From the NCBI RefSeq assembly GCF_020194955.2, contig NZ_JAFCIY020000055.1, forward strand, positions 1 through 57,535: a stretch of 57,535 nucleotides of DNA. Reading direction: 5' to 3'. Below the pieces are notes generated by a model. That model was given only the letters and a program-made list of their open reading frames with translations. It searched no databases and had not been told where the DNA came from. This stretch comes from Desulfuromonas sp. CSMB_57. Its GTDB lineage: Bacteria > Desulfobacterota > Desulfuromonadia > Desulfuromonadales > Syntrophotaleaceae. The translations under genes were made by a program, and so were the position numbers. The first letter of the stretch is position 1. Every line of letters starts with the position of its first letter. Of the stretch, positions 1 through 57,535 are shown piece by piece.

Positions 1-864
1 TTGGTCATCATCAGCGGCAAGGGCGGCACGGGCAAGACCAGCGTCACGGCCTCCTTCGCCGTCCTGGCCGAGCGACCGGTCATCGCCGACTGTGACGTCG
101 ACGCGGCCGATCTGCACCTCATTCTGGCCCCCGGGGTCAGGGAGCGGCACGAATTCCGCGCCGGCCATGAGGCCGTCATCCGTCCGGAACAATGTATCGC
201 CTGCGGGGCCTGTTTGCGGCTGTGCCGTTTCGACGCGGTGCGAACCGAGACCGGGCGCGACGGGGAATTTAGCTTTGCCATCGATCCCGTTGCCTGCGAG
301 GGGTGCGGCGTTTGCGTGCGTTTCTGCCCTGAGCAGGCCATCGATTTTCCTGAGAGAGTTTGCGGCGAGTGGATGGTTTCCGACACCCGATGCGGTCCCA
401 TGGTGCATGCCCGTCTGGGCGTGGCGGCGGAAAACTCCGGCAAGCTGGTTTCCACCGTGCGCCAGGAAGCGCGCCGCCTCGCCGAACAGAATGGTCACTC
501 GCTGATTCTCGTTGACGGCCCGCCGGGCATCGGTTGTCCGGTGATCGCTTCGGTAACCGGCGCCAGTCTGGTGCTGGCCGTTACCGAACCGACGGTGTCC
601 GGCGAGCATGACCTGGAGCGGGTCTTGTCCCTGACCCGGCATTTTCGCATCCCCACAGCCGTCTGCGTCAACAAGTGGGACCTCAATCCGCGGATGACGG
701 AAAACATCGAAGCCAAAGCCCGTCAGGCGGGAGCCCGCATCGCCGGGCGCATCCGCTATGACCGTGCCGTCACCCTGGCGCAGATGCAGGAAAAAGCCGT
801 GGTGGAAACGGACGCTCCCTGCGTCGAAGATATTTGCGCCATCTGGAACCGGCTTGAATTGTAA
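1..864 (+). CDS. MinD/ParA-type P-loop ATPase with 2[4Fe-4S] ferredoxin insert (5' partial)
   Basis: The deviant Walker A motif GKGGTGKT lies at the very start. Two ferredoxin-type cysteine sets follow at about residues 65-75 (CIACGACLRLC) and 99-109 (CEGCGVCVRFC). The remainder is MinD-like, with DGPPGIGCPV and a VNKWD nucleotide-binding segment. Relatives of this family (MinD superfamily ATPases containing an inserted ferredoxin domain) are linked to Fe-S or metal-cofactor assembly, but the exact role is not established. The first visible codon is TTG, and family members normally have a few residues before the VIISGKGG strand. The true start is therefore probably upstream of the window. It is followed by a NifX-like gene, which supports a cofactor-related role. 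Confidence 0.85.
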   Translation: MVIISGKGGTGKTSVTASFAVLAERPVIADCDVDAADLHLILAPGVRERHEFRAGHEAVIRPEQCIACGACLRLCRFDAVRTETGRDGEFSFAIDPVACEGCGVCVRFCPEQAIDFPERVCGEWMVSDTRCGPMVHARLGVAAENSGKLVSTVRQEARRLAEQNGHSLILVDGPPGIGCPVIASVTGASLVLAVTEPTVSGEHDLERVLSLTRHFRIPTAVCVNKWDLNPRMTENIEAKARQAGARIAGRIRYDRAVTLAQMQEKAVVETDAPCVEDICAIWNRLEL

Positions 865-969
865 AACAGCCCCTGTCCCGGCCTGTTTCGGCTGCCGACA
901 GGGAAAGGGATCTGCCCGACAGGCCGGGCCCTGACTCCAACCACCTTCACAGCACAAGGAGAACCACTC

Positions 970-1308
970 ATGAAAATTGCAATCCCTCTGGCGGACGGCA
1001 AACTTTCCCTGCATTTCGGGCACTGCGAATGCTTCGCTCTGGTCGATGTGGATCCGGCCGCTAAAAAAATCGTGCAGCGACAGGACATCGACGCCCCGCC
1101 CCATCAGCCCGGCCTGCTGCCGCCCTGGCTGGCCAAACAGGGCGCCACCATGATCATTGCCGGCGGCATGGGACAGCGCGCCCAAGGCATGTTCAACGAT
1201 CACGGCATTCGGGTGCTGGTCGGCGCACCGGCCGAAACACCGGAGGACCTGGTGACCAGTTTCCTGTCAGGCACCCTGCAAACCGGCGTCAATGTCTGCG
1301 ATCACTGA
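970..1308 (+). CDS. NifX/NifB-type dinitrogenase iron-molybdenum cofactor-binding family protein
   Basis: This 112-residue protein opens MKIAIPLADGKLSLHFGHCE and contains the HFGHC segment and an IIAGGMGQRA turn. Both are typical of the small NifX/NafY-like fold (COG1433). Such proteins bind or carry Fe-S or FeMo-cofactor precursors, and many occur outside nitrogen fixation clusters. An AAGGAG ribosome site sits 8 bases before ATG. It follows the Fe-S MinD-type ATPase by about 105 bp and overlaps the next gene by 17 bp, so the four genes from 1 to 2559 look like one operon. No nif structural genes are nearby, so a nitrogenase role is not implied. Confidence 0.8.
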   Translation: MKIAIPLADGKLSLHFGHCECFALVDVDPAAKKIVQRQDIDAPPHQPGLLPPWLAKQGATMIIAGGMGQRAQGMFNDHGIRVLVGAPAETPEDLVTSFLSGTLQTGVNVCDH

Positions 1309-1723
1309 CACTGCCGAGGGGATGGGAGTCCGCAACGGTCACAGTCAATGCCTGCTGTGCGGCACCCTGAACCCGCGATCCCTAGGATTGGCTTTCCAGC
1401 CGCTGCCTAATGGGGAAGTCCGAGCTTCCTTTCAGGCCCAGCCGGAATTGCAGGGCTATGACGGCATCCTGCACGGAGGTGTCATCGCCTCCGTGCTGGA
1501 TGCGGCCATGACCCACTGCCTGTTTCACCATGGCGTCCAAGGGGTGACGGGCGACTTGCAGGTGCGTTATGTGCGAAGCGTAGCCTGCGATGCGGCGCTG
1601 GAAATCCGTGCCCGTCTGCTGCATGCCAGGCCGCCTTTATATCGGCTCAAAGCGGAACTGTGCCGGGATGAACAGATTCTGGCCTGGGCGAAAGCCACCT
1701 TCATGCAACGGCGGAGGCCGTGA
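1292..1723 (+). CDS. PaaI-like hotdog-fold thioesterase
   Basis: The 143-residue protein has a hotdog thioesterase pattern: YDGILHGGVIASVLDAAMTH is the conserved HGG helix region that positions the catalytic acid, and GVTGDLQVRYVRSV follows as a strand. The family hydrolyses acyl-CoA or aryl-CoA thioesters in the cytoplasm. A C-x-x-C near the N terminus (CLLCGTLNP) resembles a subset of uncharacterised thioesterase-like proteins. The start overlaps the preceding NifX-like gene, and the stop overlaps the region of the next start, suggesting translational coupling. The substrate cannot be told from the sequence. Confidence 0.75.
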   Translation: MSAITDTAEGMGVRNGHSQCLLCGTLNPRSLGLAFQPLPNGEVRASFQAQPELQGYDGILHGGVIASVLDAAMTHCLFHHGVQGVTGDLQVRYVRSVACDAALEIRARLLHARPPLYRLKAELCRDEQILAWAKATFMQRRRP

Positions 1724-1725
1724 TC

Positions 1726-2559
1726 ATGGCGGCCAAATTACGCCTCACCATTCTGGTCGACAACCTGGCGGCCGCCGGCCTGGCCGCCGAACACGGTCTG
1801 GCTTTCTGGATTGAAAACGAAGCCCGGCGACTGCTGTTCGACACCGGCCAGACCGATGCCCTGCAGCACAACGCGCGCCAGCTTGGCATCGACCTGGCCC
1901 GCACCGAGACGCTGGTGCTGAGCCATGGCCATTACGACCACACCGGCGGCCTGCCCCTGGTCCTGTCGCAGGCCCGTGATGCCCGGCTTTTCGCCCATCC
2001 CGGCATTGTCCAACCGCGCTACAGTATCGAGAAAGAAACGGTACGACCGATCCACATCCGCCGGCCGGCCATGCTGGCCCTCGATCGCCTGCCACCCTCC
2101 CGAATTCAATGGGTGACGCAACCGGTCACCCTGACCACAGACATGGGCCTGACCGGACCCATCCCGCGCGAAACCGATTTTGAAGACCCCGGCGGCCCCT
2201 TCTTTCTGGATCCGGCCGGCACCCGCCCCGACCCCGTCGACGACGATCTGGCTCTCTGGCTGCGCACCGAACAGGGCCTGGTCATCGTCGCCGGATGCGC
2301 CCATGCCGGGCTGGTGAACACCCTGCAGTACATTCAACAACTGAACGACGGGCTGCCGATTCACGCTGTCATCGGCGGCTTTCACCTGGTCAACGCCCAC
2401 CGCGAGCGGCTGGACCGCACCCTGGCCGCCCTGCAGCAACTCAACCCGGATTTGATAGTGCCCTGCCACTGCACCGGCGAATCCGCCGTGGCACAACTGC
2501 GGGACGCCCTGGGGGACCGGGTTACGCCCGGCGCTGCCGGCATGAGCTGGCAGTTCTGA
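1726..2559 (+). CDS. Metallo-beta-lactamase-fold hydrolase (COG1237-like)
   Basis: The metal-binding signature SHGHYDHTGG is clear near residue 65. A later GCAHAGLVNT and a C-terminal GGFHLVNA supply further conserved histidines. This arrangement matches the COG1237 branch, whose members include proteins annotated as 7,8-dihydropterin-6-methyl-aminobenzene phosphate synthase. That enzymatic name is transferred from archaeal relatives and is not safe here. ATG at 1726 is preferred over GTG at 1720 because GGAGG lies 8 bases before the ATG. It is the last gene of the apparent four-gene operon, and a dispersed repeat element follows. Confidence 0.75.
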   Translation: MAAKLRLTILVDNLAAAGLAAEHGLAFWIENEARRLLFDTGQTDALQHNARQLGIDLARTETLVLSHGHYDHTGGLPLVLSQARDARLFAHPGIVQPRYSIEKETVRPIHIRRPAMLALDRLPPSRIQWVTQPVTLTTDMGLTGPIPRETDFEDPGGPFFLDPAGTRPDPVDDDLALWLRTEQGLVIVAGCAHAGLVNTLQYIQQLNDGLPIHAVIGGFHLVNAHRERLDRTLAALQQLNPDLIVPCHCTGESAVAQLRDALGDRVTPGAAGMSWQF

Positions 2560-2717
2560 AGTAAATCGTCAGGTGGAAAAATATACTGCAGCCGCGACCG
2601 GAGCACCAGCCGCGGCTGTTTTGCTGATTCAGGTTGTCGCCGGCATGGCGCCGGGATTATACTGCCGGATTGAACCTTGACCACGGACGTTCTCCCGGCC
2701 CGGAAAGTGTTCCCTAT

Positions 2718-2822
2718 AGGGTCTCGGGGCGCCCACGCCGAGGGTGTCTGGCGCCCGGATGGCGCCGGCCAAGCCCCAGGGATGGGTTCATGCGGCCCTC
2801 GGAGTGGGAGGCGCGAGACCCT
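2718..2822 (+). repeat. Dispersed hairpin repeat, copy A
   Basis: This ~105-bp element is bounded by AGGGTCTCG and its complement CGAGACCCT. Inside, CCGAGGG pairs with a later CCCTCGG. The centre carries the conserved core (GTGTCTGGCGCCCGGATGG, then GGGATGGGTTCATGCGGC) shared with copies at 12088, 35884 and 45437. It fills most of the 316-bp gap between the metallo-hydrolase gene and pdxA. Nothing else is recognised in that gap. No conserved reading frame is maintained between copies, so it is not a gene. Confidence 0.85.
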
Positions 2823-2875
2823 TCTCCACCGCCGCTGAATAGTTACCCCGGCCCAAGGCCCTGAAGGCAAAAACC

Positions 2876-3871
2876 ATGGAAAAGCCCATCCTTATCACCC
2901 AGGGCGATCCCACCGGGGTCGGCCCGGAACTCATCATCAAGGCCTGGCTCGACGGGCAGTTGGACGGGCCCCGACCGGTGGTGGTGGCGGGCGACGCCGC
3001 CGTGCTGCAGCGCGCCGCCGACATCTTCGGCGTCGAGTTGGAGTGCCGCTCCGAGTCCAGGGGCTTGGCGGATCACGTGCTCTGTCTTGGCCATCGGCAT
3101 CTGCCGCTACGCGCCCTGTCCCGCTTGGCGACGGACGAACTGGTCTACGGCCGACCGGACCGAGCCTGTGGCCAGGCCATGATCGACTACATCACCTGGG
3201 CCGCCGAGGCCTGTCTGGCCGGGGCAGCGGCGGCCATGGTCACCGGACCCATCAGCAAGGCGGCGATACATGCCGCCGGCTGTCCGGCGCCGGGCCATAC
3301 GGAGTTGCTGGCACAACTATGCGGCGTCGACAAGGTAGTGATGATGCTGGCCGGCCAACGCCTGCGGGTCTGCCTGGTCACCACCCACCTGGCCCTGGCC
3401 GAGGTCCCCGCTGCCCTGACCACGGACGAGATTCTCGTCACGATGCGCATAACCCACCGCGCCCTGCGGCGTTTCTTCGGCCTGGAACGGCCGCGCCTGG
3501 CGGTGCTGGCCCTCAATCCCCATGCCGGCGAGGGCGGTCAGTTCGGCGATGAAGAGGCCCGCCTCATCGCGCCGGCCATCGCCGCCGCCCGCGGGGAAGG
3601 CATCGCCGCCAGCGGCCCCCACAGCGCCGACACCCTGTTCCATTTCGCCGTGGGCGGTGCTTACGATGCCGTGATCTGCATGTACCACGACCAAGGGTTG
3701 ATCCCCCTGAAGCTGCTGCATTTCGAGGACGGCGTCAATGTCACCCTGGGGCTGCCCATCATCCGCACCTCGGTGGATCACGGCACCGCCTACGACCTGG
3801 CCGGCAGCGGCCGGGCCGGCACCGCCAGCCTGGTGGCGGCCCTGCGCCTGGCGGAGGAAATGGCTACGTAG
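2876..3871 (+). CDS. pdxA: 4-hydroxythreonine-4-phosphate dehydrogenase
   Basis: PdxA oxidises 4-phosphohydroxy-L-threonine for pyridoxal 5'-phosphate synthesis (DXP-dependent route). The 331-residue length is normal. Family motifs are present: GDPTGVGPE at the N terminus, TGPISKAAIHAAG, the GHTE metal or substrate segment, LNPHAGEGG and YHDQGLIPLK. The ATG at 2876 begins directly with this conserved N terminus. No strong ribosome site is seen (GAAGG is about 10 bases upstream). The stop codon is embedded in the left arm of an inverted hairpin repeat. No other pyridoxine gene is adjacent. Confidence 0.95.
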   Translation: MEKPILITQGDPTGVGPELIIKAWLDGQLDGPRPVVVAGDAAVLQRAADIFGVELECRSESRGLADHVLCLGHRHLPLRALSRLATDELVYGRPDRACGQAMIDYITWAAEACLAGAAAAMVTGPISKAAIHAAGCPAPGHTELLAQLCGVDKVVMMLAGQRLRVCLVTTHLALAEVPAALTTDEILVTMRITHRALRRFFGLERPRLAVLALNPHAGEGGQFGDEEARLIAPAIAAARGEGIAASGPHSADTLFHFAVGGAYDAVICMYHDQGLIPLKLLHFEDGVNVTLGLPIIRTSVDHGTAYDLAGSGRAGTASLVAALRLAEEMAT

Positions 3872-3952
3872 GGGCGGACCCATGTGTCCGCCCGGCTCAG
3901 GCGATCGCCTCAGGCTTGCGGCCCGCAGGCAAACACATGGGTTTGCCCCTAC
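3868..3952. repeat. 85-bp inverted hairpin repeat element
   Basis: Two 25-base arms face each other. The left arm (3868-3893, GTAGGGGCGGACCCATGTG...) and the reverse complement of the right arm (3928-3952) differ at only a few positions. Each arm also folds on itself (GGGCGGAC with GTCCGCCC). The GTAGGGGC-type ends resemble small REP/BIME-like elements scattered in many bacterial genomes. The left arm overlaps the pdxA stop codon TAG. The element ends 45 bp before uvrA and could act as a transcription or mRNA-stability boundary. Confidence 0.75.
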
Positions 3953-3997
3953 AGGCCCCAACAGGGTTTTACCCCCGAAAGAATCGATGAACGCATC

Positions 3998-6808
3998 ATG
4001 AACAAAATCATCATCAAGGGTGCCTGCGAGCACAATCTGAAGGGGATCGACGTCGAGATCCCGCGCGACAAGCTGGTGGTCATTACCGGGGTCTCCGGCT
4101 CCGGCAAGAGCACCCTGGCCTTCGATACCCTGTATGCCGAGGGCCAGCGTCGCTACGTGGAAAGCCTCTCGGCCTATGCCCGGCAGTTTCTGGAACAGAT
4201 GGACAAGCCGGATGTGGAAAGCATCGAGGGCCTGTCGCCGGCCATCTCCATCGAACAGAAAACCACCTCCAAGAACCCCCGCTCGACGGTCGGCACGGTC
4301 ACCGAAATCTACGACTACCTGCGCCTGCTGTTCGCCCGCGTCGGCCATATCCATTGTCACGCCTGCGGCAAGGAGATCGCCTCCTGGACGGTACAGCAGA
4401 TGGTCGACCGCATCATGACCCTGCCGGAGCAGAGCAAGTTGCTGCTGCTGGCGCCCATCGTGCGCGGCCGCAAGGGCGAATACCGCAAGGAACTGCGGCA
4501 ACTGCAGGCCGACGGCTTCGTGCGCATCCGCATCGACGGCGAAATGCGCGAACTGGGCGAGGACATCGTGCTGGACAAAAACCGCCAGCACACCCTGGAG
4601 GTGGTGGTCGACCGTTTGGTGATGCGGCCCGGCATCGAGTCGCGCCTGGCCGATTCCCTGGAGACCGCCCTGCGTCTGGCGGGCGGCATCGTCCGGGTCG
4701 AAGTGGTCGACGGCGAAAGCCAGTTGTTCTCCGAGCAGCATGCCTGCGCGGACTGCGGCATCTCCTACCCGGAGATTACACCGCGCATGTTTTCTTTCAA
4801 CAACCCCTACGGCGCCTGCCCGGACTGTTCCGGCCTCGGTACCCGCATGTACTTCGATCCCGAGGAAGTGGTGCCCAATCCGGCCCTGTCCCTGCGGGAA
4901 GGGGCCATCGTGCCTTGGGAGACGCGCACCGGCTTCTACTACCACCAGTTGCTGGAAGCTCTGGCCGATCATTACGGCTTCGACATCCGCACCCCTTTCA
5001 ACCAGCTGCCGGAGCGGCTGCGCCAGATCCTGCTGTACGGTTCCGGCGAGGAACCGGTGCGCTTCTTCTACGACCAGGGCCAGAAACGCCATTTTTACGA
5101 AAAACCCTTCGAGGGAGTGATCCCCAACCTGGAGCGGCGCTTTCGCGAAACGGACTCGGACCGGGTGCGGGAAAACCTCGAGCGCTTCATGAACGTCATG
5201 CCCTGCCCGACCTGCCACGGCGCCCGGTTGCGCCCCGAATCCCTGTTCGTGCGGGTCGGCGGCCGCAACATCCAGGAGGTCTGCGCCCTGTCCATCCATG
5301 AGGCGGAACGCTTCTTCGCCGAACTGCGCCTGCCGGACAAGGAATTCGAAATCGCCCGCCGCATCCTCAAGGAGGTGCGCCAGCGGCTGTCCTTTCTGAC
5401 CTACGTCGGCCTCGATTACCTGAGCCTGGACCGCGCTTCCGGCACCCTGTCCGGCGGCGAGGGTCAGCGCATCCGACTGGCGACCCAGGTCGGCTCGTCC
5501 CTGGTCGGGGTGCTGTACATCCTCGACGAACCGTCCATCGGCCTGCACCAGCGGGACAACCGCCGCCTGCTGGATACCCTTAAACGGCTGCGCGATCTCG
5601 GTAACACGGTTCTGGTGGTGGAGCACGACGAAGAGACCATTCTCGAAGCCGACCATGTCATCGACATGGGTCCCGGCGCCGGGGTGCACGGCGGCGAGGT
5701 GGTCAGCCAGGGCACGCCGCAGCAGATCCTGGCCGATCCCAACTCCCTTACCGGGCGCTACCTGTCCGGCCAGCTGAGCATCCCCTTGCCGGCGCAGCGC
5801 CGCAGCAGCGACCGGACCCTGCGCATCGTCGGTGCGAAGGAGAACAACCTGCAGAATATCGAGGTCAGCATCCCCCTCGGCGTCATGACCTGCGTCACCG
5901 GCGTCTCCGGTTCGGGCAAATCGACCCTGATCATCGACACCCTGTTCAAGGCCCTCGCTCAGCGCCTGTACCGCGCCCGGGACAAGGCCGGCAAAGTCGA
6001 CGCCATCGAAGGCCTGGAGCACCTGGACAAGGTCATCGACATCGATCAGTCGCCCATCGGCCGCACGCCGCGCTCCAATCCGGCCACCTATACCGGGGTG
6101 TTCACCGACATCCGCGACCTCTTCGCCCAACTGCCGGAAGCCAAACTGCGCGGTTATGCCCCCGGACGGTTCTCCTTCAACGTCAAGGGCGGTCGCTGCG
6201 AGGCCTGCCAGGGCGAGGGCATCCTGCGCATCGAAATGCACTTTCTGCCCGACGTCTATGTGCAGTGCGAGGTCTGCAAGGGCGCCCGCTACAACCGCGA
6301 AACCCTGGAGGTCAAATACAAGGGCCACAATATCGCCCAGGTACTGGACATGACCGTCAATCAGGCCCTGGCCTTCATGGAAAACCTGCCGAAAATCCGC
6401 AACAAGTTGGAGATGCTGCGCGACGTCGGCCTCGGCTATATCCACCTCGGTCAGAGCGCCACCACCCTCTCCGGCGGCGAGGCGCAGCGCGTCAAGCTGG
6501 CCAAGGAACTAGGCAAACGCGCCACCGGGCGCACCATCTACATTCTCGACGAGCCGACCACGGGCCTTCATTTCGCCGACATCCAGCATCTGCTCGGGGT
6601 CCTGCAGCGGCTGGTGGAATCCGGCAACACGGTGGTGGTCATCGAACACAATCTGGACGTCATCAAGACCGCCGATCATCTTATCGATCTGGGTCCCGAA
6701 GGCGGCAGCCGCGGCGGCACCGTGGTGGTCAGCGGGCCGCCGGAGGAAGTGGCCCGCTGTTCGGCTTCCCATACGGGCCGCTACCTGCGCCCCTATCTGA
6801 ACCTGTAG
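3998..6808 (+). CDS. uvrA: Excinuclease ABC subunit A
   Basis: UvrA is the damage-recognition ATPase of nucleotide excision repair. The 936-residue protein has two ABC modules, each with Walker [10 protein letters not shown] and a signature ([12 protein letters not shown] and [12 protein letters not shown]). It has zinc-binding cysteine pairs ([18 protein letters not shown] with CEVCKGAR) and the C-terminal [14 protein letters not shown]. The frame is open further upstream into the repeat element, but [16 protein letters not shown] is the standard UvrA N terminus, so ATG 3998 is chosen. Only a weak ribosome site is present. Confidence 0.97.
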
Positions 6809-6912
6809 CCATGACCTGCTGAATTTTTGGCCTTGCGTCGGCCAGGCCTTGGGACTAGCATCAGGAGCGGTCGCAACTCGATGGCACTCTGTCTTCCCGA
6901 ATCACGGACATC

Positions 6913-8280
6913 ATGAAACGCATGCTGTTACGCACCCACAACCTGGCTCCCGGCTGGATTCTGATCATCTATTACGGGCTGTCCATCCTGCTGGGCGCGG
7001 CCCTCTTGTCTCTGCCCATGGCCGCCCATGGCACCCCGCTGTCCTGGCTGGACGCCCTGTTCACCGCCACCTCGGCCCAATGCGTGACCGGACTGGTCGT
7101 CGTCGACACGGGCACCAAGCTGACCCTGTTCGGTCAACTGGTGGTGCTGCTGCTGATCCAGATCGGCGGCCTGGGCATCACCACCTTTTCAGTCTATCTG
7201 TTCTTCTACCTGGGCATGGGCGTCGGCATTCGCGACCGCTGGGTGGTCCAGGAAACGCTGCTGCACACTCCGGTGGACTCCCTGCGCGATCTGGTGCACA
7301 ACATCTTCATCGTGACCCTGACCATCGAGGCCATCGGCGCGGCTCTGCTGGCGCTGGTTTTCGTGCCGGAAATGGGCTTCGCCCAAGGGCTTTACATGGC
7401 CGTGTTTCACAGCGTCTCGGCCTTCTGCAACGCCGGTTTCGCCCTGTTCAGCGACAGCCTCATCGGCTACCGTTCCCATCCGCTGGTGAATATCACCATC
7501 ATGGCGCTCATCATCCTGGGCGGCATCGGCTTTCTGGTCATCAAGGAAGTCATCGACCTGTGGCGCCGGCCCCAGGGGCGGCGCCGCCTGTCCCTGCATT
7601 CACGCATGGTGTTTCTGACCAGCGGCGTGCTGATCCTCGGCGGGGCACTGCTCATCGGCCTGCTGGAATCCGGCGGCGCCCTGGCCGGCATGAGCGGCGC
7701 CGAAGGTTTCTGGACCGCAATGTTTCAATCGGTCACGGCGCGTACCGCCGGATTCAACACCGTCGATCTGAACCTGCTGCAGATTCCGACCCTGTTTCTA
7801 ATTATGTTTCTGATGTTTGTCGGCGCCTCGCCCGGTTCCTGCGGCGGCGGCATTAAAACCACCAGCCTGGGCCTGTTCGTAGCCATCCTGCACAGTCGCC
7901 TGAAAGGCAACCCCCATACCAATGTCGCGCATCGCACCCTGCCGGATGCCGTCGTCAGCAAGACCCTGACCCTGGTGATGACCGCTCTGATGTTCATGTT
8001 CCTGGCCATCTTCGGCCTGCTGGCCGTGCAGTTGCGCGGAGTTCCGGCGGCGACCAGCCAGGGTGGTTTTATCGAGTACGTCTTTGAAGCCATTTCCGCC
8101 TTCGGCACCGTCGGACTGTCCCTCGGCGCCACCACCAAACTGCAACCCGCCGGCAAGCTGATCATCATCCTGTTGATGTTCATCGGCCGCGTCGGCCTGC
8201 TCACTGTCGCCTTTACCATGATCGGCCGTTCCCGCGGCAACGCGGTGCAATATGCCGAAGAAAACATCATGATCGGCTGA
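6913..8280 (+). CDS. TrkH/KtrB-family potassium uptake channel subunit
   Basis: The 455-residue integral membrane protein contains four pore-loop repeats with selectivity-filter-like segments: TSAQCVTGL, SAFCNAGFAL, TARTAGFNT and ISAFGTVGLSLG. It also has the mid-protein glycine-rich gate loop GASPGSCGGGIKTTS. These are diagnostic of the Trk/Ktr/HKT superfamily, which moves K+ (often with Na+ or H+) across the inner membrane. At about 450 residues and lacking long extensions it is closer to KtrB than to enterobacterial TrkH. The cytoplasmic regulatory subunit gene follows after 23 bp. Confidence 0.93.
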   Translation: MKRMLLRTHNLAPGWILIIYYGLSILLGAALLSLPMAAHGTPLSWLDALFTATSAQCVTGLVVVDTGTKLTLFGQLVVLLLIQIGGLGITTFSVYLFFYLGMGVGIRDRWVVQETLLHTPVDSLRDLVHNIFIVTLTIEAIGAALLALVFVPEMGFAQGLYMAVFHSVSAFCNAGFALFSDSLIGYRSHPLVNITIMALIILGGIGFLVIKEVIDLWRRPQGRRRLSLHSRMVFLTSGVLILGGALLIGLLESGGALAGMSGAEGFWTAMFQSVTARTAGFNTVDLNLLQIPTLFLIMFLMFVGASPGSCGGGIKTTSLGLFVAILHSRLKGNPHTNVAHRTLPDAVVSKTLTLVMTALMFMFLAIFGLLAVQLRGVPAATSQGGFIEYVFEAISAFGTVGLSLGATTKLQPAGKLIIILLMFIGRVGLLTVAFTMIGRSRGNAVQYAEENIMIG

Positions 8281-8303
8281 CTTCTCTCTACGGAGACATA
8301 TCC

Positions 8304-8960
8304 ATGAAACGGTTTTGCGTCATCGGCCTGGGCAATTTCGGCTTCCATGTAGCCAAGACTCTCTATCAGGAGGGCCATGAAGTCATCGCCATCGATCTGG
8401 ACCGGGACAAGATCCAGCGCATCAAAAATTTCACCTCCTATGCGGTCCTCGGCGATGCTTCCAACAAGGAGTTTCTGAAAGGCCAGGGCATCGGCGAAAT
8501 GGAGGCCGTAATCATATCCACCGGAGAGCGGAGCCACCTCTCCACCCTCATCACCCTGCACCTGCGGGAAATGAGCGTGAAGCGCATCCTGGTCAAGGCC
8601 GTCGACGAGGATCACGGCCGCATCCTCGAGAAAGTTGGCGCCACGGATATCATTTTTCCGGAAAAGGACATGGCCATCAAAACCGCCAAGGGGTTGTGCA
8701 TTTCCAACATCCTGGAATTCATTCCCATCGCCGAGGACTATTCCATCAGCGAGGTGGCGCCGCCCAACCATTTTGTCGGCCACAACCTCATCGACCTGGA
8801 TCTGCGACGCAAATACAACGTCACGGTCATCGGCATCCGGGATATGCTGACCGGCGAATTCAATACCCTGCCGGATCCGACCCACATCATCAAGGACAGC
8901 GATCTGATGGTCATGATCGGCAAGACGGATGACGTGGAAAAAGCCTGCCGACTCAAGTGA
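8304..8960 (+). CDS. TrkA/KtrA-family potassium channel regulatory subunit (RCK domain)
   Basis: The N-terminal Rossmann fold shows VIGLGNFGFHVAKTL and an acidic strand end, EVIAIDLDRDKIQ, as in nucleotide-binding RCK_N domains. A C-terminal RCK_C domain occupies the last 80 residues (NVTVIGIRDML...DSDLMVMIGKTDDVE). At 218 residues it is a single-RCK KtrA-like subunit rather than the double-RCK TrkA. It would form a cytoplasmic ring gating the channel encoded just upstream in response to nucleotides. A GGAGA ribosome site precedes ATG, and the pair clearly forms an operon. Confidence 0.92.
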   Translation: MKRFCVIGLGNFGFHVAKTLYQEGHEVIAIDLDRDKIQRIKNFTSYAVLGDASNKEFLKGQGIGEMEAVIISTGERSHLSTLITLHLREMSVKRILVKAVDEDHGRILEKVGATDIIFPEKDMAIKTAKGLCISNILEFIPIAEDYSISEVAPPNHFVGHNLIDLDLRRKYNVTVIGIRDMLTGEFNTLPDPTHIIKDSDLMVMIGKTDDVEKACRLK

Positions 8961-8969
8961 CGTCGGCGG

Positions 8970-8997
8970 TTGACATCGCCGCCCAATTTCCTAATAT
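8970..8997 (+). promoter_or_regulatory. Sigma-70-type promoter for rubrerythrin
   Basis: A perfect -35 TTGACA (8970-8975) and a near-perfect -10 TAATAT (8992-8997) are separated by 16 bp. The rubrerythrin ATG is about 80 bp downstream. This suggests strong independent transcription of that gene rather than readthrough from the potassium transporter genes. Confidence 0.75.
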
Positions 8998-9077
8998 GTT
9001 CATATCGATTGTATTTATGGGCAGATGCGCCCAGCACGCCGGAGCCCGTTAACCCCTAACAAGGAGATGAGGGAATT

Positions 9078-9587
9078 ATGTCCGATGTACGCGGTACCAA
9101 AACCGAGGCCGATCTGCAGGAATCTTTTGCCGGGGAATCCCAGGCCAATCGCAAATATCTCGCCTTTGCCGAAGCCGCCGACTGTGAAGGCTTCGCCCAG
9201 GTGGCCAAGCTGTTCCGCGCCGCGGCGGCAGCGGAAACCATTCATGCCCATGCCCATCTGCGCGCCATGGGCGGCATTGGCAGCACCCTGGAGAACCTCA
9301 AGGAGGCGGTCAGCGGCGAAACCCATGAGTTCAAGGAAATGTATCCGCCCATGATCGAGGAAGCCAAGGCCAAGGGCTTCAAGGCCGCCGAGCGCACCCT
9401 GGCTTATGCCAACGAGGTGGAAAAAGTGCATGCCGGTCTCTATCAGAAGGCCCTGGACAATCAGGGCAAGATCGAAACCGTCGACTACTATGTCTGCAAG
9501 GTCTGTGGCAATACCCTGGAAGGTCCGCCGGAAGGCCCTTGCAGCGTCTGCAAGGCTGCCAAGACGGCCTTTTTCAAAGTGGACTGA
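9078..9587 (+). CDS. Rubrerythrin
   Basis: This 169-residue protein has a ferritin-like four-helix diiron domain. E-x-x-H and E-pair segments are visible at GESQANRKYLAFAEAA, AETIHAHAH, GETHEFKEMYPPMIEEA and ANEVEKVHAGLY. A C-terminal rubredoxin-like Fe(Cys)4 site follows (YVCKVCGNTLEG...CSVCKAAK). Rubrerythrins reduce hydrogen peroxide in anaerobes using electrons from rubredoxin or NAD(P)H. AAGGAG lies upstream of the ATG. A second, separate rubrerythrin is encoded at 51273 in the oxygen-defence cluster. This one has its own strong promoter and terminator-like hairpin, so it is probably monocistronic. Confidence 0.93.
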   Translation: MSDVRGTKTEADLQESFAGESQANRKYLAFAEAADCEGFAQVAKLFRAAAAAETIHAHAHLRAMGGIGSTLENLKEAVSGETHEFKEMYPPMIEEAKAKGFKAAERTLAYANEVEKVHAGLYQKALDNQGKIETVDYYVCKVCGNTLEGPPEGPCSVCKAAKTAFFKVD

Positions 9588-9627
9588 TTTTCGACCTGCC
9601 TGGTAAAATCTTGAGGTAACCACAATC

Positions 9628-9678
9628 CGACGCAGGCGGTTCCCGGAAGAAGGAATCCGCCTGCGTCGATTGTCTTTG
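9628..9678 (+). terminator. Terminator-like hairpin after rubrerythrin
   Basis: A 12-bp perfect stem (CGACGCAGGCGG with CCGCCTGCGTCG) has a 17-base loop and is followed by ATTGTCTTT, a weak U-tract. It lies 40 bp after the rubrerythrin stop codon. Confidence 0.6.
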
Positions 9679-9714
9679 GTCTCTTCTTCATCTGCATGTT
9701 TAACGGAACCGATC

Positions 9715-10047
9715 ATGGAAAAATGCCCGCGCTGCAAAGCGGAAAAAAAAGGAAAATACTGGTGCAGCGCCTGCAAGGCGGTGTTTGTTTGCCCGATGCC
9801 CAATTGCGGCGCCACCATCTCCAATCCCGATGCCGAGGAATGCCCGCGCTGCGGCCTGCTCTTCGAAGATTACGTCAAACAGCGAAAAATTTACCGTAAG
9901 TGCCCGAAATGTAAAAAGAAACAAGGCCTCAACGAACAACGCTGCCAGCACTGCCGGTTCTGGTTCTATTGTCCGACCTGCGGCCACGCCGTAACCAGCA
10001 CCAGCGCTCTGAGCTGCCCGCGCTGCGGCACCAACCTGCAGCGCTGA
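9715..10047 (+). CDS. Small zinc-ribbon protein with repeated CxxC pairs
   Basis: The 110-residue protein is rich in Lys and Cys. It carries about eight cysteine pairs or near-pairs: CPRC, CSAC, CPMPNC, CPRC, CPKC, CQHC, CPTC and CPRC. These can build about four zinc ribbons in series. There are no membrane segments and no recognisable enzymatic domain. Such proteins usually bind nucleic acid or act as scaffolds, but nothing here identifies a partner. ATG 9715 is chosen because the protein then begins MEKCPRC. The frame is open 15 codons further upstream without support. It sits just ahead of cmoA in the same direction, with no obvious functional link. Confidence 0.65.
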   Translation: MEKCPRCKAEKKGKYWCSACKAVFVCPMPNCGATISNPDAEECPRCGLLFEDYVKQRKIYRKCPKCKKKQGLNEQRCQHCRFWFYCPTCGHAVTSTSALSCPRCGTNLQR

Positions 10048-10104
10048 GCTGCCGGGCGTTCTCAACCCTTGTCCGCTGTCCGCCCATCCGCGGCCCCATT
10101 GCCC

Positions 10105-10830
10105 ATGACCCGAGATGATTTGTTTTCCCGGCCGCAACAGCCGGTACCCCCATTCGAATTCAACGAGGCTGTCGTCCAGGTCTTCGACGACATGATCCAT
10201 CGTTCGGTGCCCTGCTATCAGGAACTGATATGCCGCCAGGCGCAACTGGCGGCGCACTTCCACCAGCCGGGCACGGTCATCTATGACCTGGGTTGTTCCA
10301 CGGGAAATCTGCTGCGGGCCCTGCACGCTGCAATGGCCGGGCGCGCCTTCCATCTGGTGGGGGTCGACAATTCGGCAGCCATGCTGGGGGTCTGTCGAGA
10401 ACGACTGCCGGCCTGCGATCCCCACCAGCAGATCGAACTGCTGGAGGCGGATATTCGGGAAATCGATTTTGCGCCGGCCTCGGTGTTCATTCTCAACCTG
10501 ACCCTGCAATTCATTCCGCCGCAGGACCGGGATGGGCTGCTGCGACGCATCAGCCAGGCGCTGCGACCGGGAGGCGTGTTGCTGTTGACGGAAAAGGTTC
10601 GGCACGAGGATCCCCGCCTGGATGTACTGCAGCAGGATTTCTATGTGCGCTTCAAGGAAGAGAACGGCTATTCGGCCCTGGAGATCAGCCAGAAACGGGC
10701 TGCCCTGGAAAAGGTGCTGGTCCCTGAAACCGTGCCCACTCACCAGCAGCGCCTCCGTCAGGCCGGGTTTTCCGGCATTGACATCTGGCTGAAATGGTTC
10801 AATTTCGCCGCCTTCATCGGCCTGCGATGA
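10105..10830 (+). CDS. cmoA: Carboxy-S-adenosyl-L-methionine synthase
   Basis: CmoA converts SAM and prephenate into carboxy-SAM, the donor used by CmoB to make 5-carboxymethoxyuridine at tRNA wobble position 34. The 241-residue protein aligns with the E. coli enzyme as recalled: TRDDLFS start, [11 protein letters not shown], the SAM-binding [22 protein letters not shown]-like strand, [10 protein letters not shown] and [12 protein letters not shown] near the C terminus. ATG 10105 gives the family N terminus; the open TTG 36 bases upstream is rejected. The stop overlaps the cmoB start (ATGA), so the pair is translationally coupled. Confidence 0.95.
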
Positions 10831-11810
10831 CGGTCCTGATGGAAACCCTGCAAAACGCCGCGGCGGCCCTGGGGTCCGGCTCCTGGCAACCGGAGCTGGC
10901 GGCCCGCCTCGAACAACGGGGCGCGCAACTGCGGCACCGGGACGGCAACGTGCGGCGGCTGCTGGGGCGCCTGGCCGAGGCGCCGAGGTTGCAACCCAGC
11001 CGTCTGGATCTGGCTGCAGGGCGGGTGGTCATCGGGGCGCCGGAGGATCTCGGCGCATGGCCGCAAGCGGCCCTGCATGATCTGCTGATGGCCTTCCGCC
11101 CCTGGCGCAAGGGCCCGCTGCGACTGTTCGGCATCGACGTGGACAGCGAATGGCGTTCCGACCTGAAATGGAACCGTTTCAAGGATCATATCGCCCCCCT
11201 GGCCGGCCGGCGGATTCTGGACATCGGCAGCAGTTGCGGCTACTATCTGTTTCGGATGGCGGCGCACCAGCCGGACCTGGCTCTGGGCCTGGAACCCTAC
11301 CCGCCCTTTTTCTGCCAGTACCTGCTGCTGCAGGGCTGGTTGCGGCAGCCTCGGGTCCACTGCCTGCCCCTGAAGCTGGAGGAGCTGCCGGCCATGGACG
11401 GCCGTTTCGATACGGTCTTTCACATGGGGGTGCTCTATCATCAACGCTCGCCCCACGATGCCCTGAATCGCTTGGCATCCCTGCTACGTCCCGGTGGCGA
11501 GTTGGTGCTGGAAACCCTGGTGCTGGACGGTGAGGACGATTTGGCCCTCTGCCCCCGCAACCGTTACGCCAAGATGGGCAACGTGTTTTTCCTGCCGACG
11601 GTGCCCCTGCTCATGACCTGGCTGCAGCGAGCCGGATTTCAGCGGGTGCGCTGTCTCGACAAGAGTTGGACGACGGCCGAAGAGCAGCGTCGCACTCCCT
11701 GGATCAACACCGAGTCCCTGGCCGACTTTCTCCATCCGGCCGATGCGCGGCGCACCGTGGAGGGCTACCAAGCCCCCCTGCGGGCGGTGCTGCTGGCCGA
11801 GCGGCGCTGA
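10827..11810 (+). CDS. cmoB: tRNA U34 carboxymethyltransferase
   Basis: CmoB transfers the carboxymethyl group from carboxy-SAM to 5-hydroxyuridine-34 of tRNA, giving cmo5U. The 327-residue protein has the CmoB core: [16 protein letters not shown], the SAM-pocket [54 protein letters not shown] and [12 protein letters not shown]. It is slightly variable at the N terminus. ATG 10827 overlaps the cmoA stop. The 5-hydroxyuridine precursor can be made by a U32-type enzyme, and a U32-family gene lies at 18835 in the same window, so a complete cmo5U route is plausible. Confidence 0.95.
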
Positions 11811-11857
11811 CCCGTTTTTCCGGTAATCCCATTGCAACCCGAACCAAGGAGCCCATC

Positions 11858-12046
11858 ATGCCCATCATCACCCTCGGTATTTCCCCCCAGTCGACGGAAG
11901 TCAAAGAGCAGCTCATGGCCCGGCTGACCGCCGCCGCCGCCGAGGTCACCGGCATCCCGGCCGAGAAGTTCATCGTCATCATCGATGAAAATTCCAAGGA
12001 AAACATCGGTGTCGGCGGGGTGCCCCTGTCGAAGCTGCAGCCCTGA
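11858..12046 (+). CDS. 4-oxalocrotonate tautomerase-family protein (DmpI-like)
   Basis: This 62-residue protein has the tautomerase layout: MPIITLGIS puts the catalytic proline at position 1 after Met removal, followed by an amphipathic helix (EQLMARLTAAAAEVTGI) and the strand KFIVIIDENSKENIGVGG. Length is typical for hexameric 4-OT subunits. AAGGAG lies 7 bases before ATG. It is a lone gene, so the physiological keto-enol substrate is unknown. A dispersed repeat follows it immediately. Confidence 0.8.
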   Translation: MPIITLGISPQSTEVKEQLMARLTAAAAEVTGIPAEKFIVIIDENSKENIGVGGVPLSKLQP

Positions 12047-12087
12047 GGACCGTTTTCGCCCTGTTACCGTTCAGCAAACCTGGACAA

Positions 12088-12190
12088 GGGTCTCGGGGCG
12101 TTCAGGCAAAGGGCCGCATGAACCCATCCCTGGGGCTTGGCCGGCGCCATCCGGGCACCAGACACCCTCTGCCTGAACGCCCCGAGACCC
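12088..12190 (-). repeat. Dispersed hairpin repeat, copy B (inverted orientation)
   Basis: The element runs opposite to copies A, C and D. Its ends form the longest perfect stem of the family: 21 bp starting GGGTCTCGGGGCGTTCAGG, then one mismatch and AGGG. The arms carry GTTCAGGC, which no other copy has, whereas the core (CGCATGAACCCATCCC...GCGCCATCCGGGC on this strand) matches the others. It separates the tautomerase and flavin reductase-like genes. Confidence 0.85.
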
Positions 12191-12238
12191 ATTAGCGCCC
12201 CAGTTACTTCACCGAAGTTTTTGCTCAAGGAGGAACCC

Positions 12239-12805
12239 GTGAAACAGTCCCTGGGAGCCAACACCCTGGCCCAGCCCGCCCCCGTTTGGCTCATCGGCAG
12301 TTACGATGCCGCCGGCCGCCCGAACCTGGCGACCATCGCCTGGGGCGGCATCTGCTGCTCCAAGCCGCCCTGCGCCGCCATTGCCCTGCGGCCGGCCACC
12401 TACACCCACGGCAACATCCTGCAGCGCAAGGCCTTCACCATCAACATCGCCACCGAGGCTTTCGGCCGCCAGGCCGATTACTGCGGCATCGCCTCGGGTC
12501 GGGATACGGACAAGTTCGCCGCCACCGGCTTCACGGCAGTAAAAAGCGAACTGGTAAACGCGCCCTATGTCGAAGAGCTGCCCCTGATCGTCGAATGCCG
12601 CCTGGTGCAGACCGTCGAAGTCGGCGGCCACACCCAATTCATCGGTGAAATCGTCGACGTCAAGGCCGACAGCGCCATCCTTTCCGACCAGGGTATTCCC
12701 GACATTGAAAAGGTCCGGCCCATGATCTTCACCCCCGTGATCCGCACCTATCACGGCGTCGGCCCCTACCTGGGCCAGGCCTTCCAGATCGGCAAGGAGC
12801 TCTGA
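12239..12805 (+). CDS. Flavin reductase-like FMN-binding split-barrel protein
   Basis: The 188-residue protein matches the DIM6/NTAB-type flavin reductase-like domain. PAPVWLIGSYDAAGRPNLAT starts the barrel, then WGGICCSKPPC, ALRPATYTHGNI, FTINIATE and ECRLVQTVEVGGHTQFIGEIVDV. Such proteins bind FMN and reduce small substrates, or partner with oxygenases and flavoproteins. GTG 12239 is selected because AAGGAGG lies 5 bases upstream. The open frame further upstream runs into the dispersed repeat and is spurious. A strong intrinsic terminator follows. Confidence 0.85.
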   Translation: MKQSLGANTLAQPAPVWLIGSYDAAGRPNLATIAWGGICCSKPPCAAIALRPATYTHGNILQRKAFTINIATEAFGRQADYCGIASGRDTDKFAATGFTAVKSELVNAPYVEELPLIVECRLVQTVEVGGHTQFIGEIVDVKADSAILSDQGIPDIEKVRPMIFTPVIRTYHGVGPYLGQAFQIGKEL

Positions 12806-12808
12806 ACA

Positions 12809-12840
12809 CCAGGGGCGGAATCATCGCCCCTGGCTTTTCC
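12809..12840 (+). terminator. Intrinsic terminator after flavin reductase-like gene
   Basis: A perfect 9-bp stem (CCAGGGGCG with CGCCCCTGG) encloses a 7-base loop and is followed by CTTTTCC. It lies just after the stop codon at 12805 and before the convergent GemA-like gene. Confidence 0.75.
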
Positions 12841-12850
12841 ATTGCCATCT

Positions 12851-13279
12851 TCAAACCCGCTCCAGCCACTGCTTCAGGGCTTCGATTACCACCGTGGCCT
12901 GGCGGACGTCGAGACGGCGCAGATCGCCGACGCCGGTCATGCGTTTGGCAAAACGCGCCAAGGCGCTCCAGCCGGGGTTGCGCACGGCTCCGCGCCGGTG
13001 CAGCTCCAGCCACAGCTCGCGGGCCTTCCAGACCATGGGCGGCAGGGGCCGCTGGGCGGTGCGCGGCAGGCGCGGGCGCCAGCCGAGTTCGCTCAACCGT
13101 TCCAGCAATTGCTGCAATTCGGCATCGCTGAGTTGGGCCGCCGACTCCCGGCCTTCGGCCACGGAGCGGACCACCGCCCGGTAATCGGCATCATCGAGCC
13201 CGAGTTCCTTCTTGGCGATATGGATCTTGGCCAACGCCCGCCGGCGGAATTCCGGATCCTGGCTGCGCTGTTCGCTCAT
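12851..13279 (-). CDS. Mu gp16/GemA-like regulatory protein (solitary)
   Basis: The 142-residue protein has the Mu gp16 (GemA) family pattern. The N-terminal RRALAKIHIAKKELGLDDAD and YRAVV segment is followed by a Ser/Ala-rich spacer, and the C terminus contains VWKARELWLELHRRGAV...GWSALARFAKRMTG. In phage Mu, GemA is an early regulator affecting host gene expression and supercoiling. No other Mu-like genes are seen on either side, so this is either a phage remnant or a domesticated gene. ATG 13279 follows a GGGAG site on the minus strand. It converges with the flavin reductase-like gene. Confidence 0.75.
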   Translation of the reverse strand: MSEQRSQDPEFRRRALAKIHIAKKELGLDDADYRAVVRSVAEGRESAAQLSDAELQQLLERLSELGWRPRLPRTAQRPLPPMVWKARELWLELHRRGAVRNPGWSALARFAKRMTGVGDLRRLDVRQATVVIEALKQWLERV

Positions 13280-13412
13280 CAATGACTCCCTTGTCTGGCC
13301 CAGTTGCCCAGCGGAACCTCACTACCAGGCAATTCTCCGAGACCAACCGCCTGCTCTCCTTGCCAAACCAGAACCTTTGGCTAAACTCCAACAAAGCAAA
13401 GGAGAGTTATCC

Positions 13413-13952
13413 ATGTGGCAATTCAATGTGCTGGTCACCATGGCTCAGGACGGGCGCTACAGTCATATGCTGGCGGAGCTGGCGCCCTGGGGGGAATTCC
13501 ACAAGACCGAGTTCCATGGCGTGGCCTTGGGGCGAGTCGCAGACCCGGAAGCGTTTCTGGAAACCATCCGCAGCCGTCGCGCGGAATCCCCCGCGGCCTT
13601 TCGCAACCTGGGGCGCGTGGTGCCCTTTGTCAGGACCTTCGTCTTCGACCTGGACGATTTTCTGGCCCGGGCCTGCGAAACCATCCGGGATTTTTTACCG
13701 CAGCTGGCAGAGCAGTGCTTTCACGTCCGCCTGGAGCGGCGCGGACTGAAAGGCCGCATCGTTTCGCCGGACATTGAACAGGCCCTGGATACCTACATCA
13801 TCGACGAACTGGCCGATCTGGGCCATGACGCGCGCGTGGATTTCGACTACAGCGATGTGGTCATCGCCATCGAAACCGTCGGCACGCGCTGCGGCATCGG
13901 TTTCATCACCCGCGACATGAGCGAACGCTTCCCCTTTGTCCGGGTGGATTGA
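13413..13952 (+). CDS. THUMP-domain-like protein
   Basis: The 179-residue protein begins MWQFNVLVTMAQDGRYSHM. Its C-terminal half resembles a stand-alone THUMP domain: FHVRLERRGLKGRIVSPDIE, ALDTYIIDEL and RVDFDYSDVVIAIETVGTRCGIGFI. THUMP domains bind the 3' end of tRNA and are normally fused to modification enzymes. Here no catalytic domain is present, so it may be an adaptor, as in the tRNA acetylation cofactor family. AAGGAGAG precedes ATG. Assignment rests on pattern recognition only. Confidence 0.6.
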   Translation: MWQFNVLVTMAQDGRYSHMLAELAPWGEFHKTEFHGVALGRVADPEAFLETIRSRRAESPAAFRNLGRVVPFVRTFVFDLDDFLARACETIRDFLPQLAEQCFHVRLERRGLKGRIVSPDIEQALDTYIIDELADLGHDARVDFDYSDVVIAIETVGTRCGIGFITRDMSERFPFVRVD

Positions 13953-13964
13953 GGATGTGTCGAA

Positions 13965-14840
13965 TTATCCCTGGTCGCCGGGTGCCAGCCCGTTTCGAAG
14001 CAGGCGCAGAAACAGTTCCAAGGCTTCGGGCGGCGCCACCCCGCGGCGTTGCACAAAAAAGATCGGCAGCTGGGCAAATGGGCCGGGCAGGGGATGCAGC
14101 GAAACCAGGGAACGATAGGGTTCGCGATCCACAAAGGAGTACGGCAGCACTGTCACGCCCATGCCGGCCGCCACGCAACTGAGGATGGCATCCAGGGTTC
14201 CGAACTCGATGACGTTGTCCGGAACGCAACGCGCGGCGGCCAGCCAGTCTTCAAACCGTCGTCGGCAGGAACATCCCTGCCGGTAAACCAGCACCGTGCG
14301 ACAGTCCTTGGGCTGCAGCCGGCAGTTGGTGGCACAACTGATGGCTACCAGCTCCTCCACCAGGATCTCTTCCCCGACGATGTCGTTGTGATGTACAGGC
14401 CCTCCGACCAAGGCCCCTTCGACCGTAAAATCGAGGACCTGACGAACCATTTCGCTGCTGGCACCGGTGGCCAGACGCAATTCCACCTCCGGATAGTGGC
14501 GATGGTAACTGGCCAGTATCGCCGGCAGATGCACCGCGGCCGCCGTATCCATGGCCCCCAGACGCAGCAGGCCGCTGGGACATCCCGCCGGCCGGAGTGC
14601 GGCCTGGGCTTCCTCCAGCAGACGTTTCACCGAACGGGCGTAGGGCAGCAACTGCAAACCCGCCGCCGTCGGCACCATGCCACGGCGATTGCGGTGAAAC
14701 AGGACCACGCCCAACTGCTTTTCCAGTTTGCGGATATGCGAAGTGACGTTGGACTGGACGCAATGAAGCTTTTCCGCGGCCCGGGTCACCCCACCTTCTT
14801 CAGCGACCGCCAGAAACATGCGCAAAGCCGTCGAATCCAT
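13965..14840 (-). CDS. LysR-family transcriptional regulator
   Basis: The 291-residue protein starts with a winged helix-turn-helix (LRMFLAVAEEGGVTRAAEKL, HCVQSNVTSHIRKLEKQLGV, LFHRNRRGM). A periplasmic-binding-like effector domain spans about residue 90 to the end. LysR regulators usually control a divergent gene and themselves. The neighbouring divergent gene is the MoaD-like gene at 14978, and a dyad lies between them. The effector is unknown; the Cys-containing segment SCATNCRLQ in the effector domain is not a recognised site. Confidence 0.93.
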   Translation of the reverse strand: MDSTALRMFLAVAEEGGVTRAAEKLHCVQSNVTSHIRKLEKQLGVVLFHRNRRGMVPTAAGLQLLPYARSVKRLLEEAQAALRPAGCPSGLLRLGAMDTAAAVHLPAILASYHRHYPEVELRLATGASSEMVRQVLDFTVEGALVGGPVHHNDIVGEEILVEELVAISCATNCRLQPKDCRTVLVYRQGCSCRRRFEDWLAAARCVPDNVIEFGTLDAILSCVAAGMGVTVLPYSFVDREPYRSLVSLHPLPGPFAQLPIFFVQRRGVAPPEALELFLRLLRNGLAPGDQG

Positions 14841-14872
14841 GCTCGCCCCTTAACATCTGTTATTTTGATGGC

Positions 14873-14891
14873 ATGAATCGATTATATTCAT
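14873..14891. promoter_or_regulatory. Candidate LysR operator (ATGAAT-N7-ATTCAT dyad)
   Basis: A perfect 6-bp inverted repeat with a 7-bp spacer lies 33 bp upstream of the LysR start. It directly abuts the -35 of the divergent promoter. The 19-bp span and position fit a LysR-type binding site. Assignment to this regulator is inferred from location. Confidence 0.5.
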
Positions 14892-14921
14892 TTGACGTGA
14901 TTTTTCCAAGCCCCTTATAAT
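14892..14921 (+). promoter_or_regulatory. Promoter for MoaD-like gene
   Basis: TTGACG (14892-14897) and a perfect TATAAT (14916-14921) are separated by 18 bp, 57 bp ahead of the ATG. The preceding LysR dyad touches the -35, the usual geometry for activation or repression by a LysR protein. Confidence 0.65.
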
Positions 14922-14977
14922 AGGCAGGTATCGGCCCTATTGGCTCTCTGCCCGCATCCTTACGGAGGTTGTCACCC

Positions 14978-15292
14978 ATGAGCCCGACCCCCAACACCAA
15001 GATCCGCATGTTCGGCTTCCTCGACGCCGCCCGCAAAGCCGCCGGCCTGCCCACTCCGACGGAGGTCTATATTCCCCCCGAGGGCGTGGTCGCCGAGGAC
15101 CTCGCCAGGGAACTGCAATTGCCTTTCGACAAAATCGAGGGCGTGTTCGTCAACCATTTCGTTTATCCCCTGGACAAACTCATCATGCCCGGAGATCGGG
15201 TGGGCTTCGTCTCCACCGGGGTGCCCGGCCCGCACCGATACTCCCTCGGCATCCATCGCGCCGGCAAGGAAACGGTCAAAAAACACGACTGA
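14978..15292 (+). CDS. MoaD/ThiS-like beta-grasp protein lacking terminal GlyGly
   Basis: The 104-residue protein resembles the ubiquitin-like beta-grasp fold used by MoaD and ThiS: KIRMFGFLDAARKAAG, VVAEDLARELQL, EGVFVNHFVYPLDKLIMPGDRVGFV. The L-D-x-x-x-x-x-G-D-R-V segment is characteristic. However, the chain continues past it and ends in KKHD, not the GlyGly needed for adenylation and sulfur transfer. It may be a binding-only paralogue, as in ubiquitin-like domains fused to Mut7-C. GGAGG precedes ATG 14978. It is divergent from the LysR gene and likely controlled by it. Confidence 0.65.
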   Translation: MSPTPNTKIRMFGFLDAARKAAGLPTPTEVYIPPEGVVAEDLARELQLPFDKIEGVFVNHFVYPLDKLIMPGDRVGFVSTGVPGPHRYSLGIHRAGKETVKKHD

Positions 15293-15307
15293 TCTTTCCG
15301 TTGTGGA

Positions 15308-15345
15308 CAAAAAAATACGCGCTGCTCAGGAGGCCGGGCAGCGCG
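15308..15345 (-). terminator. Intrinsic terminator for DUF3793 gene
   Basis: The CGCGCTGC/GCAGCGCG 8-bp stem is followed, on the minus strand, by TATTTTTTTGTCC. It sits about 170 bp beyond the DUF3793 stop codon and may also block antisense transcription into the MoaD-like gene. The rest of the 15293-15515 gap shows nothing recognisable. Confidence 0.7.
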
Positions 15346-15515
15346 CCAATTTGGGGATGGGTTTGGTACGGCCGGCACGACCCGCCGACCGTATGGTTGA
15401 AGTGTAATAGTCCGGCTGTCCTTTTGCCATGTACCTTTTCGCACAATTGATGGGATACGCCCACAGGGCAGGCTGTGGCTTTGAACAGACTGCCCTGTGG
15501 ACAGAGCTTTGACTG

Positions 15516-16205
15516 TCAGGCGCTGGCCGCCCAAGGCTGCGGAAGAGGCTCCCAGCCTAGCCGGCTCTCCATCAGACAACGACAGGGATCGTTCCCATTT
15601 TCCAATTCCTGCGCCATGCGTCGCCGGCAGGCGCGATGGCAGGCCGCAAGTTCAAGGCTCCTATCCGGACGACCATATATCTTCCACGGACCGGGACTGC
15701 TGAAGGGAATCGCCGCCCAGCCCATGAAGCCTGCCACATCCTTCAGGGGATAACCCAGGAAGATGCCTATTTCATGGGGAAAATCCTCCTGCTCAAAGCG
15801 CCGGGACAATAAATCCAGAGCATCCCGGCTGTTGCCGAAGGGCGCATAACCGGCCCGCCTCAGAAAATTCCTGACCCTCCCGCTGCACAACAAGGTCTCC
15901 AGCAAATCCGGACGATAAAGATATATCAGCACGCTGCCGGTACCGTGGCGCAGTTCCTCTGCGGCCAAAGGGCTGTTTTTCAGCAACCCGGTTCCGTATC
16001 GCCGCCAGAGTCGCAGCAGATTGCGACCGCAGGGATGAACCTTGTCATGAATCGTCACCAGGTTGCCAGGCTTGACCCCTGCCAGGACCTCGGCGGCGTG
16101 AAAGGCAATAAAGGCGGAGAGACAGGCACGGTCATCCGCCAGACGGCTCGCCATTCTTGTCCAGAATCCGGGACTGCAGGGACCTTTCATTTTTTGTTTG
16201 TCCAT
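15516..16205 (-). CDS. DUF3793 family protein
   Basis: The 229-residue protein matches the DUF3793 pattern, with a basic Cys-containing N-terminal half (VHPCGRNLLRLWRRYGTGL) and the hallmark EIGIFLGYPLKDVAGFMG. A Cys-rich tail follows (LAACHRACRRRM...NDPCRC). No enzyme function is established; relatives often lie near iron-uptake or flavodoxin genes in anaerobes. ATG 16205 (MDKQKMKG) is preferred to an in-frame ATG 20 codons upstream because it follows AAAGGTTGGG and a well-placed promoter. No signal peptide is seen. Confidence 0.75.
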   Translation of the reverse strand: MDKQKMKGPCSPGFWTRMASRLADDRACLSAFIAFHAAEVLAGVKPGNLVTIHDKVHPCGRNLLRLWRRYGTGLLKNSPLAAEELRHGTGSVLIYLYRPDLLETLLCSGRVRNFLRRAGYAPFGNSRDALDLLSRRFEQEDFPHEIGIFLGYPLKDVAGFMGWAAIPFSSPGPWKIYGRPDRSLELAACHRACRRRMAQELENGNDPCRCLMESRLGWEPLPQPWAASA

Positions 16206-16236
16206 GGCCCAACCTTTTTGGTTTTGAATTTCCTTT

Positions 16237-16265
16237 TCAATATCATGGTTGACAAAAGCCGTCAA
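16237..16265 (-). promoter_or_regulatory. Promoter for DUF3793 gene
   Basis: On the minus strand TTGACG (16265-16260) and TATTGA (16242-16237) are separated by 17 bp, placing transcription start about 25 bp ahead of ATG 16205. The ATG at 16265 would fall inside this promoter, which supports the downstream start. Confidence 0.55.
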
Positions 16266-16447
16266 GTACCAAGATTTGGATCATGGCCACTGCCTACCCG
16301 CCCAGCGATGCCCGGATAAAACCCATCACCATCCGGTTGACGAACGGTGATGGGATGATAACCATTTAAATATGAAAGCAGTGACGCCCTTCCCCCTTGG
16401 AGTGGAGGGTGCTGCTGACCATATCCACCTATCCAGGGAGATTCCAT

Positions 16448-16903
16448 ATGCGCGTGGGGGAATTGTGCAACCGGGAGGTCGTGGTCGCGGATCGGTCCAT
16501 GTCGGTACCGGAGGGAGCCCGGCTGATGCGCCAGCATCATGTCGGCGATCTGGTCATTGTTGAGGAACATGGAGAGCGGTGTTTCCCGGTCGGCATCGTC
16601 ACGGACCGGGATCTGGTGGTGGAAGTCCTGGCCAACAACCTGGCGCCGGAGACCCTGTCCTTGGGCGATATCATGACCTTCGATCTGATCACGGCAAGGG
16701 AGGACGATGACCCACTGGACATCATCAAGCGCATGCGGGACAAGGGCATCCGGCGGATGCCGGTGGTGACGGAATCGGGTTGCCTGGTCGGCATCCTCAC
16801 CATGGACGATGTGCTGGACCTGATTGCCGAGCAACTTGCTGATTTGGTCATCCTGGTCGGCCGGGAACAGCGTCGGGAAGTGGACCGTCAACCCCCGGAG
16901 TGA
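16448..16903 (+). CDS. CBS-domain pair protein
   Basis: The 151-residue protein consists almost entirely of two CBS motifs (MRVGELCNREVVVADRSMSV to TDRDLVVEVL, and LGDIMTFDLITAREDDD to LTMDDVLDLI). A CBS pair forms a Bateman module that binds adenine nucleotides and senses energy state or redox ligands. There is no attached effector domain, so it must act on a partner. AGGGAG precedes ATG 16448. It converges with the patatin-like gene; a CATCCTG/CAGGATG inverted repeat lies in the short gap. Confidence 0.88.
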   Translation: MRVGELCNREVVVADRSMSVPEGARLMRQHHVGDLVIVEEHGERCFPVGIVTDRDLVVEVLANNLAPETLSLGDIMTFDLITAREDDDPLDIIKRMRDKGIRRMPVVTESGCLVGILTMDDVLDLIAEQLADLVILVGREQRREVDRQPPE

Positions 16904-16944
16904 CCGACATCCTGGCACGCATCCGCGCGGCATCAGGATGCCCT

Positions 16945-17841
16945 TCAGCACCCCAGCCAGGCCCAGCGACGTTGGCGCCGCAACAGTCTCTGGATTTCAG
17001 CCATTTGGGCTTCGGCTGCGCGACGCCCGCTCGCCACCGCTTCTTCCATCTGCGAAAAATCGGCCCAATGGGCCTGTTCGTTTTCCGGCCGCAGCAGCAA
17101 ATCCGCGGCCCGCGCCCGCTCGAGTCCCAGCGCCCAACGTGTTATGGAGTCGGCACGCCCGGCGATTTCCAGAGCTCTGCCGGCACCGGAAAAGGGTGGC
17201 AGGTCTCCTGAAACGTCCACCCCGACAACCAGGGAGGCACCCTGGCGGCGTGCCGCCGAAACCGGCACCGCGTTGATCCAGCCGCCATCCACCAGGATCT
17301 TTTCCCCCTCCACAACCGGTGGCAGCAAACCGGGTATGGCGCAGCTCGCCGCTACCGCACGGCGCAGACTGCCGCGACTCAGCACCGTCTCCTGCCCGGA
17401 AACCAGGTCCAAGGCACTGGCGCAAAAGGGGATACGGGTCTGGCTCATGTCCACATCGGGAATCAGCCGAGCAAAATTTTGCTCCGACAGATTATCCCCG
17501 AAATAGGATTTCCGGGTCATGACCAAAGAGAGAAACAAACCCTTCCAGGCTAAATGCATCAGACGTTCAAACACGCCCGCGCCATCGTTTTTCCGCTCCA
17601 TCAGTTGATAAAAGCGGGACTCCTTGAACGCATCGCTGTCCAGATATTCGGCAAAATGTTGCTGCAGGCCGGCGGCTGACGGTTCCATGGCGTAAATGGC
17701 CCCGATAATGGCGCCCATGCTGGCACCGGCGATCAGACCGATAGGCACCTTGCAGTCCTCCAAGGCCTGCAAGACCCCGATGTGGGCCAGCCCCCGTGCA
17801 GCGCCCCCGCCCAGCGCCAGACCAAGCCTTACCTTCTTCAT
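16945..17841 (-). CDS. Patatin-like phospholipase (RssA-like)
   Basis: The 298-residue protein has the bacterial patatin signature: oxyanion-hole GLALGGGAARGLAHIG, nucleophile elbow GASMG, and the DGG/DGGWIN catalytic aspartate segment at VDGGWINAVPV. The Ser-Asp dyad hydrolyses acyl esters of phospholipids or lysophospholipids. No signal peptide is present, so it is cytoplasmic or peripheral. GAGGGAC precedes the ATG. The physiological substrate is unknown. Confidence 0.9.
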   Translation of the reverse strand: MKKVRLGLALGGGAARGLAHIGVLQALEDCKVPIGLIAGASMGAIIGAIYAMEPSAAGLQQHFAEYLDSDAFKESRFYQLMERKNDGAGVFERLMHLAWKGLFLSLVMTRKSYFGDNLSEQNFARLIPDVDMSQTRIPFCASALDLVSGQETVLSRGSLRRAVAASCAIPGLLPPVVEGEKILVDGGWINAVPVSAARRQGASLVVGVDVSGDLPPFSGAGRALEIAGRADSITRWALGLERARAADLLLRPENEQAHWADFSQMEEAVASGRRAAEAQMAEIQRLLRRQRRWAWLGC

Positions 17842-18011
17842 TGCCGGTCCCTCTCTAAAGTGCCAAGCGCCCGGACTGTTTCAAAAGACCACCACCAAAG
17901 CATATCGCCAAGGCCGACCTGCCACAACCGGGCGCCGTCGATTTTCTATGGTTTTAAATAATGAATTATTTTAAAATAATGGCCGCCACACAAACCATTC
18001 ATGGAGCGATC

Positions 18012-18695
18012 ATGACCCCCATCAAGGATTGGCCCGCGGCCGAACGTCCCCGCGAAAAGCTGCTGCAGCGCGGCGCGGAAGCCCTGAGCGATGCCGAGCT
18101 GCTCGGTCTGATTCTGCGCACCGGCGACGCCGGCTCCCGAGCCAGCGCCGTGGATCATGCCCGGCAGCTGCTGGAACGGTTCGGTTCTCTGCGCACCCTG
18201 GCCGGCGCCGCCGTCGCCGAGCTGTGCGCAGTGCGCGGTATCGGTCCGGCCAAGGCGGCGGAACTGCTGGCGGTTTTCGAGATCGCGCGGCGCTTCGCCG
18301 GCACCGCTTTGCGACCCGGAGATCGCTATAGCACCCCGGCCGAGGTGTATGAGCATTTTCACGAGCGGTTGCGGGATCATAAACGGGAACTGTTTCTGGC
18401 ACTGCTGCTGGACAGCAAAAACCGTCTGCTGCGGGAGGTGCGCATTTCCGAGGGCAGTCTGACGGCGAGTATCGTCCATCCCCGGGAGGTGTTCGCGCCG
18501 GTGGTCCGGGAAGCAGCGGCGGCCGTGTTGTTCGTTCACAACCATCCCTCCGGCGATCCGCAGCCAAGCCGCGAAGATCTGGAGATCACCCGCCGTCTCA
18601 AGGAAGCCGGCGATCTCATGGGCGTGCGGGTGCTCGACCATGTGATCATCGGCAGCGAGGGCTACGTCAGCCTGGCCGACCGCGGCCTGCTGTAG
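18012..18695 (+). CDS. radC: RadC family JAB/JAMM-domain protein
   Basis: RadC proteins carry a JAMM metallopeptidase-like fold. Here VHNHPSGDPQPSREDLE supplies the H-x-H-P-S-G-x(n)-D metal site, and an N-terminal helix-hairpin-helix (AVRGIGPAKAAELL) could contact DNA. The 227-residue length is typical. Despite the name, a direct DNA repair role has been questioned and the activity is unresolved. ATG 18012 (MTPIKDWPAAERPREKLL) is the conserved N terminus with GGAG upstream. An excellent intrinsic terminator follows. Confidence 0.93.
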   Translation: MTPIKDWPAAERPREKLLQRGAEALSDAELLGLILRTGDAGSRASAVDHARQLLERFGSLRTLAGAAVAELCAVRGIGPAKAAELLAVFEIARRFAGTALRPGDRYSTPAEVYEHFHERLRDHKRELFLALLLDSKNRLLREVRISEGSLTASIVHPREVFAPVVREAAAAVLFVHNHPSGDPQPSREDLEITRRLKEAGDLMGVRVLDHVIIGSEGYVSLADRGLL

Positions 18696-18781
18696 TTTTC
18701 CGTGGCATCCTTGCACACAGCGCCCCCATGGTTGCCTTGCCGGCCTTGGCCATGCTATGGTGCGATAAATCAATACATTTC

Positions 18782-18810
18782 GGACCGGGCGCCTACCCGG
18801 TCTTTTTTCT
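18782..18810 (+). terminator. Intrinsic terminator after radC
   Basis: GACCGGG and CCCGGTC form a 7-bp stem with a 6-base loop, followed by TTTTTTCTT. It lies 88 bp after radC and only 25 bp before the U32 peptidase gene, so the U32 mRNA either starts very close to its ATG or reads through. Confidence 0.85.
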
Positions 18811-18834
18811 TGCAAGACCCGAAAAGAGTCCATC

Positions 18835-21213
18835 ATGTCCGACCCCGCACGCCGACCCGAACTGCTGGCCCCGGCCGGCAGCCTGGAAGCCTTTTTCGCC
18901 GCCATGGAAGCCGGCGCCGATGCCGTCTACTGCGGGCTGCAGGAATTTTCCGCCCGCGCCAAGGCGAAAAACCTGACCCTGTCCGAACTGGAAGGCATGC
19001 TCAACTATGCCCATGGCCGCCGGCGGCGCATCTATGTCACCGTCAATACCCTGATCAAGGAGGCGGAGCTGCCGCGCCTGGCGGAGGTTCTGGCGGTTCT
19101 GGAGGGTCTGGGCGCCGACGGTGTCATCCTGCAGGATCTGGCTGTCTGGCGCCTGGCCCGGCAGCACTTTCCCGGGCTGGCCCTGCACGCATCGACCCAG
19201 ATGACGGTACATAACAGCGCCGGGGTGCAGATGCTGGAGCGGATGGGCTTTACCCGGGGAGTACTGGCCCGGGAATTGAGCCTCGAGGAAATTGCCGCCA
19301 TCCGCCGCCGCACGACCCTCGAACTGGAACATTTCGTCCACGGCGCATTGTGCTTCAGCTTTTCCGGCCAGTGCTACTTCTCGTCTTTTCTCGGCGGCAA
19401 AAGCGGCAATCGCGGCCGCTGTGCCCAGCCCTGCCGACGCCGCTACCGGCATCGAAACCGGGACGGCTACTATTTTTCTCCCAACGATCTGTCGGCTATC
19501 GATCTGCTGCCGGAACTGGCCGCGGCGGGCATCTGCAGTTTAAAAATCGAAGGGCGCATGAAAAGCGCCGAATATGTGGCCAATGTGGTCGGCGCCTACC
19601 GCCGGGTGCTGGATACTCCGGTCAAGGAGCGTCCCCAAGCCCTGCAAACGGCCAAGGAAATGCTAAAGCAATCCTTTGGCCGCAAACCGACCAAAGGCTT
19701 TTTGACCGGCCCCACCCCAACGGATATCGCCATTCCGGCCCTGCAGGGCGCCACCGGCCGCTTTCTCGGCGAGGTCACCTTCGCCCGCGGTGACCAGCTC
19801 AGCTTCAAGACGCGGGATCGTCTGCACCTGGGCGATCGGTTGCGCGTTCAGCCGCAGACCGACCAGGCGGGCAAAGCCTTCACCATCAAGGAACTGCAGG
19901 CCGCCCGCAAGCCGGTGAAACTGGTTCAGGCCGGTGCGGTGGTGACGGTGCGCAGCCCCTTTCGGGATGCCTTCCGCGTCGGCGACGCCGTCTTCAAGGT
20001 TTCTTCGGAACAGGCTTTTACCCTCAGTGAGGCCGCCTGCCGGCGACGCCTGCAGCAGGCCGAACCGGCCCGCGAGCCCCTGGCCCTGAACGTTGCCCTG
20101 GACGACACCACCCTGCGGTTGCAGGCCACCGTCGCCGGCATCACCCTGGAGCGACAATTTTCGGTTCCAATCTACGATGCCACCGACAACCCCCTGAGCG
20201 CCGCCACCCTGCAAACGGTTTTCGAGCGCACCGCCGAAGCGCCCTTCCTCCTGCAGGACCTGCATTGCGCGCCGCTGCCGCCGGTGGTCATCCCGCCCAG
20301 CAGCCTGAAAGAGGTCCGCCGCACTTTTTATCGGGAACTGCGGCAAAGCCTGGCACAGGCCCGGGAAAGCCGCCGCCGGGCCCATCTGCAGGCCGCCCTC
20401 GCGTCCCTGCTGCCGGAATTGCCCCCGCAGGCAACCGCTTCGCCCGCCATCACCGTCGGCCTCGGCAGCCTGCGCGACAGCCATCTGCTGAGCGATGCCG
20501 AGGTGGATCGCCTCCTGGTGCCCCTGACCGCCGGCAACCTGCAGCAGGTGCCGCGGCTTGGACAACGTCTGGCCGGCCGCGCCGATGCCGTCGTCTGGGA
20601 TGTTCCCTTCATCCTCTTCGATGCGGAATGGCAGGCCACCCGGGATGCCGTGCGGCAGCTGGCCGAACGCGGGTTTCACCGCTTCCGCGTCAACAATCTG
20701 GGGCACCTGCCCCTGTTCGACGGTCTCCAGGGAATGCGGCTCATGACCGGTTATCGCCTCTTCACCCTCAACAGCCAGGCGGCTTTGGCCTGGGGGGAGT
20801 TAGGCCTCGAGGAATTGACCCTCTACATCGAGGATGACCGCGACAACCTGCGGGAATTGCTGGCCCGTCCCATCGGCCTGCCGGCCAGCCTGACGGTCTA
20901 TGCTCCGGTGCCCCTGATCACCTCCCGCATCGCCCTGCGCGATGTCCGCCCCGATCAGCCGGTGCTCTCCGACCGGGGCGACGCCTACCGGGTGACGCAC
21001 CAGGGCGGCCTGACCACGGTCACCGCCGAGCACGATTTTTCCCTGATCGGTCGCCTCGACCAGATTGCCAAGCTCGGCTGCGCCAACCTGCTGGTGGAAC
21101 TCGGCCACCTCGGCCCCTTTTCGCCGCGCGGCAAACAGGTTCTCGACGCCCTGCGGCGCAACACTCCACTGCCCGGCACCTCGACCTTCAATTTCGACAG
21201 CGGCCTGGAGTAA
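18835..21213 (+). CDS. U32 family peptidase / tRNA uridine hydroxylation-type protein
   Basis: The 792-residue protein has an N-terminal TIM-barrel U32 domain (LLAPAGSLEAFFAAMEAGADAVY) and the U32 signature LEHFVHGALCFSFSGQCY. Conserved cysteines follow in GRCAQPCRRRYR. The long C-terminal part (~450 residues) matches the DUF3656-containing group. Related proteins TrhP/RlhA carry out prephenate-dependent hydroxylation of tRNA U34 or rRNA rather than proteolysis. With cmoA-cmoB at 10105-11810 a role in 5-hydroxyuridine formation is plausible but inferred. ATG 18835 follows GAAAAGAG. Confidence 0.88.
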   Translation: MSDPARRPELLAPAGSLEAFFAAMEAGADAVYCGLQEFSARAKAKNLTLSELEGMLNYAHGRRRRIYVTVNTLIKEAELPRLAEVLAVLEGLGADGVILQDLAVWRLARQHFPGLALHASTQMTVHNSAGVQMLERMGFTRGVLARELSLEEIAAIRRRTTLELEHFVHGALCFSFSGQCYFSSFLGGKSGNRGRCAQPCRRRYRHRNRDGYYFSPNDLSAIDLLPELAAAGICSLKIEGRMKSAEYVANVVGAYRRVLDTPVKERPQALQTAKEMLKQSFGRKPTKGFLTGPTPTDIAIPALQGATGRFLGEVTFARGDQLSFKTRDRLHLGDRLRVQPQTDQAGKAFTIKELQAARKPVKLVQAGAVVTVRSPFRDAFRVGDAVFKVSSEQAFTLSEAACRRRLQQAEPAREPLALNVALDDTTLRLQATVAGITLERQFSVPIYDATDNPLSAATLQTVFERTAEAPFLLQDLHCAPLPPVVIPPSSLKEVRRTFYRELRQSLAQARESRRRAHLQAALASLLPELPPQATASPAITVGLGSLRDSHLLSDAEVDRLLVPLTAGNLQQVPRLGQRLAGRADAVVWDVPFILFDAEWQATRDAVRQLAERGFHRFRVNNLGHLPLFDGLQGMRLMTGYRLFTLNSQAALAWGELGLEELTLYIEDDRDNLRELLARPIGLPASLTVYAPVPLITSRIALRDVRPDQPVLSDRGDAYRVTHQGGLTTVTAEHDFSLIGRLDQIAKLGCANLLVELGHLGPFSPRGKQVLDALRRNTPLPGTSTFNFDSGLE

Positions 21214-21249
21214 TCCCCCTCCGGGCCGCCTTCTCCTGCCTTTCCCTGC

Positions 21250-21270
21250 AGCCTTCAGTCTTCAGCCTAT
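21250..21270 (+). repeat. Degenerate AGCCTTC heptamer repeat
   Basis: Three consecutive 7-base units (AGCCTTC, AGTCTTC, AGCCTAT) lie in the gap after the U32 gene. A similar tract of four units occurs at 28386. Confidence 0.6.
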
Positions 21271-21349
21271 CTAGCTGATTATTAATTTCTGCCTCACCGT
21301 CACAAAACAAGGCTCCCGCCAAATGTCGGCGTTTCATCAAGGAGGAGCC

Positions 21350-21550
21350 ATGTCCCGATTCCGTCGCCGCCCCGGCATCATTGAAGCCTATCGCGTTGCT
21401 CATCGTACCGTAATCCCGCCCGTGGAAAATGGCTACCAGGGATTATGCATCGTCTATCCGGGCGAATATCTGTGTATCGATGAACAGGGACGGCGATTTC
21501 CCTGCCGTCCGGAGCTGTTCGCCCGCCTTTTCGAACCGCTGGACGACTGA
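21350..21550 (+). CDS. Small conserved-looking protein, phage-type PGDWI-like family
   Basis: The 66-residue protein has the layout R-P-G-I-I-E-A-Y-R-V near the N terminus and YPGEYLCIDEQGRRFPCRPELFARLFEP at the C terminus (21 contiguous bases or residues are not shown). This recalls small phage or mobile-element proteins with the pattern GDWI-x-G-x-x-G-E-x-Y-P-x-K-P-x-x-F. That comparison is from memory and unverified. AAGGAGGAG lies 5 bases before ATG 21350, a strong ribosome site. It is followed at 24 bp by another mini-gene with an equally good site. Confidence 0.6.
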   Translation: MSRFRRRPGIIEAYRVAHRTVIPPVENGYQGLCIVYPGEYLCIDEQGRRFPCRPELFARLFEPLDD

Positions 21551-21573
21551 GCCAGCCTTACAAGGAGCTTGCC

Positions 21574-21747
21574 ATGCTCGACATCTGCCCCCTTTGCGGA
21601 CGCACCAAGTGCACTCAGGATTATCCCCCCGCCCCCTGCGCCATCTGCGAGGACGAGTTTGCCCGGGAAGTGTGGCCGCAGCGCCTGGTTCCGCGCCTGC
21701 CCAGTCACCAGAGGGAAATTCCCCCGGGCCATGAAATCCGACCTTGA
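21574..21747 (+). CDS. 57-residue CxxC zinc-ribbon-like mini-protein
   Basis: This short frame encodes a protein starting MLDICPLCGRTKCTQDYPPA and containing CPLC and CAIC pairs in its first 25 residues, suggesting one zinc-binding knuckle. The tail is proline- and arginine-rich without recognisable features. AAGGAGCTTGCC precedes ATG. The 24-bp spacing to the preceding 66-residue frame indicates a two-gene unit. Function unknown. Confidence 0.55.
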   Translation: MLDICPLCGRTKCTQDYPPAPCAICEDEFAREVWPQRLVPRLPSHQREIPPGHEIRP

Positions 21748-21758
21748 TCGGCAGCCAC

Positions 21759-21787
21759 AAAAAAGGGGTCGCCACCCCGGCAACCCC
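21759..21787 (-). terminator. Terminator of the RiPP-like operon
   Basis: On the minus strand GGGGTTGCC pairs with GGCGACCCC (one mismatch) and is followed by TTTTTTGTG. It lies about 35 bp after the radical SAM gene stop codon and closes the minus-strand operon that starts near 26900. Confidence 0.75.
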
Positions 21788-21822
21788 GCACAATTTGGCC
21801 CCTTCCGACCGGCGCCCCATCT

Positions 21823-23286
21823 CTAAAACCGCAGGCGCCAGGCCCGGAGGGGATGCCGGAGACAAAACCGCCGCCATTCCTTCCGCCAGTGGCTTACCAG
21901 AGCGGTATCTTCGTTCCCGGCATCGCGCAGCAATTGGCGCAGCACTAACGGCCGGACGAAATATTTCCGGATTCGCCGATAGTTCTCCAGAAACTGCTCC
22001 TCCTCCACGGCTGTGGGGTTGAACCCCGGCCGTGGCTGGTCGAGGTAGGCAAAATCCCCCCATTTTAAATTTTTTCGTTGGCCTTCAGTCAGCCCCTCGA
22101 ACAGAGGCGTACCCGGCAACGGCGCCATGATGGCCGCCGACAAGACCTCAGGGCGAATGGCACGAATGAAGCGCAGATTGTCGGCCATGTCGCGGGCCGT
22201 TTCTCCCGGCAGACCAAACATCATGTTGGCATACACCCGCAGCCCGGCGGCGCGGGTCCGGCGGGCCGCAGCCAGGTTCTGGGCCACACTGGTATTCTTG
22301 CCAATGGCCTGCAACAACCGGTCGCTAGCCGTTTCAAAGCCGTATTCCACCTGGATGCAGCCGGCTGCCCGCATCTCCCGCAACAGTTCCGGTTGCGCCT
22401 GGTCCGCCCGCAGGCAACAGGCCCATTGCAGACGTCGATGCCAGCCGCGTTGTCGAATGGCAAGGCATAAGCGCTGCAGTCGATCCTCGTCGGCGGCAAA
22501 GGTCTCGTCCTCGAACAACAGGCCGTCGATGGCATATTCCCCCAGGGCCTGCTCCATCATGGCCAGGATATAGTCCACCGAATGGAACCTCACCCCCGCT
22601 CCGGCGGTCAGCGGAGCGGCACAGAAACGGCAGGCATTGGGACAGCCGCGCGAAGTGCGCAGGTTGAGCACCCGCAAGGGCAGCCAGCGAATCAGCCAGC
22701 GGCTGCGAGCGGTGTAGTAATCCATGGTACACAGATCCCAAGCCGGCGGCGGCAGCCGATCCAGATCGGCGCAGGCCGGCCTTGGCAGCAGCTTGGCGGG
22801 ACCAGCCGTGGGCCGCAGCAGCAGACCGGCAATGGACGCAGCGGAGCCCTCTTGGGCCACCTCCAACAGGGTCCATTCCAATTCGCCGACCACCGCCCCG
22901 TTCAAATCCGGGCAGGCCGCCAGGGATTCTTCCGGCAGGGCGGTGGCATGGGGCCCGGCCAAAAGCAGCGATGGGCCGGAACCGAGGACCGAACGAACCA
23001 GACCGGCCAAACGAAAGGTTTCTGCCGCCGCCGCCGAGGGGGAGAAAAAGACCACCTGCTCCGGAGCGAAGTCCCGCAGTGTGCCACACAGCCGGGCATC
23101 GGCCGCGGGCCAATCAAAACCGGTTGCCGCCAGCTCCGCCTGCCGGTCCAGCAGCCCCACCGGGTGCCCATGCCGGCGCAGCAGGGCGGACGCCTGGGCC
23201 GCTTCCGTAGGGACGATGGAATACAGAAAAACGCCGCGCGGCCAGGAATCGGCCGGCGGCGTCGGACAAATCAGCAGCACCCTCAT
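21823..23286 (-). CDS. B12-binding-type radical SAM enzyme in RiPP-like operon
   Basis: The 487-residue enzyme has an N-terminal Rossmann-like region of the cobalamin-binding type (GPHATALPEES, but no clear D-x-H-x-x-G). A radical SAM core follows with C-P-N-A-C-R-F-C at about residues 215-222, then the YGFETASDRLL and MMFGLPGET segments common to BchE/HpnJ-like enzymes. Such enzymes catalyse methylations or C-C rearrangements via a 5'-deoxyadenosyl radical. ATG 23286 overlaps the stop of the nucleotidyltransferase (ATGA). As the last gene of the peptide operon it is a candidate tailoring enzyme. A role unrelated to the peptides cannot be excluded. Confidence 0.8.
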   Translation of the reverse strand: MRVLLICPTPPADSWPRGVFLYSIVPTEAAQASALLRRHGHPVGLLDRQAELAATGFDWPAADARLCGTLRDFAPEQVVFFSPSAAAAETFRLAGLVRSVLGSGPSLLLAGPHATALPEESLAACPDLNGAVVGELEWTLLEVAQEGSAASIAGLLLRPTAGPAKLLPRPACADLDRLPPPAWDLCTMDYYTARSRWLIRWLPLRVLNLRTSRGCPNACRFCAAPLTAGAGVRFHSVDYILAMMEQALGEYAIDGLLFEDETFAADEDRLQRLCLAIRQRGWHRRLQWACCLRADQAQPELLREMRAAGCIQVEYGFETASDRLLQAIGKNTSVAQNLAAARRTRAAGLRVYANMMFGLPGETARDMADNLRFIRAIRPEVLSAAIMAPLPGTPLFEGLTEGQRKNLKWGDFAYLDQPRPGFNPTAVEEEQFLENYRRIRKYFVRPLVLRQLLRDAGNEDTALVSHWRKEWRRFCLRHPLRAWRLRF

Positions 23287-24341
23287 GGCGCATCCTCGCC
23301 GGGGCTGGAGAGAATCGCCCCCTGATCGTTGGCCGGAAGCCGGACGGGACCACCCCCTTTTAGGTATTGCCGAAAGAGATTTTTGCGCAAACCGTCGCCG
23401 CCGCGCGGCGACAATCCCCGCATCACCAAGGGCGGCGACAACAGCCACCGACACCAGAAGGGGGGCGGGGTCAGCCCCAGGCGTCGGCCCACAATAGGCG
23501 CTTCCGGGCCCTCGAACAGGGTTGCCACCAGCCAGCAGGCCGTAGCCAGCACCCGGTTGCTGCCGGTGCGTCCGGCCCGCTCGGCCAGCCAGAGAAGGTT
23601 CATGGCTTCACCCCGACGCAGCAGTTGCAACAGGTCCACCAGAAATTTGAGGCGATCGAACTGGTGCCCGCTGCCGGCATGCACCGCTGCCAGCAGCAGG
23701 CGGCCTTCATGACCAAAGCCCCCGGCATCATCCAGCAAATCGTCCAGAACGACATGAACGCCTCGATGCAGGCTGGGCGAATTGACCAGGTTCCAATGCA
23801 GTTCGACGCGCAGGCTGACCCCGGCCACGGCCAATTGATAGACCTCTTCGCCGTAAGCGGCGGCATGCTTGAGGGGGCCGTCGCTGTGCCGGGCGCAACC
23901 TTCCTCAAGCAGCACCCGGCCGGCGCGGGCGAAATCCTCCGGCCGCACCAGCAGATCGATATCGGTAAAACTGCGCAGGGCAGGGCGGGGATAGAGCTGG
24001 TCCGCGAAATCCGCGCCCTTGAGCAGCAAGGCCGGCAAACCGGCGGCTTCAAGGGCCCGGCACATCCGCAGACCGTAAGCGCGCAGCAACATGCCGCGGG
24101 CGGCATCAATGCGCACAACTGGGGCCAAGGCCCGGATTGCCGCATCGCGCCAGCAGACCGGCCAAACCTCTGCGGATGCGCCTTGCAGGTTGGCCAGCAC
24201 CGTGCCGTGCACCCCATGAAAAAGGGCCCGCCGGCACAGTTCTTCCGCCGACAACCGCGGCACCCAGCCGCTGCCGGCAGGGGGTCTGACCCGCCCCTCG
24301 GGATCGCTGAGCGCCAGCAGGACCCGATCGGGGGCGTTCAT
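23283..24341 (-). CDS. Uncharacterised nucleotidyltransferase (NTP_transf_5-like) in RiPP-like operon
   Basis: The 352-residue protein carries LLLKGADFADQLYPRP and SFTDIDLLVRPEDF near residues 106-136, the G-x-D...D-x-D metal-binding pattern of the nucleotidyltransferase family typical of lasso-peptide and other RiPP loci. In paeninodin-like lasso clusters a similar protein accompanies a serine kinase; its reaction is unknown. Start and stop both overlap neighbours by ATGA (kinase upstream, radical SAM downstream), so the three proteins are translationally coupled. C-terminal residues after about 300 are poorly structured and basic. Confidence 0.8.
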   Translation of the reverse strand: MNAPDRVLLALSDPEGRVRPPAGSGWVPRLSAEELCRRALFHGVHGTVLANLQGASAEVWPVCWRDAAIRALAPVVRIDAARGMLLRAYGLRMCRALEAAGLPALLLKGADFADQLYPRPALRSFTDIDLLVRPEDFARAGRVLLEEGCARHSDGPLKHAAAYGEEVYQLAVAGVSLRVELHWNLVNSPSLHRGVHVVLDDLLDDAGGFGHEGRLLLAAVHAGSGHQFDRLKFLVDLLQLLRRGEAMNLLWLAERAGRTGSNRVLATACWLVATLFEGPEAPIVGRRLGLTPPPFWCRWLLSPPLVMRGLSPRGGDGLRKNLFRQYLKGGGPVRLPANDQGAILSSPGEDAP

Positions 24342-25360
24342 ACCAGGACCTCACCCTCCAACACCGACTGGATCACTTCCGGCAAATCGGCCAGATCCGG
24401 CCCCACGGACAGGCCAAAGCAGGGCGTACTTTTGCAGAGTTCGGCCAGGGTTTGAAACATGGCGCCGCCGGGACCCTCTGCCAGGGGTTCGATGACCCGC
24501 AGGTTGCCCTGCAGCAGGCGCGGCAGGACGGCAAGGCCCGACAACGGTTGGAGGCGATGCTCTCCCGCGCTGCGGGGTTGCAGCAGAAACAGGGCACGAA
24601 TCGGATATCGCACCCGCGGATCGGCGCCGGGCAGATCGCGGAACCGCACCCGCCATTCATCGCTGTTCGGCAGCTTGCGGCTGGGCAGGTGACGCAGCTC
24701 CGGCAGGAGTTCGAAGGTCTTTTCATGCACCTTGCTGGCGCGCGGCAACCCCCAAAGCTGAAAACAACCGTCCGTTTTGGACAAAAAACCGGCATCGTCG
24801 CAGATCAGGGGCCAGCCCTGACGGGCCAGGGCCAGGACCGAAGTGGTCTTGCCGGCGCCGCTGGCGCCAAAGAACATGACGCCATGGCGGCCTCCGGGCA
24901 GCACATTGGCCCCCGTATGCAGCAGGTACATGCCGCTGCCAGCCAATAGCTCGGATAACAGGGGGATCAGGGACTGAAAACCCCATATTCCCCACTTGCC
25001 CCGCACCACCACGGCCTCCGCGGTCTGTTGCCGCAGGTCATAGCGGGTGACCGCCACATCCTCCAGCAGGTTGACCCGCTGCCCCGTGGGCCGCACCAAC
25101 AGCCGCATGGGCACCCCGCCTTCCGGGGTCGCGGAGAAGGTCTTCGGATAAGACTGTTCTTCGATATCCGGCAACTGCCCGGCGTACTCCACGGTGCGAC
25201 CGCGCAACACAAAAGCCCCTTCATCAGCGTTGAGGGAAGGATGATGCGCAACACGAAAAAATCCATCCAACAGCGTTTCCACGGCCTGAAGCAGGCCCTG
25301 GTCCTCACTTTCGACCCGGAGCGACTGAGAATGAAGCGAAAAATATCGGGTTTCGAGCAT
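24338..25360 (-). CDS. HPr-kinase-like serine kinase of lasso/HprK-related type
   Basis: The 340-residue protein has an HprK-type C-terminal kinase fold with P-loop GASGAGKTTS (about residues 165-174) and an ICDDAGFL acidic strand 15 residues later. A 150-residue N-terminal domain precedes it. Homologues in lasso clusters (the PadeK/ThcoK type) phosphorylate a serine of the precursor. HprK-related kinases with PqqD partners are also known from other systems. ATG 25360 is taken instead of TTG 25375; neither has a clear ribosome site. An intrinsic hairpin separates it from the precursor genes. The precursors contain an invariant Ser-Gly, a possible target. Confidence 0.8.
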   Translation of the reverse strand: MLETRYFSLHSQSLRVESEDQGLLQAVETLLDGFFRVAHHPSLNADEGAFVLRGRTVEYAGQLPDIEEQSYPKTFSATPEGGVPMRLLVRPTGQRVNLLEDVAVTRYDLRQQTAEAVVVRGKWGIWGFQSLIPLLSELLAGSGMYLLHTGANVLPGGRHGVMFFGASGAGKTTSVLALARQGWPLICDDAGFLSKTDGCFQLWGLPRASKVHEKTFELLPELRHLPSRKLPNSDEWRVRFRDLPGADPRVRYPIRALFLLQPRSAGEHRLQPLSGLAVLPRLLQGNLRVIEPLAEGPGGAMFQTLAELCKSTPCFGLSVGPDLADLPEVIQSVLEGEVLV

Positions 25361-25387
25361 GACAACACACGGCAAGAGAAGAGCGGT

Positions 25388-25432
25388 AATTGAAACAAAG
25401 CCGGTCCGTGCCCAGCTACGGCACGGACCGGC
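25388..25432 (-). terminator. Hairpin attenuator between precursor genes and modification genes
   Basis: GCCGGTCCGTGCC (25400-25412) pairs perfectly with GGCACGGACCGGC (25420-25432): 13 bp, 7-base loop. On the minus strand it is followed by TTTGTTTC. It lies after the last precursor and before the kinase gene, so partial termination would give more precursor than enzyme mRNA. Confidence 0.7.
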
Positions 25433-25468
25433 CTTGGATCAACGAAAAGTATTCGTCCTCGATAAGTG

Positions 25469-25585
25469 CTATCGATCGTCGCCGGAAACAATCATGCTGC
25501 CCCCGGCAGTGACTTCCTGCAGAGTTTCACCCGGATGGAGCAGGGGCGGTTGATAACTCTGTTTTTGCGACGCTTGCTTTTCCAT
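25469..25585 (-). CDS. RiPP-like precursor peptide A4 (38 residues)
   Basis: The start is MEKQASQKQS and the leader motif Y-Q-P-P-L-L covers residues 11-16, with a Gly at 19 and L-x-E-V-T at 22-26. The deduced core after T26-A27 is GGSMIVSGDDR (11 residues). AAAGGAGCTGCCC precedes ATG. This peptide best fits a lasso leader (Y-x-x-P-x-L, Gly, penultimate Thr). A Gly1 and Asp9 in the core could in principle close a ring, but only two residues would remain as a tail. Confidence 0.75.
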   Translation of the reverse strand: MEKQASQKQSYQPPLLHPGETLQEVTAGGSMIVSGDDR

Positions 25586-25616
25586 GGGCAGCTCCTTTTA
25601 AAAGATGTCGACAAAG

Positions 25617-25733
25617 TCAGCTGGGCAGCGGCTCGCCCGAGGTAATCATTGCCATTTCGGTGATGGCCTCCAGCAATTCCTGCCTTTCCAGACAGGGCGC
25701 CTGGTAGGCTTGTTTCTTGGTTTGGTTTTCCAT
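25617..25733 (-). CDS. RiPP-like precursor peptide A3 (38 residues)
   Basis: The frame begins MENQTKKQA, with Y10-Q-A-P-C-L15 as leader motif and L-E-A-I-T at 21-25. The deduced core after T25-E26 is MAMITSGEPLPS, which keeps the Ser-Gly pair and has no N-terminal Gly. GGGAGG precedes the ATG and lies partly within the end of the preceding peptide region. Base composition and spacing resemble the sister genes, consistent with duplication. Confidence 0.75.
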   Translation of the reverse strand: MENQTKKQAYQAPCLERQELLEAITEMAMITSGEPLPS

Positions 25734-25750
25734 GCTAACCCTCCCATTAA

Positions 25751-25867
25751 TTATTTCGACATTTCTCCGGACACAATGGGTTGAGTACCCTCCACCACCT
25801 CCGCCAGGAGGTCCAGAGTCGTCAACGCCGGCGTCTGATAATCCCGTTTGGTCTGCTGCGCACTCAT
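25751..25867 (-). CDS. RiPP-like precursor peptide A2 (38 residues)
   Basis: The frame begins MSAQQTKRD, with Y10-Q-T-P-A-L15 and L-A-E-V-V at 21-25. The deduced core after V25-E26 is GTQPIVSGEMSK: Gly at 1, Glu at 9, Ser-Gly at 7-8. GGAGGG lies 6 bases before ATG. A potential Gly1-Glu9 macrolactam can be drawn, but with a three-residue tail a threaded lasso is unlikely. Confidence 0.75.
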   Translation of the reverse strand: MSAQQTKRDYQTPALTTLDLLAEVVEGTQPIVSGEMSK

Positions 25868-25888
25868 TTTTTCCCTCCTTGCTTATGC

Positions 25889-25996
25889 TTATTCGATTAT
25901 CACACCGGAGACACTCTCGGAAATTTCCGTTATTTCGGCGAGAGTTTCCTGCTTTTCCAGTTCCGGCGCCTGATAATCCTGTTTGCTTTCCTGCAT
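25889..25996 (-). CDS. RiPP-like precursor peptide A1 (35 residues)
   Basis: The first and shortest precursor starts MQESKQD, with Y8-Q-A-P-E-L13 and L-A-E-I-T at 19-23. The deduced core after T23-E24 is ISESVSGVIIE, again with Ser-Gly. GGGAGGGAG precedes ATG. It lies 105 bp after the B2-type peptidase stop, without an obvious promoter of its own, so it is probably co-transcribed from upstream. Confidence 0.75.
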   Translation of the reverse strand: MQESKQDYQAPELEKQETLAEITEISESVSGVIIE

Positions 25997-26100
25997 AATC
26001 TCCCTCCCTGAAAAAGAACTTGAATTTTCCACTCCCAGCTCAAAACTACCTGCTTTCAATCCGCAAGATCCGATGGAACAACGCTGAAATGACCGATTGT

Positions 26101-26541
26101 TCAGCCCCGCACAAACATTGTTCTGAATTCCGTCTCATTGTCAACACTAAATTGCACAAAAGTCCGCATGCGCGTACCGGGCAGGGACGGCGCCGTGATG
26201 TTTTCACCGTTCACCGTGACCCAGCAGTGGGCGTGGAGACGTCGGGGATCCATGCTGGGCGGCGCGATGGCAAAATGCATCAGTACCGGCCGGCCGGCCA
26301 AGCGCAGAAAGTGACCCATGGTCAGTCCCAGACGATAGCAGGCTCGGCGCTTCATCCAGCGCGGGCGGCGCAGGGCGGCATGTACCAGTACCGAGAGGGT
26401 TGCAACCGGCACACGCCGGTAGGGTTGCCATTTGGGACCGGCAATCAGCAATCGCACCAACCGCGGAAGAGACAACCAACGATCCAGCAAAGGTATGGCG
26501 AGGGTCACCAGGCGGATATGGAGGCGCAGCAACAAATGCAT
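26101..26541 (-). CDS. Lasso-B2-type leader peptidase (transglutaminase-like)
   Basis: The 146-residue protein (149 if GTG 26550 is used) fits the stand-alone B2 cysteine peptidase of lasso clusters. It has a hydrophobic N-terminal stretch, catalytic-type RACYRLGL (Cys near 68-71), then about 35 residues to RLHAHCWVTVNGENI with the catalytic His. B2 enzymes remove the leader from the precursor after the PqqD-like protein delivers it. ATG 26541 overlaps the PqqD stop (TGATG), so the two are coupled. Canonical HAW is HCW here, a mild deviation. A third catalytic residue is not identifiable by eye. Confidence 0.78.
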   Translation of the reverse strand: MHLLLRLHIRLVTLAIPLLDRWLSLPRLVRLLIAGPKWQPYRRVPVATLSVLVHAALRRPRWMKRRACYRLGLTMGHFLRLAGRPVLMHFAIAPPSMDPRRLHAHCWVTVNGENITAPSLPGTRMRTFVQFSVDNETEFRTMFVRG

Positions 26542-26822
26542 CAGCCACACCGGATCAGAGCAGCTTCCACCAGCCTGGAAGACAAGTGCCGCAAATCCTG
26601 CTCGAGTCGGTCCCGTTCCACCTCGAACTCGGCATGCACGGCATCCACCAGTTCGGAAAATGAACGCCGGCCATCCATCAGCTCCAGAAATCGCCGGGTG
26701 GTAAGATTACAGGTAAACAATTGGCCGGTGGTCAGCTGCAGGATGACGGCCGGCTCATTTTCGCCCATGTCCTGCCAGGTCACATCCGGTTGCAGCTGCA
26801 GAATCGCTGTGTTGGAAATCAT
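26541..26822 (-). CDS. PqqD-like RiPP recognition element protein
   Basis: The 93-residue protein has a typical PqqD winged-helix: a strand region (VILQLTTGQLFTCNLTTRRFLELMDG) and helices with FSELVDAVHAEFEV and LEQDLRHLSSRLVEAALI. Such proteins (lasso B1, PqqD) bind the leader peptide and present it to the processing enzymes. In lasso systems the contact is the Y-x-x-P-x-L motif, which all four precursors downstream have. GAGGTAAACC precedes ATG. It is the first gene of the operon. Cysteine pairs are absent. Confidence 0.85.
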   Translation of the reverse strand: MISNTAILQLQPDVTWQDMGENEPAVILQLTTGQLFTCNLTTRRFLELMDGRRSFSELVDAVHAEFEVERDRLEQDLRHLSSRLVEAALIRCG

Positions 26823-26907
26823 GGTTTACCTCATAAAAGATGCGTTTGCCTGGCATGGACATGCAGCAATCCAGGCCAAGCCAGGCTTGAGAACCTTGGA
26901 TTGGGCC

Positions 26908-26936
26908 AGCATAATGTATCGACCGGCCAATGGCAA
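26908..26936 (-). promoter_or_regulatory. Candidate promoter of the RiPP-like operon
   Basis: On the minus strand TTGCCA (26936-26931) and TATGCT (26913-26908) are 17 bp apart, about 85 bp ahead of the PqqD-like gene. A weaker plus-strand TTGACA/TACGCA pair at 26968-26996 may serve hemL. Nothing else is recognised between the divergent genes. Confidence 0.4.
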
Positions 26937-27046
26937 CCGAAACAGTGTTATGGGTGGCGGGTCCTGCTTGACAGTCCAAGGCAGCTGTGTTACGCAGAAA
27001 CAAGGATTTTCCGCAGGTTGGCTGCGCTACCGGACAGGGGGTGATC

Positions 27047-28357
27047 ATGATCCAGCAACAATCGGCCAAGCTTTTCGCCAAAGCCCAACAGGTCATTCCC
27101 GGCGGGGTCAACAGCCCGGTCCGCGCCTTCAAGGCCGTCGGCCGCCAGCCGATCTTCATCGAACGGGCGGAAGGCTGCCGGTTGTACGATGCCGACGGCA
27201 ATGCCTATATCGATTATGTCGGCTCCTGGGGGCCGATGATACTCGGGCACGGCCATCCCCAAGTGGTGGCGGCTCTGCGGGCCGCCGTCGGCCGCGGCAC
27301 CTCCTTCGGTGCCCCGACGGCCCTGGAAACGGAATTGGCCGAACTGGTCTGCGCCGCCTATCCCAACATCGAACGGATCCGCATGGTATCGTCCGGCACC
27401 GAGGCGACCATGAGCGCCATCCGCCTGGCCCGCGGTTACACCGGCCGGGACAAGATCCTCAAATTCGAGGGCTGTTATCACGGCCATGCCGACAGCCTGC
27501 TGGTGAAAGCCGGCAGCGGCGCCGCAACCTTCGGCGTACCAAGTTCTCCGGGAGTACCGGCGGACTGCGCCCGCCATACTTTGACGGCGCCCTTTAACGA
27601 TCTGGAGCTGGTCCGGGAACTGGTCGCCGCCGAGAGCCGCGCCATCGCCGCCATCATCGTCGAGCCGGTGGCCGGCAACATGGGCTGCGTGCCGCCCGAG
27701 CCGGGTTTCCTCGAGGGCCTGCGGCAGCTCTGCGACGAGCAGGGCATGGTGCTGATCATGGATGAAGTCATGACCGGATTCCGCCTCGGCTTGGGCGGCG
27801 CCCAGCAACGCTATGGGGTGCAGGGCGACCTGGTCTGCCTGGGCAAGATCCTGGGAGGCGGGCTGCCCGTCGGCGCCTTCGGCGGCCGCCGGGAGATCAT
27901 GAGCCTGTTGGCCCCGGAAGGACCGGTCTATCAGGCTGGAACCCTGTCCGGGAATCCCCTGGCCATGAGCGCCGGACTGGCGACACTGCAGTTGCTGCAG
28001 GAGGAGGGCGTCTACCGGCAACTTGAGGAAAGCAGTGCCTATCTGGCCGAAGGCCTGCGGCAGGCCGCTGCCGGCACCCCCCACGCAACCTGTCTGCAGC
28101 GCGTCGGCAGCATGTTCTGTTGCTATTTCCAGCCCGGGCCGGTAGCCAACTTCGCCGAGGCCTGCGCCAGCGACACTCCGGCTTTCGCTGCCTTTTTCCG
28201 GCTCATGCTGGCGCAGGGCATCTACCTCGCGCCGTCCCAGTTCGAAGCCGGCTTCGTCGGTCTGGCCCATGACCGCGAAGCCCTGGATCGGACCATCGAA
28301 GCTGCCGCCAAGGCCTTCGCATGCATTGAAAGCCAGACCGCCGAAACCACCGGCTGA
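27047..28357 (+). CDS. hemL: Glutamate-1-semialdehyde 2,1-aminomutase
   Basis: HemL converts glutamate-1-semialdehyde to 5-aminolevulinate in the C5 heme/tetrapyrrole pathway using PLP. The 436-residue protein shows [11 protein letters not shown], the PLP-phosphate region [35 protein letters not shown] and the Schiff-base lysine in [17 protein letters not shown]. The frame is open 20 codons upstream, but GGGGGTGAT and the conserved [10 protein letters not shown] start support ATG 27047. It is divergent from the RiPP-like operon, with no apparent functional connection. Confidence 0.96.
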
Positions 28358-28385
28358 GGGCGGCATGAACCAACAGTTTTTCTTC

Positions 28386-28413
28386 AGCCTTCGGACTTCC
28401 GCCTTCAGCCTGC
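28386..28413 (+). repeat. Degenerate AGCCTTC heptamer repeat
   Basis: Four 7-base units (AGCCTTC, GGACTTC, CGCCTTC, AGCCTGC) occupy the gap between convergent hemL and the exporter permease gene. Similar to the tract at 21250. Confidence 0.6.
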
Positions 28414-28414
28414 C

Positions 28415-29638
28415 TTATTCACTTTTCAGCACATCGAGAATTTCCACCTGCGCCGCCTGCCAGGCCGGGTAGGCACCGGCCGTCATGCCCAGCAAAGCGG
28501 ATCCTGCCAGCGCCCCTAGAACCAGCCAGACATCCAGGACCATGGGCAGTTTGGCGAAATGACAGACCACCCCCACCAACAGCAGGGCCAAAATGACGCC
28601 CAGCAGGCCGCCCAGAGACGCCATCAGCGAGGCTTCCAGCAGAAACTGGCGCAGTATATCCCGCCGCCGGGCTCCCACCGCCCGCCGTACGCCGATTTCC
28701 AGCCGCCGGGCCCGCACCAACAACACCATGATGGACAAAATGCCCAGACCGCCCACGGCAAAGGAGATGGTGGAACTGATCTGGCCCAGGGTCCGCACCA
28801 GGGCCAGGGCCTGCTGCTGCAACTGAATGGTGTCGGCAGCGGTGAGCAGGCTGAAATCATCCTCCTGTCCGGGACCAATGTGGTGCCGCCGCCGCAAGAT
28901 GACGGTCGCCGACTCCTTGACCGCCTCGATATCGGCGTTGCCGGCCAGTTGCAGATAGACGCCGGTAATCCAGGTCTGGTTGGCCATGCGCCGCAGATAG
29001 GTCGAGAGGGGCACGAAGACCTGCTCGTCCTGATCGGCGCCGGCGATGTCGGCACCCTTCTCTTCCATCACCCCGACCACCCGCAATACAGAACGCCCGA
29101 TGAGCACCTGCTGGCCCAGGGCACGGGACGGGCTGCCGAACAGGCGTGCGGCGATGTTCGCCCCGAGTACGCAGACCAAGGCCCGTTGCGCCTCATCCTC
29201 CCACATCAGGAAGCGTCCAAGTTGGGGACGGAAATTTCGCACGGTGCTGTAAACCGGTAGGGTGGCCACCACCTGGCAGGTGATTTGCGTACGGCCGAAC
29301 CGGATTGGCCGGGCGGCACTGACGAAGGGCGCCGCCAATCGGGCCGAAGGCAACCCGTCCTGTAAAGCCCGGGCGTCCTGCAGAGTAAAAGTGGTCGCCT
29401 CCTGGCGGACGCGACCCGCCGGACTGGAGGGACGAAAGGCAACCTGCCCGGTACGAGCCATGAACAGGTTGCTGCCGAGCTTGGCGGTTTCCTGCTCTGC
29501 CTTGAGCAGCATGGCGCGGGAGATGTGCTGGACCCCGGTCAGGGCCAGGGCGCCCAGCAATACGCCAACCATGGCCAGCAGGGTGCGCAGCCGATGGGCC
29601 TGCAGGGACGCCAGAGCAACTTTCAGACTGAACCACAT
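28415..29638 (-). CDS. MacB-like ABC transporter permease (second)
   Basis: The 407-residue FtsX-type permease has an N-terminal membrane segment (LRTLLAMVGVLLGALALTG), a ~230-residue periplasmic domain (MacB_PCD type), then three membrane spans near the C terminus (STISFAVGGLGILSIMVLLV onward; only part shown). MacB-like complexes move substrates from the periplasm or envelope outward rather than through the membrane. It is the final gene of a four-gene minus-strand operon with adaptor, ATPase and a first permease. The substrate is unknown. Confidence 0.85.
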   Translation of the reverse strand: MWFSLKVALASLQAHRLRTLLAMVGVLLGALALTGVQHISRAMLLKAEQETAKLGSNLFMARTGQVAFRPSSPAGRVRQEATTFTLQDARALQDGLPSARLAAPFVSAARPIRFGRTQITCQVVATLPVYSTVRNFRPQLGRFLMWEDEAQRALVCVLGANIAARLFGSPSRALGQQVLIGRSVLRVVGVMEEKGADIAGADQDEQVFVPLSTYLRRMANQTWITGVYLQLAGNADIEAVKESATVILRRRHHIGPGQEDDFSLLTAADTIQLQQQALALVRTLGQISSTISFAVGGLGILSIMVLLVRARRLEIGVRRAVGARRRDILRQFLLEASLMASLGGLLGVILALLLVGVVCHFAKLPMVLDVWLVLGALAGSALLGMTAGAYPAWQAAQVEILDVLKSE

Positions 29639-29656
29639 GCCGGCACCTCTGCTCCT

Positions 29657-30913
29657 TTATCGGCCGCTGTTTTTGAGAACGTCCATGGGGGCCAGAGAGG
29701 CCGCCTGGCGGGCCGGCCGCAGGGCAAACAGAAGACCGATGGCCAGGGCCGCGGATACGGACCAGAAAAACACCTTCCAGGAAAAATGGATCTCCAGTAT
29801 TCCCAAGCGCGCCAGCAACTGGCCGAAACCTATCCCACCGACCATGCCCAGCAGTGCACCGACCAGCGTCAGGCCGATGGCCTCCAGCAGGATTTGCGAG
29901 AGAATCGCGCCGCGTTTGGCTCCCAGAGCCTTTTTCAGGCCCAATTCCAGGCGTCGTTCGTCGATACTCAGATAAAACAGGTTGGCCAGTACAAAACCAC
30001 CGACCACCATGCTTACCAAAGCGGTGACACCGAGGAAAACCACCAGCCCGCCCTTGAACATGGCCAGAAACTTGAGAATTTCGTCCGCCGTCAGAATGGT
30101 AAAATCATCCGGATCCGTCGGGCCGAGTCGATGCAGATGCCGCAACAGACTACGCAGGTTGGCCACATGCTGCGGCATGTTTTCGGGCGAGTGGAATTTG
30201 ATGCGCAACGCGCGAAAGTACTGCCGATCAAGGTTGAAGCTTCGCGTCAGGGTGGTGATGGGCAGAATGACGCGCTCATCCACCGCACCGCCACCCCCCG
30301 ATACCCCCCGGTAACTGAGGCGGCCGACGATCTGTACCGGCATGCGTTCCAGCAGAACGGTATGGCCGACGGGGGACTGATCCCCGAACAGCTCTCTTGC
30401 CGGCGTATCGCCGATGAGCATCACCTTGGCGCTTTGGGCCAGATCCTCGGCGGTCAGATCCCGCCCCTCGCTCAACGGCCAGTTCCAAGCCCGGGCGTAA
30501 CCGTCCGTGGAGCCGATGGCGATAGGCAAACGGATGACCCGATGGCGATGACGCAGGGTCAGGTTGGTTCTGGCCCGCATCGGCACCACCAGGTAGACCC
30601 CGGGAAGGGAACGCCGGATGGCTTCGGCGTCCTGATAGGAGAGAGTCAGGGTGCGCTGTCCGACCGCCCGGGTTTCGATGTTGCCGCCGAACACCAGCAC
30701 CGCGTCGGGACCGAACATGGCCACCATCTCCCGGGCCTTGCGATCGGCCCCATCCACCGCCGCAACGATCACCGTCAGTGAAGCGATGCCCAGAGCAATG
30801 GCGGCGATGACGAACAGGCTGCGCAGACGATAGGCCCACAGCGCCCGGCCGGCCATGCCGGCGATGCGCCCGGCCAGGCGCCAGGCTTTAACCTTCGCGT
30901 AGTTGCCCGTCAT
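29657..30913 (-). CDS. MacB-like ABC transporter permease (first)
   Basis: The permease has 418 residues if ATG 30913 (MTGNYAKVKAW) is used, with GGGAG 10 bases upstream. A longer in-frame start at 30955 exists. It has an N-terminal membrane span (RSLFVIAAIALGIASLTVIV), a large periplasmic domain and three C-terminal spans, as in FtsX/MacB proteins. The gene overlaps the end of the ATPase gene by 26 bp. Two separate permeases imply a heterodimeric membrane part. Only 18 bp separate it from the second permease. Confidence 0.85.
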   Translation of the reverse strand: MTGNYAKVKAWRLAGRIAGMAGRALWAYRLRSLFVIAAIALGIASLTVIVAAVDGADRKAREMVAMFGPDAVLVFGGNIETRAVGQRTLTLSYQDAEAIRRSLPGVYLVVPMRARTNLTLRHRHRVIRLPIAIGSTDGYARAWNWPLSEGRDLTAEDLAQSAKVMLIGDTPARELFGDQSPVGHTVLLERMPVQIVGRLSYRGVSGGGGAVDERVILPITTLTRSFNLDRQYFRALRIKFHSPENMPQHVANLRSLLRHLHRLGPTDPDDFTILTADEILKFLAMFKGGLVVFLGVTALVSMVVGGFVLANLFYLSIDERRLELGLKKALGAKRGAILSQILLEAIGLTLVGALLGMVGGIGFGQLLARLGILEIHFSWKVFFWSVSAALAIGLLFALRPARQAASLAPMDVLKNSGR

Positions 30914-31571
30914 GCAGCAGTATCTCCCGTTGCGCGTGGCTGGCGGTGGCGGCATCGTGGGTGACCAGCACCAGCGTGCGCCCCTGCTGATGGATATCGC
31001 CGAGCAGCTGCAGGATTTCGGCGCTGGTGGTCGAGTCCAGCTGTCCCGTAGGCTCGTCGGCCAGCAGCACCTCGGGATCGTTGATCAATGCCCGGGCCAG
31101 AGCCACCCGCTGTTGCTGACCACCGGAAAGTTGTCCGGGGCGGAAGGTCATGCGGTCGGACAGGCCAACCTGATCCAGCAGCTCCTCACCCCGCTGTCGC
31201 AACCTGCGGCCGGTCTGCGGCCCGTACAGGCCGGGCAGGACGACATTTTCCAGGGCGGTGATATAGGGCACCAGGTAAAAGGTCTGAAAGATGAAGCCGA
31301 ACATCTGGTTGCGCAGCTCGCTCAACCGATCATCGGGCAACCGGGCCACATCCTCGCCCTGCAACAGGTAGCGGCCCGCCGTCGGCCGATCCAACAAACC
31401 CAGGATGTGCATCAGGGTCGACTTGCCGGAGCCGGAGGTGCCGCGCAGGGCAATAAATTCACCGGCCGCCACCTCCAGAGAGATGCCCTTCAGCACCTCG
31501 ACACGCAATTCGCCCTGCTGGAAATGCCGCGTTATCTCCTGCAACCGGATGAGGATCGGGGAGGCATTCAT
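30888..31571 (-). CDS. ABC transporter ATP-binding protein (MacB/LolD type)
   Basis: The 227-residue ATPase has Walker A GTSGSGKST, Q-loop region FIFQTFYLVPYITALENV, signature LSGGQQQRVALARAL, Walker B VLLADEPTGQLD and H-loop LVTHD. It belongs to the LolD/MacB/FtsE group, whose energy drives mechanotransmission by FtsX-like permeases. Its start overlaps the adaptor stop (ATGA), and its end overlaps the first permease. Confidence 0.93.
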   Translation of the reverse strand: MNASPILIRLQEITRHFQQGELRVEVLKGISLEVAAGEFIALRGTSGSGKSTLMHILGLLDRPTAGRYLLQGEDVARLPDDRLSELRNQMFGFIFQTFYLVPYITALENVVLPGLYGPQTGRRLRQRGEELLDQVGLSDRMTFRPGQLSGGQQQRVALARALINDPEVLLADEPTGQLDSTTSAEILQLLGDIHQQGRTLVLVTHDAATASHAQREILLHDGQLREG

Positions 31572-32851
31572 CGCGGTCCCCGTCCGCCACCGCCACCGGC
31601 ACCGCTGCCGGGTCGCGGTCCGCCGCCCGCAGCGGCGCGGGCCGAACCCAGTTCCACCTGGGTGGCGACCCGCTGGCCCTCTGCCAGGCCGCCCAGAATT
31701 TCACTGTATTGGAGCCCGGTCAGGCCCAACTCGGGCTGCAGTTCCCGGACGGCACCCGCCGCATCGACGGCGAACACCACCTGCCGTCCGTCCACCCACT
31801 TCAGAGCCATGTTGGGCAGGCGCAGTACCTGGGCCTTCTCCGCCACCACGATCTGCACCTGAGTGGTCATCTCCGGCCGCAGCCACTGGGCCTGCTCATC
31901 ATCGATGGCCACCAGGGCCCGATAGTAGACAATGTTGTCGCGAATCTCCGGTTCCGGATAGATTTCCGCTACGGTCCCCGGGAAAATCCGGCCGGGATAG
32001 GCGTCCACCCGGAACTCGACGGCCTGGCCGTGGCGTACCCGTCCGATGTCCGTTTCGTCGACGTAGATCCACATCTCCAGGCGCGAGGGATCGAGCACCG
32101 TGATCAGGTTGGCCACCTGCAGCCCGGCGACGATGGTTTCGCCCTCCTGGGCGGTAACCTGACTGACGACACCGGCGATGGGACTATGGATCAGGGTATA
32201 GGAGGCCCGCACCCGCAATGCTGCCAGGCCGGCGCGAGCCTGCTCCAGGACCTGCTCCGCCTTGCGCGCCTGGTCGAGGTACTCCCGGCGTTCGCGCTCC
32301 AGAGCGGCCTGCAGGGCGGCCTGGCGGCGTTGTTCCACTTCGGCCCGTTGCCGGGTGTTCTCCAATTCATCCCGCGACACCACGCCGCTGTCGGCCAAGG
32401 CGGTTATGCGCAGCAGATTTCCGGCCTGGTAACGAGCCTGAGCCTCGGCCAGGGCCAGGTTGGCTTCGGCTTCCCGAATCCGCAGAGGGTAAACCTGTCG
32501 GATTCGAGACAACTCCGTTTCCGCCCCCTGCAGCGCGGCTTCCGCCTCCCGCACCTGGGCACCGATCTCGCGATTGTCGATGCGGGCCACCAACTGCTCC
32601 TTACGCACTTCATCGCCAACCTTGACCAACATCCGGTCGATGGTTCCCGTGGCCCGAGCACCGATTTTGACAATCGCCCCAACCTGGGCCTTGACAATGC
32701 CGGTCTGCTCCAGGACCTGGCGTACGGTGCCCCGGGAAACAACTTCCGTGGCCAGCACCCGAATTTGGTCATCGCTGCGATACCAGCGCCAGGCAAAAAA
32801 CACGGCCGTCGCCAGCACCAGCGCAACACCGACAAGAATCATCCGCTTCAT
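31568..32851 (-). CDS. MacA/HlyD-family periplasmic adaptor
   Basis: The 427-residue membrane fusion protein has an N-terminal anchor (KRMILVGVALVLATAVFFAW), a lipoyl-like half-motif (GAIVKIGARATGTIDRMLVKVGDEV), and a long alpha-hairpin rich in Gln, Arg and Glu (about residues 90-190). A second lipoyl half follows at SYTLIHSPIAGVVSQ, with a beta-barrel after it. The C-terminal glycine/proline/arginine-rich tail (GGGPRPGSGAGGGGG) is unusual. ATG 32851 follows a GGGGGG stretch. It would link the ABC complex to an outer-membrane channel encoded elsewhere. Confidence 0.88.
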   Translation of the reverse strand: MKRMILVGVALVLATAVFFAWRWYRSDDQIRVLATEVVSRGTVRQVLEQTGIVKAQVGAIVKIGARATGTIDRMLVKVGDEVRKEQLVARIDNREIGAQVREAEAALQGAETELSRIRQVYPLRIREAEANLALAEAQARYQAGNLLRITALADSGVVSRDELENTRQRAEVEQRRQAALQAALERERREYLDQARKAEQVLEQARAGLAALRVRASYTLIHSPIAGVVSQVTAQEGETIVAGLQVANLITVLDPSRLEMWIYVDETDIGRVRHGQAVEFRVDAYPGRIFPGTVAEIYPEPEIRDNIVYYRALVAIDDEQAQWLRPEMTTQVQIVVAEKAQVLRLPNMALKWVDGRQVVFAVDAAGAVRELQPELGLTGLQYSEILGGLAEGQRVATQVELGSARAAAGGGPRPGSGAGGGGGRGPR

Positions 32852-33001
32852 GACCCCCCCTGACCCGCAACCAAGTTTCAATCCTCCCTCAACGGCTTCA
32901 GCATAGCCTCATGCAGGAATTTCGGCAAGCCGTCACCACCTAGTCAACGGCCGCCGCAACCGGCCGCCAATCATAACCAAGAAACATTGACCGCATTCCA
33001 T

Positions 33002-33030
33002 TTGCAATTCATCATCATTTGTGCTAGACA
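33002..33030 (+). promoter_or_regulatory. Candidate promoter for Wzi-like gene
   Basis: TTGCAA (33002-33007) and an extended -10, TGC-TAGACA (33025-33030), are 17 bp apart, leaving an 80-base leader before ATG 33113. It lies in the gap between divergent transcripts. Confidence 0.45.
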
Positions 33031-33112
33031 GGCGCCATATCTTGTCCTATTCCATTCCATGACTCATCCTGGCTTGCCGGGATACCCTGCCAAACAATGG
33101 AGGATTGTGGCC

Positions 33113-34648
33113 ATGTTCCGTCCATGGGCCCTCGTGCTGTTGGTGCCGATTTTGCTGTTATCCTTCACCCCGGTCCTGGCCGCGCCAAGTCCGGCCATTC
33201 CCCTCTCCAGTTGGGTTTATCCGGCCCTCGACAAACTGACCGGCCTGGGGCTCATCGAATCCTCCCTGCAAGGCAACCGACCTTTTTCCCGCGCGGAAGC
33301 AGCGCGTCAAACCGACGAAGCGACGCAACGCAGTCGCGACGCGCAAGTTGCCCCCGTTGCTAGGGAACTGTTAGCCCGACTCCAACAGGAATTCCACCAT
33401 GAATTAGGGGAGTTGCAGAACCCCGAGACACCCGCGGCAAGTTATTTCAAGCCGATTCGGGAGATGCGTCTGGACTACCTGTATCGGGAGGGCGCCGATT
33501 CACCCTATCCTCAAACCAATGCTTCACAATTTGCCCTGCTCACCAATCGCGACGGTCTCGACTACCGTACCGGACACAACAGCGAACTGACCCTGGTCGG
33601 CGATGCCCGCTGGGGCCGCTGGTTGTCGGTCGACTGGCGCCCCCTGGTACGCCTTCAGGAAGGTGATGGTGCCAGTCTGCGATTTCGGCAGGGAGTCGTC
33701 GCACTGGGACTAGGCCCGGTACAGCTGAGCGCCGGCCGACAGCCGCTCTGGTGGGGCCAGGGACGGCACGGCAGCCTGGTCCTCAGCAACAACGCCGACC
33801 CGCTGGACCTGGTCCGGCTGCACAACCCGTCACCGGTGGAACTGCCCTGGATTCTCAAGTATCTGGGACCTTTCCAGTTCGATATGTTCGCCGCCCGCCT
33901 GGATAATGATCGGGAGGTGCCGCGACCCTGGTTCGGTGGCTTGCGCATCGGCTTCAAGCCCTGGCACTGGCTGGAATTGGGCATGCATCGCACGGTCATG
34001 TTCGGCGGCAAAGGCCGACCGGATATCGGTTTCGACGACTTTTTGACCATCATCGGCGGCCAGAACCTCAGCGGCGACGACGATACCAGCAATTCCCTGG
34101 CCGCCTTGGATTTTCGGCTGAAGCTGCCCTTTTTGTGGAACGCCGAGCTGTATGGAGAATATGGCGGCGAGGACGAAGCCAAAGCACTGGGCATCCTCCC
34201 CTTTGTGAGCAAAACCGCTTACCTGGCCGGGATTTATCTGCCGCAAATCGAGCCGAGCGGCCGGTTGGGGCTGCGCCTCGAATACACGGACACCAACCGC
34301 AACAACGCCTGGTACCGGCACGGCATCTATAGGTCCGGATATACCTACGAGAAGAAAATCCTGGGACACCATCTCGGGGGTACGGGCCGCGGCTATTTTG
34401 CCGAATTGAGCGCCTACCTCAATGAAGGGCTCAGCCTGAGCCTGTCCTTCCATCACGCCGACCGCACCCCGCCGGGCCTGCCGTCGGAAAGGCATTACCA
34501 ACCCGCCCTGGAACTGTCCTGGCAATATGCGCCGGAAATGCTTTTACGACTGCGGTACGCCTGCGACCGGGTGCACAATTTCGCTTTCCAGGACAACGAC
34601 TCCCGCACCCTGCACCTGGCCGAAGCAGGCCTGGCCTGGAGTTGGTGA
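33113..34648 (+). CDS. Capsule assembly Wzi family outer-membrane protein
   Basis: The 511-residue protein starts with a Sec signal peptide (RPWALVLLVPILLLSFTPVLA, cleavage after LAA-like). The mature part is predicted to be beta-barrel-like, with alternating aromatic strands and the Wzi-type segments VVALGLGPVQLSAGRQPLWWG, LDLVRLHNP and LGMHRTVMFGG (one of these is quoted only in part). Wzi binds or organises capsular polysaccharide at the outer membrane. No capsule genes are adjacent except a sugar nucleotidyltransferase 5 kb downstream. GGAGG lies 9 bases before ATG. Function as capsule anchoring is inferred from family. Confidence 0.82.
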   Translation: MFRPWALVLLVPILLLSFTPVLAAPSPAIPLSSWVYPALDKLTGLGLIESSLQGNRPFSRAEAARQTDEATQRSRDAQVAPVARELLARLQQEFHHELGELQNPETPAASYFKPIREMRLDYLYREGADSPYPQTNASQFALLTNRDGLDYRTGHNSELTLVGDARWGRWLSVDWRPLVRLQEGDGASLRFRQGVVALGLGPVQLSAGRQPLWWGQGRHGSLVLSNNADPLDLVRLHNPSPVELPWILKYLGPFQFDMFAARLDNDREVPRPWFGGLRIGFKPWHWLELGMHRTVMFGGKGRPDIGFDDFLTIIGGQNLSGDDDTSNSLAALDFRLKLPFLWNAELYGEYGGEDEAKALGILPFVSKTAYLAGIYLPQIEPSGRLGLRLEYTDTNRNNAWYRHGIYRSGYTYEKKILGHHLGGTGRGYFAELSAYLNEGLSLSLSFHHADRTPPGLPSERHYQPALELSWQYAPEMLLRLRYACDRVHNFAFQDNDSRTLHLAEAGLAWSW

Positions 34649-34660
34649 GGGGGGAATCCA

Positions 34661-35839
34661 TCACAAGGGCTCGTCGGAACCGGTTCGCTGCCTTACCTGG
34701 GAACTGATCCAGGCCAGCAGAGCCTGTACCCGGCCCCAAAACCATTCAGGCCAGCGGCGGTGCCAGGGCCGCCGCAGCCAGTCGGCCAGGTCGATTTCCA
34801 GGCTCCGGGCGAAATCCTCCTGCAGCATGGTTTCGACCTGCTCGGCCAAATCCGGATCCTGGGCTTCCTGATTGGCCTCCAGGTTCCAGCGGTAGTTCCA
34901 GGCATCGGCATTGCTGGAACCGAGGCTGACCCAGTCGTCGCACAACAACAGCTTCAAATGGGAAAAACGCGGCTGATACTCGAAAATCCGCACCCCGTGA
35001 CGCAGCAGGCTCTGGTAATACCGGCGCCCCATGTGGCGCACCGAGGGGTGATCGGTGAACGGCCCCGGCAGCAACAGGCGGACGTCACAACCGCGTCGGG
35101 CCCCCATTCGCAACGCCCGCGCCAATTTCCAGGACGGCATGAAATAGGCGGTCGCCAGCCAGACCCGTTGCCGGGCTTTGCGAACTTCCCGAACATAGGA
35201 GCGCATGATTTCCGAACGCGCCACGGCCAGGGGCTGAGCCGCCACCCGACCCAGGCCACCGCCCACGTATTCCGGCGTCGAACACGGTGCGCAGGCGGCC
35301 AGAGGGAAGGGGGCCCAGCGGTTCCAGATGCGGGCAAAGAGGGCATGCCAATCGGCCACGCAGGGACCGCGGATCTCCAGCATGGTGTCATGCCACCAGG
35401 TCTCCGGTCGTAGATCAGGGTCGAAATCGTCCGTCAGGCCGGCACCGCCGGTAAAAGCCACCTCGCCGTCGACCACCAGCAGCTTGCGATGATCCCGAAA
35501 CAGATTGCGCCCCCAGCGGGCCAGTCTCAGGGGATTGTAAAACGCCAGATCCACACCACTGCTGCACAAGCGTTCCCGATCGCCCTTCTGCAACCCCATC
35601 GCCCCATAGGCATCGAGCAGGAGGCAAACCCGCACGCCACGCTGCGCTGCTGCCGCCAGCAGCAAAATGAACCGCTCCATCAAGGCGCCCGACTCGCACA
35701 GGTAGAACTCCAACAACACATAACGCCGGGCGTTGGCGATGGCACGTTCCATGGCCGGAAAAAACCCATGGCCATCGATCCACAGCCGATACCGGTGCCC
35801 GGACCTGGTTGGAAAACGGTAAGCGCGGTGTTTTTTCAT
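34661..35839 (-). CDS. Phospholipase D-family phosphatidyltransferase (cardiolipin synthase-like)
   Basis: Two HKD motifs are present: RDHRKLLVVDGEVAFTGG (about residue 114) and SHLKLLLCDDWVSLGSSNAD (about residue 296). This is the arrangement of bacterial cardiolipin synthases and their YbhO/ClsB-like relatives. The 392-residue protein lacks the N-terminal membrane spans of ClsA, so it is ClsB-like. It would condense phosphatidylglycerol or related donors at the inner membrane. It converges with the Wzi-like gene (12-bp gap). A dispersed repeat sits just upstream of its start. Confidence 0.87.
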   Translation of the reverse strand: MKKHRAYRFPTRSGHRYRLWIDGHGFFPAMERAIANARRYVLLEFYLCESGALMERFILLLAAAAQRGVRVCLLLDAYGAMGLQKGDRERLCSSGVDLAFYNPLRLARWGRNLFRDHRKLLVVDGEVAFTGGAGLTDDFDPDLRPETWWHDTMLEIRGPCVADWHALFARIWNRWAPFPLAACAPCSTPEYVGGGLGRVAAQPLAVARSEIMRSYVREVRKARQRVWLATAYFMPSWKLARALRMGARRGCDVRLLLPGPFTDHPSVRHMGRRYYQSLLRHGVRIFEYQPRFSHLKLLLCDDWVSLGSSNADAWNYRWNLEANQEAQDPDLAEQVETMLQEDFARSLEIDLADWLRRPWHRRWPEWFWGRVQALLAWISSQVRQRTGSDEPL

Positions 35840-35883
35840 CCCTCCGCAGTCCTGTTGGAAAATCGACGAGTAACTGTTCGGCC

Positions 35884-35988
35884 AAGGGTCTCAGGGCATC
35901 CATGCCGAGGGTGTCTGCGTCCGGCTGCCGCCAGGCAAGCCCCAGGGATGGATTCATGCGGCCCTCGACCTGGGGGCGCGGGACCCTT
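35884..35988 (+). repeat. Dispersed hairpin repeat, copy C
   Basis: The 105-bp element is bounded by AAGGGTC and GACCCTT. Its core reads GTGTCTGCGTCCGGCTGCCGCC, the most diverged of the four (22 bases; here shortened: GTGTCTGCGTCCGG). It still has CAAGCCCCAGGGATGG and TTCATGCGGCCCTCG. The arms (CAGGGCATCCATGCC; CCTGGGGGCGCGGG) differ from the other copies but remain partly complementary. It occupies the 252-bp gap between the cardiolipin synthase-like and DUF445 genes. Confidence 0.8.
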
Positions 35989-36091
35989 CTCCGCGACCGC
36001 CGACCAGTTGCATCGAGGCTAACCGATCCGGGCGGCGCGACCCTCCCGGCTTTCAGATTATAACCGACCTGGCCCGGATCGGCTTCCCCCT

Positions 36092-37690
36092 TTACAGCCA
36101 GAGCAGCAGCAACAGATTGACCAGACCGATCAGCCCCCCAAGCAGGGCTCCGAACAGGTTGATATACTTGAATTGTTCCTGCATGATGCCCAGCAGCAGC
36201 CCCTCGACCTCGAGGATATCGAGACCATTGACCTTATCCTCAACCATGGATCGCACATCCAGGGATTCAACCAGGGCCGGGACCTCCTTACGCAGCAACT
36301 CCGTCAGTTGTTGACCGAGCGCCTCTTCCAACTCGGCCCGCGCCTCACTGGACATGCGCGCCGACAGCCTGCCCAAGGGCCGCCGGTAAAGCCATTCCTG
36401 GGCCAGCACGGCCAATTCTGCCTCCACCACTGCCCGAGCCGTTGGAGAGCACAGCACAGCCAGCAGGCGCTCTGCCAGGGCCGCCTGGCCCCGCTCCAAG
36501 CCACCCTCCGGCAGTCCGGCCGCCAGCAACTCGCCCAGGGTCCGACCGCGAACACTGGTCAGCAATTGATCCAGTACAGCATCCGCCAACCGCCCTCCTG
36601 CGTCCCCCCGCACCAGGACCACCACCCGGGCCCGCAAGGCCCGCTTCACCCGGGCAATCCGGCCGTAGGGGACTCGGGCCAGCAAATCACGCACCGGCCG
36701 GTCCAAAAGACCTTCCAGGCGCTGCCGCAGCAACTCGGCAATCTGCTGCCTTGTCTGCTCCTCTGCAAGAAATGCGGACAGTTGTTCGGCTCCCCGATCC
36801 AGCAGACCGGGCAGATGACGGCTGATGGTCTCCGGTTTCAGAAAGCTGCTCACCAGACCGGACAAACCGCCCAGGGAGGCGATGAATTTCTGAATCGCTT
36901 CCTGTGCCCGTCGCAGCAGCCCTTCGCGGATCTCAGGTTGCTGGAGCATGGCCACCAACCGTTCCAGCAGAGCCGGTAGCTCGGCCTCAAGTCGATCCAG
37001 CAGCCCGGCGACCAGCTCCGCCGGCAGCCAGTCACGCAGACTGGCATCGGAATCGAGCCATTGGCTGAGCTGTTCATCGAGCATGTGGGCTGCGGCCCGG
37101 CCCGTGGCCGCGGACTGGATCCATTCCTTGGCCAGCCGCCGCAGATGATTTTCTACCAGCAGACGTTGCTGCGGGGGGAGCAAGCCGGCCACATCCCGAG
37201 ACAGCAGCCGTTCACCCCGCTCCTGCAGCCAGCAACGCAGGCGCTGGGCGAAAACCGGGCTTTCCAGATAAAGAAACAATTCCCGGCTCAGTTGCCAACG
37301 CAAACGTTCCGCCAATTCATCAAAGCGGACCCGGAAACGTTCCGGCACCAACTCCGCCGCCGGTCCCAACTCGCGATGCAACAGGGCATCGAGCCGATCC
37401 GCCACCGCCATGCGCAATTCACGGCGAAAGGCGTCCCGTTCCAGAGCCCGCCCCACCTCCTCGCCGGTCACCAGATGGCTGCCGACCATCTCCCCGATGC
37501 GCATCGCCAATTCGCCCCGCTTGGACGGAATGATGCCCGGGGTCAAGGGCAGGCGCCACTTCCAGATATACCAGGGCCGTAAAGGGCGAAACAGCATGCG
37601 AATGGCAATGGTGTTGGTCACGTAACCGATAATGGCGCCGAGCAGGGGCGGAGCCAGCCAGGACAGAACCCGAACCAGGGCAGGAGTCAT
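36092..37690 (-). CDS. DUF445 family membrane protein
   Basis: The 532-residue protein has the DUF445 signature at the N terminus: LLGAIIGYVTNTIAIRMLFRPLRPWYIWKW, with MLFRP-type segment (shown as two short pieces: GYVTNTIAIRMLF and RPLRPW), and P-G-I-I-P-S-K-R-G-E. A long helical, Leu/Arg/Glu-rich middle region of about 350 residues follows, then a C-terminal membrane span (NLFGALLGGLIGLVNLLLLL). This gives two membrane anchors flanking a cytoplasmic or periplasmic helical body. No biochemical function is established for the family. Confidence 0.87.
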   Translation of the reverse strand: MTPALVRVLSWLAPPLLGAIIGYVTNTIAIRMLFRPLRPWYIWKWRLPLTPGIIPSKRGELAMRIGEMVGSHLVTGEEVGRALERDAFRRELRMAVADRLDALLHRELGPAAELVPERFRVRFDELAERLRWQLSRELFLYLESPVFAQRLRCWLQERGERLLSRDVAGLLPPQQRLLVENHLRRLAKEWIQSAATGRAAAHMLDEQLSQWLDSDASLRDWLPAELVAGLLDRLEAELPALLERLVAMLQQPEIREGLLRRAQEAIQKFIASLGGLSGLVSSFLKPETISRHLPGLLDRGAEQLSAFLAEEQTRQQIAELLRQRLEGLLDRPVRDLLARVPYGRIARVKRALRARVVVLVRGDAGGRLADAVLDQLLTSVRGRTLGELLAAGLPEGGLERGQAALAERLLAVLCSPTARAVVEAELAVLAQEWLYRRPLGRLSARMSSEARAELEEALGQQLTELLRKEVPALVESLDVRSMVEDKVNGLDILEVEGLLLGIMQEQFKYINLFGALLGGLIGLVNLLLLLWL

Positions 37691-37849
37691 AATTCTTTCT
37701 CTTTCTTCAGCGACGATAAAAATCCGGGTCCGCCTGGCAAACGAGCGGCTCCGGTCATGATAACGATTCCATCCACTCCGGGCAAGGGCGGCAAGCGTTT
37801 TGATTTGCTATACTTTTCAGGAACCCTGTGCCCTTGGAAAGGAATTCCC

Positions 37850-38371
37850 ATGAACCAGGCGTCAACAACCCGGAGCGGCAGGTTACGCATTCGGGAAATG
37901 ACCATCGACGATCTGTCCGAGGTGTTTCATATCGGCGAGGAGATCTTTACCGCCGATCTGTTTCCGACTCTGTATCGCACCTGGGATGAATACGAAATCA
38001 CCACCCTGTTCAATTCCGACAGCGAACTGTGTCTGGTCGGTGAGATCGACGACCGCATCGTCGGCTTTGCCCTCGGCACGACGGTGGAAAAACATCGCTC
38101 GCCTTGGAAATACGGCTACCTGGTCTGGCTCGGGGTCAGTCCGACGGTGCAGAAGGGCCGCATCGGCGTGCGGTTGTTTCGTGACTTGAAAAGGCGCATG
38201 CGCGAGCAGGGAGTGCGCATGATCATCATCGACACCGCCGCCAACAATCAACCGGCCCTGGCCTTTTTTCGCAAGCAGGGATTCGGCAATCCTCAGCAGC
38301 ATGTCTACATGACCCTCAACCTGACCCGCAAACGCAAGCAAGGGAGCCGCCATGATGAGCCTGTGGCGTGA
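37850..38371 (+). CDS. GNAT family N-acetyltransferase
   Basis: The 173-residue protein has the RimI-like GNAT layout: LRIREMTIDDLSEVFHIGEE, VGFALGT, the acetyl-CoA pyrophosphate loop region WLGVSPTVQKGRIGVRLF and NNQPALAFFRKQGFG. ATG 37850 has GGAAAGGAATT upstream and an extended -10 (TGC-TATACT at 37806-37814). The end overlaps the M20 peptidase gene by 20 bp, so the two form an operon, perhaps an acetylation/deacetylation pair on an amino compound (inference). It is separated by 160 bp from the divergent DUF445 gene. Confidence 0.88.
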   Translation: MNQASTTRSGRLRIREMTIDDLSEVFHIGEEIFTADLFPTLYRTWDEYEITTLFNSDSELCLVGEIDDRIVGFALGTTVEKHRSPWKYGYLVWLGVSPTVQKGRIGVRLFRDLKRRMREQGVRMIIIDTAANNQPALAFFRKQGFGNPQQHVYMTLNLTRKRKQGSRHDEPVA

Positions 38372-39521
38372 TCTGCGTCGTCACCTCCAACCTGAACGTC
38401 TGCGTCGCCTGTTGCACGCTATGGTTGAAATCTATTCGCCTTCGGGCAAGGAGGGCGATATCCAGCTGTTCCTGGAGACCATCCTGCGGCAGGGGGGATG
38501 GCAGGTGTTGCGGGAAGTGGTCGACGAGGAGCGGTTCAACCTGCGTTGCGTGCCAACCGGGACCGAGCCCGATTTCTACCTGGTCGGTCATGTCGATACG
38601 GTGCCGGATTGGGAACTGCAGGAGCAGGGCCCGGTGGAAAGGAACGGGATGCTGCACGGCCTCGGCGCCGCCGATATGAAGGCCGGTTGTGCGGCCATGG
38701 TGGAAGCCTTTCTGGTGCTGGCCGAGCATTTCCCGGCAGAACGGCGACCCGCCGCGGGATTGTTGCTGGTGGTGGGAGAGGAGGAGGACGGGGCCGGCAG
38801 CACCGCCTTTCTGGAACAACGCCGCCCCGCCTGGGTGGTCATCGGCGAACCGACCGGATTGACCGCCTGCTGCGCCCATTACGGCTACCTGGAGGCGGTT
38901 CTGACCACCCGCGGCCGCCGCAGCCACGCCTCCTTGCCGGAACACGGCCACAATGCCGTGGAAGCCATGCTGCGTACCCTGCTGTACCTGGGCCGTGCAC
39001 CCTTGCTGCGACGGGCCGATCACGGCCTGGTCTATTCCATACGCGAAATGAACTCCTCCCGGGCGGGCTTCGTCATCCCCGACCGTTGCGAAACCTGGAT
39101 CGATCTGCATCTGCCGCCGCACATGTCCCCCGCGGAACCCATCAATGCTCTGCGGCGGCGCCTGGCGGCGGCCGGCCGGCAGCTGTCTGAACTGGACCTG
39201 GAGATCGCCTTTCCCTGGTCCAGTCAGGGTTATGATCTGGGCATCGATCACTGGCCGGCCCATTGTCTGCGCGAAGTGTTGCCCGAGCTGTCACGACCGG
39301 TCCGGTTCGGAGCCTTTCGCTCCCATTCCGACGGCAACCTGTTCTTTGAGCAGGGCTGCCGGCCCCTGCTGCTGGGCCCCGGTGCCCTGGAAACGGCCCA
39401 CACTCCTGAAGAACAGGTCCCGCTGCAGGAGGTGACGGATGCTGCCGCACTGTACCTGGCCCTGTGCCTGGCGGCGCCGGTCAAGGACGAGGCTCAGCCC
39501 TCCATCTCAATGAGGGAATGA
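38352..39521 (+). CDS. M20 family metallopeptidase/deacetylase
   Basis: The 389-residue protein shows M20 metal motifs: YLVGHVDTVPDW (His-x-Asp), LGAADMKAGCAAM (bridging Asp), GEEEDGAGS (catalytic and metal Glu), IGEPTGL and C-terminal AHTPEEQV. A dimerisation domain lies at about 180-290 (RGRRSHASLPEHGHNAVEA). Such enzymes hydrolyse N-acyl amino acids or small peptides (ArgE/DapE/LysK type). It overlaps the GNAT gene upstream. Its 3' end overlaps the convergent nucleotidyltransferase gene by 28 bp. Confidence 0.88.
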   Translation: MMSLWRDLRRHLQPERLRRLLHAMVEIYSPSGKEGDIQLFLETILRQGGWQVLREVVDEERFNLRCVPTGTEPDFYLVGHVDTVPDWELQEQGPVERNGMLHGLGAADMKAGCAAMVEAFLVLAEHFPAERRPAAGLLLVVGEEEDGAGSTAFLEQRRPAWVVIGEPTGLTACCAHYGYLEAVLTTRGRRSHASLPEHGHNAVEAMLRTLLYLGRAPLLRRADHGLVYSIREMNSSRAGFVIPDRCETWIDLHLPPHMSPAEPINALRRRLAAAGRQLSELDLEIAFPWSSQGYDLGIDHWPAHCLREVLPELSRPVRFGAFRSHSDGNLFFEQGCRPLLLGPGALETAHTPEEQVPLQEVTDAAALYLALCLAAPVKDEAQPSISMRE

Positions 39522-40489
39522 TCGCCGACATTCATGCGGCGCGGAGTACCGGTGAGCCGCACGGCCTGACCCAGAATGCTGTCGCGCAGATTCATGGCGC
39601 GCAACTGGCAATCGGCGTTGATGATGGAGTCGCTGACGATGCAATTTTCGATGACCGTCCCCGGCGCCACCGAAACGTTGGGACCGATGATACATGACCG
39701 TACCGTGACCCCTTCGGCAATATGGACCGGCGGCAGCACCACCGTGTCGATCAGTTCGCCGCGACACAGGTGCCGCTCCTTGAGGAGGAAACGGTTGGTT
39801 TCCAGTAGGGTTTCCGGCTTGCCGCAATCAAGCCAGGCATCGATTTCCGGCGCCCGGAAGCAAAACCCCTCGCCAACCATGCGCATGAATACCGCCGGCA
39901 GATAGAATTCGCCCTTGACCGTTTCCCCGGCGTTGATGGTCTGTTCCAGGTATTTCATGAAGCCTTTGGCGTCCTTGAGATAATACAGGCCGACCTGGGC
40001 CAGGCGCGAAATGGGCGTGTCCGGCTTTTCAACCATGTCGACGATAAAACCGTCCTGCACCACGTTGACGCCGAAACGCTGGTAGTCCTCCACCTCCTTG
40101 GAGTAAATCAACCCGTCGCAGCCGGCCACCAGTTCCGGGATCCGCGTCAGGTCGGTAACGAAAATGGTGTCATTGAACACCACCAGGACATCGTCGCCCG
40201 GCTCGATGCGGGGTGCGGCCAGGGACACGGCGTGGGCCGGACCGAGGCGTTCGTGCTGGACGATATAACTGCAGCGCAGATCGGGAAAACAACGCTGCAT
40301 GAAACGCTCAATCTGTTCGCCGTTGTCGTCGGTGATGAAGATCAGCTCATCGGCAGCCAGCACTTTCAGGCGCTCGATGATGTGCTCCAGGACCGTCTTG
40401 CCTGCTACCTGCACCAGGGATTTGGCCCGGGTATGGGTGTGGGGGCGTAAGCGGGTCCCTTTACCGGCCACCGGCAGAATGATTTTCAT
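39494..40489 (-). CDS. Sugar-phosphate nucleotidyltransferase with C-terminal left-handed beta-helix
   Basis: The 331-residue protein has the N-terminal pyrophosphorylase signature LPVAGKGTRLRPHTHTRAKSL, VFNDTIF and VEKPDTP. A C-terminal hexapeptide-repeat-like region follows (VVLPPVHIAEGVTVRSCIIGPNVSVAPGTVIEN; shown in part as AEGVTVRSCIIGPNV). It would form NDP-sugars (glucose-1-phosphate thymidylyl- or uridylyltransferase group) for envelope polysaccharide. The exact sugar is not determinable. GGAGGAG precedes ATG. It is on the minus strand, convergent with the M20 gene. Confidence 0.87.
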   Translation of the reverse strand: MKIILPVAGKGTRLRPHTHTRAKSLVQVAGKTVLEHIIERLKVLAADELIFITDDNGEQIERFMQRCFPDLRCSYIVQHERLGPAHAVSLAAPRIEPGDDVLVVFNDTIFVTDLTRIPELVAGCDGLIYSKEVEDYQRFGVNVVQDGFIVDMVEKPDTPISRLAQVGLYYLKDAKGFMKYLEQTINAGETVKGEFYLPAVFMRMVGEGFCFRAPEIDAWLDCGKPETLLETNRFLLKERHLCRGELIDTVVLPPVHIAEGVTVRSCIIGPNVSVAPGTVIENCIVSDSIINADCQLRAMNLRDSILGQAVRLTGTPRRMNVGDHSLIEMEG

Positions 40490-40516
40490 GACTCCTCCAT
40501 AAGTGCAATTGGTGTC

Positions 40517-40726
40517 TTGTCACAAACGCGCCATTTCCGCTAGTATCCGTCCGGCACTTCCCGAAAAACCGGCTTTGCAAAGCGGTTGCAGCGCTGCCCG
40601 GGAAAGTTCCCGGCGGGGCTGGGGCGAAGAACCGCAGCGGTGCGGTTTCGTGCAAGACTATAGCGACAAACCGGCCGCCGGGCAAGCTGTCCCTGGCCAT
40701 TAACCATTACCACAGGATTCCATGGC
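40517..40726 (+). promoter_or_regulatory. Promoter and structured leader of hsp33
   Basis: TTGTCA (40517-40522) and TAGTAT (40541-40546), 18 bp apart, precede a 170-190-base leader rich in hairpins (CCGGGA-AAGT-TCCCGG, and CCGCAGCGGTGCGG nearby). The leader is longer than needed for ribosome binding, but no known riboswitch or thermosensor consensus is recognised. Confidence 0.4.
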
Positions 40727-41593
40727 ATGAAGGATCATCTGATTCGCATCACGACCGTCGACGGCACCTGGCGGGCCACCGCCGCCGTCACCACCGCCTT
40801 GGTTGAGGAAATCCGCCGCCGCCAGGACAGCGACCCCATCGCCACCATGGCCATCGGCCGCCTGGCGACCGGAGCCGCCCTGTTGGGCAGCCTGCTCAAG
40901 GATGACCAACGCCTGGCCATCATGGTCGAAGGCAACGGTCCCCTGCAAAAACTGCACGCCGAGACCGATGCCCGCGGCCGGGTCCGGGGTGCATTGAAAG
41001 TGCCCCGGATTCCCCTGGCCGAAACCATGACCCAGCTTTCCGTCGCCGAGGCTGTGGGGCGAGCGGGCTTTTTGCATGTCGTCAAGGATCTGGGCCTGAA
41101 GGAACCCTATCGGGGCATGGTCCAACTGGTCAGCAGCGAAATCGCCGAGGACCTGGCCTATTACCTGACCACCTCGGAGCAGATCCCCTCCTCCGTGGCC
41201 TTGGGCGTCGCCCTGCAGGAAGACGGCCGGGTCGGCGTTGCCGGCGGCTTCCTGATTCAGGCCCTGCCGCCGGTGGATGAGAGCGCCGTGGCGCTGTTGG
41301 AGGATCGTCTGCGGCAACTGCCCTCGACCACGACCCTGCTGCGCGAGGGCCTCGGGCCCCGCCAAATCCTGGAGCAACTGTTTGCCGGCCTGCCGTTTCA
41401 TGACCATGGCGAAACCGCTCTGTCCTTTCACTGCGGTTGCCACCGCCGACAGATCCTGCAGTTACTGCGGGCCCTTGGACGTCAAGAACTGGAAGACATC
41501 CTGGCGAGCGGCGAGGCACCGGTGGTGACCTGCGAATATTGCGGCGAACGCTATCCCGTAACCCGGGAAGAACTGGCCGCCCTGCTGCATTAA
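40727..41593 (+). CDS. hslO: Redox-regulated holdase chaperone Hsp33
   Basis: The 288-residue protein is a full-length Hsp33. The N-terminal domain includes VTTALVEEIRRRQDSDP and ATGAALLGSLLKDDQRL. The C-terminal redox switch has zinc cysteines in HCGCHR (Cys 236, 238) and CEYC (Cys 269, 272). Under oxidative stress these cysteines form disulfides, release zinc and activate the chaperone. The family name hslO is used for this gene. ATG 40727 follows a poor ribosome site and a long structured leader. Confidence 0.95.
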   Translation: MKDHLIRITTVDGTWRATAAVTTALVEEIRRRQDSDPIATMAIGRLATGAALLGSLLKDDQRLAIMVEGNGPLQKLHAETDARGRVRGALKVPRIPLAETMTQLSVAEAVGRAGFLHVVKDLGLKEPYRGMVQLVSSEIAEDLAYYLTTSEQIPSSVALGVALQEDGRVGVAGGFLIQALPPVDESAVALLEDRLRQLPSTTTLLREGLGPRQILEQLFAGLPFHDHGETALSFHCGCHRRQILQLLRALGRQELEDILASGEAPVVTCEYCGERYPVTREELAALLH

Positions 41594-41714
41594 ACAAACG
41601 CCCCGACCGCCCCTGCTGGTCGAAAGACAAAAACCGGTTACAATGAAACAGAACTCCGCCAGCGACAGGAAGGCGGCATGATCTGCTCCCCGACCGGAAT
41701 GAATACGACCGCAG

Positions 41715-43001
41715 ATGCGAATCTTGATGGTGACCAATACCTTCACACCCCATGTCGGCGGCGTGGCGCGCAGCGTCCAGGGCTTTCGCGACGCCCTGTG
41801 CCGGGCGGGCCACGAGGTCATGGTGGCTGCCCCGGAGTTCGACGGCGCCCCCGTCGACGAACCGGGAGTGGTGCGATTTCCAGCCTGGAAGCATTTCCAC
41901 CACAGTGATTTTTCCATTCCCATGCCGGTCCCCGGTCGCCTGGCCAGGCACGTGCGGGCTTTCGCCCCCGATCTGGTCCACTCCCATCACCCCTTTCTGC
42001 TCGGTCACACCGCCTTGCGTATCGCCGCCCAGCACGGTCTGCCGGTAGTCTTCACCCACCACACCATGTATGAGCGCTACACCCACTACCTGCCGCTGGA
42101 TTCCCGACGCCTGCAGCGATTCGCCGTGGAGTTGGCGGTCGGGTACTGCAACCTGTGCGATGCGGTGGTGGCACCAAGCTGTACCGTAGCCGAATGCCTG
42201 CGGGAACGGGGAGTAAAAACCCCGCTCCGGGTCATCCCCACCGGGGTCGAAGTGGACCACTTTCAGGCCGGTAACGGCAACCGTTTTCGCCAGAGCTGCC
42301 AGATTCCGCAGGACGCCCTGCTGCTCGGCTACCTGGGTCGTCTGTCCGCCGAAAAGAACCTCGGGTTCCTCTCCCGCACCGTCAGCCGATTCCTGCAGAA
42401 CCGGCCCGATGCCCACTGGCTGGTCGCCGGTCAAGGTCCGGCCAGGGAGATTGTCCAGGCCGCCTGCGCGGCTGCCGGGGTCGGAGCACGGCTGCATCTG
42501 GCCGGCGTGCTGCAAAAAGAGGAATTGGCCGATGCCTACCGCGCCATGGATGCTTTCGTGTTTGCATCCCAGAGCGAAACCCAGGGCATGGTGCTGGCCG
42601 AAGCCATGGCCGCCGGCACACCGGTAGTGGCCGTCGATGCGCCAGGGGTTCGGGATATCGTCCGGGACGGGCGCAACGGCCGCCTCCTGGCCACCGAAAA
42701 TGAAGAGGAATTCATAGCCGCCCTGGCCTGGCTGGCCGAACTGCCGGCCGCCGAACGTATGCGCCTGGCCGAACAGGCCGCCGCCACCGCCCGCCGGTTT
42801 TCCATGGCCCGCAGTGTCGCCAAACTGCTCCATCTCTATGGCCTGGTGCTGGACCAGGCCCCCCGTTCCACGGGCAATGGCGCCTGGCGAAAAACGGCCA
42901 AACGCCTTGAGGAAGAATGGAAAATTCTCTACAACATCGCCCAGGCGGTCAACGAAGCACTACGCAGTGCCGCGCTATCCGGACCGAAAAGCGCGCCATG
43001 A
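41715..43001 (+). CDS. GT4 glycosyltransferase (glycolipid-synthase-like)
   Basis: The 428-residue protein has GT-B architecture with N-terminal MRILMVTNTFTPHVGGVARSV, a mid-protein LGYLGRLSAEKNLGFL, the donor-binding FVFASQSETQGMVLAEAMAAGTPVVAV, and an extended helical C terminus. It resembles 1,2-diacylglycerol 3-glucosyltransferases and phosphatidylinositol mannosyltransferases. It is coupled by an ATGA overlap to a DUF374 acyltransferase-like gene, so a glycolipid or lipid A-like product is plausible. The gap 41594-41714 holds nothing recognised. Confidence 0.9.
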   Translation: MRILMVTNTFTPHVGGVARSVQGFRDALCRAGHEVMVAAPEFDGAPVDEPGVVRFPAWKHFHHSDFSIPMPVPGRLARHVRAFAPDLVHSHHPFLLGHTALRIAAQHGLPVVFTHHTMYERYTHYLPLDSRRLQRFAVELAVGYCNLCDAVVAPSCTVAECLRERGVKTPLRVIPTGVEVDHFQAGNGNRFRQSCQIPQDALLLGYLGRLSAEKNLGFLSRTVSRFLQNRPDAHWLVAGQGPAREIVQAACAAAGVGARLHLAGVLQKEELADAYRAMDAFVFASQSETQGMVLAEAMAAGTPVVAVDAPGVRDIVRDGRNGRLLATENEEEFIAALAWLAELPAAERMRLAEQAAATARRFSMARSVAKLLHLYGLVLDQAPRSTGNGAWRKTAKRLEEEWKILYNIAQAVNEALRSAALSGPKSAP

Positions 43002-43681
43002 CCCGCAGCCCTGTATGGCAACGCTCAGCGGCGGATATCCTGACCAGTCTCCTGGGCACCCTGGTCTATCTGCTGTTACGGCTTTGGAGCGGAACCTGGC
43101 GCCGGAGCCTGCAGGGCATGGAGCAGCTGAAAACCTTGCAGCGGCAAAACCGACGAACCCTGGTGTTGTTCTGGCACGGCAGTTATTTACCGCTATTTGT
43201 CCTGATGCAAGAGCAACGCGCCTGTGCTCTGACCAATCGCTCCTGGCGGGGCCGGATCATCGCCGCCACCGCCCGGCGCTTCGGCTACGACGCTCTGCAA
43301 CTGCCGGAGGAGCAGGGCAAGGAATTCCTGCGCGCCCTGCGCCAGGCCCTCCATGAACACACCCTTTGGGGGATCGCCGCCGACGGCCCCCTCGGCCCCT
43401 ATCACCAGATCAAGCCGCGGACAGTCGAACTCGCCGCCCATTTCGGCTTTACCCTGCTGCCTGTTGAAGTAGCCGCCAATCGCTGCTGGCGCCTGAAGAA
43501 ACGCTGGGACGGCATGGTTCTGCCGCTGCCCTTTGCACGCGTTGCCCTGGCCGTCGGCCCGCCTCTACAGTTGCCGAAGCGTCTCGATGAAGCACAAGCC
43601 GCACAATGGGCCCAGCAGGCAGCGGCCGCCCTGGCGGACTGCGGGCAACGGGCCCGCCGCCTGTTGGCCGCACCCCGGTAA
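42998..43681 (+). CDS. DUF374 lysophospholipid acyltransferase-like protein
   Basis: The 227-residue protein has a hydrophobic N-terminal anchor (DILTSLLGTLVYLLLRLWSG), the FWHGSYLPL segment, RRFGYDAL, and the DUF374 hallmark GIAADGPLGPYHQIKPRTVELA. Members transfer acyl groups in lipid A-like or lysophospholipid pathways. ATG 42998 overlaps the glycosyltransferase stop (ATGA). Substrate not determinable. Confidence 0.85.
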   Translation: MTRSPVWQRSAADILTSLLGTLVYLLLRLWSGTWRRSLQGMEQLKTLQRQNRRTLVLFWHGSYLPLFVLMQEQRACALTNRSWRGRIIAATARRFGYDALQLPEEQGKEFLRALRQALHEHTLWGIAADGPLGPYHQIKPRTVELAAHFGFTLLPVEVAANRCWRLKKRWDGMVLPLPFARVALAVGPPLQLPKRLDEAQAAQWAQQAAAALADCGQRARRLLAAPR

Positions 43682-43703
43682 TAACCCGATCACGGAGGCT
43701 GCC

Positions 43704-45353
43704 ATGACCCTGTCAACCACCGTCAGCCAGTATCTCATCCGTCGTCTTTTGGAGTACGGCGTCGAACATGTTTTCGGCGTGCCGGGCGACTACTTTCTGA
43801 ACTTCTGCCACCAACTGGAAGAAAGCCCTCTGCAGTTCATCAATACCAGCGACGAACAGGGGGCCGGCTTCGCCGCCGATGCCTACGCCCGGCTGCGCGG
43901 CATGGGCGTGGTCTGCGTGACCTATTGCGTCGGTGGACTGAAACTGGCTAATACCACCGCCCAGGCCTATGCCGAAAAATCGCCGGTGGTGGTGATCAGC
44001 GGCGCGCCGGGACTCAACGAGCGGCTCCGCGATCCCCTGCTGCATCACAAGGTCCGGGATTTCGCCACCCAGTTGCGCATCTTCCGGGAGTTGACCGCAG
44101 CCGCCACCGATCTGACCGACGTGGACAACGGTTGCTGCGAAATCGACCGGGTGCTGGACACCGCCTGGCGCTGCAAGCGGCCGGTCTACATCGAACTGCC
44201 CCGGGATTTGACGGAGTGCTCCTGCCAGACCCCCTGCCGTCCACGGCTGCAGCCCGCTGCCGGCGATGGGGCGCAGTTGGCGGAAGCCCTGGACGAAATC
44301 CAAAATCGCCTGAGCCGGGCCCGACGGCCCGTCATTCTGGCCGGCATCGAGGTGCAGCGTTACGGCCTGCAGGAGGCGCTCCTGGATCTTCTAAAACGCA
44401 CCGGGCTGCCCTTCGCCACCACCCTGCTGGCCAAATCCGTACTACCGGAGGATCATCCGCAGTTCATCGGGCTCTATGAAGGGGCGCTGGGCGCGGACCG
44501 GGTCCGGCAGCAGATCGAAGACAGCGACTGCCTGCTGCTCCTCGGCGCATTCCTGACCGACATCAACCTGGGCATCTTTACCGCGCGCCTCGACCCGTCC
44601 CGTACCATCTACGCCACCAGCGAACGCACCACCGTCGGCCATCACGCCTATCCCGAAGTCTATCTCCCGGATCTGTTGGACTCCCTGCGGAAAGCCAAGC
44701 TGACCGTTCCGCCGATACCGGCCGCCACGCAGCGTCCGGCGGCAGCCCCCTGGGCCGTTTCTGAAAAGCCCATCACCATCGCCCGGCTCATGGTCTGCCT
44801 GGAATCGTTTCTGGCCGCCGATACCGTTCTGCTCGCCGACCCGGGCGAGGCCCTGTTTGCCGCCGCCGATCTGACCATCCGCCATCCCGGCGCCTTTCTG
44901 GCCCCGGCCTACTATACCTCCATGGGCTTTGCCGTGCCGGGGGCCATCGGTGCCCAGCTGGCACGTCCCGACCTGCGTCCGGTGGTGCTGGTCGGCGACG
45001 GCGCCTTCCAGATGACCGGCATGGAACTGGCCACCGCCGCCCGCTTCGGTCTGACCCCCATCGTCATCGTCCTCAACAACTGCGGCTACAGCACTGAACG
45101 CCCGATGCTGGACGGCGCCTTCAACGACATCCCGGCGTGGCGCTTCAGTCGGCTGCCGGAGTTTCTCGGCAGCGGGCGCAGTTTTGATATTCACACCGAG
45201 AGCCAATTGGAGGCGGCCCTGAAACAGGCCATGGAGGACCAGAGCACCTGGGCTCTGCTGGAAATCCATCTGCATCCGGACGATCGTTCGCCGGCCCTGC
45301 AACGCTTGACGGAAGCGCTGGCCAAGCGGGTGCGGGGCCGCGACCAGGCCTGA
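43704..45353 (+). CDS. Thiamine-diphosphate 2-keto acid decarboxylase (PDC/IPDC family)
   Basis: The 549-residue enzyme has the PDC-family N terminus with catalytic-type Glu in NTSDEQGAGFAADAYARLR, and the active-site His pair in DPLLHHKVRDF. The ThDP-binding motif GDGAFQMTGMELATAARFG...LNNCGY follows near residue 430. These favour pyruvate, phenylpyruvate or indolepyruvate decarboxylase over acetolactate synthase. The substrate is unresolved. The enzyme would make aldehydes from keto acids. ACGGAGG precedes ATG. A 12-bp perfect hairpin follows the stop codon. It follows the acyltransferase by 22 bp, but an operon relation is uncertain. Confidence 0.85.
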   Translation: MTLSTTVSQYLIRRLLEYGVEHVFGVPGDYFLNFCHQLEESPLQFINTSDEQGAGFAADAYARLRGMGVVCVTYCVGGLKLANTTAQAYAEKSPVVVISGAPGLNERLRDPLLHHKVRDFATQLRIFRELTAAATDLTDVDNGCCEIDRVLDTAWRCKRPVYIELPRDLTECSCQTPCRPRLQPAAGDGAQLAEALDEIQNRLSRARRPVILAGIEVQRYGLQEALLDLLKRTGLPFATTLLAKSVLPEDHPQFIGLYEGALGADRVRQQIEDSDCLLLLGAFLTDINLGIFTARLDPSRTIYATSERTTVGHHAYPEVYLPDLLDSLRKAKLTVPPIPAATQRPAAAPWAVSEKPITIARLMVCLESFLAADTVLLADPGEALFAAADLTIRHPGAFLAPAYYTSMGFAVPGAIGAQLARPDLRPVVLVGDGAFQMTGMELATAARFGLTPIVIVLNNCGYSTERPMLDGAFNDIPAWRFSRLPEFLGSGRSFDIHTESQLEAALKQAMEDQSTWALLEIHLHPDDRSPALQRLTEALAKRVRGRDQA

Positions 45354-45360
45354 AACCACA

Positions 45361-45387
45361 CGGGGCGCTGTCTTGGACAGCGCCCCG
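45361..45387 (+). terminator. Terminator-like hairpin after keto acid decarboxylase
   Basis: CGGGGCGCTGTC pairs perfectly with GACAGCGCCCCG around a 3-base TTG loop, 8 bp after the stop codon. A U-tract is weak (CGGTTTGC), so factor-independent termination is likely but not certain. Confidence 0.6.
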
Positions 45388-45436
45388 CGGTTTGCACAAA
45401 TCCATAGCTTTCCGCAACGATTCAGCACCCGTGAAA

Positions 45437-45542
45437 AAGAGTCTCGCACCCCCATGCCGAGGGTGTCTGGCGCCCGGATGGCGCCAGCCAAGCCCCAGGG
45501 ATGGGTTCATGCGGCCCTCGGCGTGGGGGCGCGAGACTCTTT
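45437..45542 (+). repeat. Dispersed hairpin repeat, copy D
   Basis: The element is bounded by AAAGAGTCTC and GAGACTCTTT, a perfect 10-bp terminal inverted repeat. Its arms pair along GCACCCCCATGCC/GGCGTGGGGGCGC with wobble positions. Core identity to copy A is nearly complete. It fills the gap between the keto acid decarboxylase and the convergent YedE gene. Confidence 0.85.
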
Positions 45543-45559
45543 ACTGAACCCCTTTACCC

Positions 45560-46087
45560 TCATAACCCTTTTTTCTCAAACCAGCGAAACAGCGCCAGAG
45601 CGCCGAGACCGAAGATAACCACCAGCAGCCAATGGTTGACGCCGAGCACCTGCGGCAGGGTGATCTTGCCATAGTCGCCCCAAGTAAGGAGGGTGCGGGT
45701 CAACAGCGGATACACTTCCGCAAACAGGCCGGCGCCCGCCACCATGCCGGCGATGGCCCACAGGGCATCCCAGCGCCCCTCGCCAAGGGCGCCCAGGGAG
45801 GTGCCCGGGCAATACCCGACCAGACCCCAGCCGATGCCGAAGATCAGTCCGCCGACAATATTGGCGCCGAGGATGGTCGGCTTGATGGACAGCTTAACCA
45901 ATTCCTGGTCGTAGAGCAGGAAGAGCCCCACCATGCCGACCACTACCGTGGAAAGCATGAATTTGACGATGGTCATGTCCTGCAGTCGCAAGGCGGCAAG
46001 CTGTTTGTCGTAGCGCAACACCCGGCCTTTCTGCAGCAGAAAACCGAACAGCAATCCCGTCACCAATCCGCTCAGCAGCAGTTTCAT
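45560..46087 (-). CDS. YeeE/YedE half-transporter (second)
   Basis: The 175-residue membrane protein has several spans: LLLSGLVTGLLFGFLL, FMLSTVVVGMVGLFLL, LGANIVGGLIFGIGWGLVGY and a C-terminal VNHWLLVVIFGLGALALF. The signature GLVGYCPGTSLGALG contains the conserved Cys-Pro. It is the C-terminal-like half of YeeE/YedE (DUF6691-type), implicated in transport of thiosulfate or reduced sulfur. GGAAGGTGAC precedes ATG. It starts 4 bp after the partner gene stop, so the two halves are co-expressed. Confidence 0.85.
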   Translation of the reverse strand: MKLLLSGLVTGLLFGFLLQKGRVLRYDKQLAALRLQDMTIVKFMLSTVVVGMVGLFLLYDQELVKLSIKPTILGANIVGGLIFGIGWGLVGYCPGTSLGALGEGRWDALWAIAGMVAGAGLFAEVYPLLTRTLLTWGDYGKITLPQVLGVNHWLLVVIFGLGALALFRWFEKKGL

Positions 46088-46090
46088 ATG

Positions 46091-46606
46091 TCACCTTCCG
46101 CGGTAAATGAGCCGGGCCATCAGCAGGCCACCGGCAAAAAAGCAGACCAGAGAAATGTAGCCGCTGACCGCCAACTGCATGGTGCCGCTGAGACCATGGC
46201 CGCTCGGACAACCGTCCGCGAGCCGGGCCCCGAAAATCAGCACCACCCCGCCGCAAAAAGCGGCGACGGCCCGCAGAGCGCGGCTGTTGGCGCCAAAACG
46301 CTCCTGCCACATGTCCGGCAGGGCCTGCCAGCGAAAGCTGCGGGAGGTGACGGCGGAGAGCAGAGCGCCGAGCAGAATCCCGACCAGGAACATCCACTGC
46401 CAGTCGATTTTCGGGGTCGTCTTGACGAAATACTCCAATTGTGCCACCCGTTCCGGCATGAACAGGCGTTCGATGAGTCCGGCCGCCCGCACAAAAGTGG
46501 TGGAGGCACCGAAAAACATGCCGCTATACCACGCCGACAGCACACTCACCAAACCGGCCAGACCGCCGGCCAGGTAGGGGTTCCAACCTCCGTCCCGCTG
46601 TTGCAT
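46091..46606 (-). CDS. YeeE/YedE half-transporter (first)
   Basis: The 171-residue membrane protein has spans near PYLAGGLAGLVSVLSAW, WMFLVGILLGALLSAV and VSGYISLVCFFAGGLLMA. It carries the conserved sulfur-transport segment GARLADGCPSGHGLSG with the key Cys. ATG 46606 follows AAAGGAG; an upstream in-frame start is unsupported. Together with the next gene it recreates a full-length YedE. Such pairs often supply sulfur for cysteine or thiosulfate metabolism, but no such genes are adjacent here. Confidence 0.85.
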   Translation of the reverse strand: MQQRDGGWNPYLAGGLAGLVSVLSAWYSGMFFGASTTFVRAAGLIERLFMPERVAQLEYFVKTTPKIDWQWMFLVGILLGALLSAVTSRSFRWQALPDMWQERFGANSRALRAVAAFCGGVVLIFGARLADGCPSGHGLSGTMQLAVSGYISLVCFFAGGLLMARLIYRGR

Positions 46607-46660
46607 GAATCCCGCTCCTTTCTGAATGTTGCAAAAGTTCGCAGCGCCTCTCATGGCGCA

Positions 46661-47230
46661 TCAGACAGCTGTACTGGCTGCTCCGACCGGCACGCTGTCC
46701 CGAAAATGGTCGCGCTTGTCCTCGAGCAGTCGCTGCCAGGCGCGAATCGCCTCCGGCAAGGGCGGCGATTTCTGCGGGCCGCCGGCCAGAGCCGCCACGA
46801 CCGACGGAGCCACCACCCCGTCGCGGCCCAAAAACGCCGCCCGTCCCAGGGAAACGGCATGCAACGTGCCGGGGGATTCGAACCGATGCTCGAGATAGAG
46901 GTATTTTTCATCCCAACCAAGGACCCGAAGGGATATGCTAAAACGCTGCAGGGGAGCCAGCGGCCGGATGAAAGTGATCTCCACCGCATTGAGGACCGGC
47001 TGCCAGCGACGACGCAGCAGTTCGCGCAACAGCCCGGTGCGGCCCAGATGATAGATCCGCACCGGATCCATGAGACTGAAATAACGGCCGTTGGTCAGGT
47101 GCAGGTTGGCATCGCAGTCCAGCGGCCAGGCCCGAAAGGGCAGGGACACCTCATCGGTGATTGTGAGCCGGGCCCCCCTGGTTCGCCAGAGGCGCAGCAA
47201 CATGAGCAGCAACCTGAAATAAAGATTCAC
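46661..47230 (-). CDS. Thioesterase-like protein (THEM6/4HBT type)
   Basis: The 189-residue protein has a hydrophobic N-terminal segment (NLYFRLLLMLLRLWR) and the hotdog pattern WPLDCDANLHLTNGRYFSLMD, in which Asp-x-x-x-His-x-x-N is typical of acyl-CoA thioesterases of the THEM6 group. RVLGWDEKYLYLEHRF follows. It probably hydrolyses acyl thioesters at the membrane. The start is GTG at 47230, preceded by AGGTAGAG. A 130-bp gap holding a CCGGGGT/ACCCCGG hairpin separates it from the divergent SprT-like promoter. Confidence 0.75.
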   Translation of the reverse strand: MNLYFRLLLMLLRLWRTRGARLTITDEVSLPFRAWPLDCDANLHLTNGRYFSLMDPVRIYHLGRTGLLRELLRRRWQPVLNAVEITFIRPLAPLQRFSISLRVLGWDEKYLYLEHRFESPGTLHAVSLGRAAFLGRDGVVAPSVVAALAGGPQKSPPLPEAIRAWQRLLEDKRDHFRDSVPVGAASTAV

Positions 47231-47373
47231 GTTCTCTCTACCTGCAAAAGAATGTTAAGTTCGCCCGGGACTCCGGGGTGGCAAAAGCAACCCCGGGCTC
47301 AGGATATCCGGCCTCATGGCGAAATTCAAGGGTGCCGAATGGATGGATTAACAGCCTGACTGCTTCGGGCGTC

Positions 47374-47401
47374 TTGGAACTGGATCATTTTATCCTATTT
47401 T
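47374..47401 (+). promoter_or_regulatory. Candidate promoter for SprT-like gene
   Basis: TTGGAA (47374-47379) and TATTTT (47396-47401) are 16 bp apart. A transcript starting near 47408 could not use ATG 47405, which supports GTG 47456 as the translation start. Confidence 0.45.
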
Positions 47402-47455
47402 GCCATGATAGTTCTTTACCGGGCTTTTTATCATTCCAGGCTGGGAGCCGTCGTC

Positions 47456-48343
47456 GTGCCGAAACCATCCAAATCCGCACCCTTAGCCGTCGGGAATCGC
47501 GTTCAGCTCACCCACCAGGGACGTGCCGTATCCGGCGTGGTAGCCCACATCGGCACCCGGGGAGCGTTTATTCTCTGCGATGACCGACAGTGGTTGCAGG
47601 TTCCTCTGGCCGCCTTGGACAGCGCTCAAGCACCCCTATCGGGCAAGGCGCCGGCCGCTCCGCTGATGCCTGCGGCCACGTCAGATGTGCCGGTTTTCCG
47701 CGTCAGCGAGTCCGTAGCTTTTGACTTTCGGGGCCGGCCTGTCGAGGGTCGAATCACCCGGCTCAATCCCAAGCGCGCCTTGGTCCTGGGCGAAGACGGA
47801 CGGGAATTTCAGGTGCCCTATAGCCGGCTCAGCCGTCCGGCCGGCGCAAATGAGGTGCTGCCAACTCAAGACGACCCACTGGCCGCTGTCACCGACCAGG
47901 CGCAGGAACTGCTGCGGCAACACGGCCTGCCCGACTGGCGGTTTCGGTTCGACCACGGCAGCCGCCGTGCCGGCTGCTGTCGTTTCGACCGCAAGGAGAT
48001 TTCCCTGGCCCGGCAGTTTGCCCTGGTCGCTCCGGCGGAAGAAATCCGCGACACCCTGCTGCATGAAATCGCCCATGCCCTGGTCGGCAAGAAGCATAAC
48101 CACGACGCCGTCTGGCGGGCCAAGGCCATGGCCATCGGCGGGACCGGCCGTCGTTGTCATTCCCTGCGTTTTGCGCCGCCGCGCTACATTGTCTTCTGCA
48201 CCCGGGGGTGCTGGATCGCCACCGCCGAGCGCTGGCGTCGCAATGTGATCTGCCGCCGTTGTCATGGCGACATCCACTATCAGACTTATACCGAAGAACG
48301 CTGGCGGCAGCTCAAACCCGACGGGCCCCAAACTCCCTCCTGA
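47456..48343 (+). CDS. SprT-like zinc metalloprotease-domain protein with duplicated N-terminal repeat
   Basis: The 295-residue protein ends in a SprT-like domain: LLHEIAHALVGKKHNHDAVW gives the HExxH metal site, and paired cysteines follow (CTRGC, CRRC) like the zinc ribbon of SprT/Spartan. The N-terminal half contains two ~45-residue repeats, each of the form G-R-x-V-x-G...R-A-x-I/V-L-x-D-D/G-x...Q-V-P-x-x-x-L. GTG 47456 is used because GGGAG lies 9 bases upstream and the nearby promoter excludes ATG 47405. SprT-like proteins cleave DNA-protein crosslinks in other organisms; this is not shown for bacterial members. Confidence 0.8.
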   Translation: MPKPSKSAPLAVGNRVQLTHQGRAVSGVVAHIGTRGAFILCDDRQWLQVPLAALDSAQAPLSGKAPAAPLMPAATSDVPVFRVSESVAFDFRGRPVEGRITRLNPKRALVLGEDGREFQVPYSRLSRPAGANEVLPTQDDPLAAVTDQAQELLRQHGLPDWRFRFDHGSRRAGCCRFDRKEISLARQFALVAPAEEIRDTLLHEIAHALVGKKHNHDAVWRAKAMAIGGTGRRCHSLRFAPPRYIVFCTRGCWIATAERWRRNVICRRCHGDIHYQTYTEERWRQLKPDGPQTPS

Positions 48344-48534
48344 ATTTCTCGGCAACAGTTCAAGGTTGCCACCGGTGCCGCAAAGCAACTTGTCCGTAAA
48401 TAATCCCCGAATTGATCTCCATCAAGCTTCCGTTCCTCTCTTCCCGCTATAGTTTCACCATCCGCAGTCAAAAGTCACCCTGTCCCGGGGGCACCCACAA
48501 GGAAATGTTTTCCCATCAGGGAGGATCGTGAATC

Positions 48535-48846
48535 ATGCAAATCATCGAACTGCTCAAAGCCGCGACCATCGACGTGCCCTTCGAAGCCCGCAAGCTCGTC
48601 ACCCTGCCGGGACTGGAGCTGGTGCACATGGTGCTGGAGACGGGTCAGAGCGTACCCGCCCATGCTCTGCCCATTACTGTTCTGTTCTACGTGCTGTCCG
48701 GCACCGGCACCCTAGAGGTGGACGCCCGCACCGAAACCGTGGGTTCCGATACTCTGGCCCTCGTTCCGGCCCACGCCCAGCGCGGCTGGACCAACCACGG
48801 CAGCACCCCCTTGCGCCTGCTGGTGGTCAAGCAGATGGCCTCTTAG
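48535..48846 (+). CDS. Small cupin-domain protein (first)
   Basis: The 103-residue protein is a single cupin barrel: ETGQSVPAHALPITVLFYVLSGTGTLEVDARTETV, with a His-x(n)-Glu-like first motif, then PAHAQRGWTNHG as second motif (quoted in parts). Metal-binding residues appear partly reduced (one His in motif one). GGGAGGATC precedes ATG. It heads the oxygen-defence cluster, 81 bp before a second cupin. Function unknown; small cupins often bind metal or small ligands. Confidence 0.75.
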   Translation: MQIIELLKAATIDVPFEARKLVTLPGLELVHMVLETGQSVPAHALPITVLFYVLSGTGTLEVDARTETVGSDTLALVPAHAQRGWTNHGSTPLRLLVVKQMAS

Positions 48847-48927
48847 GGGCGCCTAACGCGCGCCCGGCGTGCTTCGCAGTGGCGAATTTCAATGCGCCTT
48901 CCACGACAAAAATCGAAAGGATCTGCT

Positions 48928-49272
48928 ATGATTAAGGTCACATCCATGGCCCGCCTTGAACCTCAGGCCAACCCACACCAGGTCAAGGCGCACAAACTCT
49001 ATGATACCGAACATGCCCAGGCCATGCACCTGGACCTGGCACCCGGCCAGTCCCTTAAAAAGCACATCACACCGGTGGATGTCTTCTTCTATGTGCTGGA
49101 GGGAACCGGGGTGGTGGAAATTGGCGACGAACAGGAAACCGTCACCGCCGACAGCCTGGTGGACAGCCCGGCTCACATTGCCCATTGCTGGCATAACCGC
49201 AGCGATGGCCCCCTGCGCATCCTGGTGGTGAAGGTGCCGAGGCCGACGGCGCCGACCAAGTTCATAACCTGA
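48928..49272 (+). CDS. Small cupin-domain protein (second)
   Basis: The 114-residue protein has cupin motif one (LAPGQSLKKHITPVDVFFYVLEGTG) and motif two (DSPAHIAHCWHNRSDGPLRILVV), each quoted here only to identify the fold (short pieces: KKHITPVDV and SPAHIAHCWHN). His and Glu-type ligands are plausible. ATG 48928 follows GAAAGGATCT. It lies 14 bp before the flavodiiron gene, so it is probably co-translated and may support its iron or redox function. Confidence 0.78.
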   Translation: MIKVTSMARLEPQANPHQVKAHKLYDTEHAQAMHLDLAPGQSLKKHITPVDVFFYVLEGTGVVEIGDEQETVTADSLVDSPAHIAHCWHNRSDGPLRILVVKVPRPTAPTKFIT

Positions 49273-49286
49273 AAGGAGCAGGCCCC

Positions 49287-50477
49287 ATGAGCATTCCGAT
49301 TACCGAAAGCGTCACCTGGGTAGGCAAGATCGACTGGGAATTACGCAAATTCCATGGTGAGGAATATTCGACCCATCGGGGCTCAACCTACAATTCATAC
49401 CTGGTGCGCGACCAGAAAACAGCCCTCATCGACACGGTCTGGGCCCCCTTCGCCAAGGAATTTGTGGATCGCCTGTTCGAAGTGGTGCGTCCGGAGGACA
49501 TCGATTTCGTCATCGCCAATCATGCGGAATCGGACCATAGCGGCGCCCTGCCGGAACTGATGCGCCATCTGCCGGGCAAGCCCATCTACTGCACCGCCAA
49601 CGGCATCAAGTCTCTGCGCGGCCACTATCATCAGGATTGGAATTTCCAGCCGGTCAAGACCGGCGATCGCCTGTCCCTCGGCAACCGCGAACTGATCTTC
49701 GTCGAAGCGCCCATGCTGCACTGGCCGGACAGCATGTTCTGCTATCTGACCGGCGAAGAAATCCTGTTCTCCAACGATGCTTTCGGTCAACATCTCGCCG
49801 CCGAGGAGCCTTTCAATGACCGCGTCGATCCCTGCGAGCTTTGGGCCGAGTGCATCAAATACTACGCCAACATCCTCACGCCCTTCAGCCCGCTGGTGAA
49901 AAAGAAGATCGAAGAATTCGTCAGCCTGAAGCTGCCCCTGAAGATGATCTGCACCAGCCACGGCGTCATCTGGCGCGACAATCCCCTGCAGATCGTCGAG
50001 CAATACCTGGCCTGGGCAGAAGCCTACCAGGAAAACCAGGTGACCATTCTCTACGACACCATGTGGAACGCCACCCGGATCATGGCTGAAACCATCGCCG
50101 CCGGCCTGCGCCAGGCGGCACCGGATTTGACCGTGAAAATCTTCAACTGCGCACGCTCGGACAAAAACGATCTGATTACCGAGGTGTTCCGTTCCAAGGC
50201 GATTCTGCTCGGCTCGCCGACCATCAACCAGGGCATTCTCTCGGCCGTGGCCGGGCTCCTTGAGGAGATGCGCGGCCTGCGCTTCCGCAACAAGCGGGCC
50301 GCGGCCTTCGGTTCCTTTGGCTGGAGCGGTGAGTGTGTGAAGCTGCTGACGGAGAAATTGGCTGAAGCCGGTTTCGAAACGGTGGAGGAGGGTCTGCGTC
50401 TGTCCTGGCAGCCGGACGGGGAAGGGCTGGAGCAGTGCCGCAGCTTCGGCCAAAATTTCGCAGCCAAGATCCGGTGA
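49287..50477 (+). CDS. Flavodiiron protein (FprA-type A-flavoprotein)
   Basis: The 396-residue protein joins a metallo-beta-lactamase-like diiron domain, with ligands in NHAESDHSG (His79, Glu81, Asp83, His84), and a C-terminal flavodoxin-like FMN domain (ILYDTMWNATRIMAETI, SPTINQGILSAVAGLL, GSFGWSGECVKLL). FDPs reduce oxygen to water or nitric oxide to nitrous oxide in anaerobes. Rubredoxin is usually the donor. AAAGGAG precedes ATG. It lies after two cupins and before PerR and rubrerythrin, consistent with an oxidative/nitrosative defence cluster. Length is normal. Confidence 0.93.
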   Translation: MSIPITESVTWVGKIDWELRKFHGEEYSTHRGSTYNSYLVRDQKTALIDTVWAPFAKEFVDRLFEVVRPEDIDFVIANHAESDHSGALPELMRHLPGKPIYCTANGIKSLRGHYHQDWNFQPVKTGDRLSLGNRELIFVEAPMLHWPDSMFCYLTGEEILFSNDAFGQHLAAEEPFNDRVDPCELWAECIKYYANILTPFSPLVKKKIEEFVSLKLPLKMICTSHGVIWRDNPLQIVEQYLAWAEAYQENQVTILYDTMWNATRIMAETIAAGLRQAAPDLTVKIFNCARSDKNDLITEVFRSKAILLGSPTINQGILSAVAGLLEEMRGLRFRNKRAAAFGSFGWSGECVKLLTEKLAEAGFETVEEGLRLSWQPDGEGLEQCRSFGQNFAAKIR

Positions 50478-50590
50478 ATTGCAGTTGTCGCCAGCGCCCC
50501 TTTGTCCGCCATACCGGCCCCATGGTGAACCTTGTCCTGGGGCCGGACGTCTATTCAGGCAGCCTTCGTGCAAATGGTTGAGCCAAGGCC

Positions 50591-50638
50591 TTGACATGGG
50601 CAGTTAAAGAACTATATTCGCAGATAGGAATTATTATC
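50591..50638 (+). promoter_or_regulatory. perR promoter with overlapping Fur/PerR-like operator
   Basis: Perfect TTGACA (50591-50596) and TATATT (50613-50618) are 16 bp apart. The dyad GATAGGAATTATTATC (50623-50638) overlaps the expected transcription start and has 12 of 16 palindromic positions, AT-rich as in PerR boxes. Autoregulation is inferred. Confidence 0.6.
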
Positions 50639-50648
50639 AAGAGGTCCC

Positions 50649-51116
50649 ATGACCAAATCGATGTCATCTGATTATTCCGACTCGCATCTGCTTCGAGCCC
50701 TGCGCGAGGCCTGTCGGATATCGGGGATGCGGTTGACGCCCCAGCGATTGGAAGTGTATCGGGAGTTGGCGCGGTCCGAAGATCATCCTTCCGCGGAAGA
50801 ATTACATCAGAGGTTGCTCGAGCGCATGCCCTCCCTGTCCCTGGATACGGTATATCGCACCCTGGCAACCTTTGCCCGCCATGGTCTGATTCACAAGCTG
50901 GATACGGCTGAAAGCCAGGGACGGTTCGAAGTGGCGGACGACACCCACCACCACTTGGTCTGCAGTCGCTGCAAGGAAATCATGGACTTTCACTGGCCCG
51001 GCTTCGATCAGTCCGGGGTTCCGGAAGAAATCGCTCACTGGGGCCGGATAGAAAGAAAGAACGCCGTGATTTATGGTATCTGCAACAAATGCCTGAAGAA
51101 GGATCGGACCGGCTGA
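50649..51116 (+). CDS. perR: PerR/Fur family peroxide-responsive repressor
   Basis: The 155-residue protein is a Fur-family regulator: a winged helix with RLTPQRLEVYREL and LSLDTVYRTLATFARHGLI, a His-rich metal-sensing strand (DDTHHHLVC), and two structural zinc pairs C105-x-x-C108 and C145-x-x-C148. PerR assignment rather than Fur rests on size, on proximity to rubrerythrin and the flavodiiron protein, and on an Asp/His-type sensing site. Fur, Zur or PerR cannot be separated by eye. ATG 50649 follows AAGAGG. A dyad overlaps its promoter. Confidence 0.8.
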   Translation: MTKSMSSDYSDSHLLRALREACRISGMRLTPQRLEVYRELARSEDHPSAEELHQRLLERMPSLSLDTVYRTLATFARHGLIHKLDTAESQGRFEVADDTHHHLVCSRCKEIMDFHWPGFDQSGVPEEIAHWGRIERKNAVIYGICNKCLKKDRTG

Positions 51117-51272
51117 CCTGGGAAGCGAAGCGATTCCTCGTTTATCTCCCCGAAACAGGTTTCTAGGCTTGACCCATTGCCGGCATCTATTGAACGTGGG
51201 CTTGCTCACCCTGTTAAGCCCAATGTCCCATCCAACGCCCGCAAGGGCCTATTATGACAAGGAGCATGGATC

Positions 51273-51848
51273 GTGAAGAGCGTCAAAGGCACCGAAACCG
51301 AAAAGAATCTTCTGAAATCCTTTTCCGGCGAAAGCCAGGCCCGCAATCGCTACACCTATTTTTCTTCCGTGGCACGTAAAGAGGGCTTCGTGCAGATCGC
51401 TGATATCTTTGATGAAACCTCCGCCCAGGAAAAAGAGCATGCCAAGCGCTTCTTCAAATTCCTGGAAGGCGGCGACCTGGAAATCACCGCCTGTTTCCCG
51501 GCCGGCAAGATCGGCACCACGGCGGAAAACCTGTTGGCTGCGGCCATGGGCGAACATGAAGAACATACGGATCTGTATCCGGCCTTCGCCGCCGTGGCCG
51601 ACCAGGAAGGCTTCGCCGAAATCGCCGCCGTTTGGCGCGCCATTTCGGTGGCGGAGAAACAGCACGAAAAGCGTTACCGCGACCTGCTGGCCAACATCGA
51701 AAGCAATCGCGTATTCGAGCGCTCCGATAAGGCAGTCTGGCGTTGCCGCAACTGCGGCTACCTGCATGAAAATCACAAGGCCCCCGAACTCTGCCCGGCC
51801 TGTGCCCATCCCAAAGCCCACTTCGAACTGCTGGGCGAAAACTGGTAA
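51273..51848 (+). CDS. Rubrerythrin (second)
   Basis: The 191-residue protein has the diiron four-helix domain (GESQARNRYTYFSSVARKE, DETSAQEKEHAKRFF, GEHEEHTDLYPAFAAVADQE, AEKQHEKRY) and a C-terminal rubredoxin-like site (WRCRNCGYLHENHKAPELCPACAHPKAHF; two CxxC pairs). It scavenges hydrogen peroxide. GTG 51273 is preceded by AAGGAG. It is more similar to classical rubrerythrin than the copy at 9078. Lying 156 bp after perR suggests PerR control, though no clear operator is seen in that gap. Confidence 0.93.
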   Translation: MKSVKGTETEKNLLKSFSGESQARNRYTYFSSVARKEGFVQIADIFDETSAQEKEHAKRFFKFLEGGDLEITACFPAGKIGTTAENLLAAAMGEHEEHTDLYPAFAAVADQEGFAEIAAVWRAISVAEKQHEKRYRDLLANIESNRVFERSDKAVWRCRNCGYLHENHKAPELCPACAHPKAHFELLGENW

Positions 51849-51938
51849 GGCAGCGTTTGATGCAACACGACTGATTGCCTTTCATATAACAGCAGAGGGC
51901 CGCCTGTCCGTCGGGCTGCCCTCTGTGCCATGCTCCAT

Positions 51939-51967
51939 TTGACAATTTCCGCCCTTACGGTTAGAGT
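51939..51967 (+). promoter_or_regulatory. Promoter for rnk-like gene
   Basis: TTGACA (51939-51944) and TAGAGT (51962-51967) are 17 bp apart, about 110 bp ahead of ATG 52079. An upstream inverted repeat CAGAGGGC/GCCCTCTG at 51893-51925 may end the rubrerythrin mRNA. Confidence 0.5.
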
Positions 51968-52078
51968 CCAACTACCAGCTGGATTGTCTCCCTTCCGATC
52001 AGCGACCGGTTCATTTCGGTACTGCTCGGGAGGGTTTCGTTTTTTGCGCAATCAGCAAGATTGCCAAGGAGGCCGACC

Positions 52079-52495
52079 ATGGAACAGAAGCAGGTTTTCC
52101 TCACCGAATACGATCACGACCGACTGCTCGAACTGATCGAATCCGCCAAGGAATATTATGCCCGGGATCAAGACTACCTTGAGCAACTTGAAGAGGATCT
52201 CAGCCGCTGTCGATTGGTGGATTCCAGATCCATTCCCGCCGACGTCGTGACCATGAATTCCCGGGTCAGAATCAGGGATCTGGACACCGACAAGGAGATG
52301 GAGGTCACCCTGGTTTTTCCCCAAAAAGCCAACCTGGAGGCGGGCCGCCTGTCCATTCTGTCCCCCATCGGTGCGGCCATCCTGGGCGGGGTTCAGGGGC
52401 AGGTGGTGCAGCGCAAGGTCCGCTCCGGCATCAAGCAGATCCGCATCGAGGCGATCCTCTACCAACCGGAAGCAGCCGGCAACTTCGATCTTTAA
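52079..52495 (+). CDS. rnk: Rnk-like nucleoside diphosphate kinase regulator / GreA-C-terminal-type protein
   Basis: The 138-residue protein has a short N-terminal coiled segment (TEYDHDRLLELIESAKEYY) and a GreA/Rnk-type FKBP-like C-terminal domain (VVTMNSRVRIRDLDTDKEM, EVTLVFP, LSILSPIGAAILGGVQGQ). Rnk binds RNA polymerase and competes with Gre factors. Related proteins regulate nucleotide and alginate metabolism in other species. AAGGAGG lies 4 bases before ATG. A bidirectional terminator follows. Confidence 0.85.
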   Translation: MEQKQVFLTEYDHDRLLELIESAKEYYARDQDYLEQLEEDLSRCRLVDSRSIPADVVTMNSRVRIRDLDTDKEMEVTLVFPQKANLEAGRLSILSPIGAAILGGVQGQVVQRKVRSGIKQIRIEAILYQPEAAGNFDL

Positions 52496-52513
52496 CAATT
52501 CACGGATAGGCTG

Positions 52514-52568
52514 GAAAAAGAAAAAGGGGGTCGTCCTCGTGCAGAAGACAACCCCCTTCTTATTTTTA
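52514..52568. terminator. Bidirectional intrinsic terminator between rnk and tRNA-Phe
   Basis: GGGGGTCGTCCTC pairs with GAAGACAACCCCC with two mismatches. An A-rich tract lies on the left and TTCTTATTTTT on the right. It can end the plus-strand rnk mRNA and the minus-strand tRNA transcript. Confidence 0.8.
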
Positions 52569-52644
52569 TGGTGCCCAGAGCCGGAATCGAACCAGCGACA
52601 CGTGGATTTTCAGTCCACTGCTCTACCGACTGAGCTATCTGGGC
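52569..52644 (-). tRNA. tRNA-Phe (GAA)
   Basis: The minus-strand sequence begins GCCCAGATAGCTCAGTCGG and ends GGTTCGATTCC...CTCTGGGC-ACCA. The acceptor stem GCCCAGA/TCTGGGC is intact. The anticodon arm GTGGA-CTGAAAA-TCCAC places GAA in the loop. The 3' CCA is encoded. Length is 76 bases. Confidence 0.97.
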
Positions 52645-52657
52645 AAGTCGAAATCCG

Positions 52658-52686
52658 TTTATAAAGAATTCACTCCGACCTGTCAA
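52658..52686 (-). promoter_or_regulatory. Promoter for tRNA-Phe
   Basis: On the minus strand a perfect TTGACA (52686-52681) and TATAAA (52663-52658) are 17 bp apart, with the tRNA 5' end 14 bp downstream. This is an excellent stable-RNA promoter. Confidence 0.75.
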
Positions 52687-52796
52687 GCAAAAAACCCGCA
52701 CCTTGACATCCCCGCCCCGGCCTGCCTTTGCCACATTGAATTGTCGTGTTATTATTGACAGTATATGTGCCCGACAAATTAAAAGGAATTTCCAAA

Positions 52797-53480
52797 ATGT
52801 CCGATTCCCACCCAGCACCAGACGCAGCCACGCCCTTTGCCCTCCGGGACTGCGCTCTGATCACCCTTTCCACCGGCTTTCGTGCTCAGAACCTGCGGGA
52901 GTTCAGGGAAGGGCTGACGCAGGTTCCGGTGGACAGCATCGCTCATCATTTCTGGGGGCGCCTGCTGCAACCTCTGTTTGACGAACCGGAATACAGCAAT
53001 GATTTCGCCTCCTGGGCCTATCGGGGCCTGCATGACAAACCCCTGGCAGAACGGCTGAGCATGATTTTGCCCACCGACTTTGATTGCGAGGAGGATTTGC
53101 GCCAGGAACTGCTCGAGGTGGTGGAAGAACGCCTGGATGAAAGCGAGCTGATACCCTGGGCACGGGCCGACCAGTGGTTTTATTTCCTGCGTTCTCAACT
53201 CATTTCCTTCGATAGTGGCATGGAACTGGAAGATCCGCGGGATCTCGCCGCCTGCCTGCCAAATTTGTCCACGGGAAGCATCTACTACCACTTTATCGAT
53301 GCCCGCAACCGTACTGCCGAGCGCTGCGACGATTTCAGCGCCTGGCTGATGAGTTGCGGCGCCCCCTTTGAGGAATTGGCGCGTCGGCTGGGCGATTTCG
53401 ATCCCTATTTTTCCTCCCTGCGCGAAATTCGTCGAACCATCGCCCGCATTGCCCAGGATTTTTTCGAGGAGCTGGCCTGA
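52797..53480 (+). CDS. DUF5752 family protein in trehalose operon
   Basis: The 227-residue protein begins with a disordered segment, then has FALRDCALITLSTGFRAQNLREF, GLTQVPVDSIAHHFWGRLL, and EYSNDFASWAYRGLHDKPLAERLSM (quoted in pieces). The family commonly lies next to trehalose synthase-type glycosyltransferases. No catalytic motif is recognised. The stop overlaps the treT start (TGATG), so translation is coupled. ATG 52797 is preceded by AAAAGGAAT. It may be a partner or regulator of TreT. Confidence 0.72.
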   Translation: MSDSHPAPDAATPFALRDCALITLSTGFRAQNLREFREGLTQVPVDSIAHHFWGRLLQPLFDEPEYSNDFASWAYRGLHDKPLAERLSMILPTDFDCEEDLRQELLEVVEERLDESELIPWARADQWFYFLRSQLISFDSGMELEDPRDLAACLPNLSTGSIYYHFIDARNRTAERCDDFSAWLMSCGAPFEELARRLGDFDPYFSSLREIRRTIARIAQDFFEELA

Positions 53481-54745
53481 TGGAACAGCCGAAGCACGGG
53501 ACAAATGCCGACTTCCTCGGACGCTATGCAACCGCGGCCGGAACGGGAGTCATTCACCACCTGCAGCAGCTGGCCGAACCTTTGAAGGGCGCCCGGGTCA
53601 TCCACGTCAATTCAACCCGCGAAGGCGGGGGCGTCGCGGAAATTCTGCAGAAACTGCTGCCCCTGAAACAGGCTCTCGGCATGGATGCCCGCTGGGAAGT
53701 CATCAGTGGGTCACCCGCCTTTTACGAATGCACCAAGAGCTTTCACAATGCCCTGCAAGGCACCCAGACCAGCATTACCGACTCCCTGCTGGAAACCTAT
53801 CGGCAGACCAACGCCGATACGGCGGAGAGACTGCGCCCTGTCCTTGAGGAAGCGGATTTTGTTTTCATTCACGATCCCCAGCCGGCCGCACTGCTGGCGC
53901 ACCTGCCCACGCGCCGGGGCAAATGGATATGGCGCTGCCACATCGACGCCAGCCGGCCCTATCGCCCGGTGTGGAAATATCTGAAAAAATGGGTCACTCC
54001 CTATGACGCCAGCATCTTTTCCCTGCCGGAGTTCGCACAACCGCTGCCGCATCCGCAATACATTATCGCGCCGAGCATCGATCCCTTAAGTGAAAAGAAC
54101 CGCGATCTGCCCGCGGCCGAAGTCGACAACATTTATGAGCGGTTCGGATTGGACCCCGATCTGCCCATCATTCTTCAGGTTTCGCGTTATGATCGTTTCA
54201 AGGATCCCGTCGGCGTGATTCGCGCCTTCAAGCTGGCGGCACGGCTGACCCCCATGCAACTGGTGCTGGCCGGAGGGGAGGCAACGGACGATCCGGAAGG
54301 AGCCGCGGTGCTTCATGAAGTCCGGCAGGCGGCCGGCGATGATCCCCGCATCCATGTGCTGCTGTTGCCTTCCGACGCTCACCGCGCCATCAATGCCCTG
54401 CAACGGGCTGCCACCATCGTCGTGCAGAAATCCCTGCGGGAAGGCTTCGGCCTGACGGTGACGGAGGGCATGTGGAAGGGCAAGCCGGTCATCGGCGGTG
54501 ATACGGGGGGCATTCGTCTGCAGGTTTTTGACCAGTATACCGGTTTTCTGGTGCGGACTCCGGAAGGCGCCGCCCTGCGCATCCGCTACCTGCTGCAACG
54601 GCGGCGTCTGCTGGAGGAGATGGGCCAACGGGCCAAGCGGTTCGTCGCGGAAAACTTTCTCATCACCCGCCACCTGCGGGAATACCTGACCCTGCAGCTC
54701 AGCCTGCAGCAGACCGCGCAACAGCGCATGATGGTCGGACACTGA
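53480..54745 (+). CDS. treT: Trehalose synthase (TreT-type GT4 glycosyltransferase)
   Basis: The 421-residue enzyme has GT-B architecture. N-terminal VIHVNSTREGGGVAEIL, WRCHIDASRPYRPVW, IAPSIDPLSEKNRDL, ILQVSRYDRFKDPVGVI and the donor-site VQKSLREGFGLTVTEGMWKGKPVIG match TreT, which makes trehalose directly from NDP-glucose and glucose. ATG overlaps the DUF5752 stop. The gene ends 24 bp before otsA. Length is normal. NDP-glucose preference cannot be told. Confidence 0.9.
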   Translation: MEQPKHGTNADFLGRYATAAGTGVIHHLQQLAEPLKGARVIHVNSTREGGGVAEILQKLLPLKQALGMDARWEVISGSPAFYECTKSFHNALQGTQTSITDSLLETYRQTNADTAERLRPVLEEADFVFIHDPQPAALLAHLPTRRGKWIWRCHIDASRPYRPVWKYLKKWVTPYDASIFSLPEFAQPLPHPQYIIAPSIDPLSEKNRDLPAAEVDNIYERFGLDPDLPIILQVSRYDRFKDPVGVIRAFKLAARLTPMQLVLAGGEATDDPEGAAVLHEVRQAAGDDPRIHVLLLPSDAHRAINALQRAATIVVQKSLREGFGLTVTEGMWKGKPVIGGDTGGIRLQVFDQYTGFLVRTPEGAALRIRYLLQRRRLLEEMGQRAKRFVAENFLITRHLREYLTLQLSLQQTAQQRMMVGH

Positions 54746-54769
54746 CGATTCTCGCAAGGAGCATTCGCC

Positions 54770-56212
54770 ATGACGGTTTCACAGCCCAAACGCCTGATAA
54801 TCGTTTCCAACCGGCTGCCTGCAGTTTTCAGACAGGAAGGTGAGGACTGGACCCTGCAACCGGGCAGCGGTGGCCTGATCACCGCTTTGGCGCCCATCAT
54901 GCAGCGCAGCCAGGGCCTGTGGATCGGCTGGCCGGGTTGCGGACCCCAAGCCGAACTGGGGCCGCTGCTGAAACAATTCCGGGAAGAGCAGGGCTATCAG
55001 CTGCTGCCGGTTCCCCTTTGCGAAGAAGATGTGGAACGCTATTACCGCGGCTTCGCCAACGAGGTTTTGTGGCCCCTGTTCCACGATTTGTTGGGCTATT
55101 GCCGCTTCGATCGCCAGAACTGGGAAGCCTATGGCTCGGTCAACCGCAAGTTTGCATCGGCCATCGCCGCCATCGCCGCCCCGGATGATTTTATCTGGGT
55201 GCATGATTACCAACTGCTCCTGGTCGGCGACGATTTGCGCCAGATGGGTGTCAAGCAGCGACTGGCCTTCTTTCTGCATATCCCCTTTCCCACCCCGGAT
55301 CTGTTCCGCCGCCTGCCCTGGAAAATGCCGCTTCTCGAAGCCATGATGGAGTATGACCTGCTCGGCTTCCAGACCCTGGGCGACCGCCGCAATTTCGTCA
55401 ATACGGTCATCACCCTGCTGCCGAAGGTGGAGGTCATCACCCGCCAGCGCCATCATACGCTGCTGCGCCATGAGGGCCGGATTATCAAGGTGGGCCATTT
55501 CCCCATCAGCATCGACTTCGATGAATTCAACGACGGCGCCCAGTCCCCCGAAGTCGAGGATGCCGCCTGGTATCTGCATGAAAACCTGCGCGGCCGCCAG
55601 CTGCTCCTGGGCATCGACCGGCTGGACTACACCAAGGGCCTGCCGGAACGGTTCCTGGCCTTTGAGAGAGCTCTCGAAAAATACCCGGACCTGCTCAAGC
55701 GCATCTCCCTGCTACAGGTGGTGGTCCCCAGCCGCACCCTGGTCCCCGACTACCAGAACCTCAAGGAATTGCTCGATCAACTGGCAGGACGCATCAATGC
55801 CCGCTTCGGCCAACCGGAATGGACACCGATTCACTATGCCTACCGGAGCCTGGACCGCACCCAATTGCTGGCCCGCTATCGCACCTCGGAGATCGCCTTG
55901 GTGACCCCCCTGCGGGACGGCATGAACCTGGTGGCCAAGGAATACTGTGCCTGCTCCGTGGACAACAACGGCGTGCTGATCCTCAGCGAATTTGCCGGCG
56001 CCGCCGAACAGCTCGGCAAAGGCGCGTTGCTGGTCAATCCCTACGATATCGACGACACGGCCGATGCCATCTACCGGGCGATCAACATGTCGGCCGAAGA
56101 GCGGCAACGGCGCATGGCCCTGCTGCGCGGCGAAATCCGCCGTAACGACGTGCACCGCTGGCTGCAGTGGTTCATCGAGTCGGCCCAGCAGGAGCCACCG
56201 ACGGAGGAATGA
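54770..56212 (+). CDS. otsA: Trehalose-6-phosphate synthase family glycosyltransferase (GT20)
   Basis: The 480-residue protein shows the GT20 motifs: [11 protein letters not shown] and [11 protein letters not shown] (substrate loop), [37 protein letters not shown] and [14 protein letters not shown]. It would transfer glucose from UDP- or GDP-glucose to glucose-6-phosphate. No phosphatase (otsB) is in the window. A relative acting on glycerol phosphate is possible, since the family includes glucosylglycerol-phosphate synthases. The AAGGAG site and 24-bp gap place it in the DUF5752-treT operon. Confidence 0.9.
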
Positions 56213-56220
56213 TATTTTTC

Positions 56221-56249
56221 TTGCCAGTCGGCCATTTATCTGCTAGGAA
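56221..56249 (+). promoter_or_regulatory. Candidate promoter for the Phe leader and DAHP synthase
   Basis: TTGCCA (56221-56226) and an extended -10, TGC-TAGGAA (56244-56249), are 17 bp apart. Transcription would start near 56256, about 23 bp ahead of the leader peptide ATG. Confidence 0.45.
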
Positions 56250-56278
56250 AAGACTTCATTCCTGACATGAGGATCGCC

Positions 56279-56362
56279 ATGTTGTTCAGCAGCGCATTTT
56301 TTCCCTCCTTTTACTTTAGCGGCGGCTTTTTCTTTGGCCGGGCCGCCCAGGTAGGAGTCTGA
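56279..56362 (+). CDS. Phenylalanine-rich leader peptide (attenuation)
   Basis: This 27-codon frame has Phe at positions 3, 7, 8, 11, 13, 17, 18 and 19 and Tyr at 12: nine aromatic codons in 27. GAGG lies 6 bases before ATG 56279. It precedes an intrinsic terminator and the DAHP synthase gene, the first enzyme of aromatic amino acid synthesis. This is the classical arrangement of a transcription-attenuation leader such as pheL. An alternative start at 56267 would add four residues without a ribosome site. Confidence 0.8.
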   Translation: MLFSSAFFPSFYFSGGFFFGRAAQVGV

Positions 56363-56395
56363 TGCGCTAGCGACGCGATCCATTGCGAAAATCAG

Positions 56396-56440
56396 AAAAC
56401 CACGGGGTGGCCTTGACCGGCTCGACCGTGGTTTTTTCTT
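56396..56440 (+). terminator. Attenuator terminator upstream of DAHP synthase
   Basis: AAAACCACGG and CCGTGGTTTT form a 10-bp stem with a 20-base loop, followed by TTCTTTT. GGCCGCCC at 56341-56348, near the end of the leader frame, can instead pair with GGGTGGCC at 56405-56412 (one G-U), a possible antiterminator. Confidence 0.75.
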
Positions 56441-56517
56441 TTGGTAGGTCACCAGGGAAGAACGGTTGAGCCAGCCCCCCGGATAACCCCTCAGCGGCTT
56501 ACCAAAGGAGCAACGCC

Positions 56518-57535
56518 ATGATCATCGTCATGAAACAGGGCGCCGGCAAGGAACTGCTGGCCGAAGTCAAGAAACGCATCCGGGAACTGGGCTACAAGCC
56601 CCATGTCATTCACGGTGAAACCCGCAACGTCATCGGGGCCATCGGTGACGAGCGGGGGAAAACGGTCCTGCAATCCCTGGAATCCATGGCCGGGGTCGAG
56701 GCCGTAGTACCCATTCTCAAGCCCTACAAACTGGCCAGCCGTGAAGTCCGACCGGAACCGAGCGTCTTCAACCTGGCGCCGGGACTCGACATCGGCGGAC
56801 GGAAACTGGTGGTCATGGCCGGTCCCTGCTCGGTGGAGGGAGAAAGCCAACTGTTGGAAACGGCCCAAGCGGTACAGGCTGCCGGCGCCAGTGTGCTGCG
56901 CGGCGGTGCCTTCAAACCGCGCACCAGTCCCTACGCGTTTCAGGGAATGGAGGAAGAAGGGCTGAAACTGCTGGCCCTGGCCCGGGAAAAGACCGGCTTG
57001 CCCATCATCACGGAGGTCGTCAATCCCAAGGACCTGGAACTGGTGGCCGGATATGCCGACATCCTCCAGGTCGGGGCCCGCAACGTCCAGAACTTCGCCC
57101 TGCTGAAGCTCCTCGGCCAACAGGACAAACCGGTACTGCTCAAGCGCGGCATGGCGACCACCATCCAGGAATTCCTCATGAGCGCCGAATACATCCTGGC
57201 CGAAGGCAATCAGCGGGTGATTCTTTGCGAGCGCGGCATCCGCACCTTCGAAACCGCGACCCGCAACACACTGGATCTGTCCGCCGTGCCGGTGCTCAAG
57301 GAACTGACCCACCTGCCGGTCATCGTCGATCCCTCCCATGCCACCGGACACGCCAGCCTGGTACCCGCCATGAGCTACGCGGCCGTGGCGGCCGGGTGCG
57401 ACGGCCTGTTGGTCGAGGTACACAACAACCCGGAACAGGCTTCCTGCGACGGACCGCAATCCCTGACCCCGGCCCGCTTTGCCGAAACCATGACCCGCCT
57501 GCGGGCCTTCGCCGCCGCAGCGGACCGGGAAGTGT
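56518..57535 (+). CDS. aroF: 3-deoxy-7-phosphoheptulonate (DAHP) synthase, type I-beta with regulatory N domain (3' partial)
   Basis: The protein starts [20 protein letters not shown], a ferredoxin-like/ACT-like regulatory domain of about 80 residues. The catalytic barrel follows: [60 protein letters not shown] and VDPSHATGH. This matches the Thermotoga-type DAHP synthase, which condenses phosphoenolpyruvate and erythrose-4-phosphate and is feedback-inhibited through the N domain. AAAGGAG precedes ATG. The frame runs off the window after 339 codons, close to the usual ~338-residue length. The attenuator upstream suggests control by Phe supply. Confidence 0.93.

Follow-up and report, generated by a model that had tools for sequence, protein, structure and literature searches.

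Can an operon that encodes the recognition protein and leader peptidase of lasso peptide biosynthesis serve to make something other than a lasso peptide? The question is raised by a locus in a 57,535-nucleotide stretch of Desulfuromonas sp. CSMB_57 DNA (the window, meaning the whole stretch analysed), and the reading we favour, with somewhat better than even confidence on the basis of sequence comparisons, is a RiPP system of a lasso-like, cyclase-free lineage whose product would be linear, Ser-phosphorylated and tailored by a radical SAM enzyme.

A lasso-like operon and its surroundings

The minus strand carries a single operon for a PqqD-type protein, a B2 peptidase, four precursor peptides, a kinase, an NTP_transf_5 protein and a radical SAM enzyme. 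Gene calls and profile matches agree with the gene set and order given in the original prediction, which was also right about the overlaps (TGATG at PqqD/B2, and ATGA at both kinase/NTP_transf_5 and NTP_transf_5/radical SAM). The features are as follows:

26987-28357, divergent: Aminotran_3 (hemL-like) gene between exporter and operon
26908..26936, minus strand: TTGCCA-17-TATGCT, a promoter-like pair preceding the operon (consensus scan alone, 9/12 positions)
26541..26822, minus strand: PqqD-type discrete RiPP recognition element (RRE; lasso B1-like), 93 aa (PF05402, 44.4 bits)
26101..26541, minus strand: B2-type cysteine leader peptidase, 146 aa (PF13471, 30.4 bits, above cut-off)
25889..25996, minus strand: precursor A1, 35 aa, predicted core ISESVSGVIIE
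25751..25867, minus strand: precursor A2, 38 aa, predicted core GTQPIVSGEMSK
25617..25733, minus strand: precursor A3, 38 aa, predicted core MAMITSGEPLPS
25469..25585, minus strand: precursor A4, 38 aa, predicted core GGSMIVSGDDR
25396..25436, minus strand: 17-bp hairpin between precursor array and kinase gene (scan and fold z)
24338..25375, minus strand: HprK-like peptide kinase, 345 aa, start codon uncertain (TIGR04352 28.2 and PF07475 18.8 bits, both below cut-off)
23283..24341, minus strand: NTP_transf_5 nucleotidyltransferase-like protein, 352 aa (PF14907, 120 bits; FTDIDLL motif)
21823..23286, minus strand: radical SAM enzyme, 487 aa, CPNACRFC at 215 (PF04055, 74 bits)
21765..21787, minus strand: terminator-like stem and T run downstream of the radical SAM gene (consensus scan alone)

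Promoter-like sites number four in the region against a shuffle mean of 1.0. The terminator predicted for the end of the operon is matched by a stem with a T run at 21787-21765, though such sites are no commoner in the region than in shuffles (six against a mean of 6.4). The segment 25376-25468 with the 17-bp hairpin, a feature absent from the original prediction, has a fold z of -6.2, and the hairpin is possibly an attenuator or a stabiliser of a 3' end; a different strong hairpin occupies the same precursor–kinase gap in locus L020 (z -5.1), and in L019 no clear hairpin was seen in the first 125 of the 270 bases of the gap (z -1.15), with a weak result for a scan of the whole gap. Profile searches of the operon genes revealed no exporter among them, but the earlier statement that the 57 kb contain none was mistaken, as genes for a MacAB-type exporter are located upstream on the same strand at 32881-28415 (an HlyD-type adaptor, an ABC ATPase and two MacB permeases).

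The B1 (RRE) and B2 proteins expected of a lasso cluster are both present, with PF05402 and PF13471 scores above the cut-offs of 23.4 and 26 bits. The PqqD protein, the sole PF05402 match found in its genome, has lasso_PqqD_Strm as its best NCBIfam model (28.1 bits, under the cut-off of 70) and TbiB1 (5v1u) as its best PDB match by sequence. The B2 protein scores 30.7 bits on the lasso_B2 model NF033537, 2.3 below the cut-off of 33, and its Cys68 and the His beside CW in HAHCWV (105) fall on alignment columns that hold Cys and His, respectively, in each of the 15 B2 proteins compared. The third catalytic residue of McjB is Asp, and no obvious candidate for a third residue was seen in the alignment of these 15 proteins.

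The asparagine-synthetase-like cyclase of lasso clusters is missing. The original prediction had noted its absence from the 57 kb, and this holds for the operon and extends to the 94-contig draft genome, where a PF00733 search yielded no lasso-cyclase candidate. The domain was found in two places, both on contigs other than that of the operon. By eye, one match is AsnB-like (class II), with MCGIVG following an in-frame extension upstream, and the other is MnmA-like.

Precursor peptides and related loci

A leader motif combined with a ribosome-binding site gave four matches in the window, all in the gap between the B2 and kinase genes and in agreement with the four precursor-like peptides first claimed, against two matches across 300 simulated windows; the pattern was tuned on the window peptides, a narrower first version having caught two of the four, and the simulated control was run with the identical pattern. 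Among 136 genomes of the order, three carry the strict cassette with precursors: the window's own, G114 and G111, in the last split across two contigs. It had been proposed that homologous loci never linked to precursors would speak against the prediction, and precursors are present at all three strict loci. A precursor profile search of the 136 genomes returned the same three plus one weak, partial match in G024 (E 0.006), which was taken as chance.

The ten precursors of this strict group all have Tyr at -17 and a hydrophobic side chain at -12 (10/10 each) and mostly Thr at -2 (8/10), and their cores of 11-16 residues all contain Ser-Gly. Looser cyclase-free relatives occur across the phylum, and for the precursors of all cyclase-free loci the counts are 23/23 for Tyr at -17, 23/23 for Leu, Val or Phe at -12, 22/23 for Pro at -14 and 19/23 for Thr at -2. 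The Asp or Glu at core position 7-9 followed by a threading tail that is expected of lasso peptides is lacking here: by a rule-based count, such an acid with at least five tail residues is seen in 0/23 cyclase-free cores and 8/9 control cores from cyclase-bearing loci (this supersedes counts of 0/21 and 9/9 from an earlier cutting of cores by eye). Both sets were chosen by eye from the motif matches, the remaining matches being set aside as unlike precursors, and six of the 14 cyclase-bearing loci contributed no control. Among the 23 cyclase-free cores, 10 do have an acid at these positions but a shorter tail, including three of the four in the window. Core length is 8-16 at cyclase-free loci versus 13-30 at cyclase-bearing loci. 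The window cores contain no Tyr, and the looser relatives L129 and L131 have poly-Tyr cores without Ser.

Relatives in the phylum were sampled from 136 genomes with a PF13471 match (105 above the cut-off), of which the top 25 places were followed; most of the other places lie within open frames of about 500 residues. Weak places L075 and L132-L135 were dropped as having none of the searched proteins, as was L074, where nothing related was seen by eye. Five loci (L109, L110, L113, L115 and L122) with a B2 protein and no cyclase in the stretch covered were left unclassified, and their B2 proteins group with lasso B2s. Scans of genome contigs gave no relative with the window kinase alone, and two known relatives plus one distant match with the radical SAM alignment and narrow patterns.

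Trees built solely from proteins of the phylum-sample loci separate cyclase-free from cyclase-bearing loci with support of 100/99 for the kinase and 96/98 for B2, and more weakly (83/81) for the PqqD protein. The window kinase groups with HprK-like kinases from loci without B2, so its substrate may differ. Radical SAM genes accompany all ten B2 proteins of the second clade (two via sister contigs). A motif check beside B2 (CxnCxxC and then Pfam, for genes of 230 to <900 residues at most 8 kb away) showed them at 1/14 cyclase-bearing and 0/5 unclassified loci. The one cyclase-bearing locus, L108, has two such genes, and the association with cyclase-free loci is therefore not exclusive; a search seeded from cyclase-free loci, more biased than the motif check, had missed both.

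The central idea of the original prediction, that lasso-like machinery is here not making lassos, is supported by the relatives, the trees and the anatomy of the precursors. We suggest tentatively, at a little under even confidence (slightly reduced by the motif check that revealed the L108 genes), that B2 is not specific to lasso peptides and falls into two old groups, one linked to lasso cyclases and the other to radical SAM enzymes, the latter mostly beside a separate lineage of HprK-like kinases, and that the group of the operon may form its own RiPP class of very short, phosphate-bearing, radical-modified linear peptides with cores ranging from Ser-Gly to the poly-Tyr of L129 and L131.

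Tailoring enzymes and proposed biosynthesis

The kinase resembles every curated kinase model weakly at best. HprK-related kinase A (TIGR04352) is the best of these, yet membership is ruled out by a score of 28.2 against a cut-off of 200 bits. Its His153, Lys176, Asp193 and Asp194 are unchanged across three orthologues and correspond to the His-Lys-Asp-Asp motif described as marking lasso-peptide kinases (PMC9266682), and so are shared with the proven lasso-precursor kinases. The radical SAM enzyme scores best among NCBIfam models on HpnJ (122.8 bits) and ApyD (110.2 bits), both below cut-off and both B12-type families, and its N-terminal region shows a weak B12-binding likeness (PF02310, 19.5 bits, below cut-off). 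Its best PDB match is 6fd2, 'apramycin biosynthetic oxidoreductase 4' (74.6 bits), which we take to be AprD4. AlphaFold predictions from three sequences each reached mean pLDDT values of 48 for this enzyme and 42 for the kinase, too low for the models to be useful.

The gene set, the motif in the leaders, the conserved core and the related loci are read directly from the sequences, and from these we infer each chemical step. The PqqD protein would bind the Y..P.L part of the leader and present the C-terminal core, and the kinase would phosphorylate a hydroxyl residue, for which the invariant Ser in the Ser-Gly of the core is the likeliest candidate. The NTP_transf_5 protein may then attach a nucleotidyl or sugar group to that Ser phosphate, and the radical SAM enzyme may add a methylation or cross-link or alter the added group. 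B2 is expected to cleave before the residue 17 positions past the leader Tyr, one after the usual Thr, and would free a linear peptide of ~11-16 residues with no macrolactam.

In homologous systems BsfK (with its RRE) and LppK are described as phosphorylating a core Ser (PMC10368454, PMC13381572). The targets given for known kinases of this type are core Ser3 or a C-terminal Ser (PMC13381572, PMC9266682, PMC10368454), unlike the Ser6/7 proposed here, and this counts against our proposal. LppK and BsfK are also described as refusing Tyr (PMC13381572, PMC10368454), which, with the Ser-less cores of L129 and L131, is a further point against the proposal. So is the report that the nucleotidyltransferase LppN was inactive in the published host (PMC13381572).

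Alternative explanations

A lasso cluster that has lost its cyclase, or whose cyclase is encoded elsewhere, would account for B1/B2, the kinase and the NTP transferase, all known from lasso clusters, for leaders that match the lasso motif, and for the acid at core position 8 or 9 in three of the four window cores. Against this, no core has both an acid at 7-9 and a five-residue tail, the draft genome lacks a lasso-cyclase candidate, and three genomes share a cyclase-free cassette whose kinase and B2 stand apart from those of cyclase-bearing loci, which argues against a fresh loss; it is because of the trees that we consider this explanation very improbable.

The core might instead be a scaffold trimmed to a cofactor or small molecule, as in PQQ or mycofactocin, with the variable C-terminal tail discarded. 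Short cores sharing one invariant Ser-Gly would suit this, as would the PqqD-type RRE and radical SAM enzyme in an operon without an exporter, but four precursors with differing tails suggest several products rather than one cofactor, and the operon has no PqqE-like SPASM enzyme, further protease or dehydrogenase, making such a product unlikely. A polysaccharide or lipid as the substrate of the kinase, NTP transferase and radical SAM enzyme, with the peptides as carriers, primers or regulators, also seems to us distinctly unlikely, since all three strict genomes retain B2 together with precursors of leader type at near-fixed lasso spacing and no glycosyltransferase was seen to be shared by their loci. 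Some observations do point that way: HpnJ (hopanoid-associated) and an enzyme of the apramycin pathway are among the top matches of the radical SAM enzyme; HprK-like kinases and distant NTP_transf_5 relatives sit amid glycosyltransferase-like genes (by eye) in L021 and L022, the latter also with a PqqD protein; a Crinalium plasmid groups PqqD, nucleotidyltransferase, HPr kinase and glycosyltransferases; and a glycosyltransferase-like gene (by eye) follows the cassette in L019.

Comparison with known systems

If the favoured RiPP reading is true, the genome-mining rule that B1 plus B2 means 'lasso peptide' fails for a whole lineage, and cyclase-free phosphopeptide RiPPs outside the Bacillota would mean that linear phosphorylated RiPPs are older than thought or of multiple origin. 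The SynChlorMet cassette (ScmC/ScmD/ScmE/ScmF) also has a PqqD-like protein, ScmD, and radical SAM enzymes, and ScmC weakly matches the L124 kinase, but membership was rejected on scores (15 of 100 bits for the window PqqD protein on ScmD), and ScmC is absent from the 12 families matched by the window kinase up to E 1. In PQQ biosynthesis, PqqE is a radical SAM/SPASM enzyme and PqqA carries Glu...Tyr. Here no PqqE-type enzyme was seen among the best 25 of 42 radical SAM families, no window core contains Tyr, B2, kinase and NTP transferase are additional, and the PqqD protein scores 22.3 of 46 bits on TIGR03859; membership was rejected on scores. A PqqD-type RRE, a radical SAM enzyme and a related leader motif are nevertheless common to both (motif as described in PMC13381572).

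B1, B2 and an HprK-like kinase are shared with the phosphorylated lasso peptides paeninodin and pseudomycoidin (PMC9266682) and Bsf of Bradymonas (PMC10368454), and a nucleotidyltransferase with the last two, as these papers describe them. Bsf leaders have Tyr(-17), Pro(-14) and Leu(-12) as here, and Bsf-type leaders can have Ile or Val at -2 (PMC10368454), where precursor A2 has Val. Compared with the descriptions of these systems, the operon has no cyclase or ABC exporter, an added radical SAM enzyme, and short cores that lack an acid at 7-9 plus a tail; its kinase and B2 are also apart from those of the cyclase-bearing loci in our phylum sample.

The closest described relative is the LPP family (linear polyphosphorylated peptides) of Bacillota (Popov et al., Nat Commun 2026, PMC13381572), and the suggestion of a possibly undescribed class is weakened by this likeness, though the combination with B2 and a radical SAM enzyme is a distinction within the papers covered: no description of a B2, kinase and radical SAM cluster was found among the matches listed (titles and abstract starts of open-licence papers), and the main text of PMC13381572 contains neither 'radical SAM' nor 'Desulfo' and reports no such enzyme for LPPs. 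As that text describes them, LPPs use an archaeal-type (SpI-like) signal peptidase and an in-cluster MsbA-like exporter, whereas the operon has B2, no signal peptidase and no exporter; the LPP core tested has 45 residues against 11-16 here; and LPPs are reported as restricted to Bacillota, unlike the Desulfuromonadales-type bacteria of the present cassette. The radical SAM enzyme is, by inference, a candidate for the type of partner its authors suppose the NTP transferase to need (PMC13381572). With a discrete RRE, HprK-like kinase, NTP transferase and YxxPx[hydrophobic] leader in common, and with no cyclase in either, from which a linear product is predicted here too, the cluster is probably a little-described branch of known peptide-modification systems.

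Gene content of the operon

A re-reading of the sequence bore out the gene content and order of the minus-strand operon of the original prediction:

26822-26541, minus: PqqD protein (lasso B1-like RRE), 93 aa
26541-26101, minus: B2 (lasso-type cysteine leader peptidase), 146 aa
within 25996-25469, minus: four short precursor peptides, 35, 38, 38 and 38 aa
downstream of the precursors, minus: HprK-like kinase, 345 aa, start codon uncertain
after the kinase, minus: NTP_transf_5 protein, 352 aa
last gene of the operon, minus: radical SAM enzyme, 487 aa

The PqqD, Transglut_core3, NTP_transf_5 and Radical_SAM matches of these proteins were over the Pfam cut-offs, with the kinase and the B12-binding region below them. 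Among the matches listed, none of the nine operon proteins reached an NCBIfam cut-off, the nearest approach being that of B2 to lasso_biosyn_B2 (30.7 bits, cut-off 33). The PqqD protein was the sole PF05402 match found in the genome, and its top solved-structure match was TbiB1, a lasso B1 protein. The highest scores of the radical SAM enzyme were to HpnJ, ApyD and an enzyme of the apramycin pathway, a likeness from which its chemistry does not follow. A strong hairpin (25396-25436, minus) follows the last precursor and precedes the kinase gene; a different strong hairpin occupies the same place in L020, a locus from a related genome described below, and in L019, another such locus, none was clear.

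Close relatives of the cassette

When 136 genomes of the order were searched with the kinase, three gave matches above 350 bits, counting the window's own, and 11 gave weak matches no higher than 37 bits; the B2 profile at E 0.001 found the same three genomes among 277 of the class. Gene order is identical on a single contig in G114 (locus L019), with two precursors in the gap between B2 and the kinase, while in G111 the set is split by contig ends into L020 on C59 (kinase, NTP_transf_5, radical SAM and one precursor) and L073 on C5 (PqqD, B2 and three precursors), pieces which we infer adjoin in that genome. We refer to these loci and the window as the strict group. The window cassette is flanked by an Aminotran_3 (hemL-like) gene and a U32 peptidase gene, L019 by RND-pump-like and glycosyltransferase-like genes, and the G111 halves by rplS/rnhB-like and rsmI-like housekeeping genes (the L019 and G111 flanks were named by eye). 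Because the flanks differ at the three strict loci and 3 of 14 genomes in the family carry the cassette, its distribution suggests movement between loci or genomes.

Precursor peptides

Searching for the leader pattern together with a ribosome-binding site gave four matches in the window, every one of them in the B2-kinase gap, compared with two matches in 300 simulated windows that had its length and base-step make-up; the pattern had been made wider once a first version had caught two of the four window precursors. A profile of eight precursors found ten places in the three strict genomes, plus one weak partial match in a fourth, among 136 genomes.

We compared 23 picked precursors from cyclase-free loci (ten from the strict genomes, five from L124, six from L125 and one each from L129 and L131), setting the predicted core start 17 residues past a Tyr, which is therefore at -17 by construction. 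Position -14 is Pro in 22 of 23, -12 is Leu, Val or Phe in all, and -2 is Thr in 19 (the rest being Ser in two, Val in one and Ala in one; Thr in 8/10 of the strict group). This spacing matches that of the Bsf lasso leader, with Tyr -17, Pro -14 and Leu -12 in extracts of PMC10368454.

The predicted strict-group cores are 11-16 residues long and all ten contain Ser-Gly; the nine control cores, drawn from eight of the 14 loci that have a cyclase, span 13-30 residues. An acid at core position 7-9 followed by a tail of at least five residues occurs in 8/9 control cores versus 0/23 cyclase-free cores. Regardless of tail the counts are 8/9 versus 10/23 (p 0.04), and since those ten cyclase-free cores, three of the window's four included, have an acid with a shorter tail, the acid on its own is a poor separator.

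Two other precursor arrangements were seen. L125 has a row of six very similar precursor genes (11021-12360, plus) with kinase, B2 and radical SAM genes on the opposite strand, and three of the six peptides finish in VSG and three residues, resembling the window Ser-Gly cores. L129 (2191-2280) and L131 (9047-9136), from two genomes of one genus group, encode precursor-like peptides with seven C-terminal tyrosines, MKKSYVAPQFFKHNPLESVS[S/A]TYYYYYYY, adjoining genes for PqqD, an HprK-like kinase, NTP_transf_5 and several radical SAM enzymes; B2 is in L129 itself and, for the second genome, in L128, and no cyclase was found beside these peptides within the stretches examined.

B2 loci with and without a cyclase

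Transglut_core3 matches were found in 136 of 395 genomes of the phylum, and we followed the best 25 places plus those from the order sample (12 of 136 genomes with a match). A profile started from the L023 protein (Asn_synthase and GATase by Pfam) found a lasso-cyclase-like protein at 14 loci (L023, L106-L108, L111, L112, L114, L116-L121 and L123; L106 is represented by a fragment). A kinase and a radical SAM gene occur without a cyclase at the window, L019, L020/L073, L124, L125, L129 and L131/L128. L126, L127 and L130 have B2 and radical SAM genes, with no kinase found within the stretches examined and no precursor detected with the leader motif, and L109, L110, L113, L115 and L122 have B2 with neither cyclase nor radical SAM in the stretch examined.

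In trees of loci from one phylum, labelled ahead of tree drawing and each carrying a tool warning of long branches meeting, a branch with support 100/99 separates 14 kinases from 12 cyclase-bearing loci from the seven kinases of cyclase-free loci, which lie with three HprK-like kinases from loci where no B2 was found. The seven do not form a single clade in the best tree; a single clade was not rejected (p-AU 0.287). The B2 tree divides 14 cyclase-bearing and five unclassified loci from seven cyclase-free and three radical-SAM-only loci (96/98), and the PqqD tree shows a similar, weaker division (83/81) in which L136 is a long outlier. For eight of the ten B2 genes in the second clade a radical SAM gene is on the same stretch, and the remaining two (L073 and L128) are cut by contig ends; in their genomes a separate contig (L020 and L131, respectively) carries radical SAM alongside further genes of the cassette. 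Radical SAM genes were seen at 1/14 cyclase-bearing loci and at 0/5 unclassified loci, some of these on short stretches. The one case, the lasso-type locus L108, has two Radical_SAM genes (13864-15889, plus) with PqqD and precursor on one side and cyclase genes on the other.

L023, from G126 of the same order as the window, is a lasso-type cluster with two HprK-like kinases, an ABC transporter and a sulfotransferase-like gene (the last named by eye). At L022 (9095-9562) and L142 (a Crinalium plasmid), PqqD sits next to genes for an HprK-like kinase and for nucleotidyltransferase-like and glycosyltransferase-like proteins, with neither B2 nor cyclase seen in these neighbourhoods; the L022 PqqD (PF05402, 42.4 bits, residues 24-90) has a C-terminal tail resembling a fused precursor.

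Proposed pathway and comparison with known systems

By analogy with tested relatives, we infer that the PqqD protein would bind the leader as an RRE, B2 would cleave the leader from the core, and the kinase would phosphorylate the peptide. In extracts of PMC10368454, BsfB1 aids both the transfer of phosphate onto core Ser3 by BsfK and leader removal by BsfB2; the portions of PMC13381572 consulted have LppK placing several phosphates onto core Ser3 of a linear peptide, and those of PMC9266682 give a C-terminal Ser as the PadeK target and PsmN as required for a hexose on phosphorylated Ser. His153, Lys176, Asp193 and Asp194 of the window kinase are all present and invariant across the three orthologues. 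Its likely target is the Ser that opens the invariant Ser-Gly pair; in the window peptides this is residue 6 or 7 of the core, a real difference from BsfK, LppK and PadeK, whose target is Ser3 or the C-terminal Ser in these partial sources.

MacAB-type exporter genes (28415-32881, minus), adjoined by a Wzi capsule-assembly gene (32987-34648, plus), could serve the operon's product, and no tie to the operon was found. No description of B2, kinase and radical SAM in combination was found in the parts of the literature searched. Lasso peptides require a cyclase by definition, and linear polyphosphorylated peptides (LPP) a signal peptidase and an exporter, as far as the consulted portions of PMC13381572 define them, whereas the operon has none of the three. 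For this reason it belongs to neither group as defined. Judged from its genes, it would work like an LPP or phosphorylated lasso pathway minus the knot.
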